Notes under the pieces: model-generated
Databases searched by the model: none
Seen by the model: the letters and a program-made list of their open reading frames with translations, nothing else
What the model was told of the DNA's origin: nothing
DNA from: Macrolepiota albuminosa
Taxonomy: Eukaryota > Basidiomycota > Agaricomycetes > Agaricales > Agaricaceae
Reading direction: 5' to 3'
Length of the DNA: 64,000 nt
Assembly (NCBI GenBank): GCA_027475525.1
Contig: JAMWFC010000090.1
Coordinates: 186,001-250,000, forward strand
Part shown: positions 1 to 64,000 of the stretch, in pieces
Position numbering within the stretch: the stretch's first letter is position 1
How the letters are laid out: the number at the start of each line of letters is the position of its first letter
Program-made: the position numbers and the translations under genes

Positions 1-343
1 TAATGTTGTTCCAATATGCAAGCTGCGGCCTTGCAAAGGTTCCAAGTTAACAGCTTCGGCTGCCTTCGTCAAAGATTTCTAAGAATTCTTCTTAGTTAAA
101 GGGATCGATCTTCCTTTTTTATTTCTGTATGCAAATAGAGTACTCGAAGATTATTTTTGAGAATGTCCTTTAGGTCTGATAAGTCACTTTGTTTTGCCCA
201 AGATACGTTTTCCCCATGGACTGCTGTTTTGGTTCTGAGAAGGTGAAAAGTCATAGACTGATGCCCTGATCGATCAGTAGAATGCGAAATGTCTATTGGC
301 TTAACATGCAACAAAGGATCAAAAGAAGACAAAGTTGGGACTG
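1..343 (-). pseudogene. Tyrosine recombinase remnant 1 (mobile-element type)
   Basis: Reading the minus strand from about 343 down, a TVPTL / SSFDPLLHVKP stretch is followed by LRTKTAVHG, then by frameshifts and stops. It aligns by eye with the better preserved remnant at 5.3-5.8 kb, which has EFTVP, FDPQLHIKP and PRTKTAV. That second copy shows it is the middle of a phage-integrase-like tyrosine recombinase of the kind found in fungal Crypton or DIRS-type elements (family assignment inferred). The upstream part holding the first catalytic arginine is replaced by LTR-like sequence at 344, and the downstream part leaves the window. Non-functional. Confidence 0.5.
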
Positions 344-516
344 TGTTAGATCCAGGAGATCATGGTACGTGCTGGAGCACGTGAGGATGGGTCACCAAGG
401 AAGTGCGCTGCAGGAGAGAGAAAAACATAAGGGATGGAATTAACTGTACAGTACCAAGTGGAATGGAGCAAACACAATCTCAGTCATCTTACACCTGACT
501 AACTCACTATTACAAC
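344..516 (+). repeat. Copia-type LTR (partial or short) followed by half-tRNA-iMet primer site
   Basis: Sequence running TGTTAGATCC to ..TACAACA is followed one base later by GGTTATGGGCCC at 518-529. That word complements the anticodon region of initiator methionine tRNA, the priming site of Copia-type retrotransposons. The same site sits beside the LTR of the gag-only element at 9401-11174 in this window. The LTR appears inserted in the recombinase remnant. No coding sequence survives downstream. Confidence 0.45.
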
Positions 517-3500
517 AGGTTATGGGCCCTAAGCACTCAGATAAACTAAATGGCTCACTGAAACAAGAGAATTGTTAGAGGACCAGCTTTCAGACTGTGT
601 CCAACTCTATTCCAAGCTTAGTCTGATGACACACCCACTCTTAGCACATCTGAATGACCACTCAGCCTGTTCTATCCCCTTTTGTCTTCTAGTAGTCAGC
701 CTTGATGCCCAGTGAGAAATGGATCCTGATACATCTGGAAATATCTGAGTATGTTGGCTTTTGTCAGAATTTTCCAGAAGACCCCAGAAAATGAAATGGT
801 TTCCAGAAAATTTTCTGAGCATATTCAGAAATGTATGAGGTGGTCTGATACCACACCACTGAATTATCCATTCATAACTTAGCTCATCTGGAAATATACT
901 GATATTATATTACTATTAATACTACACATGTGATCTGGTTCTGTCTGAAGTATGCTGAATCTGTCTGATGTATACTGCTCTGTAATAATATATACTAATT
1001 GTGAGAGCACAATTGAATCAATGAATAGTAAATGCAACACAAGACATGTTCAACATACCTCAAAGGTTGAATTAATCACTGATTGATACAGATAATGTTA
1101 GATGCTTGCACTCATTGAGCAGTCACATCTGTCACCATCCAAGCCAATGCCTTGTCTGCTATGGTCAAAGTTGAGATGAGAAGGTGCTTATTGGCAAGAA
1201 AATTTCCATAATCTGTTGTAGAAAGATGAGTCCAAGAATCTGGAAAAAATAAGTTGTGGAATGCAGTTCAGATCCTCAACTTGATACATACCTTCTCTTT
1301 GCTGATTCCTTCCAGTAAGCTAACACTGTGCAAGCAAAATTAGAGGCAGAATGTACAGATCAGCCACTCATATCTAGTATACCAAGTTTCTGTAGATACT
1401 CATGGACTGGTAGTGGCTTTTGTCAGAGCATGGACCAAGTCCAAAACCCTCAAGCTGAGTACCCAAAGTCCAGCCTAAAATAAAAACACAATGAGTATGC
1501 TGTTCAGTCAATGTACAATTTACAACAGACCCTGAGCCTGTGCACATGTGCTCCTCAGAAAAACTGATCACCAAACCACAGTTTGATCAACATTGGTATC
1601 CCCTGCACAAAAACTTGCACCAGTGGTCCCAGCACTACCATAAAGCAGCACCACATCAACCTGAGGGAAGAGCCAATCATGTGTTATCCTGTCAATCATG
1701 TATTACTTAGGCAGTATCTCAGTATTATCCTCATTCACAACCTTGCTCAACCTTATAGCCCAGCCTTTACATATAATTGCACAAACATCACCTATCTCTC
1801 CCTGATTAGTGATGGATCCTGGCCTTGATGTATGAAGGACAAATTTTGAACAACAACAGCTTTCACAAGACACTCTGTGATGTGGTGCAGGTTTGGAACC
1901 ATGATAGATCCAAAACCTATATAAATGAGTGGCTTCCCATCTTTCCATGCCTTGGCCATGAAATTGAGTAGGCTTTATGATAGTACCCATTTCAGATCCA
2001 GATTGTCCAGAAACCAGCTGTGAAAGGACCAAAGATAGTCACAAAACTAATTGTTACCAATTAATTGATGCATTTCATTCAACAGTAGAATACTCATGAG
2101 GCACTATTAAATGCTGGAGATTCCACCAGAGGACTCAGAAATGCATGAAAAAATTTTCTTGTCCTCTGCATAAGTTTGAACATGGACCATCTGCATTAAA
2201 ACAGGGGCAAAACTGACTTGGTCCATGGTAAATGTTAAAATAAGAAATACTACAAGTCATTAGTTATGAAAGAACTCAAATTTAATTTTTCACAAAGGCT
2301 TACTGAGAGCTTCAAAAATGTATCTCCAGAAGGGTGGTTGAAGAGACCAGAGCTCTGTGGCAGGTTGTGCAGTTGCAAGCCTTAGTAGCTATGGTGGGTG
2401 TGTCAAGAAAAGTAGAAGTTCAAACCATGGTGCCAGCAGCCATCAATATGCATCAATATTCATCAATACAACCAAACTTAACTTGATTGCTCAAAGTTAG
2501 ATTGATTGATCCAACAAATCATCTAAAATTTCAGCCTGAGCCAGAACAGGCCAGAAATTGAAATTGACTTTCAGATAATCCCAGATCCAGTTCTTCCTGG
2601 GCTTGATGCCCAATGAAATTGCATCAGGCAAGAACAAGTCAAATTGTGCCAAATATCTATCAATCAAGTGCAACTATGCCAAATTGTGAGATCAACTTGA
2701 CTACTGCTCCTGTCAACCAACCAACTGACATTTTCAACCTTACTTTGAATTTTATCTAAGTTACTCTCTGTCAACTCTGTTAAAAAATGTCATTAATTCA
2801 TCGACATACCTGCAGCTGGCTATTTTCATATTGATTGCATTAGTCACACATTCAACATGTACTTACTCAATATTTGCAATACATTCTTTGCATTGTGCTT
2901 GATGTATAGCATCTAAGCTCTTTTTTCAACTACTGTAGCAGGAAAGTATGGCTTGACCTGCTGGTCCAAAAAAACAATACTTCTGTAATTGTGAAGAACT
3001 CTGCAAAACTTGACATTCTATTGTAATCCCATTACAAACTATGATTACTACTTATAGACATTACATTATGTATGACAGAAGCCTAACAGTCCAACTAGAT
3101 ATAAGTCATCCAAATGTTTTTTTCACTTTTTTTTTGGCTTTTTCAGTTTCACCTGCTTGTCTGTAGATTTTTATCATTGTAAATAGAAAACATGGTCTTG
3201 TTCTGTATTTCTGTGTTTGAATGGGTTGAAGACTGTATGGGCTTACATCTATCAGTTTTCATAATGACTAAATCTTCAATTCATCTACTAATACATGATA
3301 CTGCAGTTTTCTGATTGCACATACTCAATCTAAAACAATGTAAGTCAAGTGCTACTATTTCACCAAATCCCAGAACTTACTTCTTGCTTTCTCTCTGTTG
3401 CTCAATCTAAAACCATGTACATCACTACTGTTTAATTAATTCCAGAACTCATTGTATCTGTAGTAATCTAACTACTTCTAGTGAAACTTATTGGAGCTTA

Positions 3501-5259
3501 CTTGTTTTATCAGGAGAGAGCAAGGTAGGCCTTTTGTTCAATTGCAATATTCAAACTGACATAAAAATATACATGTCTGGGTTATGATACTAGTGCAAAA
3601 ATTGTGAGTACAAGCTTCATGTCCTCTGTCTTGGTCTAATGTGATTGTTGATTCAGCATCCTACAGCAATTCCAACTTAGTAGCAAGCATATCAATGGAC
3701 TGATTCATGTTATACCTGATTCAATGTTGTGCACCCCTAGAAATTGTTTTATTCATTGGTTTTTTATTTTACTGGCTGGTATGGAACTTTGTATCTTTTC
3801 CTCTGAATACTATGTACAAGTAGTTGACTAATACAGTAATTCAAAATTGAGCAATATTGAGCTGAGTAGAAAGAAGCTAAAAAAATAAGTGAAAATGAAA
3901 ACTATTCTTGGAGCTTAATATGGCTTGATGCCCCTCATTTTTTCTGGATAACAGTTCAGAATTTCATGCCATCTAGAGCAAGTTTGTGCCAGATTGAGCA
4001 CTTTTTAATAGGCACAATTTTGCATATTTTCTGGCACGACACAATTTTTACTGGGCTTGATGAGTCATATGCAATTATTGTGAGTCATACTCTATTATAT
4101 ATCAGAGCCTGATTAGCTAAATAGTATTAGTAATAGCCATCCATGTAGTATATAAAGGCAGCCTGTAGTTAGAATATTTCCAGGCTGCACAATAGCAGTG
4201 TTCTTCTGGCCTATACACCAAACCTACTATAAGCTTTTTACTAATATCTGACTACTCAGTTAGCCTTGCTGGTTCTTCACCTGATTAGTGAAGTGCATAG
4301 CAAACTTATCCTTCTCCAATGCTTCATCTATTCCTTATTCCCTCCTAACTCCACCAATCATATTGGAATCTTGCTCAATGGTGCACATTGGACAGATAAC
4401 AGAGAAATAATTGAGATCATTTACAATGCTCCTGAAAACCAGATTGCATTATAAGCAGTCATTGGAAACAGTATATATATGATGTAGGATATGTAAAATA
4501 CAAAATATATAAATGAAGACACAAGAAAACTACAATGAAGGAATCAAAAAGTAGAAAAATGATATAAGAAAAGATCTAATTACATAGTAAATGTAAGGAA
4601 ACCCCAGCAATCAAAGAAAAGAATAGTAGGATTTTCATCAAATGTAGAGAGTGAAAGCAGAACTTGACAGCATATAGATAATAAACAAACAACAAAATAA
4701 ATACAAGAAAATATGATGTATAGACAACAAGCATGTGAACATATTAAACATATATAATAGTTATACAATCCAAGCACAAAATTACTGACAATTTATTGGT
4801 TAACCATTGGAGATGAAGAGAAAACAGAAATAAATACAAATAAATAATGAGAACAAGCATGGTCAGGAAGAAAGGCCTTGGTATATTCTAGATCTCAGAT
4901 CTTTGCCTTCATTGCAAAACACTTCAAGATAACAATGTTATTGTTTAATATAGTGGGCTATACATTATTTACAACCAAAACTTCATACTGATTATCTGTT
5001 AGGCAACATCAGATAAAAACTCCTTGAGAGTTTCTTGTCTCCACAAGCAAAAGGCTGTCTAATTAGAGAAGGAGAGTAGATGTGTCAGCTACAATTTACC
5101 TTTTCCCATGACTAGAAGGCCACAATGCATTGCAGCTAAACATGCTTGATGCTCACAATACCCCTTATCTAGCTGTGGTCTGTGTTTAGTAGAACAATGC
5201 TCACTAGCTTATTTTCTAAATGTAAGAGTGAGCCTAATAAAAGACTCATGGAGCAATGG
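517..5259. other. AT-rich decayed repeat DNA without a recognisable gene
   Basis: No ORF here is longer than about 110 codons and none resembles a known family. The stretch is AT-rich and full of worn repeat words (for example GGCTTGATGCCCA near 700, 2610 and 3930). Around 3020-3270 it is similar by eye to 18805-19060, inside the candidate LTR of element C, including the shared phrase AACATGGTCTTGTTCTGT. I take it as old retrotransposon sequence with no supported gene. Confidence 0.5.
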
Positions 5260-5791
5260 TACTGCTTGCAAGCATAGCACCAAAATTTGCTTGTGTTTTG
5301 ACAGATACCTGTAGAATGTGTTGCTGGACCATTATCTGATAGCTTTTATAACTTCAAAAGGGACTTCCTGCAGTAGATATTCAAGAGTTGCTCCTATCCT
5401 AATTCTATGTCTTTGCAGAGGTTCTAATCCACTGGCTTTTGCTACTTTTGAAAGCACTTTCAAGAACTTTTTCTTGGTTAATGGGACACTTCTCTCTTTT
5501 TTGTTCTTATATGCAAAGAGGAGACCCTCTCTTGGAGGGTTGTTGGTATGCATGTGGACTTGAGAGCTCTTTCAGAGTTAGATGTTCCACTTTGAACTGC
5601 AGTCTTTGTCCTAGGCAGGAAGAATGTTGTCATTGGCAATTCCTCTTGATTGTGCAAGAGAGTGATATCTGCAGGTTTAATGTGCAGTTGGGGGTCAAAT
5701 ATGAATAATATTGGTACTGTGAACTCACCAAGTCTTGCAGCTGTGTAGAAGCAAGTTGTAGCACAGGCAAAGACAGCTGCATTTAGTGGTT

Positions 5792-5891
5792 NNNNNNNNN
5801 NNNNNNNNNNNNNNNNNNNNNNNNNNNNNNNNNNNNNNNNNNNNNNNNNNNNNNNNNNNNNNNNNNNNNNNNNNNNNNNNNNNNNNNNNNN
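5792..5891. other. Assembly gap of 100 N
   Basis: Exactly 100 N, a conventional placeholder for a gap of unknown size. It must hide most of a roughly 518-bp LTR, because only the last 76 bp of that LTR are visible to its right. Confidence 0.95.
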
Positions 5892-5967
5892 ATATATTCT
5901 AATACACTTTGGATCTCCCTCTGCTAGCTGTGTGACTGAGCCACAGCCTCTAGAGGTCGCCCTTACA
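5892..5967 (+). repeat. 3' end of a B-family LTR (rest in gap)
   Basis: Matches the last 76 bp of the LTRs at 7528-8045 and 29057-29574, from ATATATTCTAATACAC to the terminal CGCCCTTACA. It is in the same plus orientation. The left end and the target duplication lie in the gap. Confidence 0.8.
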
Positions 5968-6666
5968 TTGCATCTATAGCAAGCATTATGTAGCTTAGTA
6001 GTTACTAAGCCTCTAGTCTTCTTGCTGCATTTTTTGCTGCACTTACTCTCAATCTTTCTCTTTTTATAAGTGCATTTATTTGTTAGCACATCTCTTTACT
6101 GCATTTTCCTTGCTGACCTTTCTTACTAATACTTATCTTTTTCTTGCCATCTAACTTGTTACTTGACATATTCTCTGAGACCTGCCTGGAACTTCCTCAA
6201 AAACACTTAGCATGCTCAATGCATATTTCTCAGATTAGTAGCTATAATTTGTATCTGCTACTGACCAACTTTTGGGCATTATCAATAGAGTGCCACCTTC
6301 TATTCTCCTGTGACTGTTGAGATAGGACTGCATTGGTAGCAAAGTCAGAACTATCCATCTCTACTCAGAAAGGGAGGTCATCATCTAGGAACAAGAGCAT
6401 AAGCTTTGAAATGATAGCAAACATCAGAACTTTGAAAGCCTGTGACTTGAGCTTCTTTCAGGTCCAGAGAATGTCTTTTCTGATGAGATTGAACAGTGGC
6501 TACATGTAGTGGAAGAAGTCCTGGATAAACCTATGATAGAAGTTGGTAAAGCCTAGAAAGGCCTGCACTTTCTTTTTATTCTAGATTTTGGGCCACTATG
6601 CCATGCTGGCCACCTTCACAGGGCCCATCTTTGCCACTCCATAGAAGATGATGAGTCTGCTTAAAC

Positions 6667-7446
6667 TGTCACAACCAGCATTCTCATCCTTAGATAGCAG
6701 CTCCTCCAGCACATCACCTCAGCATTCTAACTCTGAATAATAACTCCCAGCATGTCACCCAAACTCTCTGGTGCCCGTCCTCAAGCTCTGAACCTCTCTG
6801 GACTCCACCAAATAACTCTGATATATGGCCCTACCCAGCTGACAGGCTCTGACCAATCCTTCTGGTGCCACACCCATACCTGAACTATACACCACACAGG
6901 ACTTGCAGCTGGACAATACACCACACAGGACTGACTGCATGGAGTACAACTCTGAAGCTCATCCAGATGGCCTGAATCCTACCTGCTATAGGTATTTAAC
7001 TCATAGCCAACAACCCATTATAGTAGTCTTGATATTGCCATAACTTCTGCCTCTATATTTGTTTGTCTATCTTATCTAAACTTGCTCAATCAATCTTCTC
7101 TTCTCCAAAAAGTCTCCTGGTCCACTAAGTCTCACTTTAATCTTCTCTCCCATTTTCTGGTCTCAGTCTCAGTTACCCTGTTTTAGTTTCTCTTCCAACT
7201 TTCTCCTCATTGTTTCTCTGCCCTTCCTGGCTCTGCTCCCTCTTGTTGTATCTCAGACTTAGCCTGGAATCCTGCCCATCCACCCCTTCAAACTCTAGCA
7301 CCCCATGTATGTTCCAGAGAACTCTTATGCCTTATTCAAAACTCCAGAGCTCGCCCACTGCAGCTTGGAGACACCTTATAGACTTCGAGTCTGCCTAATA
7401 AAAACCTGCTTGCAATTGGAAGCGCCATCATCAGCAGAACCTGACA
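6667..7446 (+). mobile_element. Old solo LTR related to family A
   Basis: Starts TGTCACAACC and ends GCAGAACCTGACA, matching the termini of the A-family LTRs (TGTCACGACC..GCGGAACCTGACA). Its 780 bp compares with 786-795 bp for those. It is flanked by the perfect 5-bp duplication TAAAC (6662-6666 and 7447-7451) and interrupts the decayed pol. The interior has diverged strongly and is AT-enriched. Internal ORFs such as that at 7305-7487 are chance. Confidence 0.75.
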
Positions 7447-7527
7447 TAAACTCACACTTCTTAGGCTTGAAAAATAGCTGGTGCTGACAGAGATGGTTTA
7501 GAATGATCTGAGTAATATGGCAGTATT

Positions 7528-8045
7528 TGTCAGGGGACCCCTCATTCCTTTCTTCTTTCACTCCTTATTTCTTCATTCTCCTTTCATTCACTTCCTTATT
7601 TCTTCTACCATTCTCTCATTTTGCTGTTACTACTTCTTCAACACTATCTGTTGGTACTATTCTCAACCTTTGAGGTGCTCTGGTTCTTTAGCTATCACTC
7701 AGACAAGTGTGGGCCCTTCAGCACCGCTCCAGGCTGCTTAGATAAGCCGGAGTTTGCCTTTCTGACTTCTAAAGTCCGGAGTTTTCCTCCCTTGTTTGCA
7801 CACTTGTTTGGTTAGTCAATTTTCGAGTTTTTAAGGTTTTGTTGTACTGTACAGTTGTTTCCCACGCTTCAGAGGCCCCAGAAGCGTCCAACCTGGCATA
7901 GGGAATCCCCAGACTTGTTCTCTTTGGATCTCCCTCTGCCAGGTGAGTAGCTACCTTGATATTGTCAGTATATATTCTAATACACTTTGGATCTCCCTCT
8001 GCCAGCTGTGTGACTGAGCCACAGCCTCTAGAGGTCGCCCTTACA
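7528..8045 (+). mobile_element. Solo LTR of family B with TSD GTATT
   Basis: 518 bp from TGTCAGGGGACC to CGCCCTTACA. It has the same length as and near identity with the solo LTR at 29057-29574, and is the same family as the 5' LTR of element B (63120-63618). The target duplication GTATT is perfect at 7523-7527 and 8046-8050. It contains AGACTTGTTCT near 7910, the predicted start of R that pairs with the element B leader. Confidence 0.9.
7943..8005 (+). other. Candidate 63-nt intron inside B-family LTR
   Basis: GTGAGTAG..TTCTAATAC..CTGCCAG has a good donor, a CTAAT branch-like site and an acceptor. The preceding 21 bases (7922-7942) are repeated exactly as the last 21 bases of the intron (7985-8005), each ending in AG. 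The intron could therefore have arisen by tandem duplication of an AGGT-containing segment. It is preserved in the other B-family LTRs. Confidence 0.35.
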
Positions 8046-8631
8046 GTATTCCTTTAACATCTTGGTATAAATGAGGATATTGTTGAGATACATGCATACC
8101 ATGCTATTGGCAATGAGGTCCTAAAAATATTGTTCATCATTGTCCGAAAGGTGGCAGGGCTATTGGTGAGTCCAAAAAACATTATCAGCAATTCAAACAG
8201 CTGTGGTTGGTCTGAAATGTGGCTTTATACTTGTCTTTCTCCTAGATGCACATATTGTTATAGCTCTAGCAGACATCCAACTTAGTGAAGTAGCATGCAT
8301 CCCAGAGGTTGTTGATGAGCTTGGAGACAAGAAAGAGTAGATAGCAGCTCTTGACTATCATTATGTTGAGCACACAGTAGTTCTGGACCAATCAGAAGGA
8401 ATCATCTTTCTTCTTGATGAAGAACATCAAAGAGGCCATGGGAGACTTTAAAAAGCAGATATGTTTCAATTCAAGATTCTCCTAAAGGAATGCATCCAGC
8501 TTGTCCTGCTCCTTGAATTCAGATTTTCTCTGTGGTCTCTGGAGCTTGCATGGGTGCTAGCATGGCATGTCCAAAATCTATTTGTTGATATTTTTCACAC
8601 ATTGACATAGTCTACTGATTATATAAGCATC

Positions 8632-9075
8632 CAGTCTTTGATCACATGACAGTAAAAATTGAAGACATTTTTCCCCCACTGACACATGCTGCTGCTTATA
8701 TGAGCCTTCAAATAGATAAACTGTTTTTGAATTACATGACAGCAAAAATCAAAGATATTTTTTCCACACTGACACAGGCTGCTGCTTACATGAGCATAGA
8801 ATTGAAGACATTTGCTTATATGAGCATCTGAATAGACAAATAGTCTTTGAATCACATGACAGCAAAAATTAAAGACCAAAATCAAAGGCATTTTTCCCAC
8901 ACTGATATAGGCTGCTGCTTATATGAGCATCCAGATAGATAAACAGTCTTTGAATCACATGACAGCAAAAATCAAAGACATTTTTCTCATACACCTACCT
9001 CAGCCTCAGAACAAATTATCAACAAGAAACAAAATCACATGACAGCAAAAATTGAAGCTATTTTTCCCACACATA
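8632..9075. repeat. Diverged minisatellite, about 4-5 units of roughly 90-120 bp
   Basis: Each unit contains CACATGACAGCAAAAAT, then a GACATTTTTCCCACACTGA-like segment, then GGCTGCTGCTTATATGAGCAT and a GATAGATAAACAG-like tail. Units begin near 8638, 8735, 8855 and 8952, and a partial one near 9033. They differ by substitutions and internal duplications. No coding role is apparent. Confidence 0.6.
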
Positions 9076-9400
9076 GTCCACTGCACAGAAAAACCTTGAT
9101 CTATTCTAGATCTTGGAACTGAGACTGCATACAGTCTAAAAGAGAGGCATATAACTAGCTGTTATTGTCATTGGAGCTGCTAGCTCTTTTCAATCTATTA
9201 CCTTACATATAAAAATGCATTGTTAAGTAATTATATATAATGAAACCATGCTACCTTATGTAAGATAGCTTTTTTGTATTCACACATAGTACTAGAATTG
9301 ACAACTGATCTGGTTTTATTGTGTGAAATCAAGACTACTGACATTGACATTGTTTCAACTTCTTCCACTTTATTTATTATACATTTTTTTCATAGCTGCT
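9076..9400. other. AT-rich spacer, nothing recognised
   Basis: AT-rich DNA between the minisatellite and the Copia-like element. Its last five bases, CTGCT (9396-9400), are the left target duplication of that element. Confidence 0.5.
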
Positions 9401-9696
9401 TGTTGAACGGGTCGTCGCCGAGGCCAGGAATGGAGAGTGTGAGCACGTGAATGTAAACTGAGGAATGAGTCGAACGTGAGTGTTTGTGAGTGCAACTGCC
9501 GTCAAAGAGGGCACGGTCATCAAAGACAGAAAGGAGTGGCCACGTGGGGCCAGTGCTGGCTTGACTTGGCCAGTGTGGGAACACAACAATAAGCGTATTG
9601 AAGGTGAAGAATACAATATACGTAACTACGAGTTATGCACAAAAGTATTTGTACATATTAGTATTTAAGGTGTCCATGCAGCCTGGTACTGTAACA
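9401..9696 (-). repeat. 3' LTR of the gag-only Copia-like element
   Basis: Plus-strand ends TGTTGAACGG..TACTGTAACA. It is 296 bp, longer than its partner because of a 20-bp insertion around 9554-9577. The adjacent purine tract on the minus strand, GGGTGGGAG (9697-9705), fits a polypurine primer. Confidence 0.85.
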
Positions 9697-9773
9697 CTCC
9701 CACCCATGCAAACAGACAGCAAGAAAAGAATTATAAAATGCTCCCACCAAAATTAAGAACTCCCACTGTTCCT

Positions 9774-10694
9774 TCAAAGCAGGCGTGGTGCGTGGGAGGT
9801 GTTAGCATGAATAACTTGAAGCCCATTGTCATCATCGGAATCTTGTTCATCAAGATTGGCGTAGGTGCGATGAGCCTTTTCACAGGCATGGTCCTTAGCA
9901 CCTTGAAGAACGAGGTCCTTGATGGCAGAGGGCATGTCATGAGCACAGAGATGAGAGATGTGTCCATCACGGCCACAACGGTGACAGCTGTCACCATTTG
10001 ACTTGTCACACCAAGTGTACTTCCCTTCTTTAAATCCGTCAGTAGCCGGCTCACGCTAAGTCTTTCCCTTCCCCTTGTCCTTCTCCAACCGTGCTGAATT
10101 ACCAAAATCGGACTTGATGATGTACTTGCTATTTGCAGATCCAATGAGAGTAGATCTGATTTTTGTGAGATCAGGTTCAGTTTCCTGAGCGAGAATGCTG
10201 GTGTGGATGGCATGATAAGAAGAGTCGAGGCAGCAGAGAAGGTGATCACTGATAGTAGTGTCCGAAACAGTTTCACCAAGGTTCTTGAGCACCTGGAAAG
10301 CAGTAGTGACAGCCTGAATGTAGATTTCAATAGGACGGGAAGTATCGTGTTCAATAGCATCAATATTGTCACGAGCACGGATGCGGCGGCCCATCGTTGA
10401 TTTATTGTATGCTGCTTTGAGAGTAGACCATGCAGCAGCAGCAGATTTGATGCTCTTGATTCTGTAGCGATGCTCGGGTTCCATAGAAGCATAAATATAC
10501 GCAACTAGAGCTTTGTCCATTTTCTCTTCCCCTTCAGCAACTGTCCCAGATGTCACCCAATCAGCTCCAACACCCATGAAAAACATCTCCATGTTTTCTG
10601 CCCATTCCATCCAATTGTCATCACCAAGTTTGGCGGATTCAGCAAGGGCCTTTGAAAGAAAAGCTGAGATAGCGGTGGAATTGGTAGAGGACAT
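9774..10694 (-). pseudogene. Copia-type Gag with zinc knuckle, one in-frame stop
   Basis: The ATG at 10694 opens 212 codons in which NWMEWAENMEMFF and the following helical region resemble the UBN2-type Gag of Copia elements (family recognition). A single TAG near 10056 is followed in the same frame by a further 94 codons containing CHRCGRDGHISHLC, a perfect C-x2-C-x4-H-x4-C nucleic-acid-binding knuckle, ending at TGA 9774-9776. One C-to-T change (CAG to TAG) would explain the stop; programmed readthrough is possible but not supported. Without the stop the protein would be 306 residues. It is the only gene of the element, so its likely role is packaging of the element RNA. Confidence 0.75.
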
Positions 10695-10882
10695 GATGTT
10701 GAACGAGCCAGCCTAAGGGACAGTGGTTGTGGTTGAGGAAAAAATGTGGGCACAAGGCAACCACGGAGAACATGGCGGAGACTGAACAGCGATCCGACAA
10801 TGCATGCAGCCAGCGGTTACATGTCAAGAAAACAAATAAGTAAAAGAAAGTTGTGAGGTTGTGAATGAGATGCGCAGGGTCA

Positions 10883-10898
10883 CTCGGGGCCCATAACC
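10883..10898 (-). promoter_or_regulatory. Primer binding site, half-tRNA-iMet type
   Basis: Minus strand GGTTATGGGCCCCGAG lies directly after the 5' LTR. Its first 12 bases complement the anticodon-stem region GGGCCCATAACC of initiator tRNA-Met, the internal tRNA site used by Copia elements. Confidence 0.7.
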
Positions 10899-11174
10899 TG
10901 TTGAACAGGTCGTCGCCAAGGCCAGGAATGGAGAGTGCGAGCGCGTGAATGTAAACTGAGAAATGAGTTGAACGTGAGTGTTTGTGAGTGCAACCGCCAT
11001 CAAAGAGGGCGCGGTCATCAAAGACAGAAAGGAGTGGCCACGTGGGGCCAGTGCAGGGACACGACAATAAGCGTATTGAAGGTGAAGAATACAATATACG
11101 TAACTACGAGTTATGCACAAAAGTATTTGTACGTATTAGTATTTAAGGTGTCCGTGCAGCCTGGTACTGTAACA
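10899..11174 (-). repeat. 5' LTR of the gag-only Copia-like element
   Basis: 276 bp, plus-strand ends TGTTGAACAGG..TACTGTAACA. Right-flanking target duplication CTGCT at 11175-11179. Confidence 0.85.
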
Positions 11175-11179
11175 CTGCT

Positions 11180-12240
11180 ACCACTACTGCTACTCTCACC
11201 ACTTCCTCACCACTCCCTCACTTACCAAAACCAACAGTTGTCACAGAAGACCTCCCATCTGCCTAACTATCTCTCTTATCACAAGTCACTCCTACAGCTA
11301 TCATCTCAATTTCCATGACAATATTATCAATATTACTTACTAGAGGTCTCAGAGTTATTGCACCAATATATGTGGAACTGCTGCACCCTATACTTTTTCC
11401 TCTGTCTTGAGGTAACCTTAGGTCTGGGGCTGTTTTGAATTCTTGTGTGGCTTTGTCTGTTTCAGCGTTATAACTTTAGTAGACCTCAGTTCATTCTCAT
11501 TGACCTTGCTGGGATCATGCTCAGATCCACATCAAAGGCATAATATGTAGTTGGCAGATTCTGGTATCAACTTTTTCCTCTGATTATGGCACACCAACAT
11601 GGAAGTAAATAATTGTTGTCGCAGTTGTAATGCATCTGTATCACAATGCCCATATCTAGTGAGTATCTGAACTGAGGTGCAAATCCAACCAACGTACCTC
11701 ATACCTTGTCAACTCTTTGTTTTTCCTTTTCCCCGCTCTACTCAGGTTTTGCAAAAAAAATCCAACCAACGTACCTCATACCTTGTCAACTCTTTGTTTT
11801 TCCTTTTCCCCGCTCTACTCAGGTTTTGCAAAAACATAGCCGTGCACCTCAGAAGAACGAACATGCAAAGTCTGAATTGAGATCATTCCCATGGTATGTA
11901 TGTATGTACCTTCAATCAAATAATCATTCAAGAGCCATATCATTGATTGCTGATTGCTAAGCTTTGAAACCAGCCAGGGTGTGAGTGGACTTTTCCCACA
12001 TATATTCATATGACTCTGTCCAAAAAAAAAGTATGATATGCTACCACCCGCTTGCTCATTCTTAGGTTCACATCAATGATAGATGATAGATGAATATAAA
12101 ACCCACCATCTCTACAAGCATGTGATGCCCCAAAAAAGTTCCTTTGCAGGAAGTGATAATCATTTTTTTTTTCATCTGCCTTGCTTCTCTGGTTCTTCCT
12201 TCTCCATTTTTATGCTTTTTTCTACTTTTTCATTTCTCAA
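11180..12240. other. Intergenic DNA, no gene recognised
   Basis: Mixed AT-rich sequence with short chance ORFs only. It contains one of the 77-bp tandem duplications (11681-11834). Confidence 0.5.
11681..11834. repeat. 77-bp tandem duplication (assembly overlap?)
   Basis: 11681-11757 is repeated exactly at 11758-11834. It lies in non-coding DNA, which argues against a protein-level or transposon-specific cause. Confidence 0.9.
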
Positions 12241-13828
12241 GGAAAGAAAATGATCATCAGCGTCCCCTACCACCAAGATCTCGCATCCACCCCTGAGCAT
12301 CAACTGTGACCTCACATATTTACATGTACACTCCTAACGTCCGTCCCAAATCGACCATTTGTTGTGCCCCTCTCTTGTTTTAAACTTCTTCCTTTTCTTC
12401 GCCAAACTCGAGATCCTGATCCGACGTTTCTCATAAGCTTCGATTTGCAGCTTCTTACGAATACCTCGTGTATACTATCATTGACGTACACGAATATACC
12501 ACTTGGCGTGTCTTGTAAGTCTGTTTTTCAAGTCGAAGGGTTATCTAAACGTCATTGGGTTGACAACTTGATGTGTTAGTTACCAAAGACATCCCGTGCA
12601 CTTTAAGCGATGGAATGGTCGCAGGGTCACTGCCCCCGACGGATGGAAGGGACGGGTGTGGATTCCTCCTTCCCACCGCGACCGTGCCTGGCCCCTTGGA
12701 CCTGACATTTTGTGTTGCGGATCTGTCAACGAAAGATAAGACACAAATAAATAAAGGTCAAGGAAAGGTTGCGGGATTGTCAATTGGATAATCAATCGCT
12801 GATGGTAAACTTGTGATGGGGTGGGTACATACATACCGACGCGGAACTATAATCTAAGCGAGAGAGATACTCAATTCTCCGAGTTCCAATTGGGCCTTTC
12901 TCCGAGCTCCTATCGTGTATAGTCGGTTCCATTCTGTCTGTCATTGAGTGTGTTTTGATATAAACGATATAAACGAGTTTTCATGAATACGTAAAAATGG
13001 CGCAGACATGAACCCCTGTTGGATCAGCTCCAACCCTCCGTGCTTCGCGGATGATGGAGAGAAATTGTTTCCGAGGTTCTCTCCGAATCTTTGTAAGTCC
13101 CGATGACTCGACGGATGTCGATGATGATCGATGACTCATGGAGCTGTGTTGAAAAGTTACCGAGTTTTCCCATGGTTCTTCCATCTTTGATTTACATCCT
13201 ACTTTGTGATTTAACATTGGTGAACATTTTGATCCCATGTCGTTGTCAGCGAGAAAATACCCGACTGATTGTCAATTGACGAAATGTCGAAATGACAACA
13301 TGCCTCCCCCGAGTGATCTGTACGCGCAAGTTTTTTTTTTCTTTTTTTCCGATCTGATTAAAAATTTTATTGACTGATTAACGTTTCCATGTTAACACGG
13401 TTGAAGCTTTGATGAACAGTGCAGGTGCGGTGCGCAAGTGTGCAAGTGGCTAGTTGTATTGTTGGTACAGAGTCAGAGTCCCGAGTAGATGGTATGCAGT
13501 TTAAGTAATTTCATGTGTCAATGCGTGTACGTATGCGCAAGGTAGTAGGATGCATGCTGTGGAGATAGGTACAATGTGGAGTGGAACGAACATCCGGAGA
13601 ATAAAGATAAGTGAAAAGTGACAGTGGTACATGGATGTGAAGTGAGCATAGGATGTTGTGAGAGAGAGATCGAGAGTCCCAGAGAGCTCCGAATGAATAC
13701 AAGTACACTACGGTCTGCGGCGCGTGGCATCGCCATGGCCACGACGGGGGCGCAGGGGCCAGCGCAGGGGTGTTGTGTAACACATTTACACGACGAGAGA
13801 ATAACAAACACAGTGTCCATCTTACCTC
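12241..13828. other. Host intergenic DNA, no gene supported
   Basis: Base composition is more balanced than in the flanking repeats. I see no exon series, no RNA gene and no ORF with recognisable content. The part nearest 13828 probably holds the 3' untranslated region of the minus-strand gene that follows. Confidence 0.45.
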
Positions 13829-14443
13829 TCACACCGCATAGTCGACCATTTCCCAGTCGTCAAGGGCACCGCAGGACGTGGTCGCGTCGTGCATGGTGAC
13901 ATCCCCTTCTGCATCGCCCTCTGCATCTGCGTCATCGCCTGCAGCACTGGCAACGAGCCTCTCGAGGTCCATGGTAGCACTCATCATGGACACGGCGAGA
14001 CGTGGGCCCATGCGAAGAATCTTCTGGCCCTCGGGGGAGCCCTTCATAGAAGTGGTGAGAGCCTTGCGGTATAGATCTGGCTCGGGCTTTGAGCGAGGAA
14101 AGGAAGGGCGGCTGGGACGGGGAGAACGGGAGGGTGAGAGCGGGGAGGTGAGGCGGGGCTTTGTGGGGAGTGGGGTAGGGAGACGGGGCAGGGACTTGGG
14201 AAGGTGCTGAGTGGGCTGGCGGAGTAATGGGCGGGGAAGGGCACGGCGACGGTGGTCGCGCTGGTCCTTGCAGAATTGGAGAGAGCGGGAGTACGGGCCG
14301 TCGAGGCAAGACTCTGTGCGGCGGAGAGTGGCAGCCATGTTGACGCGGGCAGCCTTCGCGGGGGGACAGGAGAAGGACGACGTGCGTTTGCGAGATTGTG
14401 GCGGGACAACAACAACTGACATTTCCCTGACTGCTGTGGCCAC
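13829..14443 (-). CDS. Conserved-looking basidiomycete protein of unknown function, 204 aa
   Basis: Single-exon ORF of 204 codons. The N-terminal third is basic. The centre (about residues 75-120) is a proline/serine/arginine-rich low-complexity stretch. The C-terminal half carries LYRKALTTSMKGSPEGQKI and LRMGPRLAVSM followed by an acidic tail ending DDWEMVDYAV. I recall similar short proteins with an SPEGQKILxMGPRLAVS core in agaricomycete genomes, but no function is known to me. A second in-frame Met near residue 36 (14338) is an alternative start, because the first 35 residues look less constrained. The 278 bp between this gene and the carboxylesterase stop must hold its promoter. No sign of disruption. 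Confidence 0.65.
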   Translation of the reverse strand: MATAVREMSVVVVPPQSRKRTSSFSCPPAKAARVNMAATLRRTESCLDGPYSRSLQFCKDQRDHRRRALPRPLLRQPTQHLPKSLPRLPTPLPTKPRLTSPLSPSRSPRPSRPSFPRSKPEPDLYRKALTTSMKGSPEGQKILRMGPRLAVSMMSATMDLERLVASAAGDDADAEGDAEGDVTMHDATTSCGALDDWEMVDYAV

Positions 14444-14721
14444 AAGGACTCAATTATTATAACGGATCACAAGTGGCGGTGCCACTTCCGCAATTGGCAT
14501 TCCTCTTGTCAGCACTGTGGGCGTAACAACAGCCAGAACAGAATACGCTATACAGCTGTAAACCAACTACCACAAACAACATCCTTTTCCTTTATTAGTG
14601 ACCAATCCTCCTATCATTTCTGGAACTCGGCCAACACCTCATCTGTATTCAAAAACCTCGTTTTGTCAAGGTCCCCATCTGTATATGATATGTCACTTTC
14701 CCGTCGGTACAAAAGAGGAGT

Positions 14722-17179
<2,458 letters not shown>

Positions 17180-17213
17180 CGTAGGGATGGCGCTGTGAAT
17201 GCTCGTGAACTTG

Positions 17214-17221
17214 TTTTTATA
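17214..17221 (-). promoter_or_regulatory. Candidate TATA box of the carboxylesterase gene
   Basis: Minus strand TATAAAAA lies about 35 bp upstream of the ATG at 17179. That is a usual TATA position if transcription starts very close to the start codon. Confidence 0.45.
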
Positions 17222-17459
17222 CTCTTTGTTATAGCGAGGGAATTGGATTCCTGTTCTGAGAACCAGGGAATGCTATAAAGCGTTATGTTCTCTCAAGATT
17301 TGCGTTTATCACCATGAACGTGAGAGTGGCTATTGTCGTACGTCTTGGTCCGTGGAGATGTGGAGAGGCATTCGAAGACCTTTGAACAACATGTGCAGTG
17401 GGTAATAGGATCTGACTCGGGAAATTACATTTGTGGACAACCAAAGACGACACCTCCAC

Positions 17460-18634
17460 TACCGTGCACCATGTGTATCAGGTAGGATTTCGTTTCGCAA
17501 GTGTTGGCTACCCTTCAGGGTCGGTCGACTACCTCCAGGGTCAGCTCAAAGAAGCTGAGCGGATCAGTAATTTCGAGGAGTGACATCTGGCACCCCGTTA
17601 CATTCGAAATAAGCATTATACCTGTAACCGTGACTTATTATTTTGACCTGAATTTGCTCGGGGAGCACGTGAGACTGGCGCATGTACCAGTGCATGTAGT
17701 CAATTCTAACAATCTAACTATCAAAAAGTATTAATACAATGACAAATTACTAGTGTTAAGATATGGCATGACAGAAAAACATACGGAGAACTTGGTGGAA
17801 GTGACGTATATTTAAGCAGCCCCTCAACTTTAGGGCGGCTTTCTGACGCTGAAACCTATCATGTGCCCGGCAAATTCCGAGTTACATGTGCTGATCACAT
17901 GTATTGGTTTCAGAGTATGATGGAAGCTGTGCTACGTGCTTGCCGGCTAGCCCAGCGTGAGATAAGGCGGGTGACTCGAGGATCATGTGGCCGGCAAATC
18001 CTGAGTCACATGTACTGATGACATGGATTGGTCTCACGTGCATCTATTAGTAAGTATGGTGGAAAACTTACGAGATCATGTGCCCGACAAATCCCGGGTC
18101 ACATGCGCTAAACTAAACATATGACCTGGTCTCACATGCAATTTGATAGAAGTTGGAAATCAAACAAAACTAGTTTCACTTCGTACATAATAGTAGATAC
18201 ATCCTAAAAAGGAAGAATCACCGTCCACGCAAGTCACCCACCTTATCTCACGCTGGGCTAGCCGGCAAGCACGTAGCACAGCTTCCAACAAATGAAAGAA
18301 CTTGGTAAGCAAGCGACGTATATTCAAGCAGCCCCTCAACTTTAGGGCAGCTTTCTGACACTAAACCTGATCATGATGTGCCCAGGAGATCCTGAATCAC
18401 ATGCACTGGTCACATGCGCCAGTCACGTGCTCCTCGAGCAAATTCAGGTCAAAATAATAAGTTACTGGTGGGTTATAATGCTCATTTTGAATGTAACGGG
18501 GTGCCAGATGTCACGCCCTGAAATTACTGATCCGCTCAGCTTCTTTGAGCTGACCCTGGAGGTAGTCAACCGACCCTGAAGAGTAGCCAACACTTGCAAA
18601 ACGAAATCCTACCTGATACACATGGTGCACGGTA
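17460..18634. mobile_element. 1.2-kb foldback-like non-autonomous DNA element
   Basis: The ends are inverted repeats of about 240 bp (17460-17697 and 18397-18634). They begin TACCGTGCACCATGTGTATC and are nearly identical on opposite strands. The direct repeat CTCCAC flanks them (17454-17459 and 18635-18640). Inside are further shuffled repeats: TTAAGCAGCCCCTCAACTTTAGGG-like blocks in direct orientation near 17813 and 18323, and GTGCTACGTGCTTGCCGG near 17932 inverted near 18262. There is no coding capacity. It could be a MITE or foldback element mobilised by an unknown transposase; the superfamily is not assignable from a 6-bp (or imperfect 8-bp) duplication. Confidence 0.7.
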
Positions 18635-18640
18635 CTCCAC

Positions 18641-19307
18641 TGTCTCCGAGTCAACAGCAGATTTTTTTGAGCAAAATCTGTGTTAGATTTGATTTATACA
18701 TGCCTCAAAACATTTCAAAATGCATTCATTCAACTTTTTTGAGGACTTTTTCATGTGGCCAAAATTGTGAGGCATTTTTTTCATTTAAATATAGGTAAAA
18801 TTGTAATCCCGCAACTTATGATTACCACGATACTTACTTACAGAGGCTACGTCATATGACATAGCTGGAAGAGACCTGATAGTACTATGGTTCCTTAGTT
18901 TCTTTTTTTTCTTTTTCCCTTTCGACATATCCACTCGAGACGCTATCTCGCCTTTCCTAGTTCATACTGCTTGTCGATAGCACTTACCTCCACAAAAGTA
19001 GAACATGGTCTTGTTCTGTTGCCTGTGCAAACTTGAAACTGTACAGATTACAAAAATCTAGTGAAGAACTGCTTCAATTGACATCGTTGCACTTTGGGAA
19101 ATATGGCAATGAGCTTTTTAACAATGAACAGCCTATAACCTGGGTTACGAGTTAGAACTATCTTGTGTGTATCACACAAGTGCTAAATCAGACCGCAGTA
19201 TCGGATTTGACTAGTACTTAGAGTGAAAACAAGATGTTATCTTATGTAATACTCTATTAAATGATTATAGCGTCGTTGACGCTAATAACATGGATGACTC
19301 CGTTACA
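18641..19307 (-). repeat. Candidate 3' LTR of element C
   Basis: On the minus strand a purine tract TTGGGGGGTA (19317-19308) is followed directly by TGTAACGG, and the block ends GGAGACA at 18641, giving TG..CA termini and 667 bp. No second LTR is available for comparison because the 5' end of C is missing, so the boundaries rest on the polypurine tract and termini only. It abuts the right target repeat of the foldback element. Confidence 0.5.
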
Positions 19308-19317
19308 TACCCCCCAA
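19308..19317 (-). promoter_or_regulatory. Polypurine tract of element C
   Basis: Minus strand TTGGGGGGTA immediately before the TGTAACGG start of the candidate LTR. The tract resembles those of element F (TTGGGGGGAGA) and the A elements (GAGGGGGGGGTGA). Confidence 0.5.
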
Positions 19318-19837
19318 TGAGACCGAATACTCGGTCTTTAGGACGGGAGGTGGAGCGAGATAAAGGATGCACGATAATGCAAACAACAAATGAATAACAC
19401 ACGTATTGCATGGCTGCAAGGCGTTAGCATTTATGCGCAGTGTAGATGTGTCTTCTGGACACAATAGGAAGCAGTCCTTATCAGACAAGAGCGCAGGTAC
19501 CAGCAGTAGGTGGAACATGTTTATATATAAACAAATAATAAAAAAAACAAAAAGAGAGTGACCCCTCCTCTGGGTCTGCTGTATATACACGCAACTCTAG
19601 AGTGCGTATCAGCTGGAATGGTTTGAGTGAAATACTCGGAAGTACCTACACAACAAATTATGGGTCTAAGACCCGTCTGACAATGCCCCCGCACCAGCGC
19701 CCGTCTCAGTCACCATTGACTCCTCCTCCGGTGCGATGTTAATCGCAGGAGGGGGAGGCGCCGATTCCATCCTCGGTGGGGTGATAGGCCCCTCAACTAC
19801 AGGCATGTCTACCACCATAGAATCAGTTAGTGCGATG

Positions 19838-22621
19838 TTAATCGCTGAAACATTGGTGGGTAGCGTACCATGTGCCGCCGTGCCGTGGTATGAGAGTGAC
19901 CCGGCTTGGGTCTGCGTTGGCTGCAGGCATGTTATGCACTGCCGGGCGCTTTAGAAGGTGGACCTGGTTTGGGTCCATGCCGATGAGGTAGTAGAGGCCA
20001 TTGGCCTCGGGGTTCTCGGGAAGACGACTCTCCTCATCGTGCTTGAACATAAGACAATAATGATTGTCTTCGGTCATCTCCCGCCATCCATCCCATTGTG
20101 GGATTGCGTGGGGGGTACCATATTTGTTCAAGCGCTCCATGCGCTCGTCGTCGATTTGGCAAAAGATGTCCATAGACATCGTGGGGGCGTGGAACTGCTG
20201 TTCCAGGAAGACCACGCCGTAGGTATATGCGTGGTCCACCCAGTCGGCAGGTATCCGATTGTGCAATAAGACGCGTAGCACGTCGTCATCTGAGAAGTTC
20301 TGTGCCTAGTTGTCAGGCACGTGAACTTGGTGAATCTCGAGCTGTGGCCCACGTTGGGGCTCAAATGGCTGCTCAGAGAACATGGCATCATACGAGGCAA
20401 TCGCCTCTTAATAAAGCCCTGGACAGGCCACGACAAGGGTCATGCATTGCACGATCACAGGCTTGGCTGCGCTGTTAGTGCATAGAGCTCGACATAAGGC
20501 GAACCCGAAGAGGGTCCGCCAGTGCATGTGGTAGGCGTGATCCACTGCGATGCCTTGATAGGTATTTTTCAACCCGGGTTGACCAAAGACCAGCGTGTAT
20601 TGCGCCAGCTGGTCTAGGTCGAACAGTGTGGCTGGATCCTGAGCACGCATTACACGCAACGCCATGGTGCCATCGTCTTTCGTGCACAAAAAGCGCCCCA
20701 GAATGTGTCGTTGCTCAACAAGAGCGAGGTTGTCGGGACCCTGCATTTGGTTGACAAGGTCCTGGTACTGAGGCTCCTTCATCAGGAGCTGCATGGTTCG
20801 ATCATGCAGAGCCCCAACTGTCCACTATGCGAACATATGGAGCTCTGTGATCAACATGTACGCGACGATTCTGTTGCGGCACGGGACATGCACATTTGTG
20901 TAGTACTTATAAAGCCGGTCCAGCTCTAGCGGAGTGCAGGGAAGGCTGCGTGGGGCGTGCTTATACACAATTGTACCTGGGATGTGGGCACAATAGCCAG
21001 AGGAATACTCATATGATGCCGCTCTATTGGTGTCAGCTCCCATCAGCACCGTATTTGTGGCATACAAATAATAGGTGCAGTGGCTAAGTGCTCCTCTAAA
21101 GCACAAATTCATTTGCTCGATATTGAGCGGCCCCCACACCTTCACCCCCAAGCCATCGGAGATCCTCCCTGAGAATTCATCCTCGGCCCTATACTTCTGG
21201 GCCTGTAGCTCCTTGGCGCGAATTGCCTTCTTCTTTGCAATGCGCTTATTGCGCGATACTCATTGGAATCGGTCCACAGCCGATTCCCCCTCCTCCCCGT
21301 CCTCCTCCTGCTCTGAACTCGACTCTCCATAGTCACTCTCGTCGGACAAGGATGGTACTGGTGCTTTGCCTTTTTCAGGCACAGTCTTCCCTCTCGAGGT
21401 TGCCACCAGACCATCATACTGCTCCGGCGTGCGGGGGTCTGGAGTCAATACGACCACGGAATAGTGTTCTGGTGGGGCCGGTACAAACACCGGCAACATA
21501 AACAATATCTGGACTTCTCCTGCTTGTGCGGGAATGCTAGCAGGGAAGACTATAACCTCCAATTTAGAGGCATCGAGAGGCGGCTTGCGGCCACGGCGCT
21601 GACGAGACGGCCCTGACTTGGTCGGGACAGGCAATTCTAGTTGTGGCTGAGCCACTGGAGGGGCAGGTGCATTTTGTGCCAGAGTTCTCCCTCCAGGCTC
21701 AGTGCGAGGGATGGCAGTAACGGGCGCTCTTGGCGCCACAGTGATAGTTTTGGGCCCCATAGGTGGAGCCTGGGATGATGCAGCTTCCCGCTGACCCAGG
21801 GACAGACCTGCCAAGGGTTCACTGACTGCAGCCAGCGACTCCGAGGAGGCCTGAGGGCCCGAATCGGGTAACCTTGATGACAATGCAACGGGCTGAGCAG
21901 GCTGCTCATGGTGCGCAAATTGCGCATCCAATGGCATCCTTGCCCGTGGAGGGTTGACCGGTCAACTGGGCCAATATTTAGCCCTCTTGACCTCGGCAGT
22001 CGGTTCCTCAAACGTGGCAATTTTGCGCTTAGATGCGCGTTCGATCTGTTCCAGTGCTGCGACGCGCTGCCTCTTCATCAGCTTGATCTGGTTGAGCAAC
22101 TCCTCCATCACCATCACAGCCAGATTGTCCTGCAGGAAGGACGCAGTCGCAGGGACTGGCTGTCCCGCTGCTTCCAGTCTGCTCAACAGCACGTCTGACA
22201 CTGCTAACCTTTGCGCTTGTGGCACAGGCTCCTCATACGACTCTGCCACGGGCCGATGCGCCCATGATACTGACGGCGGCCCCATCACTGCACCCGCATA
22301 CGTTGGATTCAATGTAGCCGAGCGTGACAACAGTTTCTGGTAGTAGCGCTCGTAGTGCGTGCTGTCCTCCGGGCGCCCATAGCGCCCTTCGTCGTCGACC
22401 TCCATCTCTTGCGAGTGGAGGGGCGTCTGGTATGGAAGTGGCTCGTCACGGCCTGGGTAGGCCATGCCTGCTGACTGAAACTGGCTTGCCGCCGGATATG
22501 GCAGCTGCCTCTGGTGCTGATCAGAATAATCTTGTTTTTGTATATTCGGGGGTCTCCCCCCTCCACTAGAGCCTTGCCGGCTCTGATCACTCTTTTGCGG
22601 CCCCCAATAGGCCATTTTCAC
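19838..22621 (-). pseudogene. Unrecognised accessory ORF of element C, downstream of integrase
   Basis: A single frame from ATG 22621 to TAA 19838 covers about 928 codons and contains in-frame stops near 21959, 21257, 20822, 20405 and 20309. Each fits CGA to TGA or CAA/CAG to TAA/TAG. I do not recognise the family. Visible parts: a proline/glutamine-rich N-terminus, a helical segment (LEQIERASKRKIATFEE), a proline/alanine-rich middle, an acidic patch (ESSSEQEEDGEEGES), a lysine-rich helix (NKRIAKKKAIRAKELQAQKY) and a C-terminal half rich in aromatic residues (LEQRHILGRFLCTKDDG, YTLVFGQPGLKNTYQG, HYCLMFKHDEES). A frame change at the end would add about 55 residues to 19672. It lacks a clear transmembrane helix, so an envelope function is not supported. 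It lies where some Ty3 elements carry an extra gene. Confidence 0.5.
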
Positions 22622-25375
22622 TAGACACGTAGACTACGTGTATTGGGACTGAGAAAAGAAAGAAAAAAACAATCTCTCAACTCCGCTAGTGGTGTAAACA
22701 ACCACAAATACATGCCACCTGGCCTCTCACCGGCGATCAAAGTGGACTTTGTCCACATTCCACCACCACACGCGTGTTACGCACGTTTTGCTAGCTGTTG
22801 AGGGTGTTTCATGCCCTGCAACTCTAGATACCTGTCCATCACTGCAAGGTCTTTGCAGTTCACTAGTGGTTCCCAGGTAGTATCACCTAAGCTCCACCTT
22901 ACCTCGAATTTGAGGCTTCCCTTTGTCCACCTATGACCTATGAGGTCATCTACAAACCACTCCTGGTCATTGCCAGTTCCAAAGTCATACGGCTCCGGAG
23001 TCGCGCAATTAGGAAAGAGCGCATCACTACTGGCCATATATGGTCACAATAGCGACACATGAAACTTGGGAACTATCCTGTGCGCTTGCAGCGCATGGGG
23101 TAGTTCCAGCACGTAGTTAGATGTGCTCGGCTCCGCCTCAAGGACCTTATATGGTCCAATCCACTTTGGACACAACTTATTCGCTCTGCCTTTCGGCAGG
23201 TTCAAGTTCTTTGTAGAAAGGTACACTAGGTTCCCTTTCTTGATGTCCGGTTCATCACGTCTGCGATTATTCGCATGTTTGGTCTGCCATACATGCGATT
23301 CTATAATTGCATCATGGGCATCTGCCAAGTTCCCTAGCACATTGCACGCAAACTGCTTTACTCCCACATGAATAGCTTTGTCCGTACGGAGTTCACGAAT
23401 CATGGATGGCATGTAGCCATTGTTGAGTTCAAAGGGTGAGTACCCTGTAGTTTCCGATACACTCACGTTTATCGCAAATTCCACGAGTGGACATCTATCC
23501 ACCCAGTCCTTCTGATCAGGACGTACAAATGCTTGCAATATTTGCATGATATTTCTATTCGCACGTTCAGTTTGACCATCTGTTTGCGGATGAAACGATG
23601 TCAACATGAGCAACTTTGCTCCTAGCAGTTTGTGCAGCTCCTTCCACCATTTGGAAGTGAATTTAGCATCTTGATCGCTTACGATCGAGCTTGGCAATCC
23701 ATGGAGATGCACTATCTCCTTGAGATAGATCCACGACAAGTCCGACGCTGTCATGGTGGTTCTCACCGGAATGAGATGGACCATACTGGTCATTCTGCAG
23801 ATCACTACCCAAAGGTAGTTAAAACCCTTCGACTCAGGGAACGGACCTATAAAGTCCATCCCGATCGAATCCCAGGGTTTGACCGGTATGGGTAGCGAAT
23901 GAAGCTTTCCTGGTGGCTTCAAAGTCGATACTTTCGACTGTTGACATAGCTTGCATGTCGAGCAAAATTGGCTTGTCTCTTTGGCCATTTGCGGCCACCA
24001 GTACCAGTGTTGCACATAGTCCAGCGTTTTCTGAGTTCCGAAGTGGCCCACTACTCTATGGGCCTGGTCCAGGATAGTCGTAATCAGTGACCTTTCCCGG
24101 TGAATGCAGATGACTTTGGACCCCGTGAGTCTGGTAAGGTAGACGAGCTGCTGCTCCACCTTGAAGCGCAGATGCGCTTGGATATTGTTCAGAATCTCTA
24201 AGAAGAGCTTATCATCCTTGTATCCTTGCTGGATATGTGTGCGGAATTGCGCATTGCCTAAGTTGGCAGGTGCAGGAATATGGTCCTGTAACTCCAGTGC
24301 TTGCTGGAGCGTCATATCAGTACCTATCGTAGGCACCTCTTGCCTTGTCTCTTCACCTGGCTGAGGGGCCTCATGCTCCACCAGCACCTGGGCTTTGATA
24401 TCACGAGTTTCTTGCTGTTCGTGCAGTCGCTTACTGCGACGTGTTTCCTGCGCTCGCATGGCGCGTAACTTGACCCTATGTTCCTTGATTTCGTGGAACC
24501 AATGCAGGGGCAAATCTTCACCCTCTGGGTCAATACATTTGTCTGCCTGGACATAGTCATGCGTGTCATGGACGTCCTCTCAAGTATCACTCTCGAAATA
24601 TCGAGACAGGCAATCCGCGACTTTGTTCAATTCACCTTTTACATAGGTGATGTTGAACTGATACCGCGACATGTAGTCAATCCAGCAATGTTGTCATGGA
24701 GATAGGTGCACCTGAGTCTTGAAGAACTCTAGTGCTTTGTGATCCGTAATGACGTGGATCTTATATTCCATCAGTTTATCCTCCCATCTTAGGAGGGCCT
24801 CCAGGATAGCGAGTGTTTCTAACTCGTGTACAGCATAATTCTGCTGAGCAGCAGTGAACTTACGGGACATAAATCCCGCTGGTCGGCAAGTCTGCCACAT
24901 TCTACCTTGGCCAAACATGGCCCCAACCCCAGTCTTCGACGCGTCACATATGAGCCAGATGGGCTTGTCGATGCGTGGATCAATTGGCCGGATAACTGGC
25001 GTCTTCACGCATATGCACTTAATCATCTCAAAACACCGCTGATGCAGCGGTCTCCAGTGAAAAGGGGACCCATTCTGGGTCATGGCCATGAGTGGCCCTG
25101 TATATGCAGTGATGTCTGGCAAGAAGTTGCCAATATAGTTCACAAGTCCGACAAATCGTTGGATATCATTATATGTGCGTGGAGTACGCCACTCTTGGAT
25201 TCAGTCGAGCTTATCCGTATCCAGGTGAATGCCCTTCTCGTCAATGACGTGACCGAGACAATCTATACTCATTGCGTACAACTTGCACTTCTTCCATTTG
25301 AGATAGAGACTGGCCTTCTGTAGCCGTTCAAATACGGCTCATAGGTGCTGCTCATGCTCCTCAATGGTGTCAGAA

Positions 25376-25529
25376 AATATGAATATATTGTCTAAATAGA
25401 CGTGCATAAACTTTCCGATTACATCTCGGAAGATTGAGGTCATTAGCCTCTGAATATGAATATATTGTCTAAATAGACGTGCATAAACTTTCCGATTACA
25501 TCTCGGAAGATTGAGGTCATTAGCCTCTG
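25376..25529. repeat. 77-bp tandem duplication in element C RT
   Basis: 25376-25452 equals 25453-25529 exactly. It duplicates the catalytic-loop region (VYLDNIF) and shifts the frame. Confidence 0.9.
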
Positions 25530-25695
25530 AAATGTCGCCGGTGCATTACAATCACCAATCTGCATGATGTTACTCACAAACGTCCCCATCAGGGACGAGA
25601 ACAGCGTCTTCGGTATATCCTCTTCATGTATGCGAACCTGTTCGTACGCGTCTGTGAGGTCGATTTTCGACCTATACTTTGCTGTCGCGACATCT

Positions 25696-25849
25696 TCTCG
25701 TATTACTTCCTGATCTGGAAGAGGTGTCACATTCTTGACTGTATTATCATTGCGCTGTCACGCATCCAATGCTCTCGTATTACTTCCTGATCTGGAAGAG
25801 GTGTCACATTCTTGACTGTATTATCATTGCGCTGTCACGCATCCAATGC
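25696..25849. repeat. 77-bp tandem duplication at the start of element C RT
   Basis: 25696-25772 equals 25773-25849 exactly. It splits the NDNTVKNVTPLPDQEV segment. Confidence 0.9.
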
Positions 25850-28800
25850 AGTCCTTAACATCCTGTCCTTCTTGGGAATACACAATAATGGTGCAGCTTG
25901 CACCGCTGGTCGTGGTTTCCACCACTTTTGCGTTTATGTATCTATTCATCTTTTTACGAAGTTGATCCTGTCGTGCTCGCAGACAGCGAGGCAGATGATA
26001 CTTGTACTGCTTAGTATTGTCAATGAGGTTAATCTCATGGTTAACCTCCCGCCATGGAGGAAGCTCTTCCTTCGTTCTATTGACAATATCAGCAAACTCA
26101 TGTTGCCATTGCTGGCACAATCGAGGAATATCCTCCTCTGTAAGGCTCACAGCCTTACCTTTCCCTTTTGCTATGCGTGCTATACACGGTTGAACCTTTG
26201 GTTCAAATCGCTCCTGTAAGGCACGTACGTGCTCTTCTGTGAGATCTCCTGGGTTCAACCTTACAACGGGTTGTCTATCTACCACTCTTGTTGTCCTTGA
26301 TGACGACTGCACACTTCTCGCTTTCAACGAGAGTCCATCACATACAATATCCATTGTTTCGGAGATCTCGTCCTCTCAGGTGTGACGGTATACTTCCCCC
26401 GTCTGGGTCGCCTGCACCCTTCCCATAGTCTGCGTCACCATTGACGCCACCAATTTGTTCCACTCCCGTGGCATATACGCCCATTGCACTCCTGGCCGAG
26501 GCACTGGTCGATCCATTAGCGACCTAGTGCTACCTACAGTTCCCATCGTACTATACACCTCGTCCTTGACAAGATCCTCAACCTTCACTCGAGAGCTAGT
26601 CGGCTGGCATTCCAGCAACTCCACCATGCATCTACCACGCTCATTCTTGCACTGTACAGCCTGTTTAGGCTTTCCATTGGTACACCCAATCACATTCGGG
26701 TGCTTCCCCTTCTTCAGAGTTCCTTGAAACTCTTCCTCAGACATCAGTATAGCTGGCGAGTCTGCCGGCAGGCTTTTTGGTGGGACCTGTTCGTCCTCCA
26801 CCTCCTGTACAGTTGCTCTCCTGCGACCATCTAGTCAGTTGCGTTCATCACACCGCTTTTCAGTTGCGCGATAGCGCTTCAACCGACCATCTGTGTTGTT
26901 TAACACAACTTTCTCCGCCTTCAAAGGCGTACCATTCACAACGACCACGTCATTCACGAAATCCAGCGACACCTTGTTCTTATGCATGAATGGTGTACCG
27001 ATGATCATATCGTAGCGATCAAAATTCGCTATATCCACATATTCTCTTGTCGACGTCTCTGACGTCTGTATTCTCACTTCCACGCCAAACTGCACCATGG
27101 CGCAACTCCCTACAGTCCTCAGCTGGAGCATCAGCGGCTCCTCCAGTTCATGAACGCGAATCGCGTTGATGTGAGCAAACTGGGGCGTAATGCCCGTAGT
27201 GGTACTCCTGGAGTCCCACAATGTCCATGCCGGATGTCCATTGACATCAACATATGTGACCAGGCACTCCTTCTCCTTGGGAGTATAGCCTGGCCTGTGC
27301 AACTTATTAGTTGCCTTCTGCAGGGTTACACGTCTCATTCGGACGCGCTGATCTCCACGGCACTCAGTCAGTGCAAACAGGTGTTCTTCCTCGTTCTCAC
27401 AAGCATAATAGTCACTGTCATACACGTCCACTGCGACGTATTCATTGCCATCAATCTGGACGCTCTCGGTGTCATCCACTTCCGACCTGTCAGCCTCTAC
27501 TTGCGGCTCCTCCTCTGTTTCGTCAACGATCTCATCGTCCTTGTCGTCACTGACGACATTGCTCGGTGCCACAGCCGTATGGGCCGCGCGGATGTGTGCC
27601 TTAGGAGGGGTGGGACACTCCTTAGCAAAATGTCCGCTCCTGCCACAATTGTAGCACGCTGAGGGATCTCTGGCAGGCCTTCTCTAGGCCGCTCCTGGAA
27701 CCTCAGTGGTTTTGCCCGCCATACGTGCTGCAGGCACCACCACTCCTCTCAGTGCTACTTGATTCTGACCCAAAAAGGGTCAACTATCCTTCACTGGCAA
27801 TTGTCCAGCAGGCTTCGATCGAGGCCGTTGGCTTCCAGGGATTGTCTTATGAACAACGAATCACGGATTGCGATTGTTCTCCATCTCCGTCCGTTTGGCC
27901 AGGAAGGTTCCCACCTTCACTGCCTGACAGTTCACAGTTCCTTGGCGGGAACTCCGCTGCTCATAATGGTTCGCTGTCCATGTCGACTGCTCATAACGGA
28001 TGGCATACGCCAAAAATTCAGTCACAGTATTGACCTCTGGAGACAAATTGTCGTCGCGTATCAACGCTCTCCTCATGTCTGTGGGTATTCCGTCCAGGAA
28101 TGTCTTGCAAATAGTGTATTCATCTGGATAGACAGCCATATTCTGTGCATGACCCACCAGGTCATCATAAAAGGTCTGGACGCCAGTCTTAGTGTCATAC
28201 ACTGCCTTTCTAAAGGCATCACGGGCTTCCTGCATCGTAGTAGCGTTGACAAAACGATTGTACAGTCCTATCAGGACTTCTTTAAATGTCCAATGTGGCT
28301 TGTCGTGATTAATGTGGAGAACATGGCGACGGAACCAATTCCGAGCCTCTCCCTCCATAAATTCGTGTAGCACGAATATCCTCTCCTGGTCCATGTCGTC
28401 TCCACCATAGCAGCAGGCTGCGAGGTGGTAGCACACGTCCATGGCCCAGTCCTCCAGTTGAGAGAACCTATGTCCTCTGGCGTACGCACGTATGTGCTTA
28501 CCATCAGATTTACGGGGACTTACCCCAGCAGGGAACTTAAATCTGACTCCAAGGGAGTCATCCACCAGACGAGTGAGACGGTCATGCATATGATCCATAT
28601 GGATCCTGACCGCTTCATTCATTCCCGGCGTAGTTTCACGCAATTCATGAGGTGCGGGCATCAAAAATGCCCAGGGACTGCAAAACAGGTGTTCATTGGC
28701 CATTTGTTCTGGCCGTGGGGTGGGCTGTTGCCCTACTTGTGGCTCTGCTGGTACTCCACCAGCCTGCCTGCCACTATCACGACGATTATTATCGTCTCAA

Positions 28801-29056
28801 TCGTTATTTTTGTGATCACAACCTCCACCGTCATTATTGCAACAACTTGGCTCCCTCCGTTTGTAGTGACCACTACTATCATCACTACCACCCGAACCTC
28901 TGTCCAGTTCAGCCGTCCGAGCCACGAATTGTTGCCGCATATCATCAACAGGCGTTACACCCTCACGCCCTTCAAAGGCTACCCCCTGGTCATCAATTAA
29001 CGACTCACCATGATCGTGCAAGTCCTGGTTGCGTATCCTCTGGTAATTGACGCGTT

Positions 29057-29574
29057 TGTCAGGGGACTCCTCATTCCTTTCTTCTTTCACTCTTTATTTC
29101 TTCACTCTCCTTTCATTCACTTCCTTATTTCTTCTATCATTCTCTCATTTTGCTGTTATTACTTTTTCAACACTATCTGTTAGTACTATTCTCAACCTTT
29201 GAGGTGCTCTGGTTCTTTAGCTATCACTCAGACAAGTGTGGGCCCTTCAGCACCACTCCAGGCTGCTTAGATAAGCCAGAGTTTGCCTTTCTGACTTCTA
29301 AAGTCCGGAGTTTTCCTCCCTTGTTTGCACACTTGTTTGGTTAGTCAATTTTCGAGTTTTTAAGGTTTTGTTGTACTGTACAGTTGTTTCCCATGCTTCA
29401 GAGGCCCCAGAAGTGTCCAACCTGGCATAGGGAATCCCTAGACTTGTTCTCTTTGGATCTCCCTCTGCCAGGTGAGTAGCTACCTTGATATTGTCAGTAT
29501 ATATTCTAATACACTTTGGATCTCCCTCTGCCAGCTGTGTGACTGAGCCACAGCCTCTAGAGGTCGCCCTTACA
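29057..29574 (+). mobile_element. Solo LTR of family B in element C gag, TSD GCGTT
   Basis: 518 bp, TGTCAGGGGACT..CGCCCTTACA. The perfect target duplication GCGTT lies at 29052-29056 and 29575-29579. It is near identical in sequence and equal in length to the solo LTR at 7528-8045, so both are young relative to their hosts. It is inserted opposite to the direction of C. Confidence 0.92.
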
Positions 29575-29657
29575 GCGTTCATTCCAGTTGTCCACTAGGT
29601 GGACGCGTCACACTACGCGTCGTGGTCACGTTTGCTCCTCAAGAATGTGGACTTTGT

Positions 29658-29811
29658 CCACCTCTTCCTTGATTGTAACTTGCTTACAAGGTGTCTTAAC
29701 CTCCTGCACTGCAAGTAGTGCCTCTGGCTCTGCCCCACCTCTTCCTTGATTGTAACTTGCTTACAAGGTGTCTTAACCTCCTGCACTGCAAGTAGTGCCT
29801 CTGGCTCTGCC
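29658..29811. repeat. 77-bp tandem duplication in element C gag
   Basis: 29658-29734 equals 29735-29811 exactly. It repeats the VQEVKTPCKQVTIKEEV segment and shifts the frame. Confidence 0.9.
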
Positions 29812-30224
29812 GGAGTTGTCGTCACAGTCTCCACCTCAGACAATGCCTGCTGAGGCACTCCGCTAACAATGCATTGACGGTTTGCGGCGTTCTGACGCCG
29901 AACGTAGTCTTGCTGAGACTCATTAGCCTGACGAGGCGCATTGAGCAATTCCATCGCGTCCGCGATTAATGGCGCTCGTCTGCGCACACTCATCTCACAT
30001 TCTACTGAGTCGGCTGGAGTAGCCGTTGAGACTGCTGACCCTCGCGCCGCTTTGCGCTTAAGGTATTCCACTACTTCGAGTTTGAAGATGCGCACAAACA
30101 ATTCGATATATTCATTCGAATCTGCACGGGGTACATTGTGGCTCCTAGCAGCCAGCAACTGTAAGTGCTTTACTACATAAAGCTGCAGACGCTTTTGTGT
30201 TGATTCCTTCACGACCGCCGGATT

Positions 30225-31048
30225 GGGGGTGGTAGGCTGTGGAAGTGTGGAGTTTGACATGGAGGAGGCAATACAGTTCTCTAGTAAACTCTGCCACAAA
30301 CTGAGGTCCACGGTCCGAGACGTAAGCATCTGACAATCTATGGAGTTTCCAGACATGCTTTTGGTACAGATTGGCAGTGCCCATGGCTGAGCAAGTAGTG
30401 TGTGTTGGAATAAAATAAGCATGCTTGCCACAGAGATCCACTACCACCATGATCACATCATATCTATGAGAATCAGGTAACTCAACAATGAAGTCTACCA
30501 AGGCCACACTCCAACGCTTAGCTGGGATAGGCAATGAATGAAGTTGTCCCATAGGAGGCTGACAACAAGGCTTAGTCTGAAGGCAAAGATCGCAGGTGGA
30601 GGTGTAAGAGCCAATATACCGTGACATTTGAGGCCACCAGTAATTCCATGAGACCAGCCAGCTCCAGTGTCTTCCATCTGCCAGGATGTCCTGCAACTTG
30701 AGAGTCATGATGCTGCTCCACAATCCACCTCTGGAGGTCTGGCAGGTTGGGAACATAAATGTGTCCCCGAAAGGTAAGAAGACCATTTTCCAGAGACTAC
30801 CCATTGGTGCAGACGGACTTCACTCCAGTTTTCTCTTGAGCATGCAAGGCCATGGCAGCCTTAGCTACCAGATCTTCTTGAGTGCCCTCCTGGTTACCTT
30901 GTTGGATGTCTCGAAGGATGCTCACTTCTTTTCCCTGGCCAACCACACCTTCTAGAGCATGGATAGCAAATAGTTCTGGCTTTAGGAGTACAATATTGTC
31001 ATTGTCACTAGCTCCTGAACTATGGTCTGCTCGCCTAGAAAGCGCATC
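30225..31048 (-). pseudogene. Element B integrase fragment (after the A1 insertion)
   Basis: Continues RNase H through ALSRRADH into the integrase zinc region (NYWWPQMSRYIG, STCDLC), LVDFIVELPDSHRYD with the first catalytic Asp and VSDRGPQFVAEF with the second. It ends at STAYHPQS, just short of the expected TDGQTER with the catalytic Glu. From about 30225 the sequence is element C gag instead. One frame slip between 30830 and 30700 disturbs the H-H half of the zinc motif. Confidence 0.75.
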
Positions 31049-31834
31049 TTGTCACGACCCCCTCCGGATCCACCCCGAGACACCCCCGGAACCCCACCCG
31101 CTAACCCTCCCCCCGACCCCGCAGAACGCGCCCCGCCATCACTACTACCGGCACCGCCATCACACGCATCAACGGCCGCCATCATCCGTCAACGATCACC
31201 ATCAGCCAGCCCCCCGGGACCCTTGCATCATGGACCCCAGGACCAACCGCCATCAACGATCGGATCTCGCGGCGCGGCCATCACGCATCACGCACCACAA
31301 CTCCCTCCACGCCAATTGATCGCGCGTCCCCACACGCGCGATCCCAGTATACAGTCCCTGCCCGCTACTCAATGGCCCCCGGAACTCATCCTAGACACCC
31401 CGGAACCCCGAGACACGTCCCCGTAGTACTTATAGCATAGCTCCCCACTGTATTCGCCAGTCTGGATATTGCATAACTGTTACTTCGGATATTGCGTGCC
31501 CCTTGCTTGACTGGTACGCCTTGTTTGGTACGCTTCGACTGGCACGCCTTAGTATTCGCGTGCTCTAAGCTTTGGTATGCACTTCGCGACTCTTAAGTTA
31601 CTAACTTGGTCTCGTCTTAGAACCTCTGGTTCACGACTCGACCCCCTCTAACCCCAGTTACCTCCAACCCAAAACCTCCGGACTCTAGTCCCCTATCCCG
31701 GGATTACCCCTGTCCCCGTCTTGAACCCCGGAGCCCTAGCCTCGGAGTTCCAGACACCCGAGTATTCGTAGGTCAAGTCCGCATCGTAAGGGCGTTGCTT
31801 TCCCGGAAGGCCCCCAACTCAGCGGAACCTGACA
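31049..31834 (+). repeat. A1 5' LTR
   Basis: 786 bp, TGTCACGACC..GCGGAACCTGACA. Predicted transcript start AGTCTGGATATT at about 31471, with a TATA-like ACTTATAG upstream. The leader TAATATCAAGACT directly follows the LTR and pairs with it except for one base. Confidence 0.9.
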
Positions 31835-31867
31835 TAATATCAAGACTCTCTCCTTACACCGTTCTTG

Positions 31868-34800
31868 ATGGCTACGTATACTCACACTTACTACCCCACC
31901 GGGTACCAGACCGACCCTTACGGACGCCCGGTACCCGACCACTACTCCGCGCAGACCCCCCGCCCCGTCTACCCACCTCTCCCGTACGAACCTCCATATC
32001 TCCACCGCCACTGGGCCCCCGACCCGTCCCTCTACGACCTGGGGCCCTCAGCCAGCTGGGCCCCTCCGCCCAATTTAGCCATGGCGCGACCCGTGGAGGT
32101 CCCCTCGTACCGGAGCATCCCCGGGGGCCTGCCGGAGACCCCACCTGTACCCAGTGGACCTCGCCCGATTCCCCCCAGCGAGGGCCCCTTTGCACCCACC
32201 CCCTACTACGGTTATCAGCGCCCCGTCCCCCAACCCCGAGAACCCCGAGGACCCCCCTACCCCGACTACCCCCCTCGTCATTACCCGGCCGCCAGCGCCC
32301 CGTCCCCCAACCCCGAGAACCCCGAGGACCCCCCTACCCCGACTACCCCCCTCGTCATTACCTGGCCGCCGCTCGAACCCCTCCCTCGCCAATGGGACGA
32401 CGACACCTCGAGGAGTACGAACGGCAACGGGACGAGGTACTCCGCTCCCTCAGGATCTCGCCGGAGGACTTCGCGCAACGGACAAGGACGCTGCTCGTAG
32501 AATTCGGACACGACGACTTCGAAGGCACTCCGGAGGAATGGGCTCACTGCCTGGTCGAATTCGGGGATTGCCTCACGCGAGGAGAACTCCCGGAGCAAAC
32601 CATGGTAAAGTATAGGCGCAATACGATCCTCCGGAATTCGGGGATCGCCTCACGCGAGGAGAACTCCCGGAGCAAACCATGGTAAAGTATAGGCGCAATA
32701 CGATCCTCTGGGAAGAATTACAGCAACTGCTCGACGAAGTCCACGCGTCCCCCTCCCCTCGGCCCCTCAACGACCCCGCGGACCCAGGTCGCTCGATTCA
32801 CATTCGACGGGAACCCCCGGAACCGGCCCCCGCAGTCCCGGCAGCCCCCACGGTCCCCACTCCAGAGCAACGGCAACGGGAAGAACGGCAGAACGCCTCA
32901 GCCATATTGCGGTCCCTCAACCCGACGGGAGGCCTCTTCGATCAACCCACTGCCCGCACGGTAGGCTTGTCAACTCGCCGCAGGGCTAACTCCGTTTCTA
33001 GTACCTTCGAGACCTGGGGACAGCCCCAAAGACCCCTGGAACCTTGTCAACTCGCCGCAGGGCTAACTCCGTTTCTAGTACCTTCGAGACCTGGGGACAG
33101 CCCCAAAGACCCCTGGAACCCCTCCCGCGAATGGACAACGCCCGACCCCCGCCCCCGACAAACCCCGGTAGAGCCCGGGTGGACACCCCTAGTACGGACG
33201 ACACGCTATGCTACATTGACGAGCTCACGCGCGACAACAACGAACAACGTCCCGCGCCCGCGCCCGCCCCGGCACCAGCACCGCCCGCCACGTCCGCCCC
33301 GGCCCCTCCGGAACGCAACTTCCGCCGCGATCCGCCACCCCACTTCGACCTACGGAACCCCCCGCGACCCCCGATGCAAGCCCGACCGAATGCAACTTCC
33401 GCCGCGATCCGCCACCCCACTTCGACCTACGGAACCCCCCGCGACCCCCGATGCAAGCCCGACCCTCCCAGGTTGAACGTCCCCCGCGCAACCCGGCACC
33501 CGACCCAGCACCTAATCCCCCTCCGCCCGACCCGACACCGCCGAACCCTCCCCGACCGCCTCCGCCACCCCCAGCTGAACCTCGAGGACGACCCCCAGGC
33601 CCTCCACCTCTGCCACGCCGAACCCTCCCCGACCGCCTCCGCCACCCCCAGCTGAACCTCGAGGACGACCCCCAGGCCCTCCACCTCTGCCACTCCCGGC
33701 GTGGAGACCCGGCCCCCCTCCTGGCAGGAACGAACCCCCTTGGGACAACGGGCCTCCCGGGCGTGGACCCCCAGGTGAGCCACCCGGAGGAGGACCTCCC
33801 GGCGGGTGGGGCCCCGCCCTTGGTGCTTTTCCTCCTCAAGGAGGGGGGGGTAATCATTACTACTACTATTACAATGCTGGCCCTCCCCCCCGCAACGCTG
33901 CCGGACTGGACGACGCTCGTGACGCCCTCGCCCGCGAAGGACGATTGGACATCCAAAAGCCCGACGCTTTCACGGGCTGGAACCCCCGAAAATGGCGTAC
34001 CTTCCTCACTCAGTGTCTCAATACGTTGATAGGCTTCTACTCGGACTGAGCGCATCAAGGGACATTATAGGCCGACCAACACTTGACACACTAAAGGCTC
34101 TAGCGACCAGCCTTGGGTACAGAGCAGCCCTAGCGCGGGCGCTCTATGGCAAGACTTATCCATTCATCTCAATCACCAGCATCAGCCCCTCAGCGCACTC
34201 CACTCAGTTACTTTGAAGACCAAGAAGACTCAGGACTCATAGCGCTAGCATAACGGCGGGAGGGGACTCTGACCAAACCCCGATCAGTACTGGAAGGAGT
34301 TAGCAATTGGCGCTGTCAATCACCGAGGCACCTCAATCAGAAGTCTAAAAGAATCAATGACGATGAGACAGGATACACGCAGACCCGACATTTAAATCTA
34401 TCAAAATATGGTACAATGTTTAGCGCCAGAATTAGCGCTCACGGTGTCTGTCGAGGATTCCCCGACCATACTCCGGGATGGCATGGCCAATTAAATTACA
34501 TCAAAAAGTGAGCAAACTCGTACCACTTCTAAGTAGTTTTAGAGTCGCCGTTGGTCGCCGTCACCCATGCGCTGCAGGTCGCCGTTGACAGGTGGCCGTT
34601 AGCTACAGTCACGAAGAGAGGCGCTAATTGGTAGCGCCGTCAATGGACTTATTTTGGAAATAATGTAGCGCATAGTATAAAAACTAGCTACTTGCCATGT
34701 ATATAACAACGAATCGTAACCTCTTGAGCACCCAGTTACACTTAGCGTTCAAATTGCGCTAGCGTTGCCTGACTTTGCCACCAAGTTCGGCGCTAGCTTC

Positions 34801-36094
34801 GTCTATCTCGTCTTCGTCGTTTACGGTGCCACCTACGGGCACGCTACGCTGCGCTATTCGTTTCTTTCTCTATAACTTCCCCTAAACTACGACGCTTACC
34901 ACTTGCTAGGTAGCATCCGAGGCGCTATCGTCTAGCGCATCGCCCTATCACCTCTGCTCGAGCACACCGGGACCCTGCCGGGACTCCTCACAAACCCGTA
35001 TGCCAGGCGCTGGAGACGGCGTTGTACTGCGTATACGTCCAGCGCACCCAACCACAGTTGGCGTCATCAACGTTTCAGGCAAAGCCGCTCACGTTTCAGG
35101 TTGACAGCTCCCGGGTGGCCTTTGCCGCATCATACCTCCAGGGAATCGCCTTCGATCACTACACGGCCCTCATCCAGTTCGACCCCAACAACCCGGCACT
35201 CGCTCGCTGGCAAGCCTTCGTCGACGAGTTCTCCGGGAAATTCGGGATATACGACACTGTGGCCGAGGCCGAGGACAACCTCTTCAACCTCCGGATGCGC
35301 TCTGAAGAACGTTTCACTACCTTCATCGTACGTTTTGAAAAGGAAGCTTACGAGACAGGTTGGAATTACAGCGCCCTCCGGTACGCCCTCCGCCGTGCCC
35401 TCCCACAATGTATCAAGGACGTCCTCCGACTCGCCCCGAAACAACCCTCCTACGACGGATACAAGGCCCTCGTCATGCAGATCGATCAGCGCTACTGGGA
35501 AGACCGCAGCGAGTATTCGAATTCCCGACCCCCCTGGAACCCTAGAGGAGGACCCCCTTGGCCCTCCGGCGAAGCCCCCAACCCCCAAGGTCGGAACCCC
35601 GGTCCCCCCGCGTTAACCCTAGAGGAGGACCCCCTTGGCCCTCCGGCGAAGCCCCCAACCCCCAAGGTCGGAACCCCGGTCCCCCCGCGTTCCCTGGCGG
35701 CCGACCCCCGGTGAGTCGCGGCCTGCCCAATACTAACCCCGGCAGCGGCGCCCGCCCCCAGGCCCAACTCAACGCCGCCGTGGCCGCCCACGACCCGGGC
35801 GACGTGCCAAGCCCCGGGGAACCCCCGGAAGACCCCGATGACTTTGACTTCGACGACAAATGGGACGAGGAGGCCCTCCTAGCCAACCGGCTTCAAAAGA
35901 AGGGACAACCCTGGATCAAAGTCCCGACGGATGTGCAGAAACGACGGAGAAGGGAGGGTGTCTGCATACTCTGTGGTGAGAAAGATCATTTCATCTCCGA
36001 GTGCCCCAAACGACAGGTCATGGGACGTGCCACCTGGACCTTCGAAGGGGAGGACGCCACCTACGAGTATTCGGAAAACAACCCAGCGATTTAG
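31868..36094 (+). CDS. A1 Gag, interrupted by a solo LTR and six tandem duplications
   Basis: Starts ATGGCTACGTATACTC 33 bp after the LTR. Order: proline/tyrosine-rich N-terminus (HTYYPTGYQTDPYGRPVPDH), a conserved SLRISPEDFAQRTRTLL segment, a long proline-rich spacer, the capsid core (FLTQCLNT before and FQAKPLTFQVDSSRVAFA after the solo LTR; FDPNNPALARWQAFVDEF; EERFTTFIVRFEKEAYETGW), and a CCHC knuckle CILCGEKDHFISEC near 35970-36010. It ends TAG at 36092-36094. Frame changes at 32216, 32557, 32966, 33311, 33539 and 35538 coincide with 77-bp duplications, and collapsing them restores one frame. Only the 1043-bp LTR is then left as a real break. Confidence 0.8.
32216..32369. repeat. 77-bp tandem duplication in A1 gag (proline spacer)
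   Basis: 32216-32292 versus 32293-32369, one mismatch (CCCGG/CCTGG). Confidence 0.88.
32557..32710. repeat. 77-bp tandem duplication in A1 gag (VKYRRNTIL)
   Basis: 32557-32633 versus 32634-32710 with two C/T differences. Confidence 0.88.
32966..33119. repeat. 77-bp tandem duplication in A1 gag (STRRRANSV)
   Basis: 32966-33042 repeated at 33043-33119. Confidence 0.9.
33311..33464. repeat. 77-bp tandem duplication in A1 gag (RNFRRDPPP)
   Basis: 33311-33387 repeated at 33388-33464 with one C/T difference. Confidence 0.88.
33539..33692. repeat. 77-bp tandem duplication in A1 gag (PPNPPRPPPPP)
   Basis: 33539-33615 repeated at 33616-33692. Confidence 0.9.
34027..35069 (+). mobile_element. Solo LTR of family E in A1 gag, 4-bp TSD ACGT
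   Basis: 1043 bp with ends TGATAGGC..GGCGTCATCA. The element A2 copy at 40855-40875 shows the empty site. ACGT is duplicated at 34023-34026 and 35070-35073. The LTR resembles that of element F in length, TGAT..ATCA ends, shared GGCGTCATCA terminus and many AGCGC words. A second copy starts at 63682. No ORF inside is credible. Confidence 0.88.
35538..35691. repeat. 77-bp tandem duplication in A1 gag (LEEDPLGPP)
   Basis: 35538-35614 repeated at 35615-35691. Confidence 0.9.
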
Positions 36095-36239
36095 ACCCGG
36101 AAGACGCCCTAAATCGCGGAATCGACCCCGACGTCTTCTCTGCCCCGGTCTCACATCTTTGCGCGATTTAGACCCGGAAGACGCCCTAAATCGCGGAATC
36201 GACCCCGACGTCTTCTCTGCCCCGGTCTCACATCTTTGC
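36086..36239. repeat. 77-bp tandem duplication at the A1 gag/pol overlap
   Basis: 36086-36162 repeated at 36163-36239. It duplicates the gag stop and the start of [11 protein letters not shown]. Confidence 0.9.
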
Positions 36240-37866
36240 TCTACGACACTCATACAGGACACCCTCACGGCTTATCTACCCTCCCACTCTTCGCACTCCC
36301 TCCTCCTCAAAACCCGCATCACCCCCTCCGGAACTCCCCTCAACACCCTCGTCGACAGTGGCGCCACCGACAACTTCATCGATGAAGCATGGTCTACCCT
36401 CGCCCCGGAACCCGCCCAGCGACTCCCGGTCCCGGTACGGCTCTGCCTCTTCGACGGAGACGCCTCTACGGCAGGGGACATCACCCACTTCGTGCGTATG
36501 CCCGTCACTTTCGCCAACGGACAGACTCACACCCCCCGGATGTTGGTGACCAAACTTCACCCTTCCGCACCCCTGGTCCTAGGGCTCCCGTGGCTCCGAG
36601 ACACTAACCCCCGCATCGATTGGCGACACCTCACCCTTTGCCTGACCCGGAACCCGACCCCCGACAACCAGCAACTCCCCTTCGACGTCTCTCACTCCTC
36701 AAACCCAACCCCGAAGGACCCCCCGGACGAGCCCCCACCACTCCCCAGACTCCAGTCCCGCTCGTCCCGATCCTTCGTCATCAATGCCAGGCTGGACGGC
36801 GCCCCGGGACCGATATCAGCCCTTATCGACAGCGGAGCCACTGGGGTTTTCATCAGCGACGCCCTCGACCTCCCCCACGACTCCCTCGACCAGCCCCTCC
36901 GCCTGCAACGCCTCGACGGCACCCCCTCCTCCTCTGGCCCCATCCAAAGGTCTCACTCGGGACGCGTGACCCTGGACAACAACTACGAGTTCACTTCCGA
37001 CTTCCTGGTCACGCGACTTCACGAATCGACCCCGATGGTGCTGGGACTGCCCTGGCTGCGCGACACGAACCCCGATATCGATTGGAGGACGCTCACCATG
37101 ACCTTCCCGGGACCCGAAGACCACCCCTCGACCGCCGTGCACCTCCGGGCCCTAGGGAACGACCCGATGCCCGACCCCCCCGGGACGATCGACGCGCCCC
37201 CGACGCATGCACCTCCCATGCCCGTCCGAGACCGCAAGGCCCCCGATCGACCCCCAAACATTCCTCGGAACAAGTACAAAGGGCCGAACTACCCCTGCCG
37301 GTCTCAGACACGCGTCGCACCCACTCCGGCCGATGCTTCCGCAACTCCGATCGACCCGAGCGCACTCGACATCAGGATCATTGGGGCCGCCCCCTTCGCC
37401 CGCCTCATGAGGAATGGAACTCCCACATTTCAGCTGCACACCTCGCCTTCTCTCCCGGAAGAACACCTACGAGGGGACGCTATTCCCCCGGAACAGAAAA
37501 CCGAGGAGCAAATCCTCCGAGAAGTAGTTCCCCCGGAGTATCACGAGTTCGCTGATGTATTCTCCGAAGGAGACGCCAAGGAGATCCCCCCTCACGAGAA
37601 GTAGTTCCCCCGGAGTATCACGAGTTCGCTGATGTATTCTCCGAAGGAGACGCCAAGGAGATCCCCCCTCACTGCCCCTATGATCACACCATCGACCTCG
37701 AGGAAGGAGCCACCCCCCCTTTCAGCAAGGTCTACAACATGTCAGAGGTCGAACTCCGGGCCCTCAAGGACTACCTCGACGAAATGCTTGGTAAGGGATT
37801 CATCCGACCCTCCGCCTCCGCCGCCGGAGCCCCGGTTCTATTCGCCAAGAAGAAGGACGGCTCGCT
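36088..37866 (+). CDS. A1 pol, first part: two protease domains and start of RT
   Basis: Enters in the -1 frame relative to gag; GAT TTA GAC overlaps the gag stop ATT TAG. Two retropepsin-like domains follow each other. The first has [13 protein letters not shown] near 36350 and ends [17 protein letters not shown]. The second has [14 protein letters not shown] near 36825 and ends [17 protein letters not shown]. Both keep the catalytic DSG. A linker with [14 protein letters not shown] and [18 protein letters not shown] leads into the RT start ([26 protein letters not shown]) and stops at the N gap. The 77-bp duplication at 37518 breaks the frame. Confidence 0.82.
37518..37671. repeat. 77-bp tandem duplication in A1 pol before RT
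   Basis: 37518-37594 repeated at 37595-37671. Confidence 0.9.
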
Positions 37867-37966
37867 NNNNNNNNNNNNNNNNNNNNNNNNNNNNNNNNNN
37901 NNNNNNNNNNNNNNNNNNNNNNNNNNNNNNNNNNNNNNNNNNNNNNNNNNNNNNNNNNNNNNNNNN
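37867..37966. other. Assembly gap of 100 N
   Basis: By comparison with A2 (43610-44339), the gap hides about 650 bp of A1 RT core, the left target duplication of A2 and the first two bases of the A2 5' LTR. Confidence 0.9.
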
Positions 37967-38750
37967 TCACGACCCCCTCCCTCCGGGCCCACCCCGGGAC
38001 ACCCCCGGAACACCATCCGGGACCCTCCCTCCGACCCCACAGGACACGCCCCGCCATCACGACCGCCGACACCGCCATCACGCGCATCAGGACCGCCATC
38101 AACCGCCACCGATCGCCATCAGCCAGCCCCCGGGACCCCTGCATCACAGACCCCGGGATCAACCGCCATCGACGATCGGATCACGCGGCTCGCATCAAGC
38201 CATCACGCATCACGCCCCACGCATCACGACTCCCTCCGCGCCAATTGATCGCGCGCTCCCCACGCGCGATCCCGGTACGCACCCCCTGCCGCTACTCAAT
38301 AACCCCCGGAACCCATCCCAGACACCCCGGAACCCCGAGACCCGGCCCCGTAGTACTTATAGCGTAGTTCCTTGTTGTATTCGCTAGTCTTGATATTACA
38401 TTGGTTATTGCGTGCCCTCTTGTTTGACTGGCACGCCTCGTTTGGTACGCTTCGACCGGCACGCCTTAGTATTCGCGTGCTATAAGTTTTGGTACACACT
38501 TCGCGACCTTTAAATTACTAACTTGGTCTCGTCTTAGAACCTCCGGTTCACGACTCGACCCCCTCTAACTCCCAGCCACTTTCCTCCAAAACCCCCGGAC
38601 TCTAGTCCCCTCTCCCGGGATTACCCTGTCCTCGTCTTGAACCCCGGAGTCCTAGCCCCGGAGTTCCAGACACCCGAGTATCCGTAGATCAAGTCCGCAT
38701 CGTAAGGGCGTCGCTTTCCCGGAAAGCCCCCGATTCAGCGGAACCTGACA
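37967..38750 (+). repeat. A2 5' LTR
   Basis: Ends GCGGAACCTGACA. TATA at 38358-38361 lies 28 bp before AGTCTTGATATTA (38386-38398), the predicted start of the transcript. Compared with the A2 3' LTR, the first 340 bp and last 230 bp are almost identical, but 38390-38520 carries a cluster of about ten differences and a deletion. Confidence 0.88.
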
Positions 38751-38763
38751 TAATATCAAGACT
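38751..38763 (+). promoter_or_regulatory. Self-priming site of A2 (Tf1 type)
   Basis: TAATATCAAGACT begins at the first base after the LTR. It is the exact reverse complement of AGTCTTGATATTA at 38386-38398, placed 28 bp after a TATA box. In Tf1/sushi-type elements the folded 5' end of the mRNA primes at this position. No tRNA-type TGG site is present. Confidence 0.7.
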
Positions 38764-38783
38764 CTTTCCTTACACCGTTCTTG

Positions 38784-41700
38784 ATGGCTACGTATACTCA
38801 CACCTACTACCCCACGGGGTACCAGACCGACCCTTACGGACGCCCGGTACCCGACCACTACTCCGCACAGACCCCCCGCCCTGTCTACCCACCCCTCCCA
38901 TACGAACCTCAGTACCTCCACCGCCACTGGGCCCCCGACCCATCCTTCTATGATCTGGGGCCCTCAGCCAGTTGGGCCCCTCCGCCCAACCTAGCCATGG
39001 CACGACCCGTGGAGGTCCCCTCGTACCGGAGCATTCCCGGGGGCCTGCCGGAGACCCCTCCTGTACCCAGTGGGCCTCGCCCGATTCCCCCCAGCGAGGG
39101 CCCCTTTGCACCCACCCCCTACTACGGTTACCAGCGCCCCGTCCCCCAACCCCGAGAACCCCGAGGACCCCCCTACCCCGACTACCCCCCTCGTCATCAC
39201 CCGGCCGCCGCTCCACCCGCTCGAACCCCTCCCTCGCCAATGGGACGACGACGCCTCGAGGAGTATGAACGGCAACGGGACGAGATACTCCGCTCCCTCA
39301 GGATCTCACCGGAGGACTTCGCGCAACGGACGAGGACGCTGCTCGTGGAATTCGGGCACGACGACTTCGAAGGCACTCCGGAGGAATGGGCTCACTGCCT
39401 GGTCGAATTCGGGATCGCCTCACGCGAGGAGAACTCCCGGAGCAAACCATGGTAAAGTATAGGCGCAACACGATCCTCCGGGAAGAATTAATCGCCTCAC
39501 GCGAGGAGAACTCCCGGAGCAAACCATGGTAAAGTATAGGCGCAACACGATCCTCCGGGAAGAATTACAGCAACTGCTCGACGAAGTCCACGCGTCCCCC
39601 TCCCCTCGACCCCTCAACGACCCCGCGGACCCAGGTCGCTCGATTCACATTCGACGGGAACCCCCGGAACCGGCCCAGCAGTCCCGGCAGCCCCCACGGT
39701 CCCCACTCCGGAGCAACGGCAACGGGAAGAACGGCAGAACGCCTCAGCCATACTACAGTCCCGGCAGCCCCCACGGTCCCCACTCCGGAGCAACGGCAAC
39801 GGGAAGAACGGCAGAACGCCTCAGCCATACTACGGTCCCTCAACCCGACGGGAGGCCTCTTCGATCAACCCGCTGCTCGCACGGTAGGCTTGTCAACTCG
39901 CCGCAGGGCTAACTCCGTTCCTAGTACCTTCGAGACCTGGGGACAGCCTCAAAGACCCCTGGAACCCCTCCCGCGAACAGACAACGCCCGACCCCCGGCC
40001 CCGACGAACCCCGGTACAGCCCGGGTGGACACCCCTAGTACGGACGACACGTTATGCTACATTGACGAGCTCACGCGCGATAACAACGAACAACGTCCCG
40101 CGCCCGCGCCCGCCCCGGCACCAGCACCGCCCGCCACGTCCGCCCCGGTCCCTCCGGAACGCAACTTCCGCCGCGATCCGCCACCCCACTTCGACCTACG
40201 GAACCCCCCGCGACCCCCGATGCAAGCCCGACCCTCCCGGAATGAACGTCCCCCGCGCAACCCGGCACCCGACCCAGCACCTAACCCCCCTCCGCCCGAC
40301 CCGACACCGCCGAACCCTCCCCGACCGCCTCCGCCACCCCCAGCTGAACCTCGAGGACGACCCCCAGGCCCTCCACCCCGCCACTCCCGGCGTGGAGACC
40401 CGGCCCCCCTCCTGGCAGGAACGAACCCCCTTGGGACAACGGGCCTCCCGGGCGTGGCCACTCCCGGCGTGGAGACCCGGCCCCCCTCCTGGCAGGAACG
40501 AACCCCCTTGGGACAACGGGCCTCCCGGGCGTGGTCCCCCAGGTGAGCCGCCCGGAGGAGGACCTCCCGGCGGGTGGGGCCCCGCCCTTGGTGCTTTTCC
40601 TCCTCAGGGAGGGGGGGTAATCATTACTACTACTATTACAACGCTGGCCCCCCTCCCCGTAACGCTGCCGGACCGGACGACGCTCGCGAGGGGGTAATCA
40701 TTACTACTACTATTACAACGCTGGCCCCCCTCCCCGTAACGCTGCCGGACCGGACGACGCTCGCGACGCCCTCGCCCGCGAAGGACGCCTAGACATTCAG
40801 AAACCTGATGCGTTCACGGGCCGGGACCCCCGGAAATGGCGTACCTTCCTCACCCAGTGTCTTAACACGTTTCAGGCAAAGCCGCTCACGTTTCAGGTTG
40901 ACAGCTCCCGGGTGGCCTTTGCCGCCTCGTACCTCCAAGGGATCGCCTTCGATCACTACACGGCCCTCATCCAGTTCGACCCCAACAACCCGGCACTCGC
41001 CCGCTGGCAAGCCTTCGTCGACGAGTTCTCCGGGAAATTCGGGATATACGACACCGTGGCCGAGGCCGAGGACAACCTCTTCAACCTCCGGATGCGCTCT
41101 GAAGAACGTTTCACGACCTTCATCGTACGTTTTGAAAAGGAAGCTTACGAGACAGGTTGGAATTACAGCGCCCTCCGGTACGCCCTCCGCCGCGCCCTCC
41201 CACAACGTATCAAGGACGTCCTCCGACTCGCCCCGAAACAACCCTCCTACGACGGATACAAGGCCCTCGTCATGCAGATCGACCAGCGCTACTGGGAAGA
41301 CCGCAGCGAGTATTCGAGCTCCCGACTCCCCTGGAACCCTAGAGGAGGACCCCCTTGGCCCTCCGGCGAAGCTCCCAACCCCCAAGGTCGAAACCCCGGT
41401 CCCCCCGCGTTCCCTGGCGGCCGACCCCCGGTGAGTCGCGGCCCGCCCAATGCTAACCCCGGCAGCGGCACCCGCCCCCAGGCCCAGCTCAACGCCGCCG
41501 TGGCCACCCAAGACCCGGGCGACGCGCCAAGCCCCGAGGAACCCCCGGGAGACCCCGAAGACTTCGACTTCGACGACGAACGGGACGAGGAGGCCCTCCG
41601 AGCCAACCGGCTTCAAAAGAAGGGACGACCCTGGATCGAGGTCCCGACGGATGTGCAGGAACGACGGAGAAGGGAGGGCGTCTGCATACTCTGTGGTGAG

Positions 41701-41814
41701 AAAGATCATTTCATCTCCGAGTGCCCCAAACGACAGGTCATGGGACGTGCCACCTGGACCTTCGAAGGGGAGGACGCTACCTACGAGTATTCGGAAAACG
41801 ACCCGGCGATTTAG
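38784..41814 (+). CDS. A2 Gag with four tandem duplications and a 1-bp deletion
   Basis: Same layout as A1 Gag without the solo LTR: HTYYPTGYQTDPYGRP start, SLRISPEDFAQRTRTLL, proline-rich spacer, capsid core (KWRTFLTQCLNTFQAKPLTF; FDPNNPALARWQAFVDEF), acidic hinge, CILCGEKDHFISEC knuckle, stop TAG 41812-41814. Following the frame codon by codon, the breaks are 77-bp duplications at 39414, 39679, 40380 and 40613 plus one missing G at about 39413 (GGG where A1 has GGGG). Without these it is a single frame of about 900 codons. Role: virus-like particle coat and RNA packaging. Confidence 0.8.
39414..39567. repeat. 77-bp tandem duplication in A2 gag (VKYRRNTIL)
   Basis: 39414-39490 repeated exactly at 39491-39567. 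A one-base deletion relative to A1 sits at its left edge. Confidence 0.9.
39679..39832. repeat. 77-bp tandem duplication in A2 gag (spacer)
   Basis: 39679-39755 repeated at 39756-39832. Confidence 0.9.
40380..40533. repeat. 77-bp tandem duplication in A2 gag (PGRNEPPWDNG)
   Basis: 40380-40456 repeated at 40457-40533. Confidence 0.9.
40613..40766. repeat. 77-bp tandem duplication in A2 gag (GNHYYYYYNAG)
   Basis: 40613-40689 repeated at 40690-40766. Confidence 0.9.
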
Positions 41815-44800
41815 ACCCGGAAGACGCCCTAAATCGCGGAATCGACCCCGACGTCTTCTCCGCCCCGGTCTCGCACCTTCGCTCTACGACACTCATACAG
41901 GACACCCCTCACGGCTTACCTACCCTCCCACTCTTCGCACTCCCTCCTCCTCAAAACCACCCGCCTCACCCCCTCCGAACTCCCCTCAACACCCTCGTCG
42001 ACAGTGGCGCCACCGACAACTTCATCGACGAAGCATGGTCTACCCTCGCCCCGGAACCCCCCTCAACACCCTCGTCGACAGTGGCGCCACCGACAACTTC
42101 ATCGACGAAGCATGGTCTACCCTCGCCCCGGAACCCGCCCAGCGACTCCCGGTCCCAGTACGACTCTGCCTCTTTGATGGAGACGCCTCTTCGGCGGGGG
42201 ACATCACCCACTTCGTGACCAAACTTCACCCTTCCGCACCCCTGGTCCTAGGGCTCCTGTGGCTCCGAGACACCAACCCCCGCATCGATTGGCGACACCT
42301 CACCCTTCGCCTGACCCGGGACCCGACCCCCGACGACCAGCAACTCCCCTTCGACATCCCCCACTCCTCAAAACCAACCCCGAAGGACCCCCCGGACGAG
42401 CCCCCACCACCCCCCGGACTCCAGTCCCGCTCGTCCCGATCCTTCGTCATCAATGCCAGGCTGGACGGCACCCCGGGACCGATATCGGCCCTTATCGACA
42501 GCGGAGCCACCGGAGTATTCATCAGCGACGCTCTCGACCTCCCCCACGACTCCCTCGACCAGCCCCTCCGCCTGCAACGCCTCGACGGCACCCCCTCCTC
42601 CTCCGGCCCCATCCAAAGGTCTCACTCGGGACGCGTGACCCTGGACAACAACTACGAGTTCACTTCCGACTTCCTGGTCACGCGACTTCACGAATCGACC
42701 CCGATGGTGCTGGGACTGCCCTGGCTGCGCGACACGAACCCCGACATCGATTGGAGGGCGCTCACCATGACCTTCCCGGGACCCGAAGACCACCCCTCGA
42801 CCGCCGTGCACCTCCGAGCCCTAGGAGGCGACCCGACGCCCGACACCCCCGGGACGACTGCCGCGCCCCCCCGCATGCCTCACCCACGCCCGTCCGAGAC
42901 CTCAAGGCCCCTGATCGACCCCCAAACATTCCTCGGAACAAGTACAAACGCATGCCTCACCCACGCCCGTCCGAGACCTCAAGGCCCCTGATCGACCCCC
43001 AAACATTCCTCGGAACAAGTACAAAGGGCCGAACTACCCCTGCCGGTCTCAGACACGCGTCACACCCGCTCCGGCCGATGCCTCCGCGACCCCGACCGAC
43101 CCGAGCGCACTCGACATCAAGATCATTGGGGCCGCCCCCTTCGCCCGCCTCATGAGGGACGGGACTCCCACGTTTCAGCTGCACACCTCGCCTTCTCTCC
43201 CGGAAGAACACCTACGAGGGGACGCCATTCCCCCGGAGCAGAAACCCGAGGAGCAAATCCTCCGAGAAGTAGTTCCCCCGGAGTATCACGAGTTCGCTGA
43301 CGTATTCTCCGAAGGAGACGCCAAGGAGATCCCCCCACCGCCCCTATGATCACACCATCGACCTCGAGGAAGGAGCCACCCCCCCTTTCGGCAAGGTCTA
43401 CAACATGCCCCTCACCGCCCCTATGATCACACCATCGACCTCGAGGAAGGAGCCACCCCCCCTTTCGGCAAGGTCTACAACATGTCGGAGGTCGAACTCC
43501 GGGCTCTCAAGGACTACCTCGACGAAATGCTCGGTAAGGGATTCATCCGACCCTCCGCCTCCGCCGCCGGGGCCCCGGTTCTATTCGCCAAGAAGAAGGA
43601 CGGCTCGCTCCGACTCTGTGTCGACTACCGGGGACTCAACAAGATCACCAAGAAGAACCGCTACCCGCTCCCGCTCATCGGCGATCTGGTCGATCGACTC
43701 CGCAGTGCCAAGGTCTACACGAAGATCGACCTCCGCTCCGGTTACAACAACGTCCGCATCGCCCCGGGACACGAGTGGAAAACCGCGTTCCGCACGCGGT
43801 ATGGTCTGTTTGAGTACCTTGTAATGCCTTTCGGAATGACTAACTCCCCCCCCACGTTCCAATACTTCATGAACGACATCTTCCACGACATGAGCGACGT
43901 CTTCGTGATAGTCTACCTGGACGACATCCCACGTTCCAATACTTCATGAACGACATCTTCCACGACATGAGCGACGTCTTCGTGATAGTCTACCTGGACG
44001 ACATCCTCATCTATTCCGACTCGAAGGAGGATCACCAGAAGCACGTCCGGCAAGTCCTCGAACGCCTCCGGGAGCACAACCTCCACGCCAAGCCCGAGAA
44101 GTGCTCCTTCCATACGGAAGAGGTTGAGTATCTTGGCGTCATAGTATCCCCGAACGGCGTTCGCATGGACCCCCACAAGGTCGAGGCCATTGTCAACTGG
44201 CCGCAGCCCCGGAACGTCAAGGAAGTACAGTCCTTCCTGGGTTTCGCTAACTTCTACCGGAGGTTTATAGACAACTACTCCGGGATTACGAAACCCCTCA
44301 ACCGGCTCACGCGCAAGGACATCGCCTGGAACTGGGACAGTAAGTGCCAGAGCGTCTTTAACTTGCTCAAGGAGGCTTTCACAGTCGCCCCGGTACTCCG
44401 GCACTACGATCCGGCCCTCCCGATCATCCTGGAATGTGACGCGTCCGACTACGCCATCGCCGGGATCCTCTCACAGATGGAGCCTGACGGTGGGGAGCCC
44501 CGGCCAGTCGCTTTCTACACCCGGTCCATGATCGACGCCGAGCTCAACTACGACATCTACGACAAGGAGCTCCTCGCCATCGTCGAAGCCTTCAAGCAGT
44601 GGCGAGCCTACCTCGAGGGAGCCCGACACCGGGTTCAGGTCTACTCGGATCACAACAACCTGCAGTACTTCACCACGACCAAACAGCTTAGTCGACGACA
44701 GGCCCGATGGTCCGAGATCCTCTCGGAATACGACTTCACGATCCAGTATCGCCCGGGACGCCTTGGCGCCAAGCCCGATGCCCTCACCCGTCGACCGGAC

Positions 44801-46448
44801 GTCTACCCCAAGAAGTCATTCGAGGCGGAGCGCAATGCGTTCAATCATCGCGTGGTGATCCCTCCCGAACACCTGAATGCCGTACTGATCTTAAACGACG
44901 AAGGAACCCTGAACCAGATCCGCCGCGCTCCCCGGGACAAGTACTTCACCGATCACGACCCCCGAAACCCTTCCGACGGAACCGACCGGGACCCCGCCTT
45001 CTCTTTGTCCCCCGACGAGAAACTCCTCCGGGACGGCCGCATCTACGTCCCGGATCACGCCCGACTTCGCTACGACGTCCTCCGTCAACACCACGACCAC
45101 AAGCTCCGGGGACATCCTGGAATACGTAAGACCCTCCAGCTCATCTCCCGGACTTACTTTTGGCCAGGGTTGAAGAAGGACGTGACCCGTTACATTCGAT
45201 CATGCGAGCCCTGCCTCCGGGCCAAGGTCCCCCGACACCGACCGTACGGACTCCTGAAACCCCTGCCGGTCGGACGACGCCCCTGGTCCTCAATATCTCT
45301 GGACCACATCGTCGAGCTCCCGGAATCTGAAGGGTTCGATGCTATTCTCGTCGTTGTGTGCAGGCTGACCAAACAGGGCATCTTCCTACCCTGCCACACC
45401 ACGGATACCGCCCCGGACTTCGCCCGGCTGTTCCTCGAGCACGTCTTCGCCAAACATGGACTCCCGGACGACATCGTCTCCGACCGTGGCCCCCTCTTCG
45501 TGTCCAAGTTTTGGACTTCCCTGTGTAAGGCACTTGAAGTCCGGACGACATCGTCTCCGACCGTGGCCCCCTCTTCGTGTCCAAGTTTTGGACTTCCCTG
45601 TGCAAGGCACTTGAAGTAAGACTAACCTCTCTACCGCCTACCACCCCGAAACCGACGGCCAAACCGAAAGGGTCAACCAGTCCCTCGAGCAGTACCTCCG
45701 ACTGTACGTCAACTACTTGCAGGACGACTGGCGCGCCGAGCTCCCCCTGGCCGAGTTCACCTACAACAACACGCCGCACTCTGCCACCGGGGTATCCCCT
45801 TTCTTTGCCAACAAGGGATACCACCCTCGACTGACACTCTCGCTCCGGGACATCCCGTCACACGCCGCCCACGAGGTCGCCCGGGATCTCCAATCCCTTC
45901 ACAAGTTTCTCCGGGAAGAGATCGACATCGCGAACCGGGCCTACGTGAAACACGCCGACCGGAAACGGGAAGACACCCCCGACTGGGCCCCCGGGACAAA
46001 GGTATGGTTAGATCGACGACACCTCCGCACCCGCCGGCCCTCTCCAAAACTCGATCACAAGCGTCTCGGCCCGTTCAAAATATTGAAGAAGGTCTCATCC
46101 CACGCCTACAAGATCGAGCTCCCCCCGGGACTAAAAGGTCTGCACCCGGTATTCCACGTCCGCCTCCTGGAACGACACCCCCCGGATCCCTTCCCTGAAC
46201 GACGCCCTGAGCCCCCTCCCCCGGTCGAGGTCGAGGACGAGTACCACTACGAAGTCGAAGACATCCTCGACTCCCGGAACATTCGTGGACGACCCCACTT
46301 CCTCGTACGGTGGAAGGGATACGGCCCGGAAGACGACACTTGGGAGCCGCGCCGAAACCTCGATGGCGCCCTCGACAAACTCCGGAACTTCCAACAACGG
46401 CACCCGGGGAACGATCTTCCCGGGCGCAGGACTCACAGACGGCAGTAG
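41804..46448 (+). CDS. A2 Pol: tandem proteases, RT, RNase H, integrase, chromodomain
   Basis: Begins in the -1 frame over the gag stop. Protease 1 ([12 protein letters not shown], about 42000-42300) has lost 18 residues after DITHFV. Protease 2 ([13 protein letters not shown], about 42490-42760) is complete. RT about 43490-44280 has [19 protein letters not shown] and intact YLDD. RNase H about 44400-44770 has [22 protein letters not shown] and [10 protein letters not shown]. Integrase about 45080-46130 has [28 protein letters not shown] and [10 protein letters not shown]. The chromodomain at 46240-46390 ([18 protein letters not shown]) probably targets chromatin. Breaks: 77-bp duplications at 41982, 42872, 43336, 43851 and 45464, and one missing A at 45618 relative to A1. 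Confidence 0.85.
41982..42135. repeat. 77-bp tandem duplication in A2 protease 1
   Basis: 41982-42058 repeated at 42059-42135. It creates two apparent copies of [14 protein letters not shown]; the real tandem protease is a different, later domain. Confidence 0.9.
42872..43025. repeat. 77-bp tandem duplication in A2 pol linker
   Basis: 42872-42948 repeated at 42949-43025. Confidence 0.9.
43336..43489. repeat. 77-bp tandem duplication upstream of A2 RT
   Basis: 43336-43412 repeated at 43413-43489. Confidence 0.9.
43851..44004. repeat. 77-bp tandem duplication across A2 RT catalytic loop
   Basis: 43851-43927 repeated at 43928-44004. It splits RT at VYLDDI. Confidence 0.9.
45464..45617. repeat. 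77-bp tandem duplication in A2 integrase core
   Basis: 45464-45540 repeated at 45541-45617, followed at once by a one-base deletion relative to A1. Confidence 0.9.
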
Positions 46449-46703
46449 TGGGCGTAACCCCCGCCTCTGGGCTCAGTAGGGATTCAACTCCCATGTATAT
46501 TTTCTGCTTTCCCCTTTTAGATCTTACTCTCTTTTAGTACTTCCTTCACAGTAACGCCCCGGACGATGGGCAAGGTACACTTTCTCGTTCTTTCCTAACA
46601 CTTTACTTACACTTCGAATACGATGGCCGAATATATACATTTTCTAGGATATACACTATAGTTACAGCTACGGACCAGGAAACCGGCAAGAAAACGGGGG
46701 CCC
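46449..46703. other. Convergent spacer between A2 pol and the antisense gene
   Basis: About 255 bp, T-rich near 46500-46620, between the plus-strand pol stop and the minus-strand stop of the antisense gene. It presumably holds 3' ends for both transcripts. The equivalent A1 spacer is 56257-56523. Confidence 0.5.
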
Positions 46704-47462
46704 CTAGATCTGGGGCCCCGAATCACCCTCACTCCCGCCTCCCCTCGGCCAACCCCGGAAATCCTCCCCCGCCCCCTCTGGACCGTGCTCTCGCAACACC
46801 TCCTCGGCCAGCTGCTCCCAAGACGGGAGCTGCTCGCCCTCGTCCAAAATACGCTCAAACCACGATCCCGGGGCCGGGACGTTCCTCCGGCGGTGCGCAC
46901 CCACCAGCCTCCCCAGCAGATCTAAGCCCCGCTCCACCCCGGGGCTCCCCGCCTCCGACCGCAGCCCCTCTTGGAGAGACGCGAGTGCCGCGGCGGCCCC
47001 GTCGAGGAGCAAACGGTGCTCCCGAGCCCAGCCTGGAAATGTTAGTACGGCCTAGGCATGGAAGGGGGGACACTCACTCAATGAGGCCATGCGCCCAATA
47101 ACCACGTCCCGGCGCAAGGCCTCGACCAACCCCGGGCTCGAGGGACCTCGCTCCGGGAGTCCAACCCCCTGCCCCAGCCTGGCCCTCATGGCGTCCAGCT
47201 GAGCCTCAGCTCCCCCTCGGGCCACCCTCGCCTCCTCCAGCTCCCGGAGGGCCATCTCGCGGTCCTCCTCCAGCCTCCTCCGGAGTGCCGCCTCCTCCCT
47301 CGCCCCCTCCTCGCGCTCCCCCCGCTCCCGGTCGGCCTGCTCGAGGCGCTCCTGCAGAGCCCTCACTTCAGCGTCCAGCGGTCGCCCGGACAGGGGAGAG
47401 AACGTCGCCGGGGAGAGGCGCGCTGAGGAAACCGGGGGCGGGGTCTCGGTGGGCAGACGCGC

Positions 47463-48536
47463 TGATGAGCTCCCATTATAGATGACCACGGATAGCGCCA
47501 ACACAAGCACCTCACATTGGCACACTGGGACCACCAGGAGCGGCACGTCTTAGCGCTCCAGGGGCTAATTTTTGCATATTTTTATGTTAATAACTCGCAG
47601 CTGGAGCCTCTAATTACTCCAGGACCACTCTTTATGGCACCATCTATTCTTAGCACTCCTCTTGACACCTTGCCGCACCTTGCCACTCACCCTTCAGGGC
47701 CATACACGGACACAGACACTTGGCACCCATGATGCTCTTAGCCGGTGGCAGTAGGAATGATGAAGTATTTTATGACAGACAGCTTGGAGTTTCACCTTAG
47801 CACCTGACGTCGCTTAGCTTCTTGCCGACTCAGACTGACAGCATGATTGTGGACTTCTTCACCATATAGTTTAATTCAGGGCATTTACTTACATATAAAT
47901 ACTTACTTTTTGTTAGTAGTACATCATCAATTTGGCAGTAGGGATTGTATCCCAACATTTTGGTCACCCTACGCAACAGACTACCTTTTTGTTGACCGTG
48001 TCGGCAAGGGGACTCTGCTTTAGTTCTCTCTCACCCTTTCTGTCTGCAATCTCTTAGTGTCTTGCAACTACGGCAAGGCATTTGCGCTTAGATCTGCTAA
48101 GCAATCTCGTCATTTTATCATCTCTTTTAGGTGCTAACACTTAGCGCCTCTTAGTGACCCCTTTACAGTGTCTCTTAGCGCCTTTCCTTGGCGACTCTCT
48201 CTCGCGCTCCTTAGCGCCTTTCCTTGGCGACTCTCTCTCGTGCTCCTTAGCGCCTTTCCTTGGCGACTCTCTCCCGCGCTCCTTAGCGCCTTTCCTTGGC
48301 GACTCTTTCCCGCGCCTCTTAGCACCTTTCATTGGTGATTTTTAGCATACTCTTGCCGCATTTTTGGGTCTTAAATAAGCGCCAATCACCCCTTTTCCTT
48401 ACCACCAACCTCTTGCCTACTGTGCGTTCTCTGGGACCTGTCCAGGACTCTCTCCCATACTTAGCGCGTCCAAAGCTATATTGACTAAGTAGCTGTACTA
48501 GTGATAGTGCACCTTAGCGCAATTTGGGCGTCATCA
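47463..48536 (+). repeat. F 5' LTR
   Basis: TGATGAGCTC..GGGCGTCATCA. Contains many TTAGCGC words and a 36-bp tandem array at 48174-48320. Confidence 0.92.
48174..48320 (+). repeat. 36-bp tandem repeat array in F LTR (about 4 units)
   Basis: Unit TTAGCGCCTTTCCTTGGCGA plus CTCTCTCTCGCGCTCC. It is repeated about four times with few changes and duplicated in the 3' LTR (51853-51999). Each unit holds GCGCC and GGCG, able to pair. Not a CRISPR: there are no spacers. Confidence 0.85.
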
Positions 48537-48539
48537 AAT

Positions 48540-48557
48540 TGGAGCCCACCGCGAGGG
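48540..48557 (+). promoter_or_regulatory. F primer binding site
   Basis: TGGAGCCCACCGCGAGGG, three bases after the LTR. It begins with TGG as expected for pairing with a tRNA 3' CCA end. I cannot name the tRNA. Confidence 0.65.
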
Positions 48558-48759
48558 TTCTCTAGGGCAGCATTCCGCCAGAAACCCACCTTTAAAAGGC
48601 AATCTTACCTCATTTTTCCAGTGCCTTGCCGCACTCCCCTTACAGTCAGAAACTACAAGACGCTTGCCACTAGCCAACTGTAGACGATTATTTCTGATAT
48701 ACACTTGCCACTTGCCGTGGTCCCTTGCCAACTCTATTAATTCCCTTGCCACTCCCACT

Positions 48760-50748
48760 ATGAGCCAAGCACGACCCCTTCATATGCCCTTTCGAAATCA
48801 CTTTGCTGCACCTAAATGGGATGAAACCCAACCACGCGAGTTACCACAGTACTTCCAAGAACTAGAGCTCCTTTTCCAGGATTGTGGTATTACCGACTTT
48901 GCCCAAAGGAAGGATTACGCTATCCGTTATGTCTCCTATGACACGGCAGAATCTTGGACAGGTTTACCAGAATTCATCACCTTAGAGCCTGCGCTTGCCA
49001 CCCCCCCAGTTCCCTTAGCACCTCGCCAACATAGCTATCAAGATTGGAAAACAGCAGTAATCAATTTATATCCTGGTGCAGAAGAATCTGCCCGTTACAG
49101 GCTTAGCGACCTCCAGCAGCTAGTGCAAGACACCTTTGCCACTAGCCTGCACACTCTTGGCACATTTTCTACCTATTACCGTGACTTCCAGCGCATCTCT
49201 AAATGGCTCCAGCAACATGGCAAACTTCACATAAATGAAGAGCGTCGCTTATTTCAGCAAGGTATTCCAACCTCCTTATGGACAAAAATGGCACGTCGCC
49301 TAGAGATTCTCATGCCGACACACCATCCCGACGAGTTCTATGACATTGATCAGGTTTTTAAAGCAGGAAAATGGGTACTTGCCGGTACAACCACTAGTGC
49401 CAACACTCTCAGTCCCCTTAGCACCTCCTATTCCCTTAGCACCTCTGAGCCTCTTAGCGCTCATTCTGAGGGTTTTTCTAGCGCTCCCACGGTAATCCAA
49501 GCGCTAAGTGTTAGCGCCTCTGATGATTATAAAGACCTGGAAACTCGAGTTAATGCTGCCTTTGCCGCTGCCATGTCACCAATCGAAAATAGGCTTGCCG
49601 CTGAATTGGCAAGTTACCAGCCCCAGTCGGAAGAACATATAGAGGAAATTTACTATTTTGGGCATGATCAGGACGCCAAGGAACCCCCTCAGCAGGAGTT
49701 TAGGGAACTAGCACGGCAGGAACGTATTGTGCAAATAGAGCAGGAACTGGCAAAGTTACGAGGAATTGCCGCACCAAAAACTACTCAGACCCTTAGCGCC
49801 CCTTTGCCAACACTTAGCGCCACTTCTAGCGCGTCCAGCGCCAGCCTTAGCGCTGAATTTAGGGTGCCACTGGCGACGCAATCCATGGTTTTTCAATCCA
49901 AGCCTCAGAACACCTCTAACGTTAACTTAGCTCTTGCCGAGGCTGCCACTGCCGTACCCCTTAGCGCACCACCTAGCACTCATCCAGCAATGCTTAGCGC
50001 CTCTTCAATGCCTCCTAGCGCCTCCCTTGCCGCTCCTGTGAATGCTCAATCTGAAGTTCCCAACATTGCCGTCAATCTTGTTGTTATTGAGAACAGCTTC
50101 AGTGTTTCCCCTAGCGCACCTCTTGAATCCACCAGTTTACCCCCTAGCGCTCCACCAGATCTTGCCGCACCGCCTAGCACCTCCCTAGCCTTGCCTAGCG
50201 CCTCCCCAGAGTCTCTTAGCGCCTCCTGTGAAGACTCAGTCCTTTCCAATGTCAACTCTCGCACCATAACGTTAGCACCACCTACCATGCCAGCACACAA
50301 TAATCTGCCCACTAGCGACTTCCAGCCCTTAGCGCCAGCTCTTGGCGCTCCTCAGAAGCAGTATGGAGTAGACTCCTTGGCGACGTTGCAAATATTTGAG
50401 GTAGGAACTCAAGTTATTGATTATACTACAGCAACGCAAGTCATGGCAACAGTTGGAGACCTCTGCAGGATAAGCGCACCAACAGGCACTGTCTTAGCGC
50501 CTTCTGAGGATAAAGGCGCCACCATTAGCGCTACCTTTGGCGCTTCCAGCTTGGACAATAATCAGCACTACCATGACCTTCCCGAACTGGCAGTTACTGG
50601 CGACGTTTCAACTTGTTGCCTCAATAGTTCCTCTACTGGCCCTTGCAGCACTACTCTTAGTGATCATAAAGCTTCTGAAGGACCGCTAAGGACCCCCAAT
50701 AAGGTGCTAGTACCTGCACTTGCCGACGTTATTTCAGAAAATGGCTAA
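48760..50748 (+). CDS. F Gag, 662 aa, intact
   Basis: Start ATG 48760 (MSQARPLHMPFRNHFAAPKW); an upstream in-frame extension lacks an ATG. Residues 20-215 resemble the capsid part of Ty3-type Gag: WDETQPRELPQYFQELELLF, an AIRYVSYDTAESW segment, SYQDWKTAVINLYPG, a TFSTYYRDFQRISKWLQQHG helix and RRLFQQGIPTSLW (family resemblance, inferred). The remainder is a serine/alanine/proline-rich, probably disordered tail in which LSAP/PSA motifs recur, mostly encoded by CTTAGCGCC. There is no zinc knuckle and no protease. The product would form particles that package F RNA, with enzymes supplied by another element. Confidence 0.75.
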   Translation: MSQARPLHMPFRNHFAAPKWDETQPRELPQYFQELELLFQDCGITDFAQRKDYAIRYVSYDTAESWTGLPEFITLEPALATPPVPLAPRQHSYQDWKTAVINLYPGAEESARYRLSDLQQLVQDTFATSLHTLGTFSTYYRDFQRISKWLQQHGKLHINEERRLFQQGIPTSLWTKMARRLEILMPTHHPDEFYDIDQVFKAGKWVLAGTTTSANTLSPLSTSYSLSTSEPLSAHSEGFSSAPTVIQALSVSASDDYKDLETRVNAAFAAAMSPIENRLAAELASYQPQSEEHIEEIYYFGHDQDAKEPPQQEFRELARQERIVQIEQELAKLRGIAAPKTTQTLSAPLPTLSATSSASSASLSAEFRVPLATQSMVFQSKPQNTSNVNLALAEAATAVPLSAPPSTHPAMLSASSMPPSASLAAPVNAQSEVPNIAVNLVVIENSFSVSPSAPLESTSLPPSAPPDLAAPPSTSLALPSASPESLSASCEDSVLSNVNSRTITLAPPTMPAHNNLPTSDFQPLAPALGAPQKQYGVDSLATLQIFEVGTQVIDYTTATQVMATVGDLCRISAPTGTVLAPSEDKGATISATFGASSLDNNQHYHDLPELAVTGDVSTCCLNSSSTGPCSTTLSDHKASEGPLRTPNKVLVPALADVISENG

Positions 50749-51132
50749 AAGTACAAAAACATCAATACTTTGCTAAGTCGCCTTTCTTGAATCACCTTTT
50801 GTTAGCTTTCTTACTCTACATTCATAGACAATCTTTGTCACTACCTATACTAAAAATTGTCACCAAGATCACTACCATTTTGTTACCTACTTGACCCTTG
50901 AGTTATTCGTCATTTTTGCACACTTTGTTATATTTTTCATTGATTCGTCACTCGTTTCATATTCTGGCTGCCGAGTTTCTAATGTTTTTAGCGCACCATA
51001 CATTGCCGACATCGCCAGCACCCAGCACACCTTGGCACCTCCATCTCCTCCTTGCCGACTATGCATTCTCTTACCGACTTTCAGATTAGCGACTCTCTGG
51101 AAAAGTGACTGAGGACAGTCAGGATTTCAGTT
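50749..51132 (+). other. F 3' untranslated region
   Basis: No ORF of note; runs to the polypurine tract GGGGGGAGA (51133-51141). Confidence 0.6.
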
Positions 51133-51141
51133 GGGGGGAGA

Positions 51142-52215
51142 TGATGAGCTCCCATTATAGATGACCACGGATAGCGCCAACACAAGCACCTCACATTGGC
51201 ACACTGGGACCACCAGGAGCGGCACGTCTTAGCGCTCCAGGGGCTAATTTTTGCATATTTTTATGTTAATAACTCGCAGCTGGAGCCTCTAATTACTCCA
51301 GGACCACTCTTTATGGCACCATCTATTCTTAGCACTCCTCTTGACACCTTGCCGCACCTTGCCACTCACCCTTCAGGGCCATACACGGACACAGACACTT
51401 GGCACCCATGATGCTCTTAGCCGGTGGCAGTAGGAATGATGAAGTATTTTATGACAGACAGCTTGGAGTTTCACCTTAGCACCTGACGTCGCTTAGCTTC
51501 TTGCCGACTCAGACTGACAGCATGATTGTGGACTTCTTCACCATATAGTTTAATTCAGGGCATTTACTTACATATAAATACTTACTTTTTGTTAGTAGTA
51601 CATCATCAATTTGGCAGTAGGGATTGTATCCCAACATTTTGGTCACCCTACGCAACAGACTACCTTTTTGTTGACCGTGTCGGCAAGGGGACTCTGCTTT
51701 AGTTCTCTCTCACCCTTTCTGTCTGCAATCTCTTAGTGTCTTGCAACTACGGCAAGGCATTTGCGCTTAGATCTGCTAAGCAATCTCGTCATTTTATCAT
51801 CTCTTTTAGGTGCTAACACTTAGCGCCTCTTAGTGACCCCTTTACAGTGTCTCTTAGCGCCTTTCCTTGGCGACTCTCTCTCGCGCTCCTTAGCGCCTTT
51901 CCTTGGCGACTCTCTCTCGTGCTCCTTAGCGCCTTTCCTTGGCGACTCTCTCCCGCGCTCCTTAGCGCCTTTCCTTGGCGACTCTTTCCCGCGCCTCTTA
52001 GCACCTTTCATTGGTGATTTTTAGCATACTCTTGCCGCATTTTTGGGTCTTAAATAAGCGCCAATCACCCCTTTTCCTTACCACCAACCTCTTGCCTACT
52101 GTGCGTTCTCTGGGACCTGTCCAGGACTCTCTCCCATACTTAGCGCGTCCAAAGCTATATTGACTAAGTAGCTGTACTAGTGATAGTGCACCTTAGCGCA
52201 ATTTGGGCGTCATCA
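51142..52215 (+). repeat. F 3' LTR
   Basis: Constant offset of 3679 bp from the 5' LTR at every landmark checked, with identical translations of all internal ORFs. Confidence 0.92.
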
Positions 52216-52297
52216 GCGCCCGCGTCCAAAGCTATATTGACTAAGTAGCTGTACTAGTGATAGTGCACCTTAGCGCAATTTGGGCGTCATCAGCGCC
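52144..52297. repeat. 77-bp tandem duplication at the right end of F
   Basis: 52144-52220 repeated at 52221-52297. It makes the last 72 bp of the F LTR and GCGCC appear twice. Confidence 0.9.
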
Positions 52298-53412
52298 CTC
52301 TTCGACGGCCCTGGGGAAGGGCTTGGCGACGCCCGCCGCTTCCCCTTGTCAGGGCGCCCCCCGCGCCCCTCGCGGCTCCCCCCGGCCCGGGTCGCTCGGC
52401 GCGTGATGAGGACCACGGGCCGGCCCCGGCCCCCCACCCGAATGGCGCCCCCGCTCCCCGACCCCCCTGGACCCGCAGCGGCCACCTCCCCCACCGGCTC
52501 CGTCGCCTCCCCCACCGGCTCCGCGACCCAATCTCGCTCCTCGACCCCCATCCTCCGGGTGACCCCCCCCAGCGGCCACCCCTGCTCCCGGGAGACGCAG
52601 CGCGCCCTCCACAGCGCCGACACGGAACACCTCTCGTGGTTGAGGCGGCATGCCTCACACACGGACGTGTCCCGGCGGGACGAGGGGCCCGGGACCTCGA
52701 ACAGGCAGGGGACCGTTCGGCGAGCGCAGTGGAGGCACTGCGCCAAAGTCAGCAACGAGACCCGAGGTAAGGAAACACTCACCGGTCCATTATTCACGCA
52801 CCAGGCGTGGGTGGGTAGACCCCGGGGTCTCTCCAGGGCCTCCCCAAATAACTCCTGCGTCGCGTCCGCCCACGCAACGCGCTGACCCTCCGGGACTTCG
52901 GATACGGCCCCCACCGGCATCCCAGAACGACGGAAGCGGGGGGCAGGTAACCTGGGGCGGGGAGGGGGTTGAGGGCGGGGAGGGCGGACTGTCATCCGCG
53001 CAAAGGTAGGCGCGGGACGACTCGGGCGGGCCTCCGGGACGTCGCTGGGACCCGCATTGGGAGCAGGCTCCGGGTGCCGGCTGGGACCCGCGATAGGATT
53101 GCTGTGTTGTTCTGAAATAGGAAGGTCAGTGGGATAGGCGGACGACACGGGAAGACACTCACGTTGCTGGGCGAGCTCCGCCACGCGCTCCCGGTCGAGG
53201 CGGGCTCGGTATCGCGCGTCCCGGGCTTCCCACGCCATGAGGGGCGCGACCTCGTTCGTCTGCGGGGGCGTCGGGGAATGCGTTGGCGTACGCGACATAG
53301 TTGAACTTGACGGTAAAATTTTTTTCGATACGTGGCAGGTCAGGTGCCGGATCCCACGGTTGACCCCCGGTCCGAACCACCGGCTACGCGCGCCTCGGAG
53401 GGTCTCGGCGCT

Positions 53413-53425
53413 GAGGGGGGGGTGA
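53413..53425 (+). promoter_or_regulatory. A2 polypurine tract
   Basis: GAGGGGGGGGTGA immediately before the 3' LTR. A1 has AAGGGGGGGTGA at 58544-58555. Confidence 0.75.
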
Positions 53426-54220
53426 TGTCACGACCCCCTCCCTCCGGGCCCACCCCGGGACACCCCCGGAACACCATCCGGGACCCTCCCTCCGACCCCA
53501 CAGGACACGCCCCGCCATCACGACCGCCGACACCGCCATCACGCGCATCAGGACCGCCATCAACCGCCACCGATCGCCATCAGCCAGCCCCCGGGACCCC
53601 TGCATCACAGACCCCGGGATCAACCGCCATCGACGATCGGATCACGCGGCTCGCATCAAGCCATCACGCATCACGCCCCACGCATCACGACTCCCTCCGC
53701 GCCAATTGATCGCGCGCTCCCCACGCGCGATCCCGGTACGCACCCCCTGCCGCTACTCAATAACCCCCGGAACCCATCCCAGACATCCCGGAACCCCGAG
53801 ACCCGGCCCCGTAGTACTTATAGCGTAGTTCCTTGTTGTATTCGCTAGTCTTGATATTGCATAACTGTTACTTGGATATTGCGTGCCCTTTTGTTTGACT
53901 GGTACGCCTCGTTTGGTACGCTTCGACTGGCACGCCTTAGCATTCGCGTGCTATAAGTTTGGTACGCACTTCGCGACTCTTAAGTTACTAACTTGGTCTC
54001 GTCTTAGAACCTCCGGTTCACGACTCGACCCCCTCTAACTCCCAGCCACTTTCATCCAAAACCCCCGGACTCTAGTCCCCTCTCCCGGGATTACCCTGTC
54101 CTCGTCTTGAACCCCGGAGTCCTAGCCCCGGAGTTCCAGACACCCGAGTATCCGTAGATCAAGTCCGCATCGTAAGGGCGTCGCTTTCCCGGAAAGCCCC
54201 CGATTCAGCGGAACCTGACA
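53426..54220 (+). repeat. A2 3' LTR
   Basis: 795 bp, TGTCACGACC..GCGGAACCTGACA. TATA at 53819-53822 and AGTCTTGATATT at 53847-53858 show the same 28-bp spacing as the 5' LTR. A1 pol resumes at 54221. Confidence 0.9.
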
Positions 54221-56256
54221 GTAAGTGCCAGAGCGTCTTTAACCTGCTCAAGGAGGCTTTCACAGTCGCCCCGGTACTCCGGCACTACGACCCGGCCCTC
54301 CCGATCATCCTAGAATGCGACGCCTCCGACTACGCCATCGCCGGGATTCTCTCGCAGATGGAATCTGACGGTGGGGAACCCCGGCCAGTCGCTTTCTACA
54401 CCCGGTCCATGATCGACGCCGAGCTCAACTACGACATTTACGACAAGGAACTCCTCGCCATCGTCGAAGCCTTCAAGCAATGGCGGGCCTATCTCGAGGG
54501 AGCCCGGCACCGGATCCAGGTCTACTCGGATCATAATAACCTGCAGTACTTCACCACGACCAAGCAACTCAGTCGACGGCAGGCCCGATGGTCCGAGATC
54601 CTCTCGGAGTACGACTTCACGATCCAATACCGCCCGGGACGACTTGGCGCCAAGCCCGACGCCCTCACCCGCCGTCCGGACGTCTACCCCAAGAAGTCGT
54701 TCGAGGCGGAACGTAATGCGTTCAATCATCGCGTGGTGATCCCTCCCGAACATTTGAATGCCTTACTGATCTTAAACAAGGAAGGGACCCTGAGTCAGAT
54801 TCGCCGCGCCCCCCGAGACAAGTACTTCACCGATCACGACCCCCGCAACCCCCCTGATGGAACCGACCGGGACCCCGCCTTCTCCCTGTCCCCCGACGAA
54901 AAACTCCTCCTCCGGGACGGCCGCATCTACGTCCCAGATCACGCCCAACTTCGCTACAACGTCCTCCGTCAACACCACGACCACAAGCTCTGGGGACATC
55001 CTGGAATACGTAAGACCCTCCAGCTCATCTCCCGGACTTACTTTTGGCCAGGGTTGAAGAAGGACGTGACCCGTTACATTCGATCATGCGAGCCCTGCCT
55101 CCGGGCCAAGGTCCCCCGACACCGACTGTACGGACTCCTGAAACCCCTGCTGGTCGGACGACGCCCCTGGTCCTCAATATCTCTGGACCACATCGTCGAG
55201 CTCCCGGAATCTGAAGGGTTCGATGCCATTCTCGTCGTTGTGTGCAGGCTAACCAAACAGGGCATCTTCCTACCCTGCCACACCACGGATACCGCCCCGG
55301 ACTTCGCCCGGCTGTTCCTCGAGCACGTCTTCGCCAAGCATGGTCTCCCGGACGACATCGTCTCCGACCGGGGCCCCCTCTTCGTGTCCAAGTTTTGGAC
55401 TTCCCTGTGTAAGGCACTTGAAGTAAAGACTAACCTCTCTACCGCCTACCACCCCGAAACCGACGGTCAAACCGAAAGGGTCAACCAGTCCCTTGAGCAG
55501 TACCTCCGGCTGTACGTCAACTACTTGCAGGACGACTGGCGCGCCGAGCTCCCCCTGGCCGAGTTCACGTACAACAACACGCCGCACTCTGCCACCGGGG
55601 TATCGCCCTTCTTTGCCAACAAGGGATACCACCCTCGACTGACGCTCTCGCTCCGGGACATCCCGTCACACGCCGCCCACGAGGTCGCCCGGGATCTCCA
55701 GTCTCTTCACGAATTTCTCCGGGAAGAAATCGACACCGCGAACCAGGCCTATGCGAAACACGCCGACCGGAATCGGGAAGACACCCCCGACTGGACCCCC
55801 GGGACAAAGGTATGGTTAGATCGACGCCACCTCCGCACCCGCCGGCCCTCTCCAAAACTCAATCACAAGCGCCTCAGCCCGTTCAAAATTTTGAAGAAGG
55901 TCTCATCCCACGCCTACAAGATCGAGCTCCCCCCGGGACTTAAAGGCCTGCACCCGGTTTTCCACGTCCGCCTCCTGGAACGACACCCCCCGGATCCCTT
56001 CTCCGAACGACGACCCGAACCCCCTCCCCCGGTCGAGGTCGAGGACGAGTACCACTACGAGGTCGAAGACATCCTCGACTCCCGGAACATTCGTGGACGA
56101 CCCCACTTCCTCGTACGGTGGAAGGGATACGGCCCGGAGGACGACACTTGGGAACCGCGACAAAACCTCGAAGGCGCCCTCGACAAACTCCGGGACTTCC
56201 AGCAACGGCACCCGGGAAACGACCCCCCCGGGCGCAGGACTCACAGACGGCAGTGA
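54221..56256 (+). CDS. A1 pol, second part: RNase H, integrase, chromodomain
   Basis: Resumes after A2 at [19 protein letters not shown] and stays open to the stop at 56256. RNase [37 protein letters not shown]. Integrase: HPGIRKTL and CEPC zinc motif, [35 protein letters not shown] with all three acidic residues. The C-terminal domain ends in a chromodomain ([32 protein letters not shown]). No duplication or frameshift lies in this part, and it supplies the reference for judging defects in A2. The gap and nested A2 leave it without a continuous RT as assembled. Confidence 0.88.
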
Positions 56257-56523
56257 CGGGCGTAACCCCCGCCTCTGGATTCGGTAGGGATTCAACTCCC
56301 ATGTATACTTTCTGTTTTTCCTTCTTTCTCGCTCCTCTTTATTACCCTTTCCCATCGTAGCACCCGAATTTCTCTCTCCCGCCAAATTACTTACGATGTT
56401 TCTGTCTTTCTTTTCTCTCTCTTTACTTACTTACCTCGGCAGAACAAGTATATACATTTTGATTTACCACTACACTATAGGATACATAACGGGACTGTCA
56501 AGAAAGTTCGGCAAAAAAGACTG

Positions 56524-58351
56524 CTAGTGAGGGGTCTCCAGGCCCCCCTTCCCTCCCTCTCCCCCGCTGGACCGCGACGGCCAACCCCGGGGCTCCTCTC
56601 CCTCCTGCTCCTCCGGAACGTACTCCTGTGACGCCTCCTCTAGCAGCTGGTCCCAGGACGGAAGGGGCTCGCCTTCGTTCAGAATTCTCTCGAACCAGGT
56701 GCCCAGCGCTGGGACGTTCCTCCGCCGGTGTGCCGAGACCAGCCTCCCCAGCAGGTCCAACCCACGCTCCACCCCGGGGGTTGCCAACTCGGGCCGCTGA
56801 CCCTCCTGCAGAGAAGCCAGCGCCGCAGCCGCCCCGTCCAGGAGCAGGCGGTGCTCCCGGGCCCAACCTAGGAAATCAGCACGGGAACTTGGTAGAGGGG
56901 CTCCAACCACTCACTCAAAGCCGCCATCCAGGCGACGACCACGTCCTGCAGGCTCTGGGGGGCCGGCTCCAGATGACCCGTCCCTTGCTCCAGCCGGGCC
57001 CGTAGCGCGTCCCGCTCAGCCTCCAACGCTCCTCGTGCAACCCGCGCCTCCTGCAGCTCCCGAGCTGCCGCCTCCCGGTCCTCCTCCATCCACCGCCGAG
57101 CTGCCGCCTCCTGCCTCACCGCCTCCTCGCTCCGAGCCAGGGTCGTCCGAACCCCCCGCAGGTGTTCAGCTGTGACCTGATGGTGGTCAACCAGCTCCTG
57201 CCTCTCCTGCTTGGCCCGATCCACGCGCTCCTGGAGCGCCCTCACGTCCACACCCAGCGGCCGCCCCGACAAGGGGGAGAAGACCGCCGGAGACAGGTGC
57301 AGGGAAGGAGCCGGGGAAGAGGACTCCCGGGAGAGCCGTGGCTGCTTGGAAGGGCCGGGAGAAGGACTGGGCGACGCCCGCCGCTTCCCCTTGTCGGCAC
57401 GACTTGCCCCGGCCCGGGTTGCCCGGCGCGTGACCAGGACCATGGGCCGGCCCCGACTCCCCACCCCCGCCGCCCCCCTGACCCGAGATCCCCTCGTCGG
57501 GGCAGCGCCTCCCCCGGAACCCTCCGGCGCCCCCACCGGCGGCTCAACCACCCAGTCCCTCTCCTCCACCCCCATCCGGCATGTCAAACCCCCCAACGGC
57601 CACCCCTGCTCCCGCACCATGCAACGCGCCCTCCACAAAGCGGAAACGGAGCAGCGCTCGTGGTTGTCGCGACACGCCTTGCACACCGACGAGTCTCTCC
57701 GGGATGACGGGCTGGGGGCCTCGAAATGGCACGGCACCATCCGGCGAGCGCAGTGCACACACTGGGTCGACGTTAGCGGCGGCCACAAAGGTACAAAGTC
57801 ACTTACCGGCCCGTTACTCACGCACCACGCATGGGTGGGCAACCCCCGGGGCCTCTCAAGGGCCTGCTCGAACATCGACTGCGACACGGCGGCCCACGGG
57901 ATACGCAGATCCTCCGGGACCACCGACACGGTGCCGGGGGCCATCCCCGATCGACGAAAACGCGGGGCGACCAAGCGGGGGCAAGGTGAAGGGGGAGGGC
58001 GGGGGGGTCGGACGGTCATCCGCGCGACAGTGGGCACGGGGCGACTGGGACCCGCCTGAGGGGCTACCGTGGGAACCGACGGCGGGGGACTGACTGGTGC
58101 CTCCGGGGCAGCCTCCGGCAGGCGACTGGGTCCCGCCTCCGGGGCAAGTGCGTTTTGTTGTTCTAAAAAAAGGGAGGTTGATCGGGCCAAGCAAAAAACA
58201 CGCGAATGCACCTACGTTGCTGAAAGAGCGCCGCAACACGCTCCTGATCCAGGCGGCGCCAATACCGGGCATCCCGGGCCTCCCATACGACCAAAGGCGC
58301 GACTTCGTTGGTGGGCGGGGGCGTCGGAGAATGCGTCGGGGTGCGCGACAT
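56524..58351 (-). CDS. A1 antisense gene: Zn-cluster and coiled-coil protein, 560 aa, four exons
   Basis: Exons on the minus strand: 58351-58216, 58162-57807, 57761-56915, 56867-56524, total 1683 nt, in phase, no stop. Introns of 45-53 nt have GT..AG ends; intron 2 has GTAAGT and CTAAC. The protein starts MSRTPTHSPTPPPTNEVAPL. At about residues 165-201 it has CVHCARRMVPC and CKACRDNHERC, spaced C-x2-C-x6-C-x15-C-x2-C-x6-C. This matches the fungal Zn2Cys6 cluster except for a longer middle loop. A basic KGKRRASPSPSPGPSK stretch (possible nuclear signal) and an Arg/Glu-rich coiled coil of about 85 residues follow; the end has SWAREHRLLLDG. It lies opposite to pol, with its start beside the 3' LTR. 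DNA or RNA binding is plausible but unproven. Confidence 0.78.
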
Positions 58352-58371
58352 GGTTGAGTTTGATGGGAAAA

Positions 58372-58525
58372 TTTTTTTTCGATACGTGTCAGGACATGTG
58401 ACGGATCCCACGCCCGGACCCCGGCCCGTGCCACCGTCTACGCGCGCCTTTTTTTTCGATACGTGTCAGGACATGTGACGGATCCCACGCCCGGACCCCG
58501 GCCCGTGCCACCGTCTACGCGCGCC
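58372..58525. repeat. 77-bp tandem duplication upstream of the A1 antisense gene
   Basis: 58372-58448 repeated at 58449-58525, between the antisense start codon and the LTR. Confidence 0.9.
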
Positions 58526-58555
58526 TCGGAGGGTCTCGGCGCTAAGGGGGGGTGA

Positions 58556-59347
58556 TGTCACGACCCCCTCCGGATCCACCCCGAGACACCCCTGGAACCC
58601 CACCCGCTAACCCTCCCCCCGACCCCGCAGAACGCGCCCCGCCATCACTACTACCGGCACCGCCATCACACGCATCAACGGCCGCCATCATCCGTCAACG
58701 ATCACCATCAGCCAGCCCCCCGGGACCCTTGCATCATGGACCCCGGGACCAACCGCCATCAACGATCGGATCTCGCGGCGCGGCCATCACGCATCACGCA
58801 CCACGCATCACAACTCCCTCCACGCCAATTGATCGCGCGTCCCCACACGCGCGATCCCGGTATACAGTCCCTGCCCGCTACTCAATGGCCCCCGGAACTC
58901 ATCCTAGACACCCCGGAACCCCGAGACACGTCCCCGTAGTACTTATAGCATAGCTCCCCACTGTATTCGCCAGTCTGGATATTGCATAACTGTTACTTCG
59001 GATATTGCGTGCCCCTTGCTTGACTGGTACGCCTTGTTTGGTACGCTTCGACTGGCACGCCTTAGTATTCGCGTGCTCTAAGCTTTGGTATGCACTTCGC
59101 GACTCTTAAGTTACTAACTTGGTCTCGTCTTAGAACCTCTGGTTCACGACTCGACCCCCTCTAACCCCAGTTACCTCCAACCCAAAACCTCCGGACTCTA
59201 GTCCCCTATCCCGGGATTACCCCTGTCCCCGTCTTGAACCCCGGAGCCCTAGCCTCGGAGTTCCAGACACCCGAGTATTCGTAGGTCAAGTCCGCATCGT
59301 AAGGGTGTTGCTTTCCCGGAAGGCCCCCGACTCAGCGGAACCTGACA
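58556..59347 (+). repeat. A1 3' LTR
   Basis: 792 bp, TGTCACGACC..GCGGAACCTGACA, followed by CATCT (59348-59352), the A1 target duplication. Confidence 0.9.
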
Positions 59348-59352
59348 CATCT

Positions 59353-61731
59353 GGCTTACCCATGCTCCATCCAGGTTTGTGATGCAGAGAGAAGTTGAAG
59401 TTGGCCAGATACAAGGACCATCGAGCCTGTCGGCGGTTAAGTTTCTTGGCCGTCCGAAAGTACTCTAAGTTCTTGTGATCAGTCCACACCTCGAATTTAT
59501 GCCTGGCACCCTCAAGGAAATGTCGCCACTCCTCAAATGACCGAATGATAGCTAGCATCTCCTTGTCATGGATCTCATAATTTTGCTCCACAGCATTGAG
59601 ACTCTTGGAGTAGAAAGCCACAGGATGCCACTTACCATCCTCCCTTGACTGTTGAGAGAGAACGGCTCCAGTAGCAAAATCTGAGCTATCAGCTTCGACA
59701 CGAAAGGGAGAGTCATCATCTGGAAATATAAGGACAGACAGGCTTTGAAGTGACTGCCTGTTTGAGGGCGTCAAAGGCTGTCTGCTGTGCTGCATCCCAG
59801 TGCCAAGGAGTGTCCTTAGTGGTGAGATTGAAGAGGGGCCAGGCATGGTGTGAGAAATCCTGAATAAACCTCTGGTAGAAGTTGGTGAAACCCAGGAAGG
59901 CCTGAACCTCCTTCTTGTTCTTAGGCTCTGGCCACTCCGCTACACCAGCCACCTTGACTGGGTCCATCTCAGCCATTCTATGAGAGATGATCAGTCCAAG
60001 ATATTCAACCTTAGTCTGCTCAAACTCACACTTCTCTGGCTTAAGATAGAGCTGGTGCTGGCGAAGATGTTCCAGTATGATGCACGTAATCCGACGATGC
60101 TCCTCTAGAGTCTTGGTATAGATGAGAATATTGTCAAGGTATATGCACACAACACCTTCCACTATGAGGTCTTGGAAAATGTCGTTCATCATGGTCTGGA
60201 AGGTGGCAGGGCTATTAGTGAGGCCAAAGAACATTACCAGAGGTTCAAAGAGTCCACAATTTGTTCAGAATGCTCCCTTCCACTCATCTCCTTCTTTGAT
60301 GCGCACATTGTTGTAGCCCCAGCAGACATCCAACTTGGTAAAGTAGCGTGCACCTCAGAGGTTGTTGACAAGCTCTGAAATGAGTGGTAAGGGGTAGCAA
60401 TTCTTCACAGTCATCGCATTCAAGACTTGATAGTCCTGAACCAGACGTAGAGATCCATCCTTCTTCTTAATGAAGAAGACTGGAGAGGCCATCGGAGACT
60501 TTGAGGGACGGATGCGACCAGAGTCTAAATTCTCCTGCAAAAAGGCATCAAGCTCATCCTGTTCTCTGGGAGAGAGTGGGTAGACCTTGCAGCTAGAGGG
60601 CTCAGCGTTGGGCGTAAGCTCAATTGCATGGTCCCACTGCTTATGCTCTGGCAGGGAGTCAAATGATGCCTTAGAGAAAACATCCTCAAAGTCTTGCAGG
60701 TGATGAGGAACTGCATCTCAGAACGACTTAGGAGCAGAGTTGGCAGCAAATGCCTGAGCTAGCTGCTGGGAGGTAGTTTGGCTAGCTCTAATCTCTGCTA
60801 CAGTTGGTGGAGGTCGTAACGTAGTTGCATAAATTCTATCACCTGTCTTGATAGCCTCATCTGGAGACTCTGGGTTGGGAGCACACCCAAATTCACCCTC
60901 ACATCCATCTTCCATCTGGGCTTCACTCGCTACACCTCGAACGTCCTCATAGAGGGCCTCTCTATAAGGTAACGCCAAGGGAGGAGGATCCAGTAAGTCG
61001 AGGTCTGCAAAGGGGAGGTGTCCAACTCGGCAAGCCCGGATAGCAGCACGCTCACAGACTGACTCTCTGCGCTCCTCTCTAACTTCCTTGGCACATGTGA
61101 AACACTGTCGAGGGCAGCGGCTCATGCTCACCTTACCCTTGGCCCAGTCAATCTCAGGATTGTGATCATGCAGCCAGGAGAACCCAAGTATCATGTCCTG
61201 CTTTCCTAGGCTGGTAACCACAAAGACTGCACGCTCCAAATGAGTCTGATAACAAAGGACTAAATCCACCACTGAGCAGATGGATCCAGCTTCATTGAGT
61301 GTACCGTCAATGTTATAGACTGGAATAGGGTGAGAGAGGGGACGGGTAGTGAGCTGGTGTTGTTCCACATAATGGGTGTCTAGGAAGAGTCCAGTAGCAC
61401 CACTGTCCAAGAGAGCTATGACGCTTTGAGTCTGCTGAGTGTCAGTTGTCTCAATCTCCACATTCAGACGCAGAGAGTTGGGAGAGGGAGTAGAGGCAAC
61501 AACATAGCGACGAGGAAGGCGTCATTCCCAAGCTGGAACATGTGGTCGTTGGACAGGGGAAGGAGGAGAGGAGGTCTTAGCTGAGGCTTGGACCAAGGGG
61601 GTATTTTGTACGTCGGAGGGGGTGCTTACAGTTTCAGTCAGAGAATCAGGAACAGGGAGTGATACATTAGAAGACTCTACTGATTGACATGTAAACTGAT
61701 TAGCACCAGGCGGCGGAGGCGTACAACTCAT
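59353..61731 (-). pseudogene. Element B protease, RT and RNase H
   Basis: Protease has ALLDSGATGLFLDTHYVEQH (near 61400) and ends FSWLHDHNPEIDW. A cysteine-rich stretch follows (CPRQCFTC). RT runs from [19 protein letters not shown] through KLDVCWGYNNVRIKEGDEWK to the metal loop IYLDNIL (YLDN, not YLDD) near 60130. RNase H has VEADSSDFATGAVLSQQ, IHDKEMLAIIRSFEEW and WTDHKNLEYF and breaks at the A1 insertion. Stops after AWE, KSF, NNL and GAF are all TGA for expected CGA; R-to-C changes (DVCWGY, TNCGLF) also fit CpG decay. Confidence 0.8.
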
Positions 61732-61871
61732 CCGTCGCTCTATTGAAAACCCTCCCCTGCAGAACCAAAGGACACATCTGATGGTTCTGCTACAGCTTCC
61801 ACAGGACCCAAGGACTCCTCCAAAGGTTCTGCTTCAGTCTGTACATCTGAGGAGGGGTTTCCTCAAACATC

Positions 61872-63005
61872 TCAGGCAGCAAGGAGCTGGAGAAGGAGCT
61901 CCTCCTGCTCTAAGGCTGAGAGATAGCACACCTCTAACCTCTGGGGACAATACTGAGCAAAGTGACCAGGCTTTCCACAGCGACAGCAGAGGAGAGGAAG
62001 GGAGGAACGTTGACGAGAGGCATCGACATCCATATGTACTCCAAAAGGAAGAGGACGTGCTGCAGATACCTGAGCTGGGAGTGGAGCGCGAAATGGAAGG
62101 GAGGGCTGGATGGGATGACGAGCAGAAAACGATGCCTGTGAGGTGGAGCGAGGGGCAGTTCCATGGTGGAGCTCACATTGTAACTCCATGAGCTGCCACT
62201 AATCACGTGCTACCTGATACCAGGTCTCAATACGTGTGTCATCAGGTCATCCCTCAGCCATGCTATTGATCCAGTCCATGAGAGAGGGAAGGAGGCCATC
62301 TTGGAAGATGAGACAGAGCTGAAGACCATCTGGATAACAGGCCTGTTCAGCGAGAGCTCTGAAGGAGTCGATGTACTCATCTAGGGTCCGCTTCCCCTGC
62401 CCATATCGATGAGGATCTTGAAGAGTGAGGGCTGCCACCTTAGCAGGGTCCAAGGGGAAGAACTCTGTCTGAAACTCCTTCTCAAACTGATCCCAACTTC
62501 CAAAACTCTCCACTCCTTCAGGGCGTCGAAAGACTTGTAGCGTGTATGTCAAAGCTCGCCCAGACTTCATGTAAGAAAGAACCCAAGCGATCTTGAAAGC
62601 ATCAGAGGAAAAAGCCTCACCACTGAGCTGAATATAGGTGATGCAGGACTGCAGGAAATGCTTGCCTATCGCTTGGTCACCATTGAATGTGTCTGAGAGT
62701 GCTGGGCGAGGAAGATTGGCATGAACTGGAGAGGAGGCCCCAAAGCGAGGGACTGGGGGTATGCCAGCCCTAACTGGAGGTGCCTGGAGAGGGGTAGGAG
62801 TGAGAGGAAGACGCTTTAAGAGGGCCTGAAGGGAATGGGAGATGGTGTCTGTGGCCTGACATAATCCAGCAAGTTCGGTGGTGTGGAGGGTGAGGGAAGC
62901 TTGAGTAGTCTGCACCTGAGTCTCCAGAGCAAGCAAGCGACCCCAGGCATCATCCTGAGGGGCAGAAGCATCCAGGGGAGTGTCTGAGGGGGCTGGTTGG
63001 GTCAT
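61872..63005 (-). pseudogene. Element B gag
   Basis: Starts MTQPAPSDTPLDASAPQDDA at 63005. Capsid-like region: FNGDQAIGKHFLQSCITYIQ, FGSWDQFEKEFQTEFFPLDP, TLDEYIDSFRALAEQACYPD. TGA after MAEG and TAG after VARD interrupt the frame, which continues to a CCHC knuckle CCRCGKPGHFAQYC near 61940-61970. Both stops fit C-to-T changes. A proline-rich linker with further TGA stops leads to protease. Confidence 0.78.
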
Positions 63006-63106
63006 AGAAGCAACAGAGGGGCAGGGAGTAATCCAGTGGGGGAGGGACCTAAAGGGGCAAGAGAGGGCTCAAGCAGGCTGAAGGGGGCTCCCAGACCGAA
63101 ATGTAG

Positions 63107-63117
63107 AGACTTGTTCT
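63107..63117 (-). promoter_or_regulatory. Self-priming site of element B
   Basis: Minus strand AGAACAAGTCT lies two bases after the 5' LTR. It is the exact reverse complement of AGACTTGTTCT inside the LTR (plus-strand AGAACAAGTCT at 63244-63254; also near 7910 and 29428 in the solo LTRs). Confidence 0.55.
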
Positions 63118-63119
63118 GC

Positions 63120-63618
63120 TGTAAGGGCGACCTCTAGAGGCTGTGGCTCAGTCACACAGCTGGCAGAGGGAGATCCAAAGTGTATTAGAATATATACTGA
63201 CAATATCAAGGTAGCTACTCACCTGGCAGAGGGAGATCCAAAGAGAACAAGTCTAGGGATTTCCTATGCCAGGTTGGATGCTTCTGGGGCCTCTGAAGCA
63301 TGGGAAACAACTGTACAGTACAACAAAACCTTAAAAACTCGAAAATTGCCTATACAAACACTTGTACAAATAAGGGGCAAACTCTGGCAAACTCTGGCTT
63401 ATATAAGCGGTCTGGAAGCAGTGCTGAGTGGGCCCACACTTGTCTGAATGGTGGCTAAAGAACCAGAGCATCTCAAGGGCTGAGAGTAGTACTAACAGAT
63501 AGTGTTGGAAGAATAGAAACAGTAAAATGAAATAATGTCAGAAGAAATAAGAGAATGAATGAAAGGAGAGTGAAGAGATAAGGAGTGAGAAAAGGAAGAA
63601 ATGAGGAGTCCCCTGACA
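63120..63618 (-). repeat. Element B 5' LTR
   Basis: 499 bp, plus-strand ends TGTAAGGGCG..CCCCTGACA. Same family as the three plus-oriented B LTRs. The 3' LTR of B is missing, so no target duplication can be tested. Confidence 0.85.
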
Positions 63619-63681
63619 TAGCTGGTGGAAGCGCTTACAACTTAGAATAATGGCAATTCTCTGTGACAGGCAGCTTAGTGT

Positions 63682-64000
63682 TGATAGGCTTCTACTTGGA
63701 CTGAGCGCATCAAGGGGCACACTACAGGCCTATGGACACTGGCTATACTGGAGACCCTAGCCATCTTCTTGGACATAGGACACCATGGGCCTTAGCACTT
63801 AGTTATAAGTGTTGTTTATCAGTCTAAACCACCACTATTAGGCCTGCAGCATACACCACTCATTGACTTTAAAGAATTAGGAGATCCAGGACTTATGGTG
63901 CTAGCACAATGGTGGGGACATGACTTTGACCAAACCCCAATCAGTTCTATAAAGGGGTTAGCATTAGGTGCTGCCATTTGATGAGGCACTTCAATCAGAA
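63682..64000 (+). repeat. Start of a decayed family-E LTR, running off the window
   Basis: TGATAGGCTTCTACTTGGAC matches the start of the solo LTR at 34027. Later blocks also match with C-to-T differences, including GACCAAACCCC-AATCAGT and GAGGCACTTCAATCAGAA. Confidence 0.75.

Follow-up and report, generated by a model that had tools for sequence, protein, structure and literature searches.

A spliced antisense gene under purifying selection in a family of fungal Ty3 chromoviruses, and its exchange between element backbones

A family of fungal Ty3 chromoviruses carries, on the strand opposite to pol, an antisense gene that is real, protein-coding, intron-containing and under purifying selection. 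The gene is family-wide, as far as sampled, and has been exchanged between element backbones independently of pol. Its product combines a cysteine cluster with a predicted coiled coil, and the LTRs of the same elements share a repeated, conserved box in U3. We describe the gene and its relatives below and discuss its candidate role as a regulator of the elements that encode it.

Results

The window, by which we mean the whole 64-kb stretch of DNA analysed, contains element X at 31050..59347 of the plus strand, with LTRs at 31050-31834 and 58556-59347; CATCT flanks the pair on both outer sides, which identifies the two LTRs as one insertion. The continuity of X is broken by an assembly gap (37867-37966), by the related Ty3 element Y, which is nested in it from 37967, after the gap, to 54220, and by element B inside Y. 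The 3' part of X pol (54217..56256, plus strand) comprises RNase H, integrase, a Tf2-1-like SH3 domain and a chromodomain at about 56056-56208; the Pfam matches RT_RNaseH, Integrase_H2C2, SH3_Tf2-1 and Chromo exceeded their cut-offs and rve fell below its own. With its LTRs and target duplication, the order of RNase H and integrase, and the chromodomain, X is a Ty3 chromovirus. Its LTRs differ at 5 of 785 positions (K 0.0064), all five at CpG, and those of Y at 12 of 783, just two of the 12 at CpG. The primer-binding site AATATCAAGACT (31836..31847, plus strand) is complementary to the element's own LTR at about position 410, with 11 of 12 bases pairing in X and all 12 in Y, an arrangement that we take to be Tf1-like self-priming. 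Self-priming is not found in all chromoviruses; if the element primes itself as Tf1 does, the pairing would place the start of the genomic RNA at about LTR position 410.

B (47463..52292, plus strand) is an unrelated LTR element that interrupts exon 3 of the antisense gene in Y. Its LTRs (47463-48536 and 51142-52215) are identical over 1074 bp, have the ends TGATGA..TCATCA and are flanked by GCGC on both sides, and B is possibly a young non-autonomous LTR element. It also carries a 36-bp tandem repeat of 4.5 copies and a 746-codon open stretch (48508-50748) with no Pfam match. Elsewhere the window holds an LTR-like repeat of about 520 bp, whose dispersed copies at 7526-8046, 29055-29575 and 63118-63618 are 87-98% identical, a further Ty3 element on the minus strand (59286-63068) with frames for gag, protease and RNase H, and an inverted repeat (17460-17620 and 18474-18634) with 161-bp arms that are 95% complementary and 853 bp apart. 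Tandem duplications of 77 bp occur 24 times, 16 of them at 100% and eight at 98%, for example at 58372-58526, 52144-52298 and 33311-33464; many lie within pol, and the relatives L009, L017 and L020 carry them as well. They are probably joints of a k=77 assembly and can produce false frameshifts in pol and in the antisense gene. The duplication at 58372-58526 lies just upstream of the antisense ATG and leaves the coding part of the gene untouched.

The antisense gene of X sits between the chromodomain and the 3' LTR and runs on the minus strand from 58351 to 56524 in four exons, giving 1683 nt including the stop and 560 aa; it converges with pol tail to tail, 267 bp separating the two stops. 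Exon 1 (58216..58351, with the ATG at 58351) is followed by intron 1 (58163..58215, 53 nt, GTAGGT..TAG), the proline-rich exon 2 (57807..58162), intron 2 (57762..57806, 45 nt, GTAAGT..CTAAC..CAG), exon 3 with the cysteine cluster, linker and coiled coil (56915..57761), intron 3 (56868..56914, 47 nt, GTGAGT..CTGAT..TAG) and exon 4, which encodes the C-terminal region and ends in the stop TAG (56524..56867), all on the minus strand and with GT..AG borders in all three introns. An alternative donor for intron 1, four bases further downstream, was rejected since it breaks the frame, which the donor at Y's position opens. In Y the gene is divided by B into exons 1 and 2 with the start of exon 3 (52293..53298, minus strand; introns 53162-53112 and 52782-52738) and the remainder of exon 3 with exon 4 (46704..47462, minus strand; intron 47077-47033, stop at 46704). 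When the two flanks of B are joined, a frame of 1620 nt is open to its own stop, and the introns of 51, 45 and 45 nt stand at positions equal to those of X. The four-exon structure, both of its lengths and the conserved intron positions given in a preliminary description of this DNA were thus reproduced. X and Y differ at about 27% of positions in the 5' half of the gene, against about 5.5% in pol.

Splice sites are also kept across other copies. In the 20 copies compared for intron 1, and the 21 compared for intron 2 and for intron 3, every mapped intron has a GT donor and an AG acceptor; the mapping failed for intron 1 of L017 and intron 3 of L027. Intron interiors drift in sequence and length, within 49-53, 44-48 and 44-48 nt for introns 1, 2 and 3 when the copies with 77-bp duplications (L009 for intron 1, L017 and L020 for intron 2) are set aside. 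A CTRAY-like motif, which we take to be the branch site, is kept in introns 2 and 3, and is found for intron 1 in other gene classes, not in that of X.

Exon 3 reads through without a stop in the gene frame of 33 of 35 copies, compared with 1, 0, 0, 3 and 0 of 35 for the other five frames (0, 3 and 0 for the sense frames) and 2.4% in a first-order Markov control; these copies were retrieved by protein similarity in the gene frame, which introduces a mild bias into the count, and Y and L037 were left out here and in the analysis of codon positions. The copies differ from one another at 41-50% of third codon positions and at 13-27% of the first and second positions. Over 231 pairs from 22 copies the median dN/dS of the gene (Nei-Gojobori) was 0.26; it was 0.24 for pairs with dS >0.6 and 0.51 in close pairs (dS <0.1), the latter as expected if dead copies drift. 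Seven cross-lineage pairs gave 0.21-0.29, with bootstrap 95% intervals within 0.17-0.37. Divided by part, the same seven pairs yielded 0.03-0.20 for the cluster, 0.04-0.22 for exon 1, 0.13-0.29 for exon 2, 0.13-0.30 for exon 4, 0.33-0.54 for the linker and 0.25-0.64 for the coiled coil; the lowest values fell in exon 1 and in the cysteine cluster with the 26 residues that follow it, and the linker and coiled coil were mostly highest. Pol, with a median of 0.14 against the 0.26 of the gene, is more constrained. Some copies show many changes of Arg to Trp, Gln, Cys or His, as the decay of methylated CpG would give, for example L018 when compared with L012 (26 of 117); in Y, L025 and L033 such changes number just 1-3 of 138-144.

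The genome searched was the window's own (100.1 Mb in 129 contigs); it yielded 37 matches to Fungal_trans (PF04082), and the 14 control genomes none, which marks it as fungal. Of 1177 candidate places for exon 3, 138 were scored and gave at least 220 matches, and the genome copy counts are lower bounds because just these 138 were scored. In all 43 distinct copies read (X, Y, L006-L008, L009-L028, L029-L043 and L044-L046), 38 of which had been located via the antisense gene itself, the gene, or most of it, lies opposite and beside the chromodomain; L028 and L037 showed no exon 1, L043 has only the start of exon 4, and among the copies read no gene copy lies away from a chromodomain. At L028:3912-4666 an LTR, perhaps a solo LTR insertion, stands between the chromodomain and the antisense gene. 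A less biased count starts from the chromodomain: at least 118 of 150 scored hits (of 1740 candidates) had exon 3 or exon 4 on the opposite strand within 3.5 kb downstream, as matched against 150 exon-4 places, 138 exon-3 places and 36 places from the first exon-3 search. Three of the 32 hits without an exon match were inspected and the gene was present in all three. A same-strand accessory gene was considered and rejected, as the 150 scored chromodomain hits had no same-strand neighbour.

Many of these frames are open. Among the exon-4 places 14 of 150 rows contain a stop (counted by eye), groups of 7-8 copies share equal top scores with open frames among at least 150 scored gene places, and a simple spliced model gave an uninterrupted frame in 10 of 20 copies, including L023, which has a shifted-looking stretch, and L027, which retains intron 3 in frame. 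The preliminary description had proposed selection on the protein, and had regarded a dN/dS near 1 or the lack of the reading frame in other intact family members as counting against it; the seven cross-lineage ratios lie well below 1, and the gene is present in other members. Outside this genome, no relative of the whole protein occurred among 7992 scored candidates. Profile searches found one protein with exon 3 and six with exon 4, all of source code lgn and on contigs of 0.9-2.1 kb, and no relatives in viral or prokaryote contigs. The outside exon-4 relatives P0002, P0004 and P0005 show an apparent in-frame read-through at the intron 3 site, and the outside relative P0001 at the intron 2 site.

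The gene tree and the pol tree conflict with high support. Gene dS between X and Y is 0.91 and pol dS 0.20, the values for X and L025 are 0.98 and 0.16, and over Y and L024-L027 gene dS to X spans 0.91-1.04 against a pol dS of 0.16-0.27. Several pairs in X's own class have a gene dS below the pol dS (X and L011, 0.07 vs 0.19), and this within-class pattern is itself mosaic. Mean divergence in a 17-copy alignment, which omits L028, L009, L017 and L020 with their inserted LTR or 77-bp duplications and in which an insertion misaligns the integrase part of L024, was 5-10% for the chromodomain, 23-38% for the spacer, 17-26% for the gene and 8-17% for the LTR, a profile that indicates a sharp change at the end of pol. 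In AU tests the pol data rejected the monophyly of both gene classes put to the test (p 8e-50 and 1.3e-4), and two pol clades were rejected by the gene (p 2e-6 and 7e-8); these p values are nominal because the groups were named once the trees had been inspected. We infer that the exchange took place by recombination between co-packaged RNAs, which brought old gene lineages onto one recently spread pol. This exchange is new relative to the preliminary description.

The cysteine cluster C-x2-C-x6-C-x15-C-x2-C-x6-C (57651..57761, minus strand) retains its six cysteines in all 16 sequences of the exon-3 alignment, which omits L019 (stop codon), Y's piece and L030 and includes L029 and L041. PF00172 scored 12.9-20.5 bits in five of six cluster pieces, with none in L028, and did not reach the gathering cut-off of 21; it matched the second half of the cluster best and was seen in 8 of the 16 exon-3 members at E up to 5, the best being 0.082. 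The usual Zn2Cys6 linking loop has 5-12 residues, and the x15 loop here is longer. Of the fungal-type cluster with conserved spacing that had been described, the spacing therefore held throughout, whereas the type is weakened by the score and the long loop; we regard the cluster as Zn2Cys6-like, a label that is good, though not certain. A low-confidence AlphaFold2 model of the cluster (pLDDT 50-58) places short helices at residues 2-7 and 28-33, after each CxxC. Exon 3 residues 169-258 (56988..57257, minus strand) are predicted by AlphaFold2 to form a long coiled-coil helix of 90 residues with pLDDT mostly 91-98, and the stretch between cluster and helix has very low confidence. Part of the region between them, RGRP with the basic stretch DKGKRR..PSPSPGPSK (57333..57455, minus strand), is largely conserved in the exon-3 alignment, RGRP being altered in L018, L026 and L028; RGRP presumably resembles an AT-hook core and the basic stretch a nuclear signal, both as candidates. 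Exon 4 is conserved in an alignment that omits L020 (stop codon) and L032, and its structural model is poor. Foldseek returned nothing significant for the modelled protein parts, nor did sequence and fold searches against solved structures. The Pfam matches listed included neither TRP28 (PF04195; E up to 1 for the whole protein and up to 5 for the 16 exon-3 members) nor bZIP (whole protein and the same 16 members), and no gag or nucleocapsid family was among those listed for the protein.

The U3 of X's 3' LTR (58556..59347, plus strand) is about the first 410 nt of the LTR and begins 205 nt upstream of the antisense ATG. It holds four boxes of the CGG-containing 9-mer CCGCCATCA within 58639..58761 of the plus strand (starts 58639, 58660, 58682 and 58753), the same four stand in the 5' LTR at 31133..31255 (plus strand), and the U3 of Y has three. 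The four LTRs of X and Y account for 14 of the 15 occurrences in the window; the single outside copy, at 10994 just beyond a copia-type gag frame (10056-10712), is probably due to chance. A Markov model gave a mean of 0.08 and a maximum of 2 in 2000 for the four boxes of the X U3, a comparison to be read with the fact that the 9-mer was selected after its repetition was noticed. In 21 LTRs, at least three exact boxes were found in 18, two in L014 and L021 and none in L020. Per base, the first three boxes agree with X at 86-100%; agreement is 94% over the motif columns and 58% over the remaining columns of the same stretch, and two positions of the fourth box are not conserved. Four of 250 mask shifts matched the conservation of the motif, namely the true one and those of +163 to +165. 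The U3 comparison took 17 of the 20 long loci, as L023, L026 and L028 yielded no LTR start or no exon 1. Successive boxes are mostly 21-22 bp apart and lie, in X's 3' LTR, 288-410 nt from the antisense ATG with the 77-bp duplication counted in. No co-variation of the box with gene class was seen, the box being constant across classes in the 21 LTRs.

Discussion

We lean, by a modest degree, towards the view that the gene encodes a regulator acting on the U3 of the very elements that carry it, and that the 3' LTR drives its antisense expression; its transcription, binding and sign of effect we infer, and this role is the best-supported guess, not a demonstration. The U3 of the 3' LTR would act as a two-way promoter, so that U3 would start the genomic RNA in the 5' LTR and the antisense mRNA in the 3' LTR. 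The protein would enter the nucleus, pair via its coiled coil and bind the repeated CGG-containing boxes, by which it would act on both promoters of every genomic copy. Zn2Cys6 proteins often read CGG triplets, and on this preference the box and the protein become a candidate pair. We favour activation or release from host silencing and rank repression lower, because it is at the level of the element that the gene is retained and because CpG decay in some copies looks like the result of methylation. The antisense position would explain the survival of the introns, as the genomic RNA holds their complement, and this is not spliced. In its fullest form the proposal would be that a two-way LTR promoter produces, in antisense, a sequence-specific transcription factor of the family's own, that this factor opens or activates every member via phased CGG boxes in U3, and that the regulatory cassette is swapped between near-identical pol backbones, so that old, divergent regulator lineages persist on one recently spread chassis; as a whole this is a possible but rather doubtful picture.

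The transcriptional role, unproven as it is, is better motivated now that a conserved motif is known in U3, and packaging finds no support here. A nucleic-acid-binding protein could nevertheless act after transcription, in RNA export, packaging, nucleocapsid-like chaperoning or the guidance of the integration complex in the nucleus. Basic, cysteine-bearing, coiled-coil proteins are capable of such roles, which would account for the measured dN/dS equally well; they would leave both the conserved U3 boxes and the antisense, separately expressed layout unexplained, and as the listed Pfam matches include neither a gag nor a nucleocapsid family we consider this unlikely. The boxes themselves could serve a host factor.

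The same protein could also repress its own family as a form of copy-number control, and acting on all U3s it would provide dosage control. HBZ can damp the sense transcription of HTLV-1. The layout matches that of HBZ as far as the source available in part describes it, that is an antisense, spliced, nuclear protein from the 3' LTR (PMC10186651). A family with at least 150 scored gene places and with groups of 7-8 copies in open frames does not look restrained, however, and self-repression seems to us distinctly unlikely. A captured host gene carried as a passenger is disfavoured as very improbable: short introns and a Zn2Cys6-like cluster would fit a fungal host origin, but purifying selection at dS of about 0.9 argues against a recent inert passenger, as does the presence of the gene in 43 of 43 copies read, none of them away from a chromodomain; the gene may still have a distant host parent. 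A chance open frame, for which the GC content of 58-66% in three 2-kb steps from 54001 to 60000, opposite-strand coding and the frequent 77-bp assembly-type duplications might be invoked, is refuted by the stop pattern, codon-position pattern, dN/dS and splice sites, and by sense frames over exon 3 that are seldom open.

If the regulator reading is true, the antisense accessory gene known in plant Ty3 elements and complex retroviruses extends to the chromoviruses of fungi, where its introns are conserved and purifying selection on it has been measured, and the protein and the DNA box provide a testable candidate pair. The family also offers a case of an accessory gene moving between retroelement backbones independently of pol. 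Moreover, the spliced antisense genes of such elements may pass for host Zn2Cys6 regulators in fungal annotation.

Fungal Zn2Cys6 regulators recognise CGG half-sites. The protein described here resembles those of the Gal4 type (PF00172) in its two C-x2-C-x6-C halves, the basic residues between cysteines 2 and 3 and the separate coiled coil, and differs in its x15 loop, its score below the cut-off, the position of the cluster in the middle of the protein and its retroelement-borne gene.

VANDALs are DNA transposons. The VANC anti-silencing proteins of Arabidopsis VANDALs are encoded by the elements and are sequence-specific, with targets that are often tandem repeats, according to the part of the source available (PMC5735166). 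In the fungal elements the conserved, repeated U3 box would be a candidate target; in the portion of that account at hand, the target repeats vary between related VANDALs, whereas the U3 box is constant.

HBZ of HTLV-1 is described, in the available part of its source, as an antisense product of a two-way 3' LTR with spliced and unspliced forms and as a nuclear protein of bZIP type (PMC10186651). On that partial account, the layout is matched by the gene described here, whose splice sites are conserved and whose antisense mRNA would start in the 3' LTR. The chromovirus protein differs in having a long coiled coil only and no bZIP match, in the other kingdom of its host and in its three introns within the coding region, as far as the same source can be compared.

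The term 'antisense' is absent from the main text of a survey of fungal LTR elements (PMC3248453). No fungal precedent was found in the literature searched, most subscription papers lying outside its scope, which is not proof of absence. The nearest counterparts are the plant Ty3 elements Retand, Grande and RIRE2, for which the available part of the source reports antisense genes between pol and the 3' LTR (PMC11963269). These genes occur in nearly all clusters of a lineage and have predicted DNA binding, and the Grande protein is nuclear, again as given in that part (PMC11963269). By this description, an antisense gene between pol and the 3' LTR throughout a lineage is shared with the family studied here. 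The Retand elements, as portrayed there, are non-chromoviruses of flowering plants, mostly with TRP28, whereas the fungal elements are chromoviruses whose protein has no TRP28 match. Relative to the Retand and Grande genes as that partial source presents them, the fungal gene is set apart by its three conserved introns, its cysteine cluster, its coiled coil and its exchange as a module.
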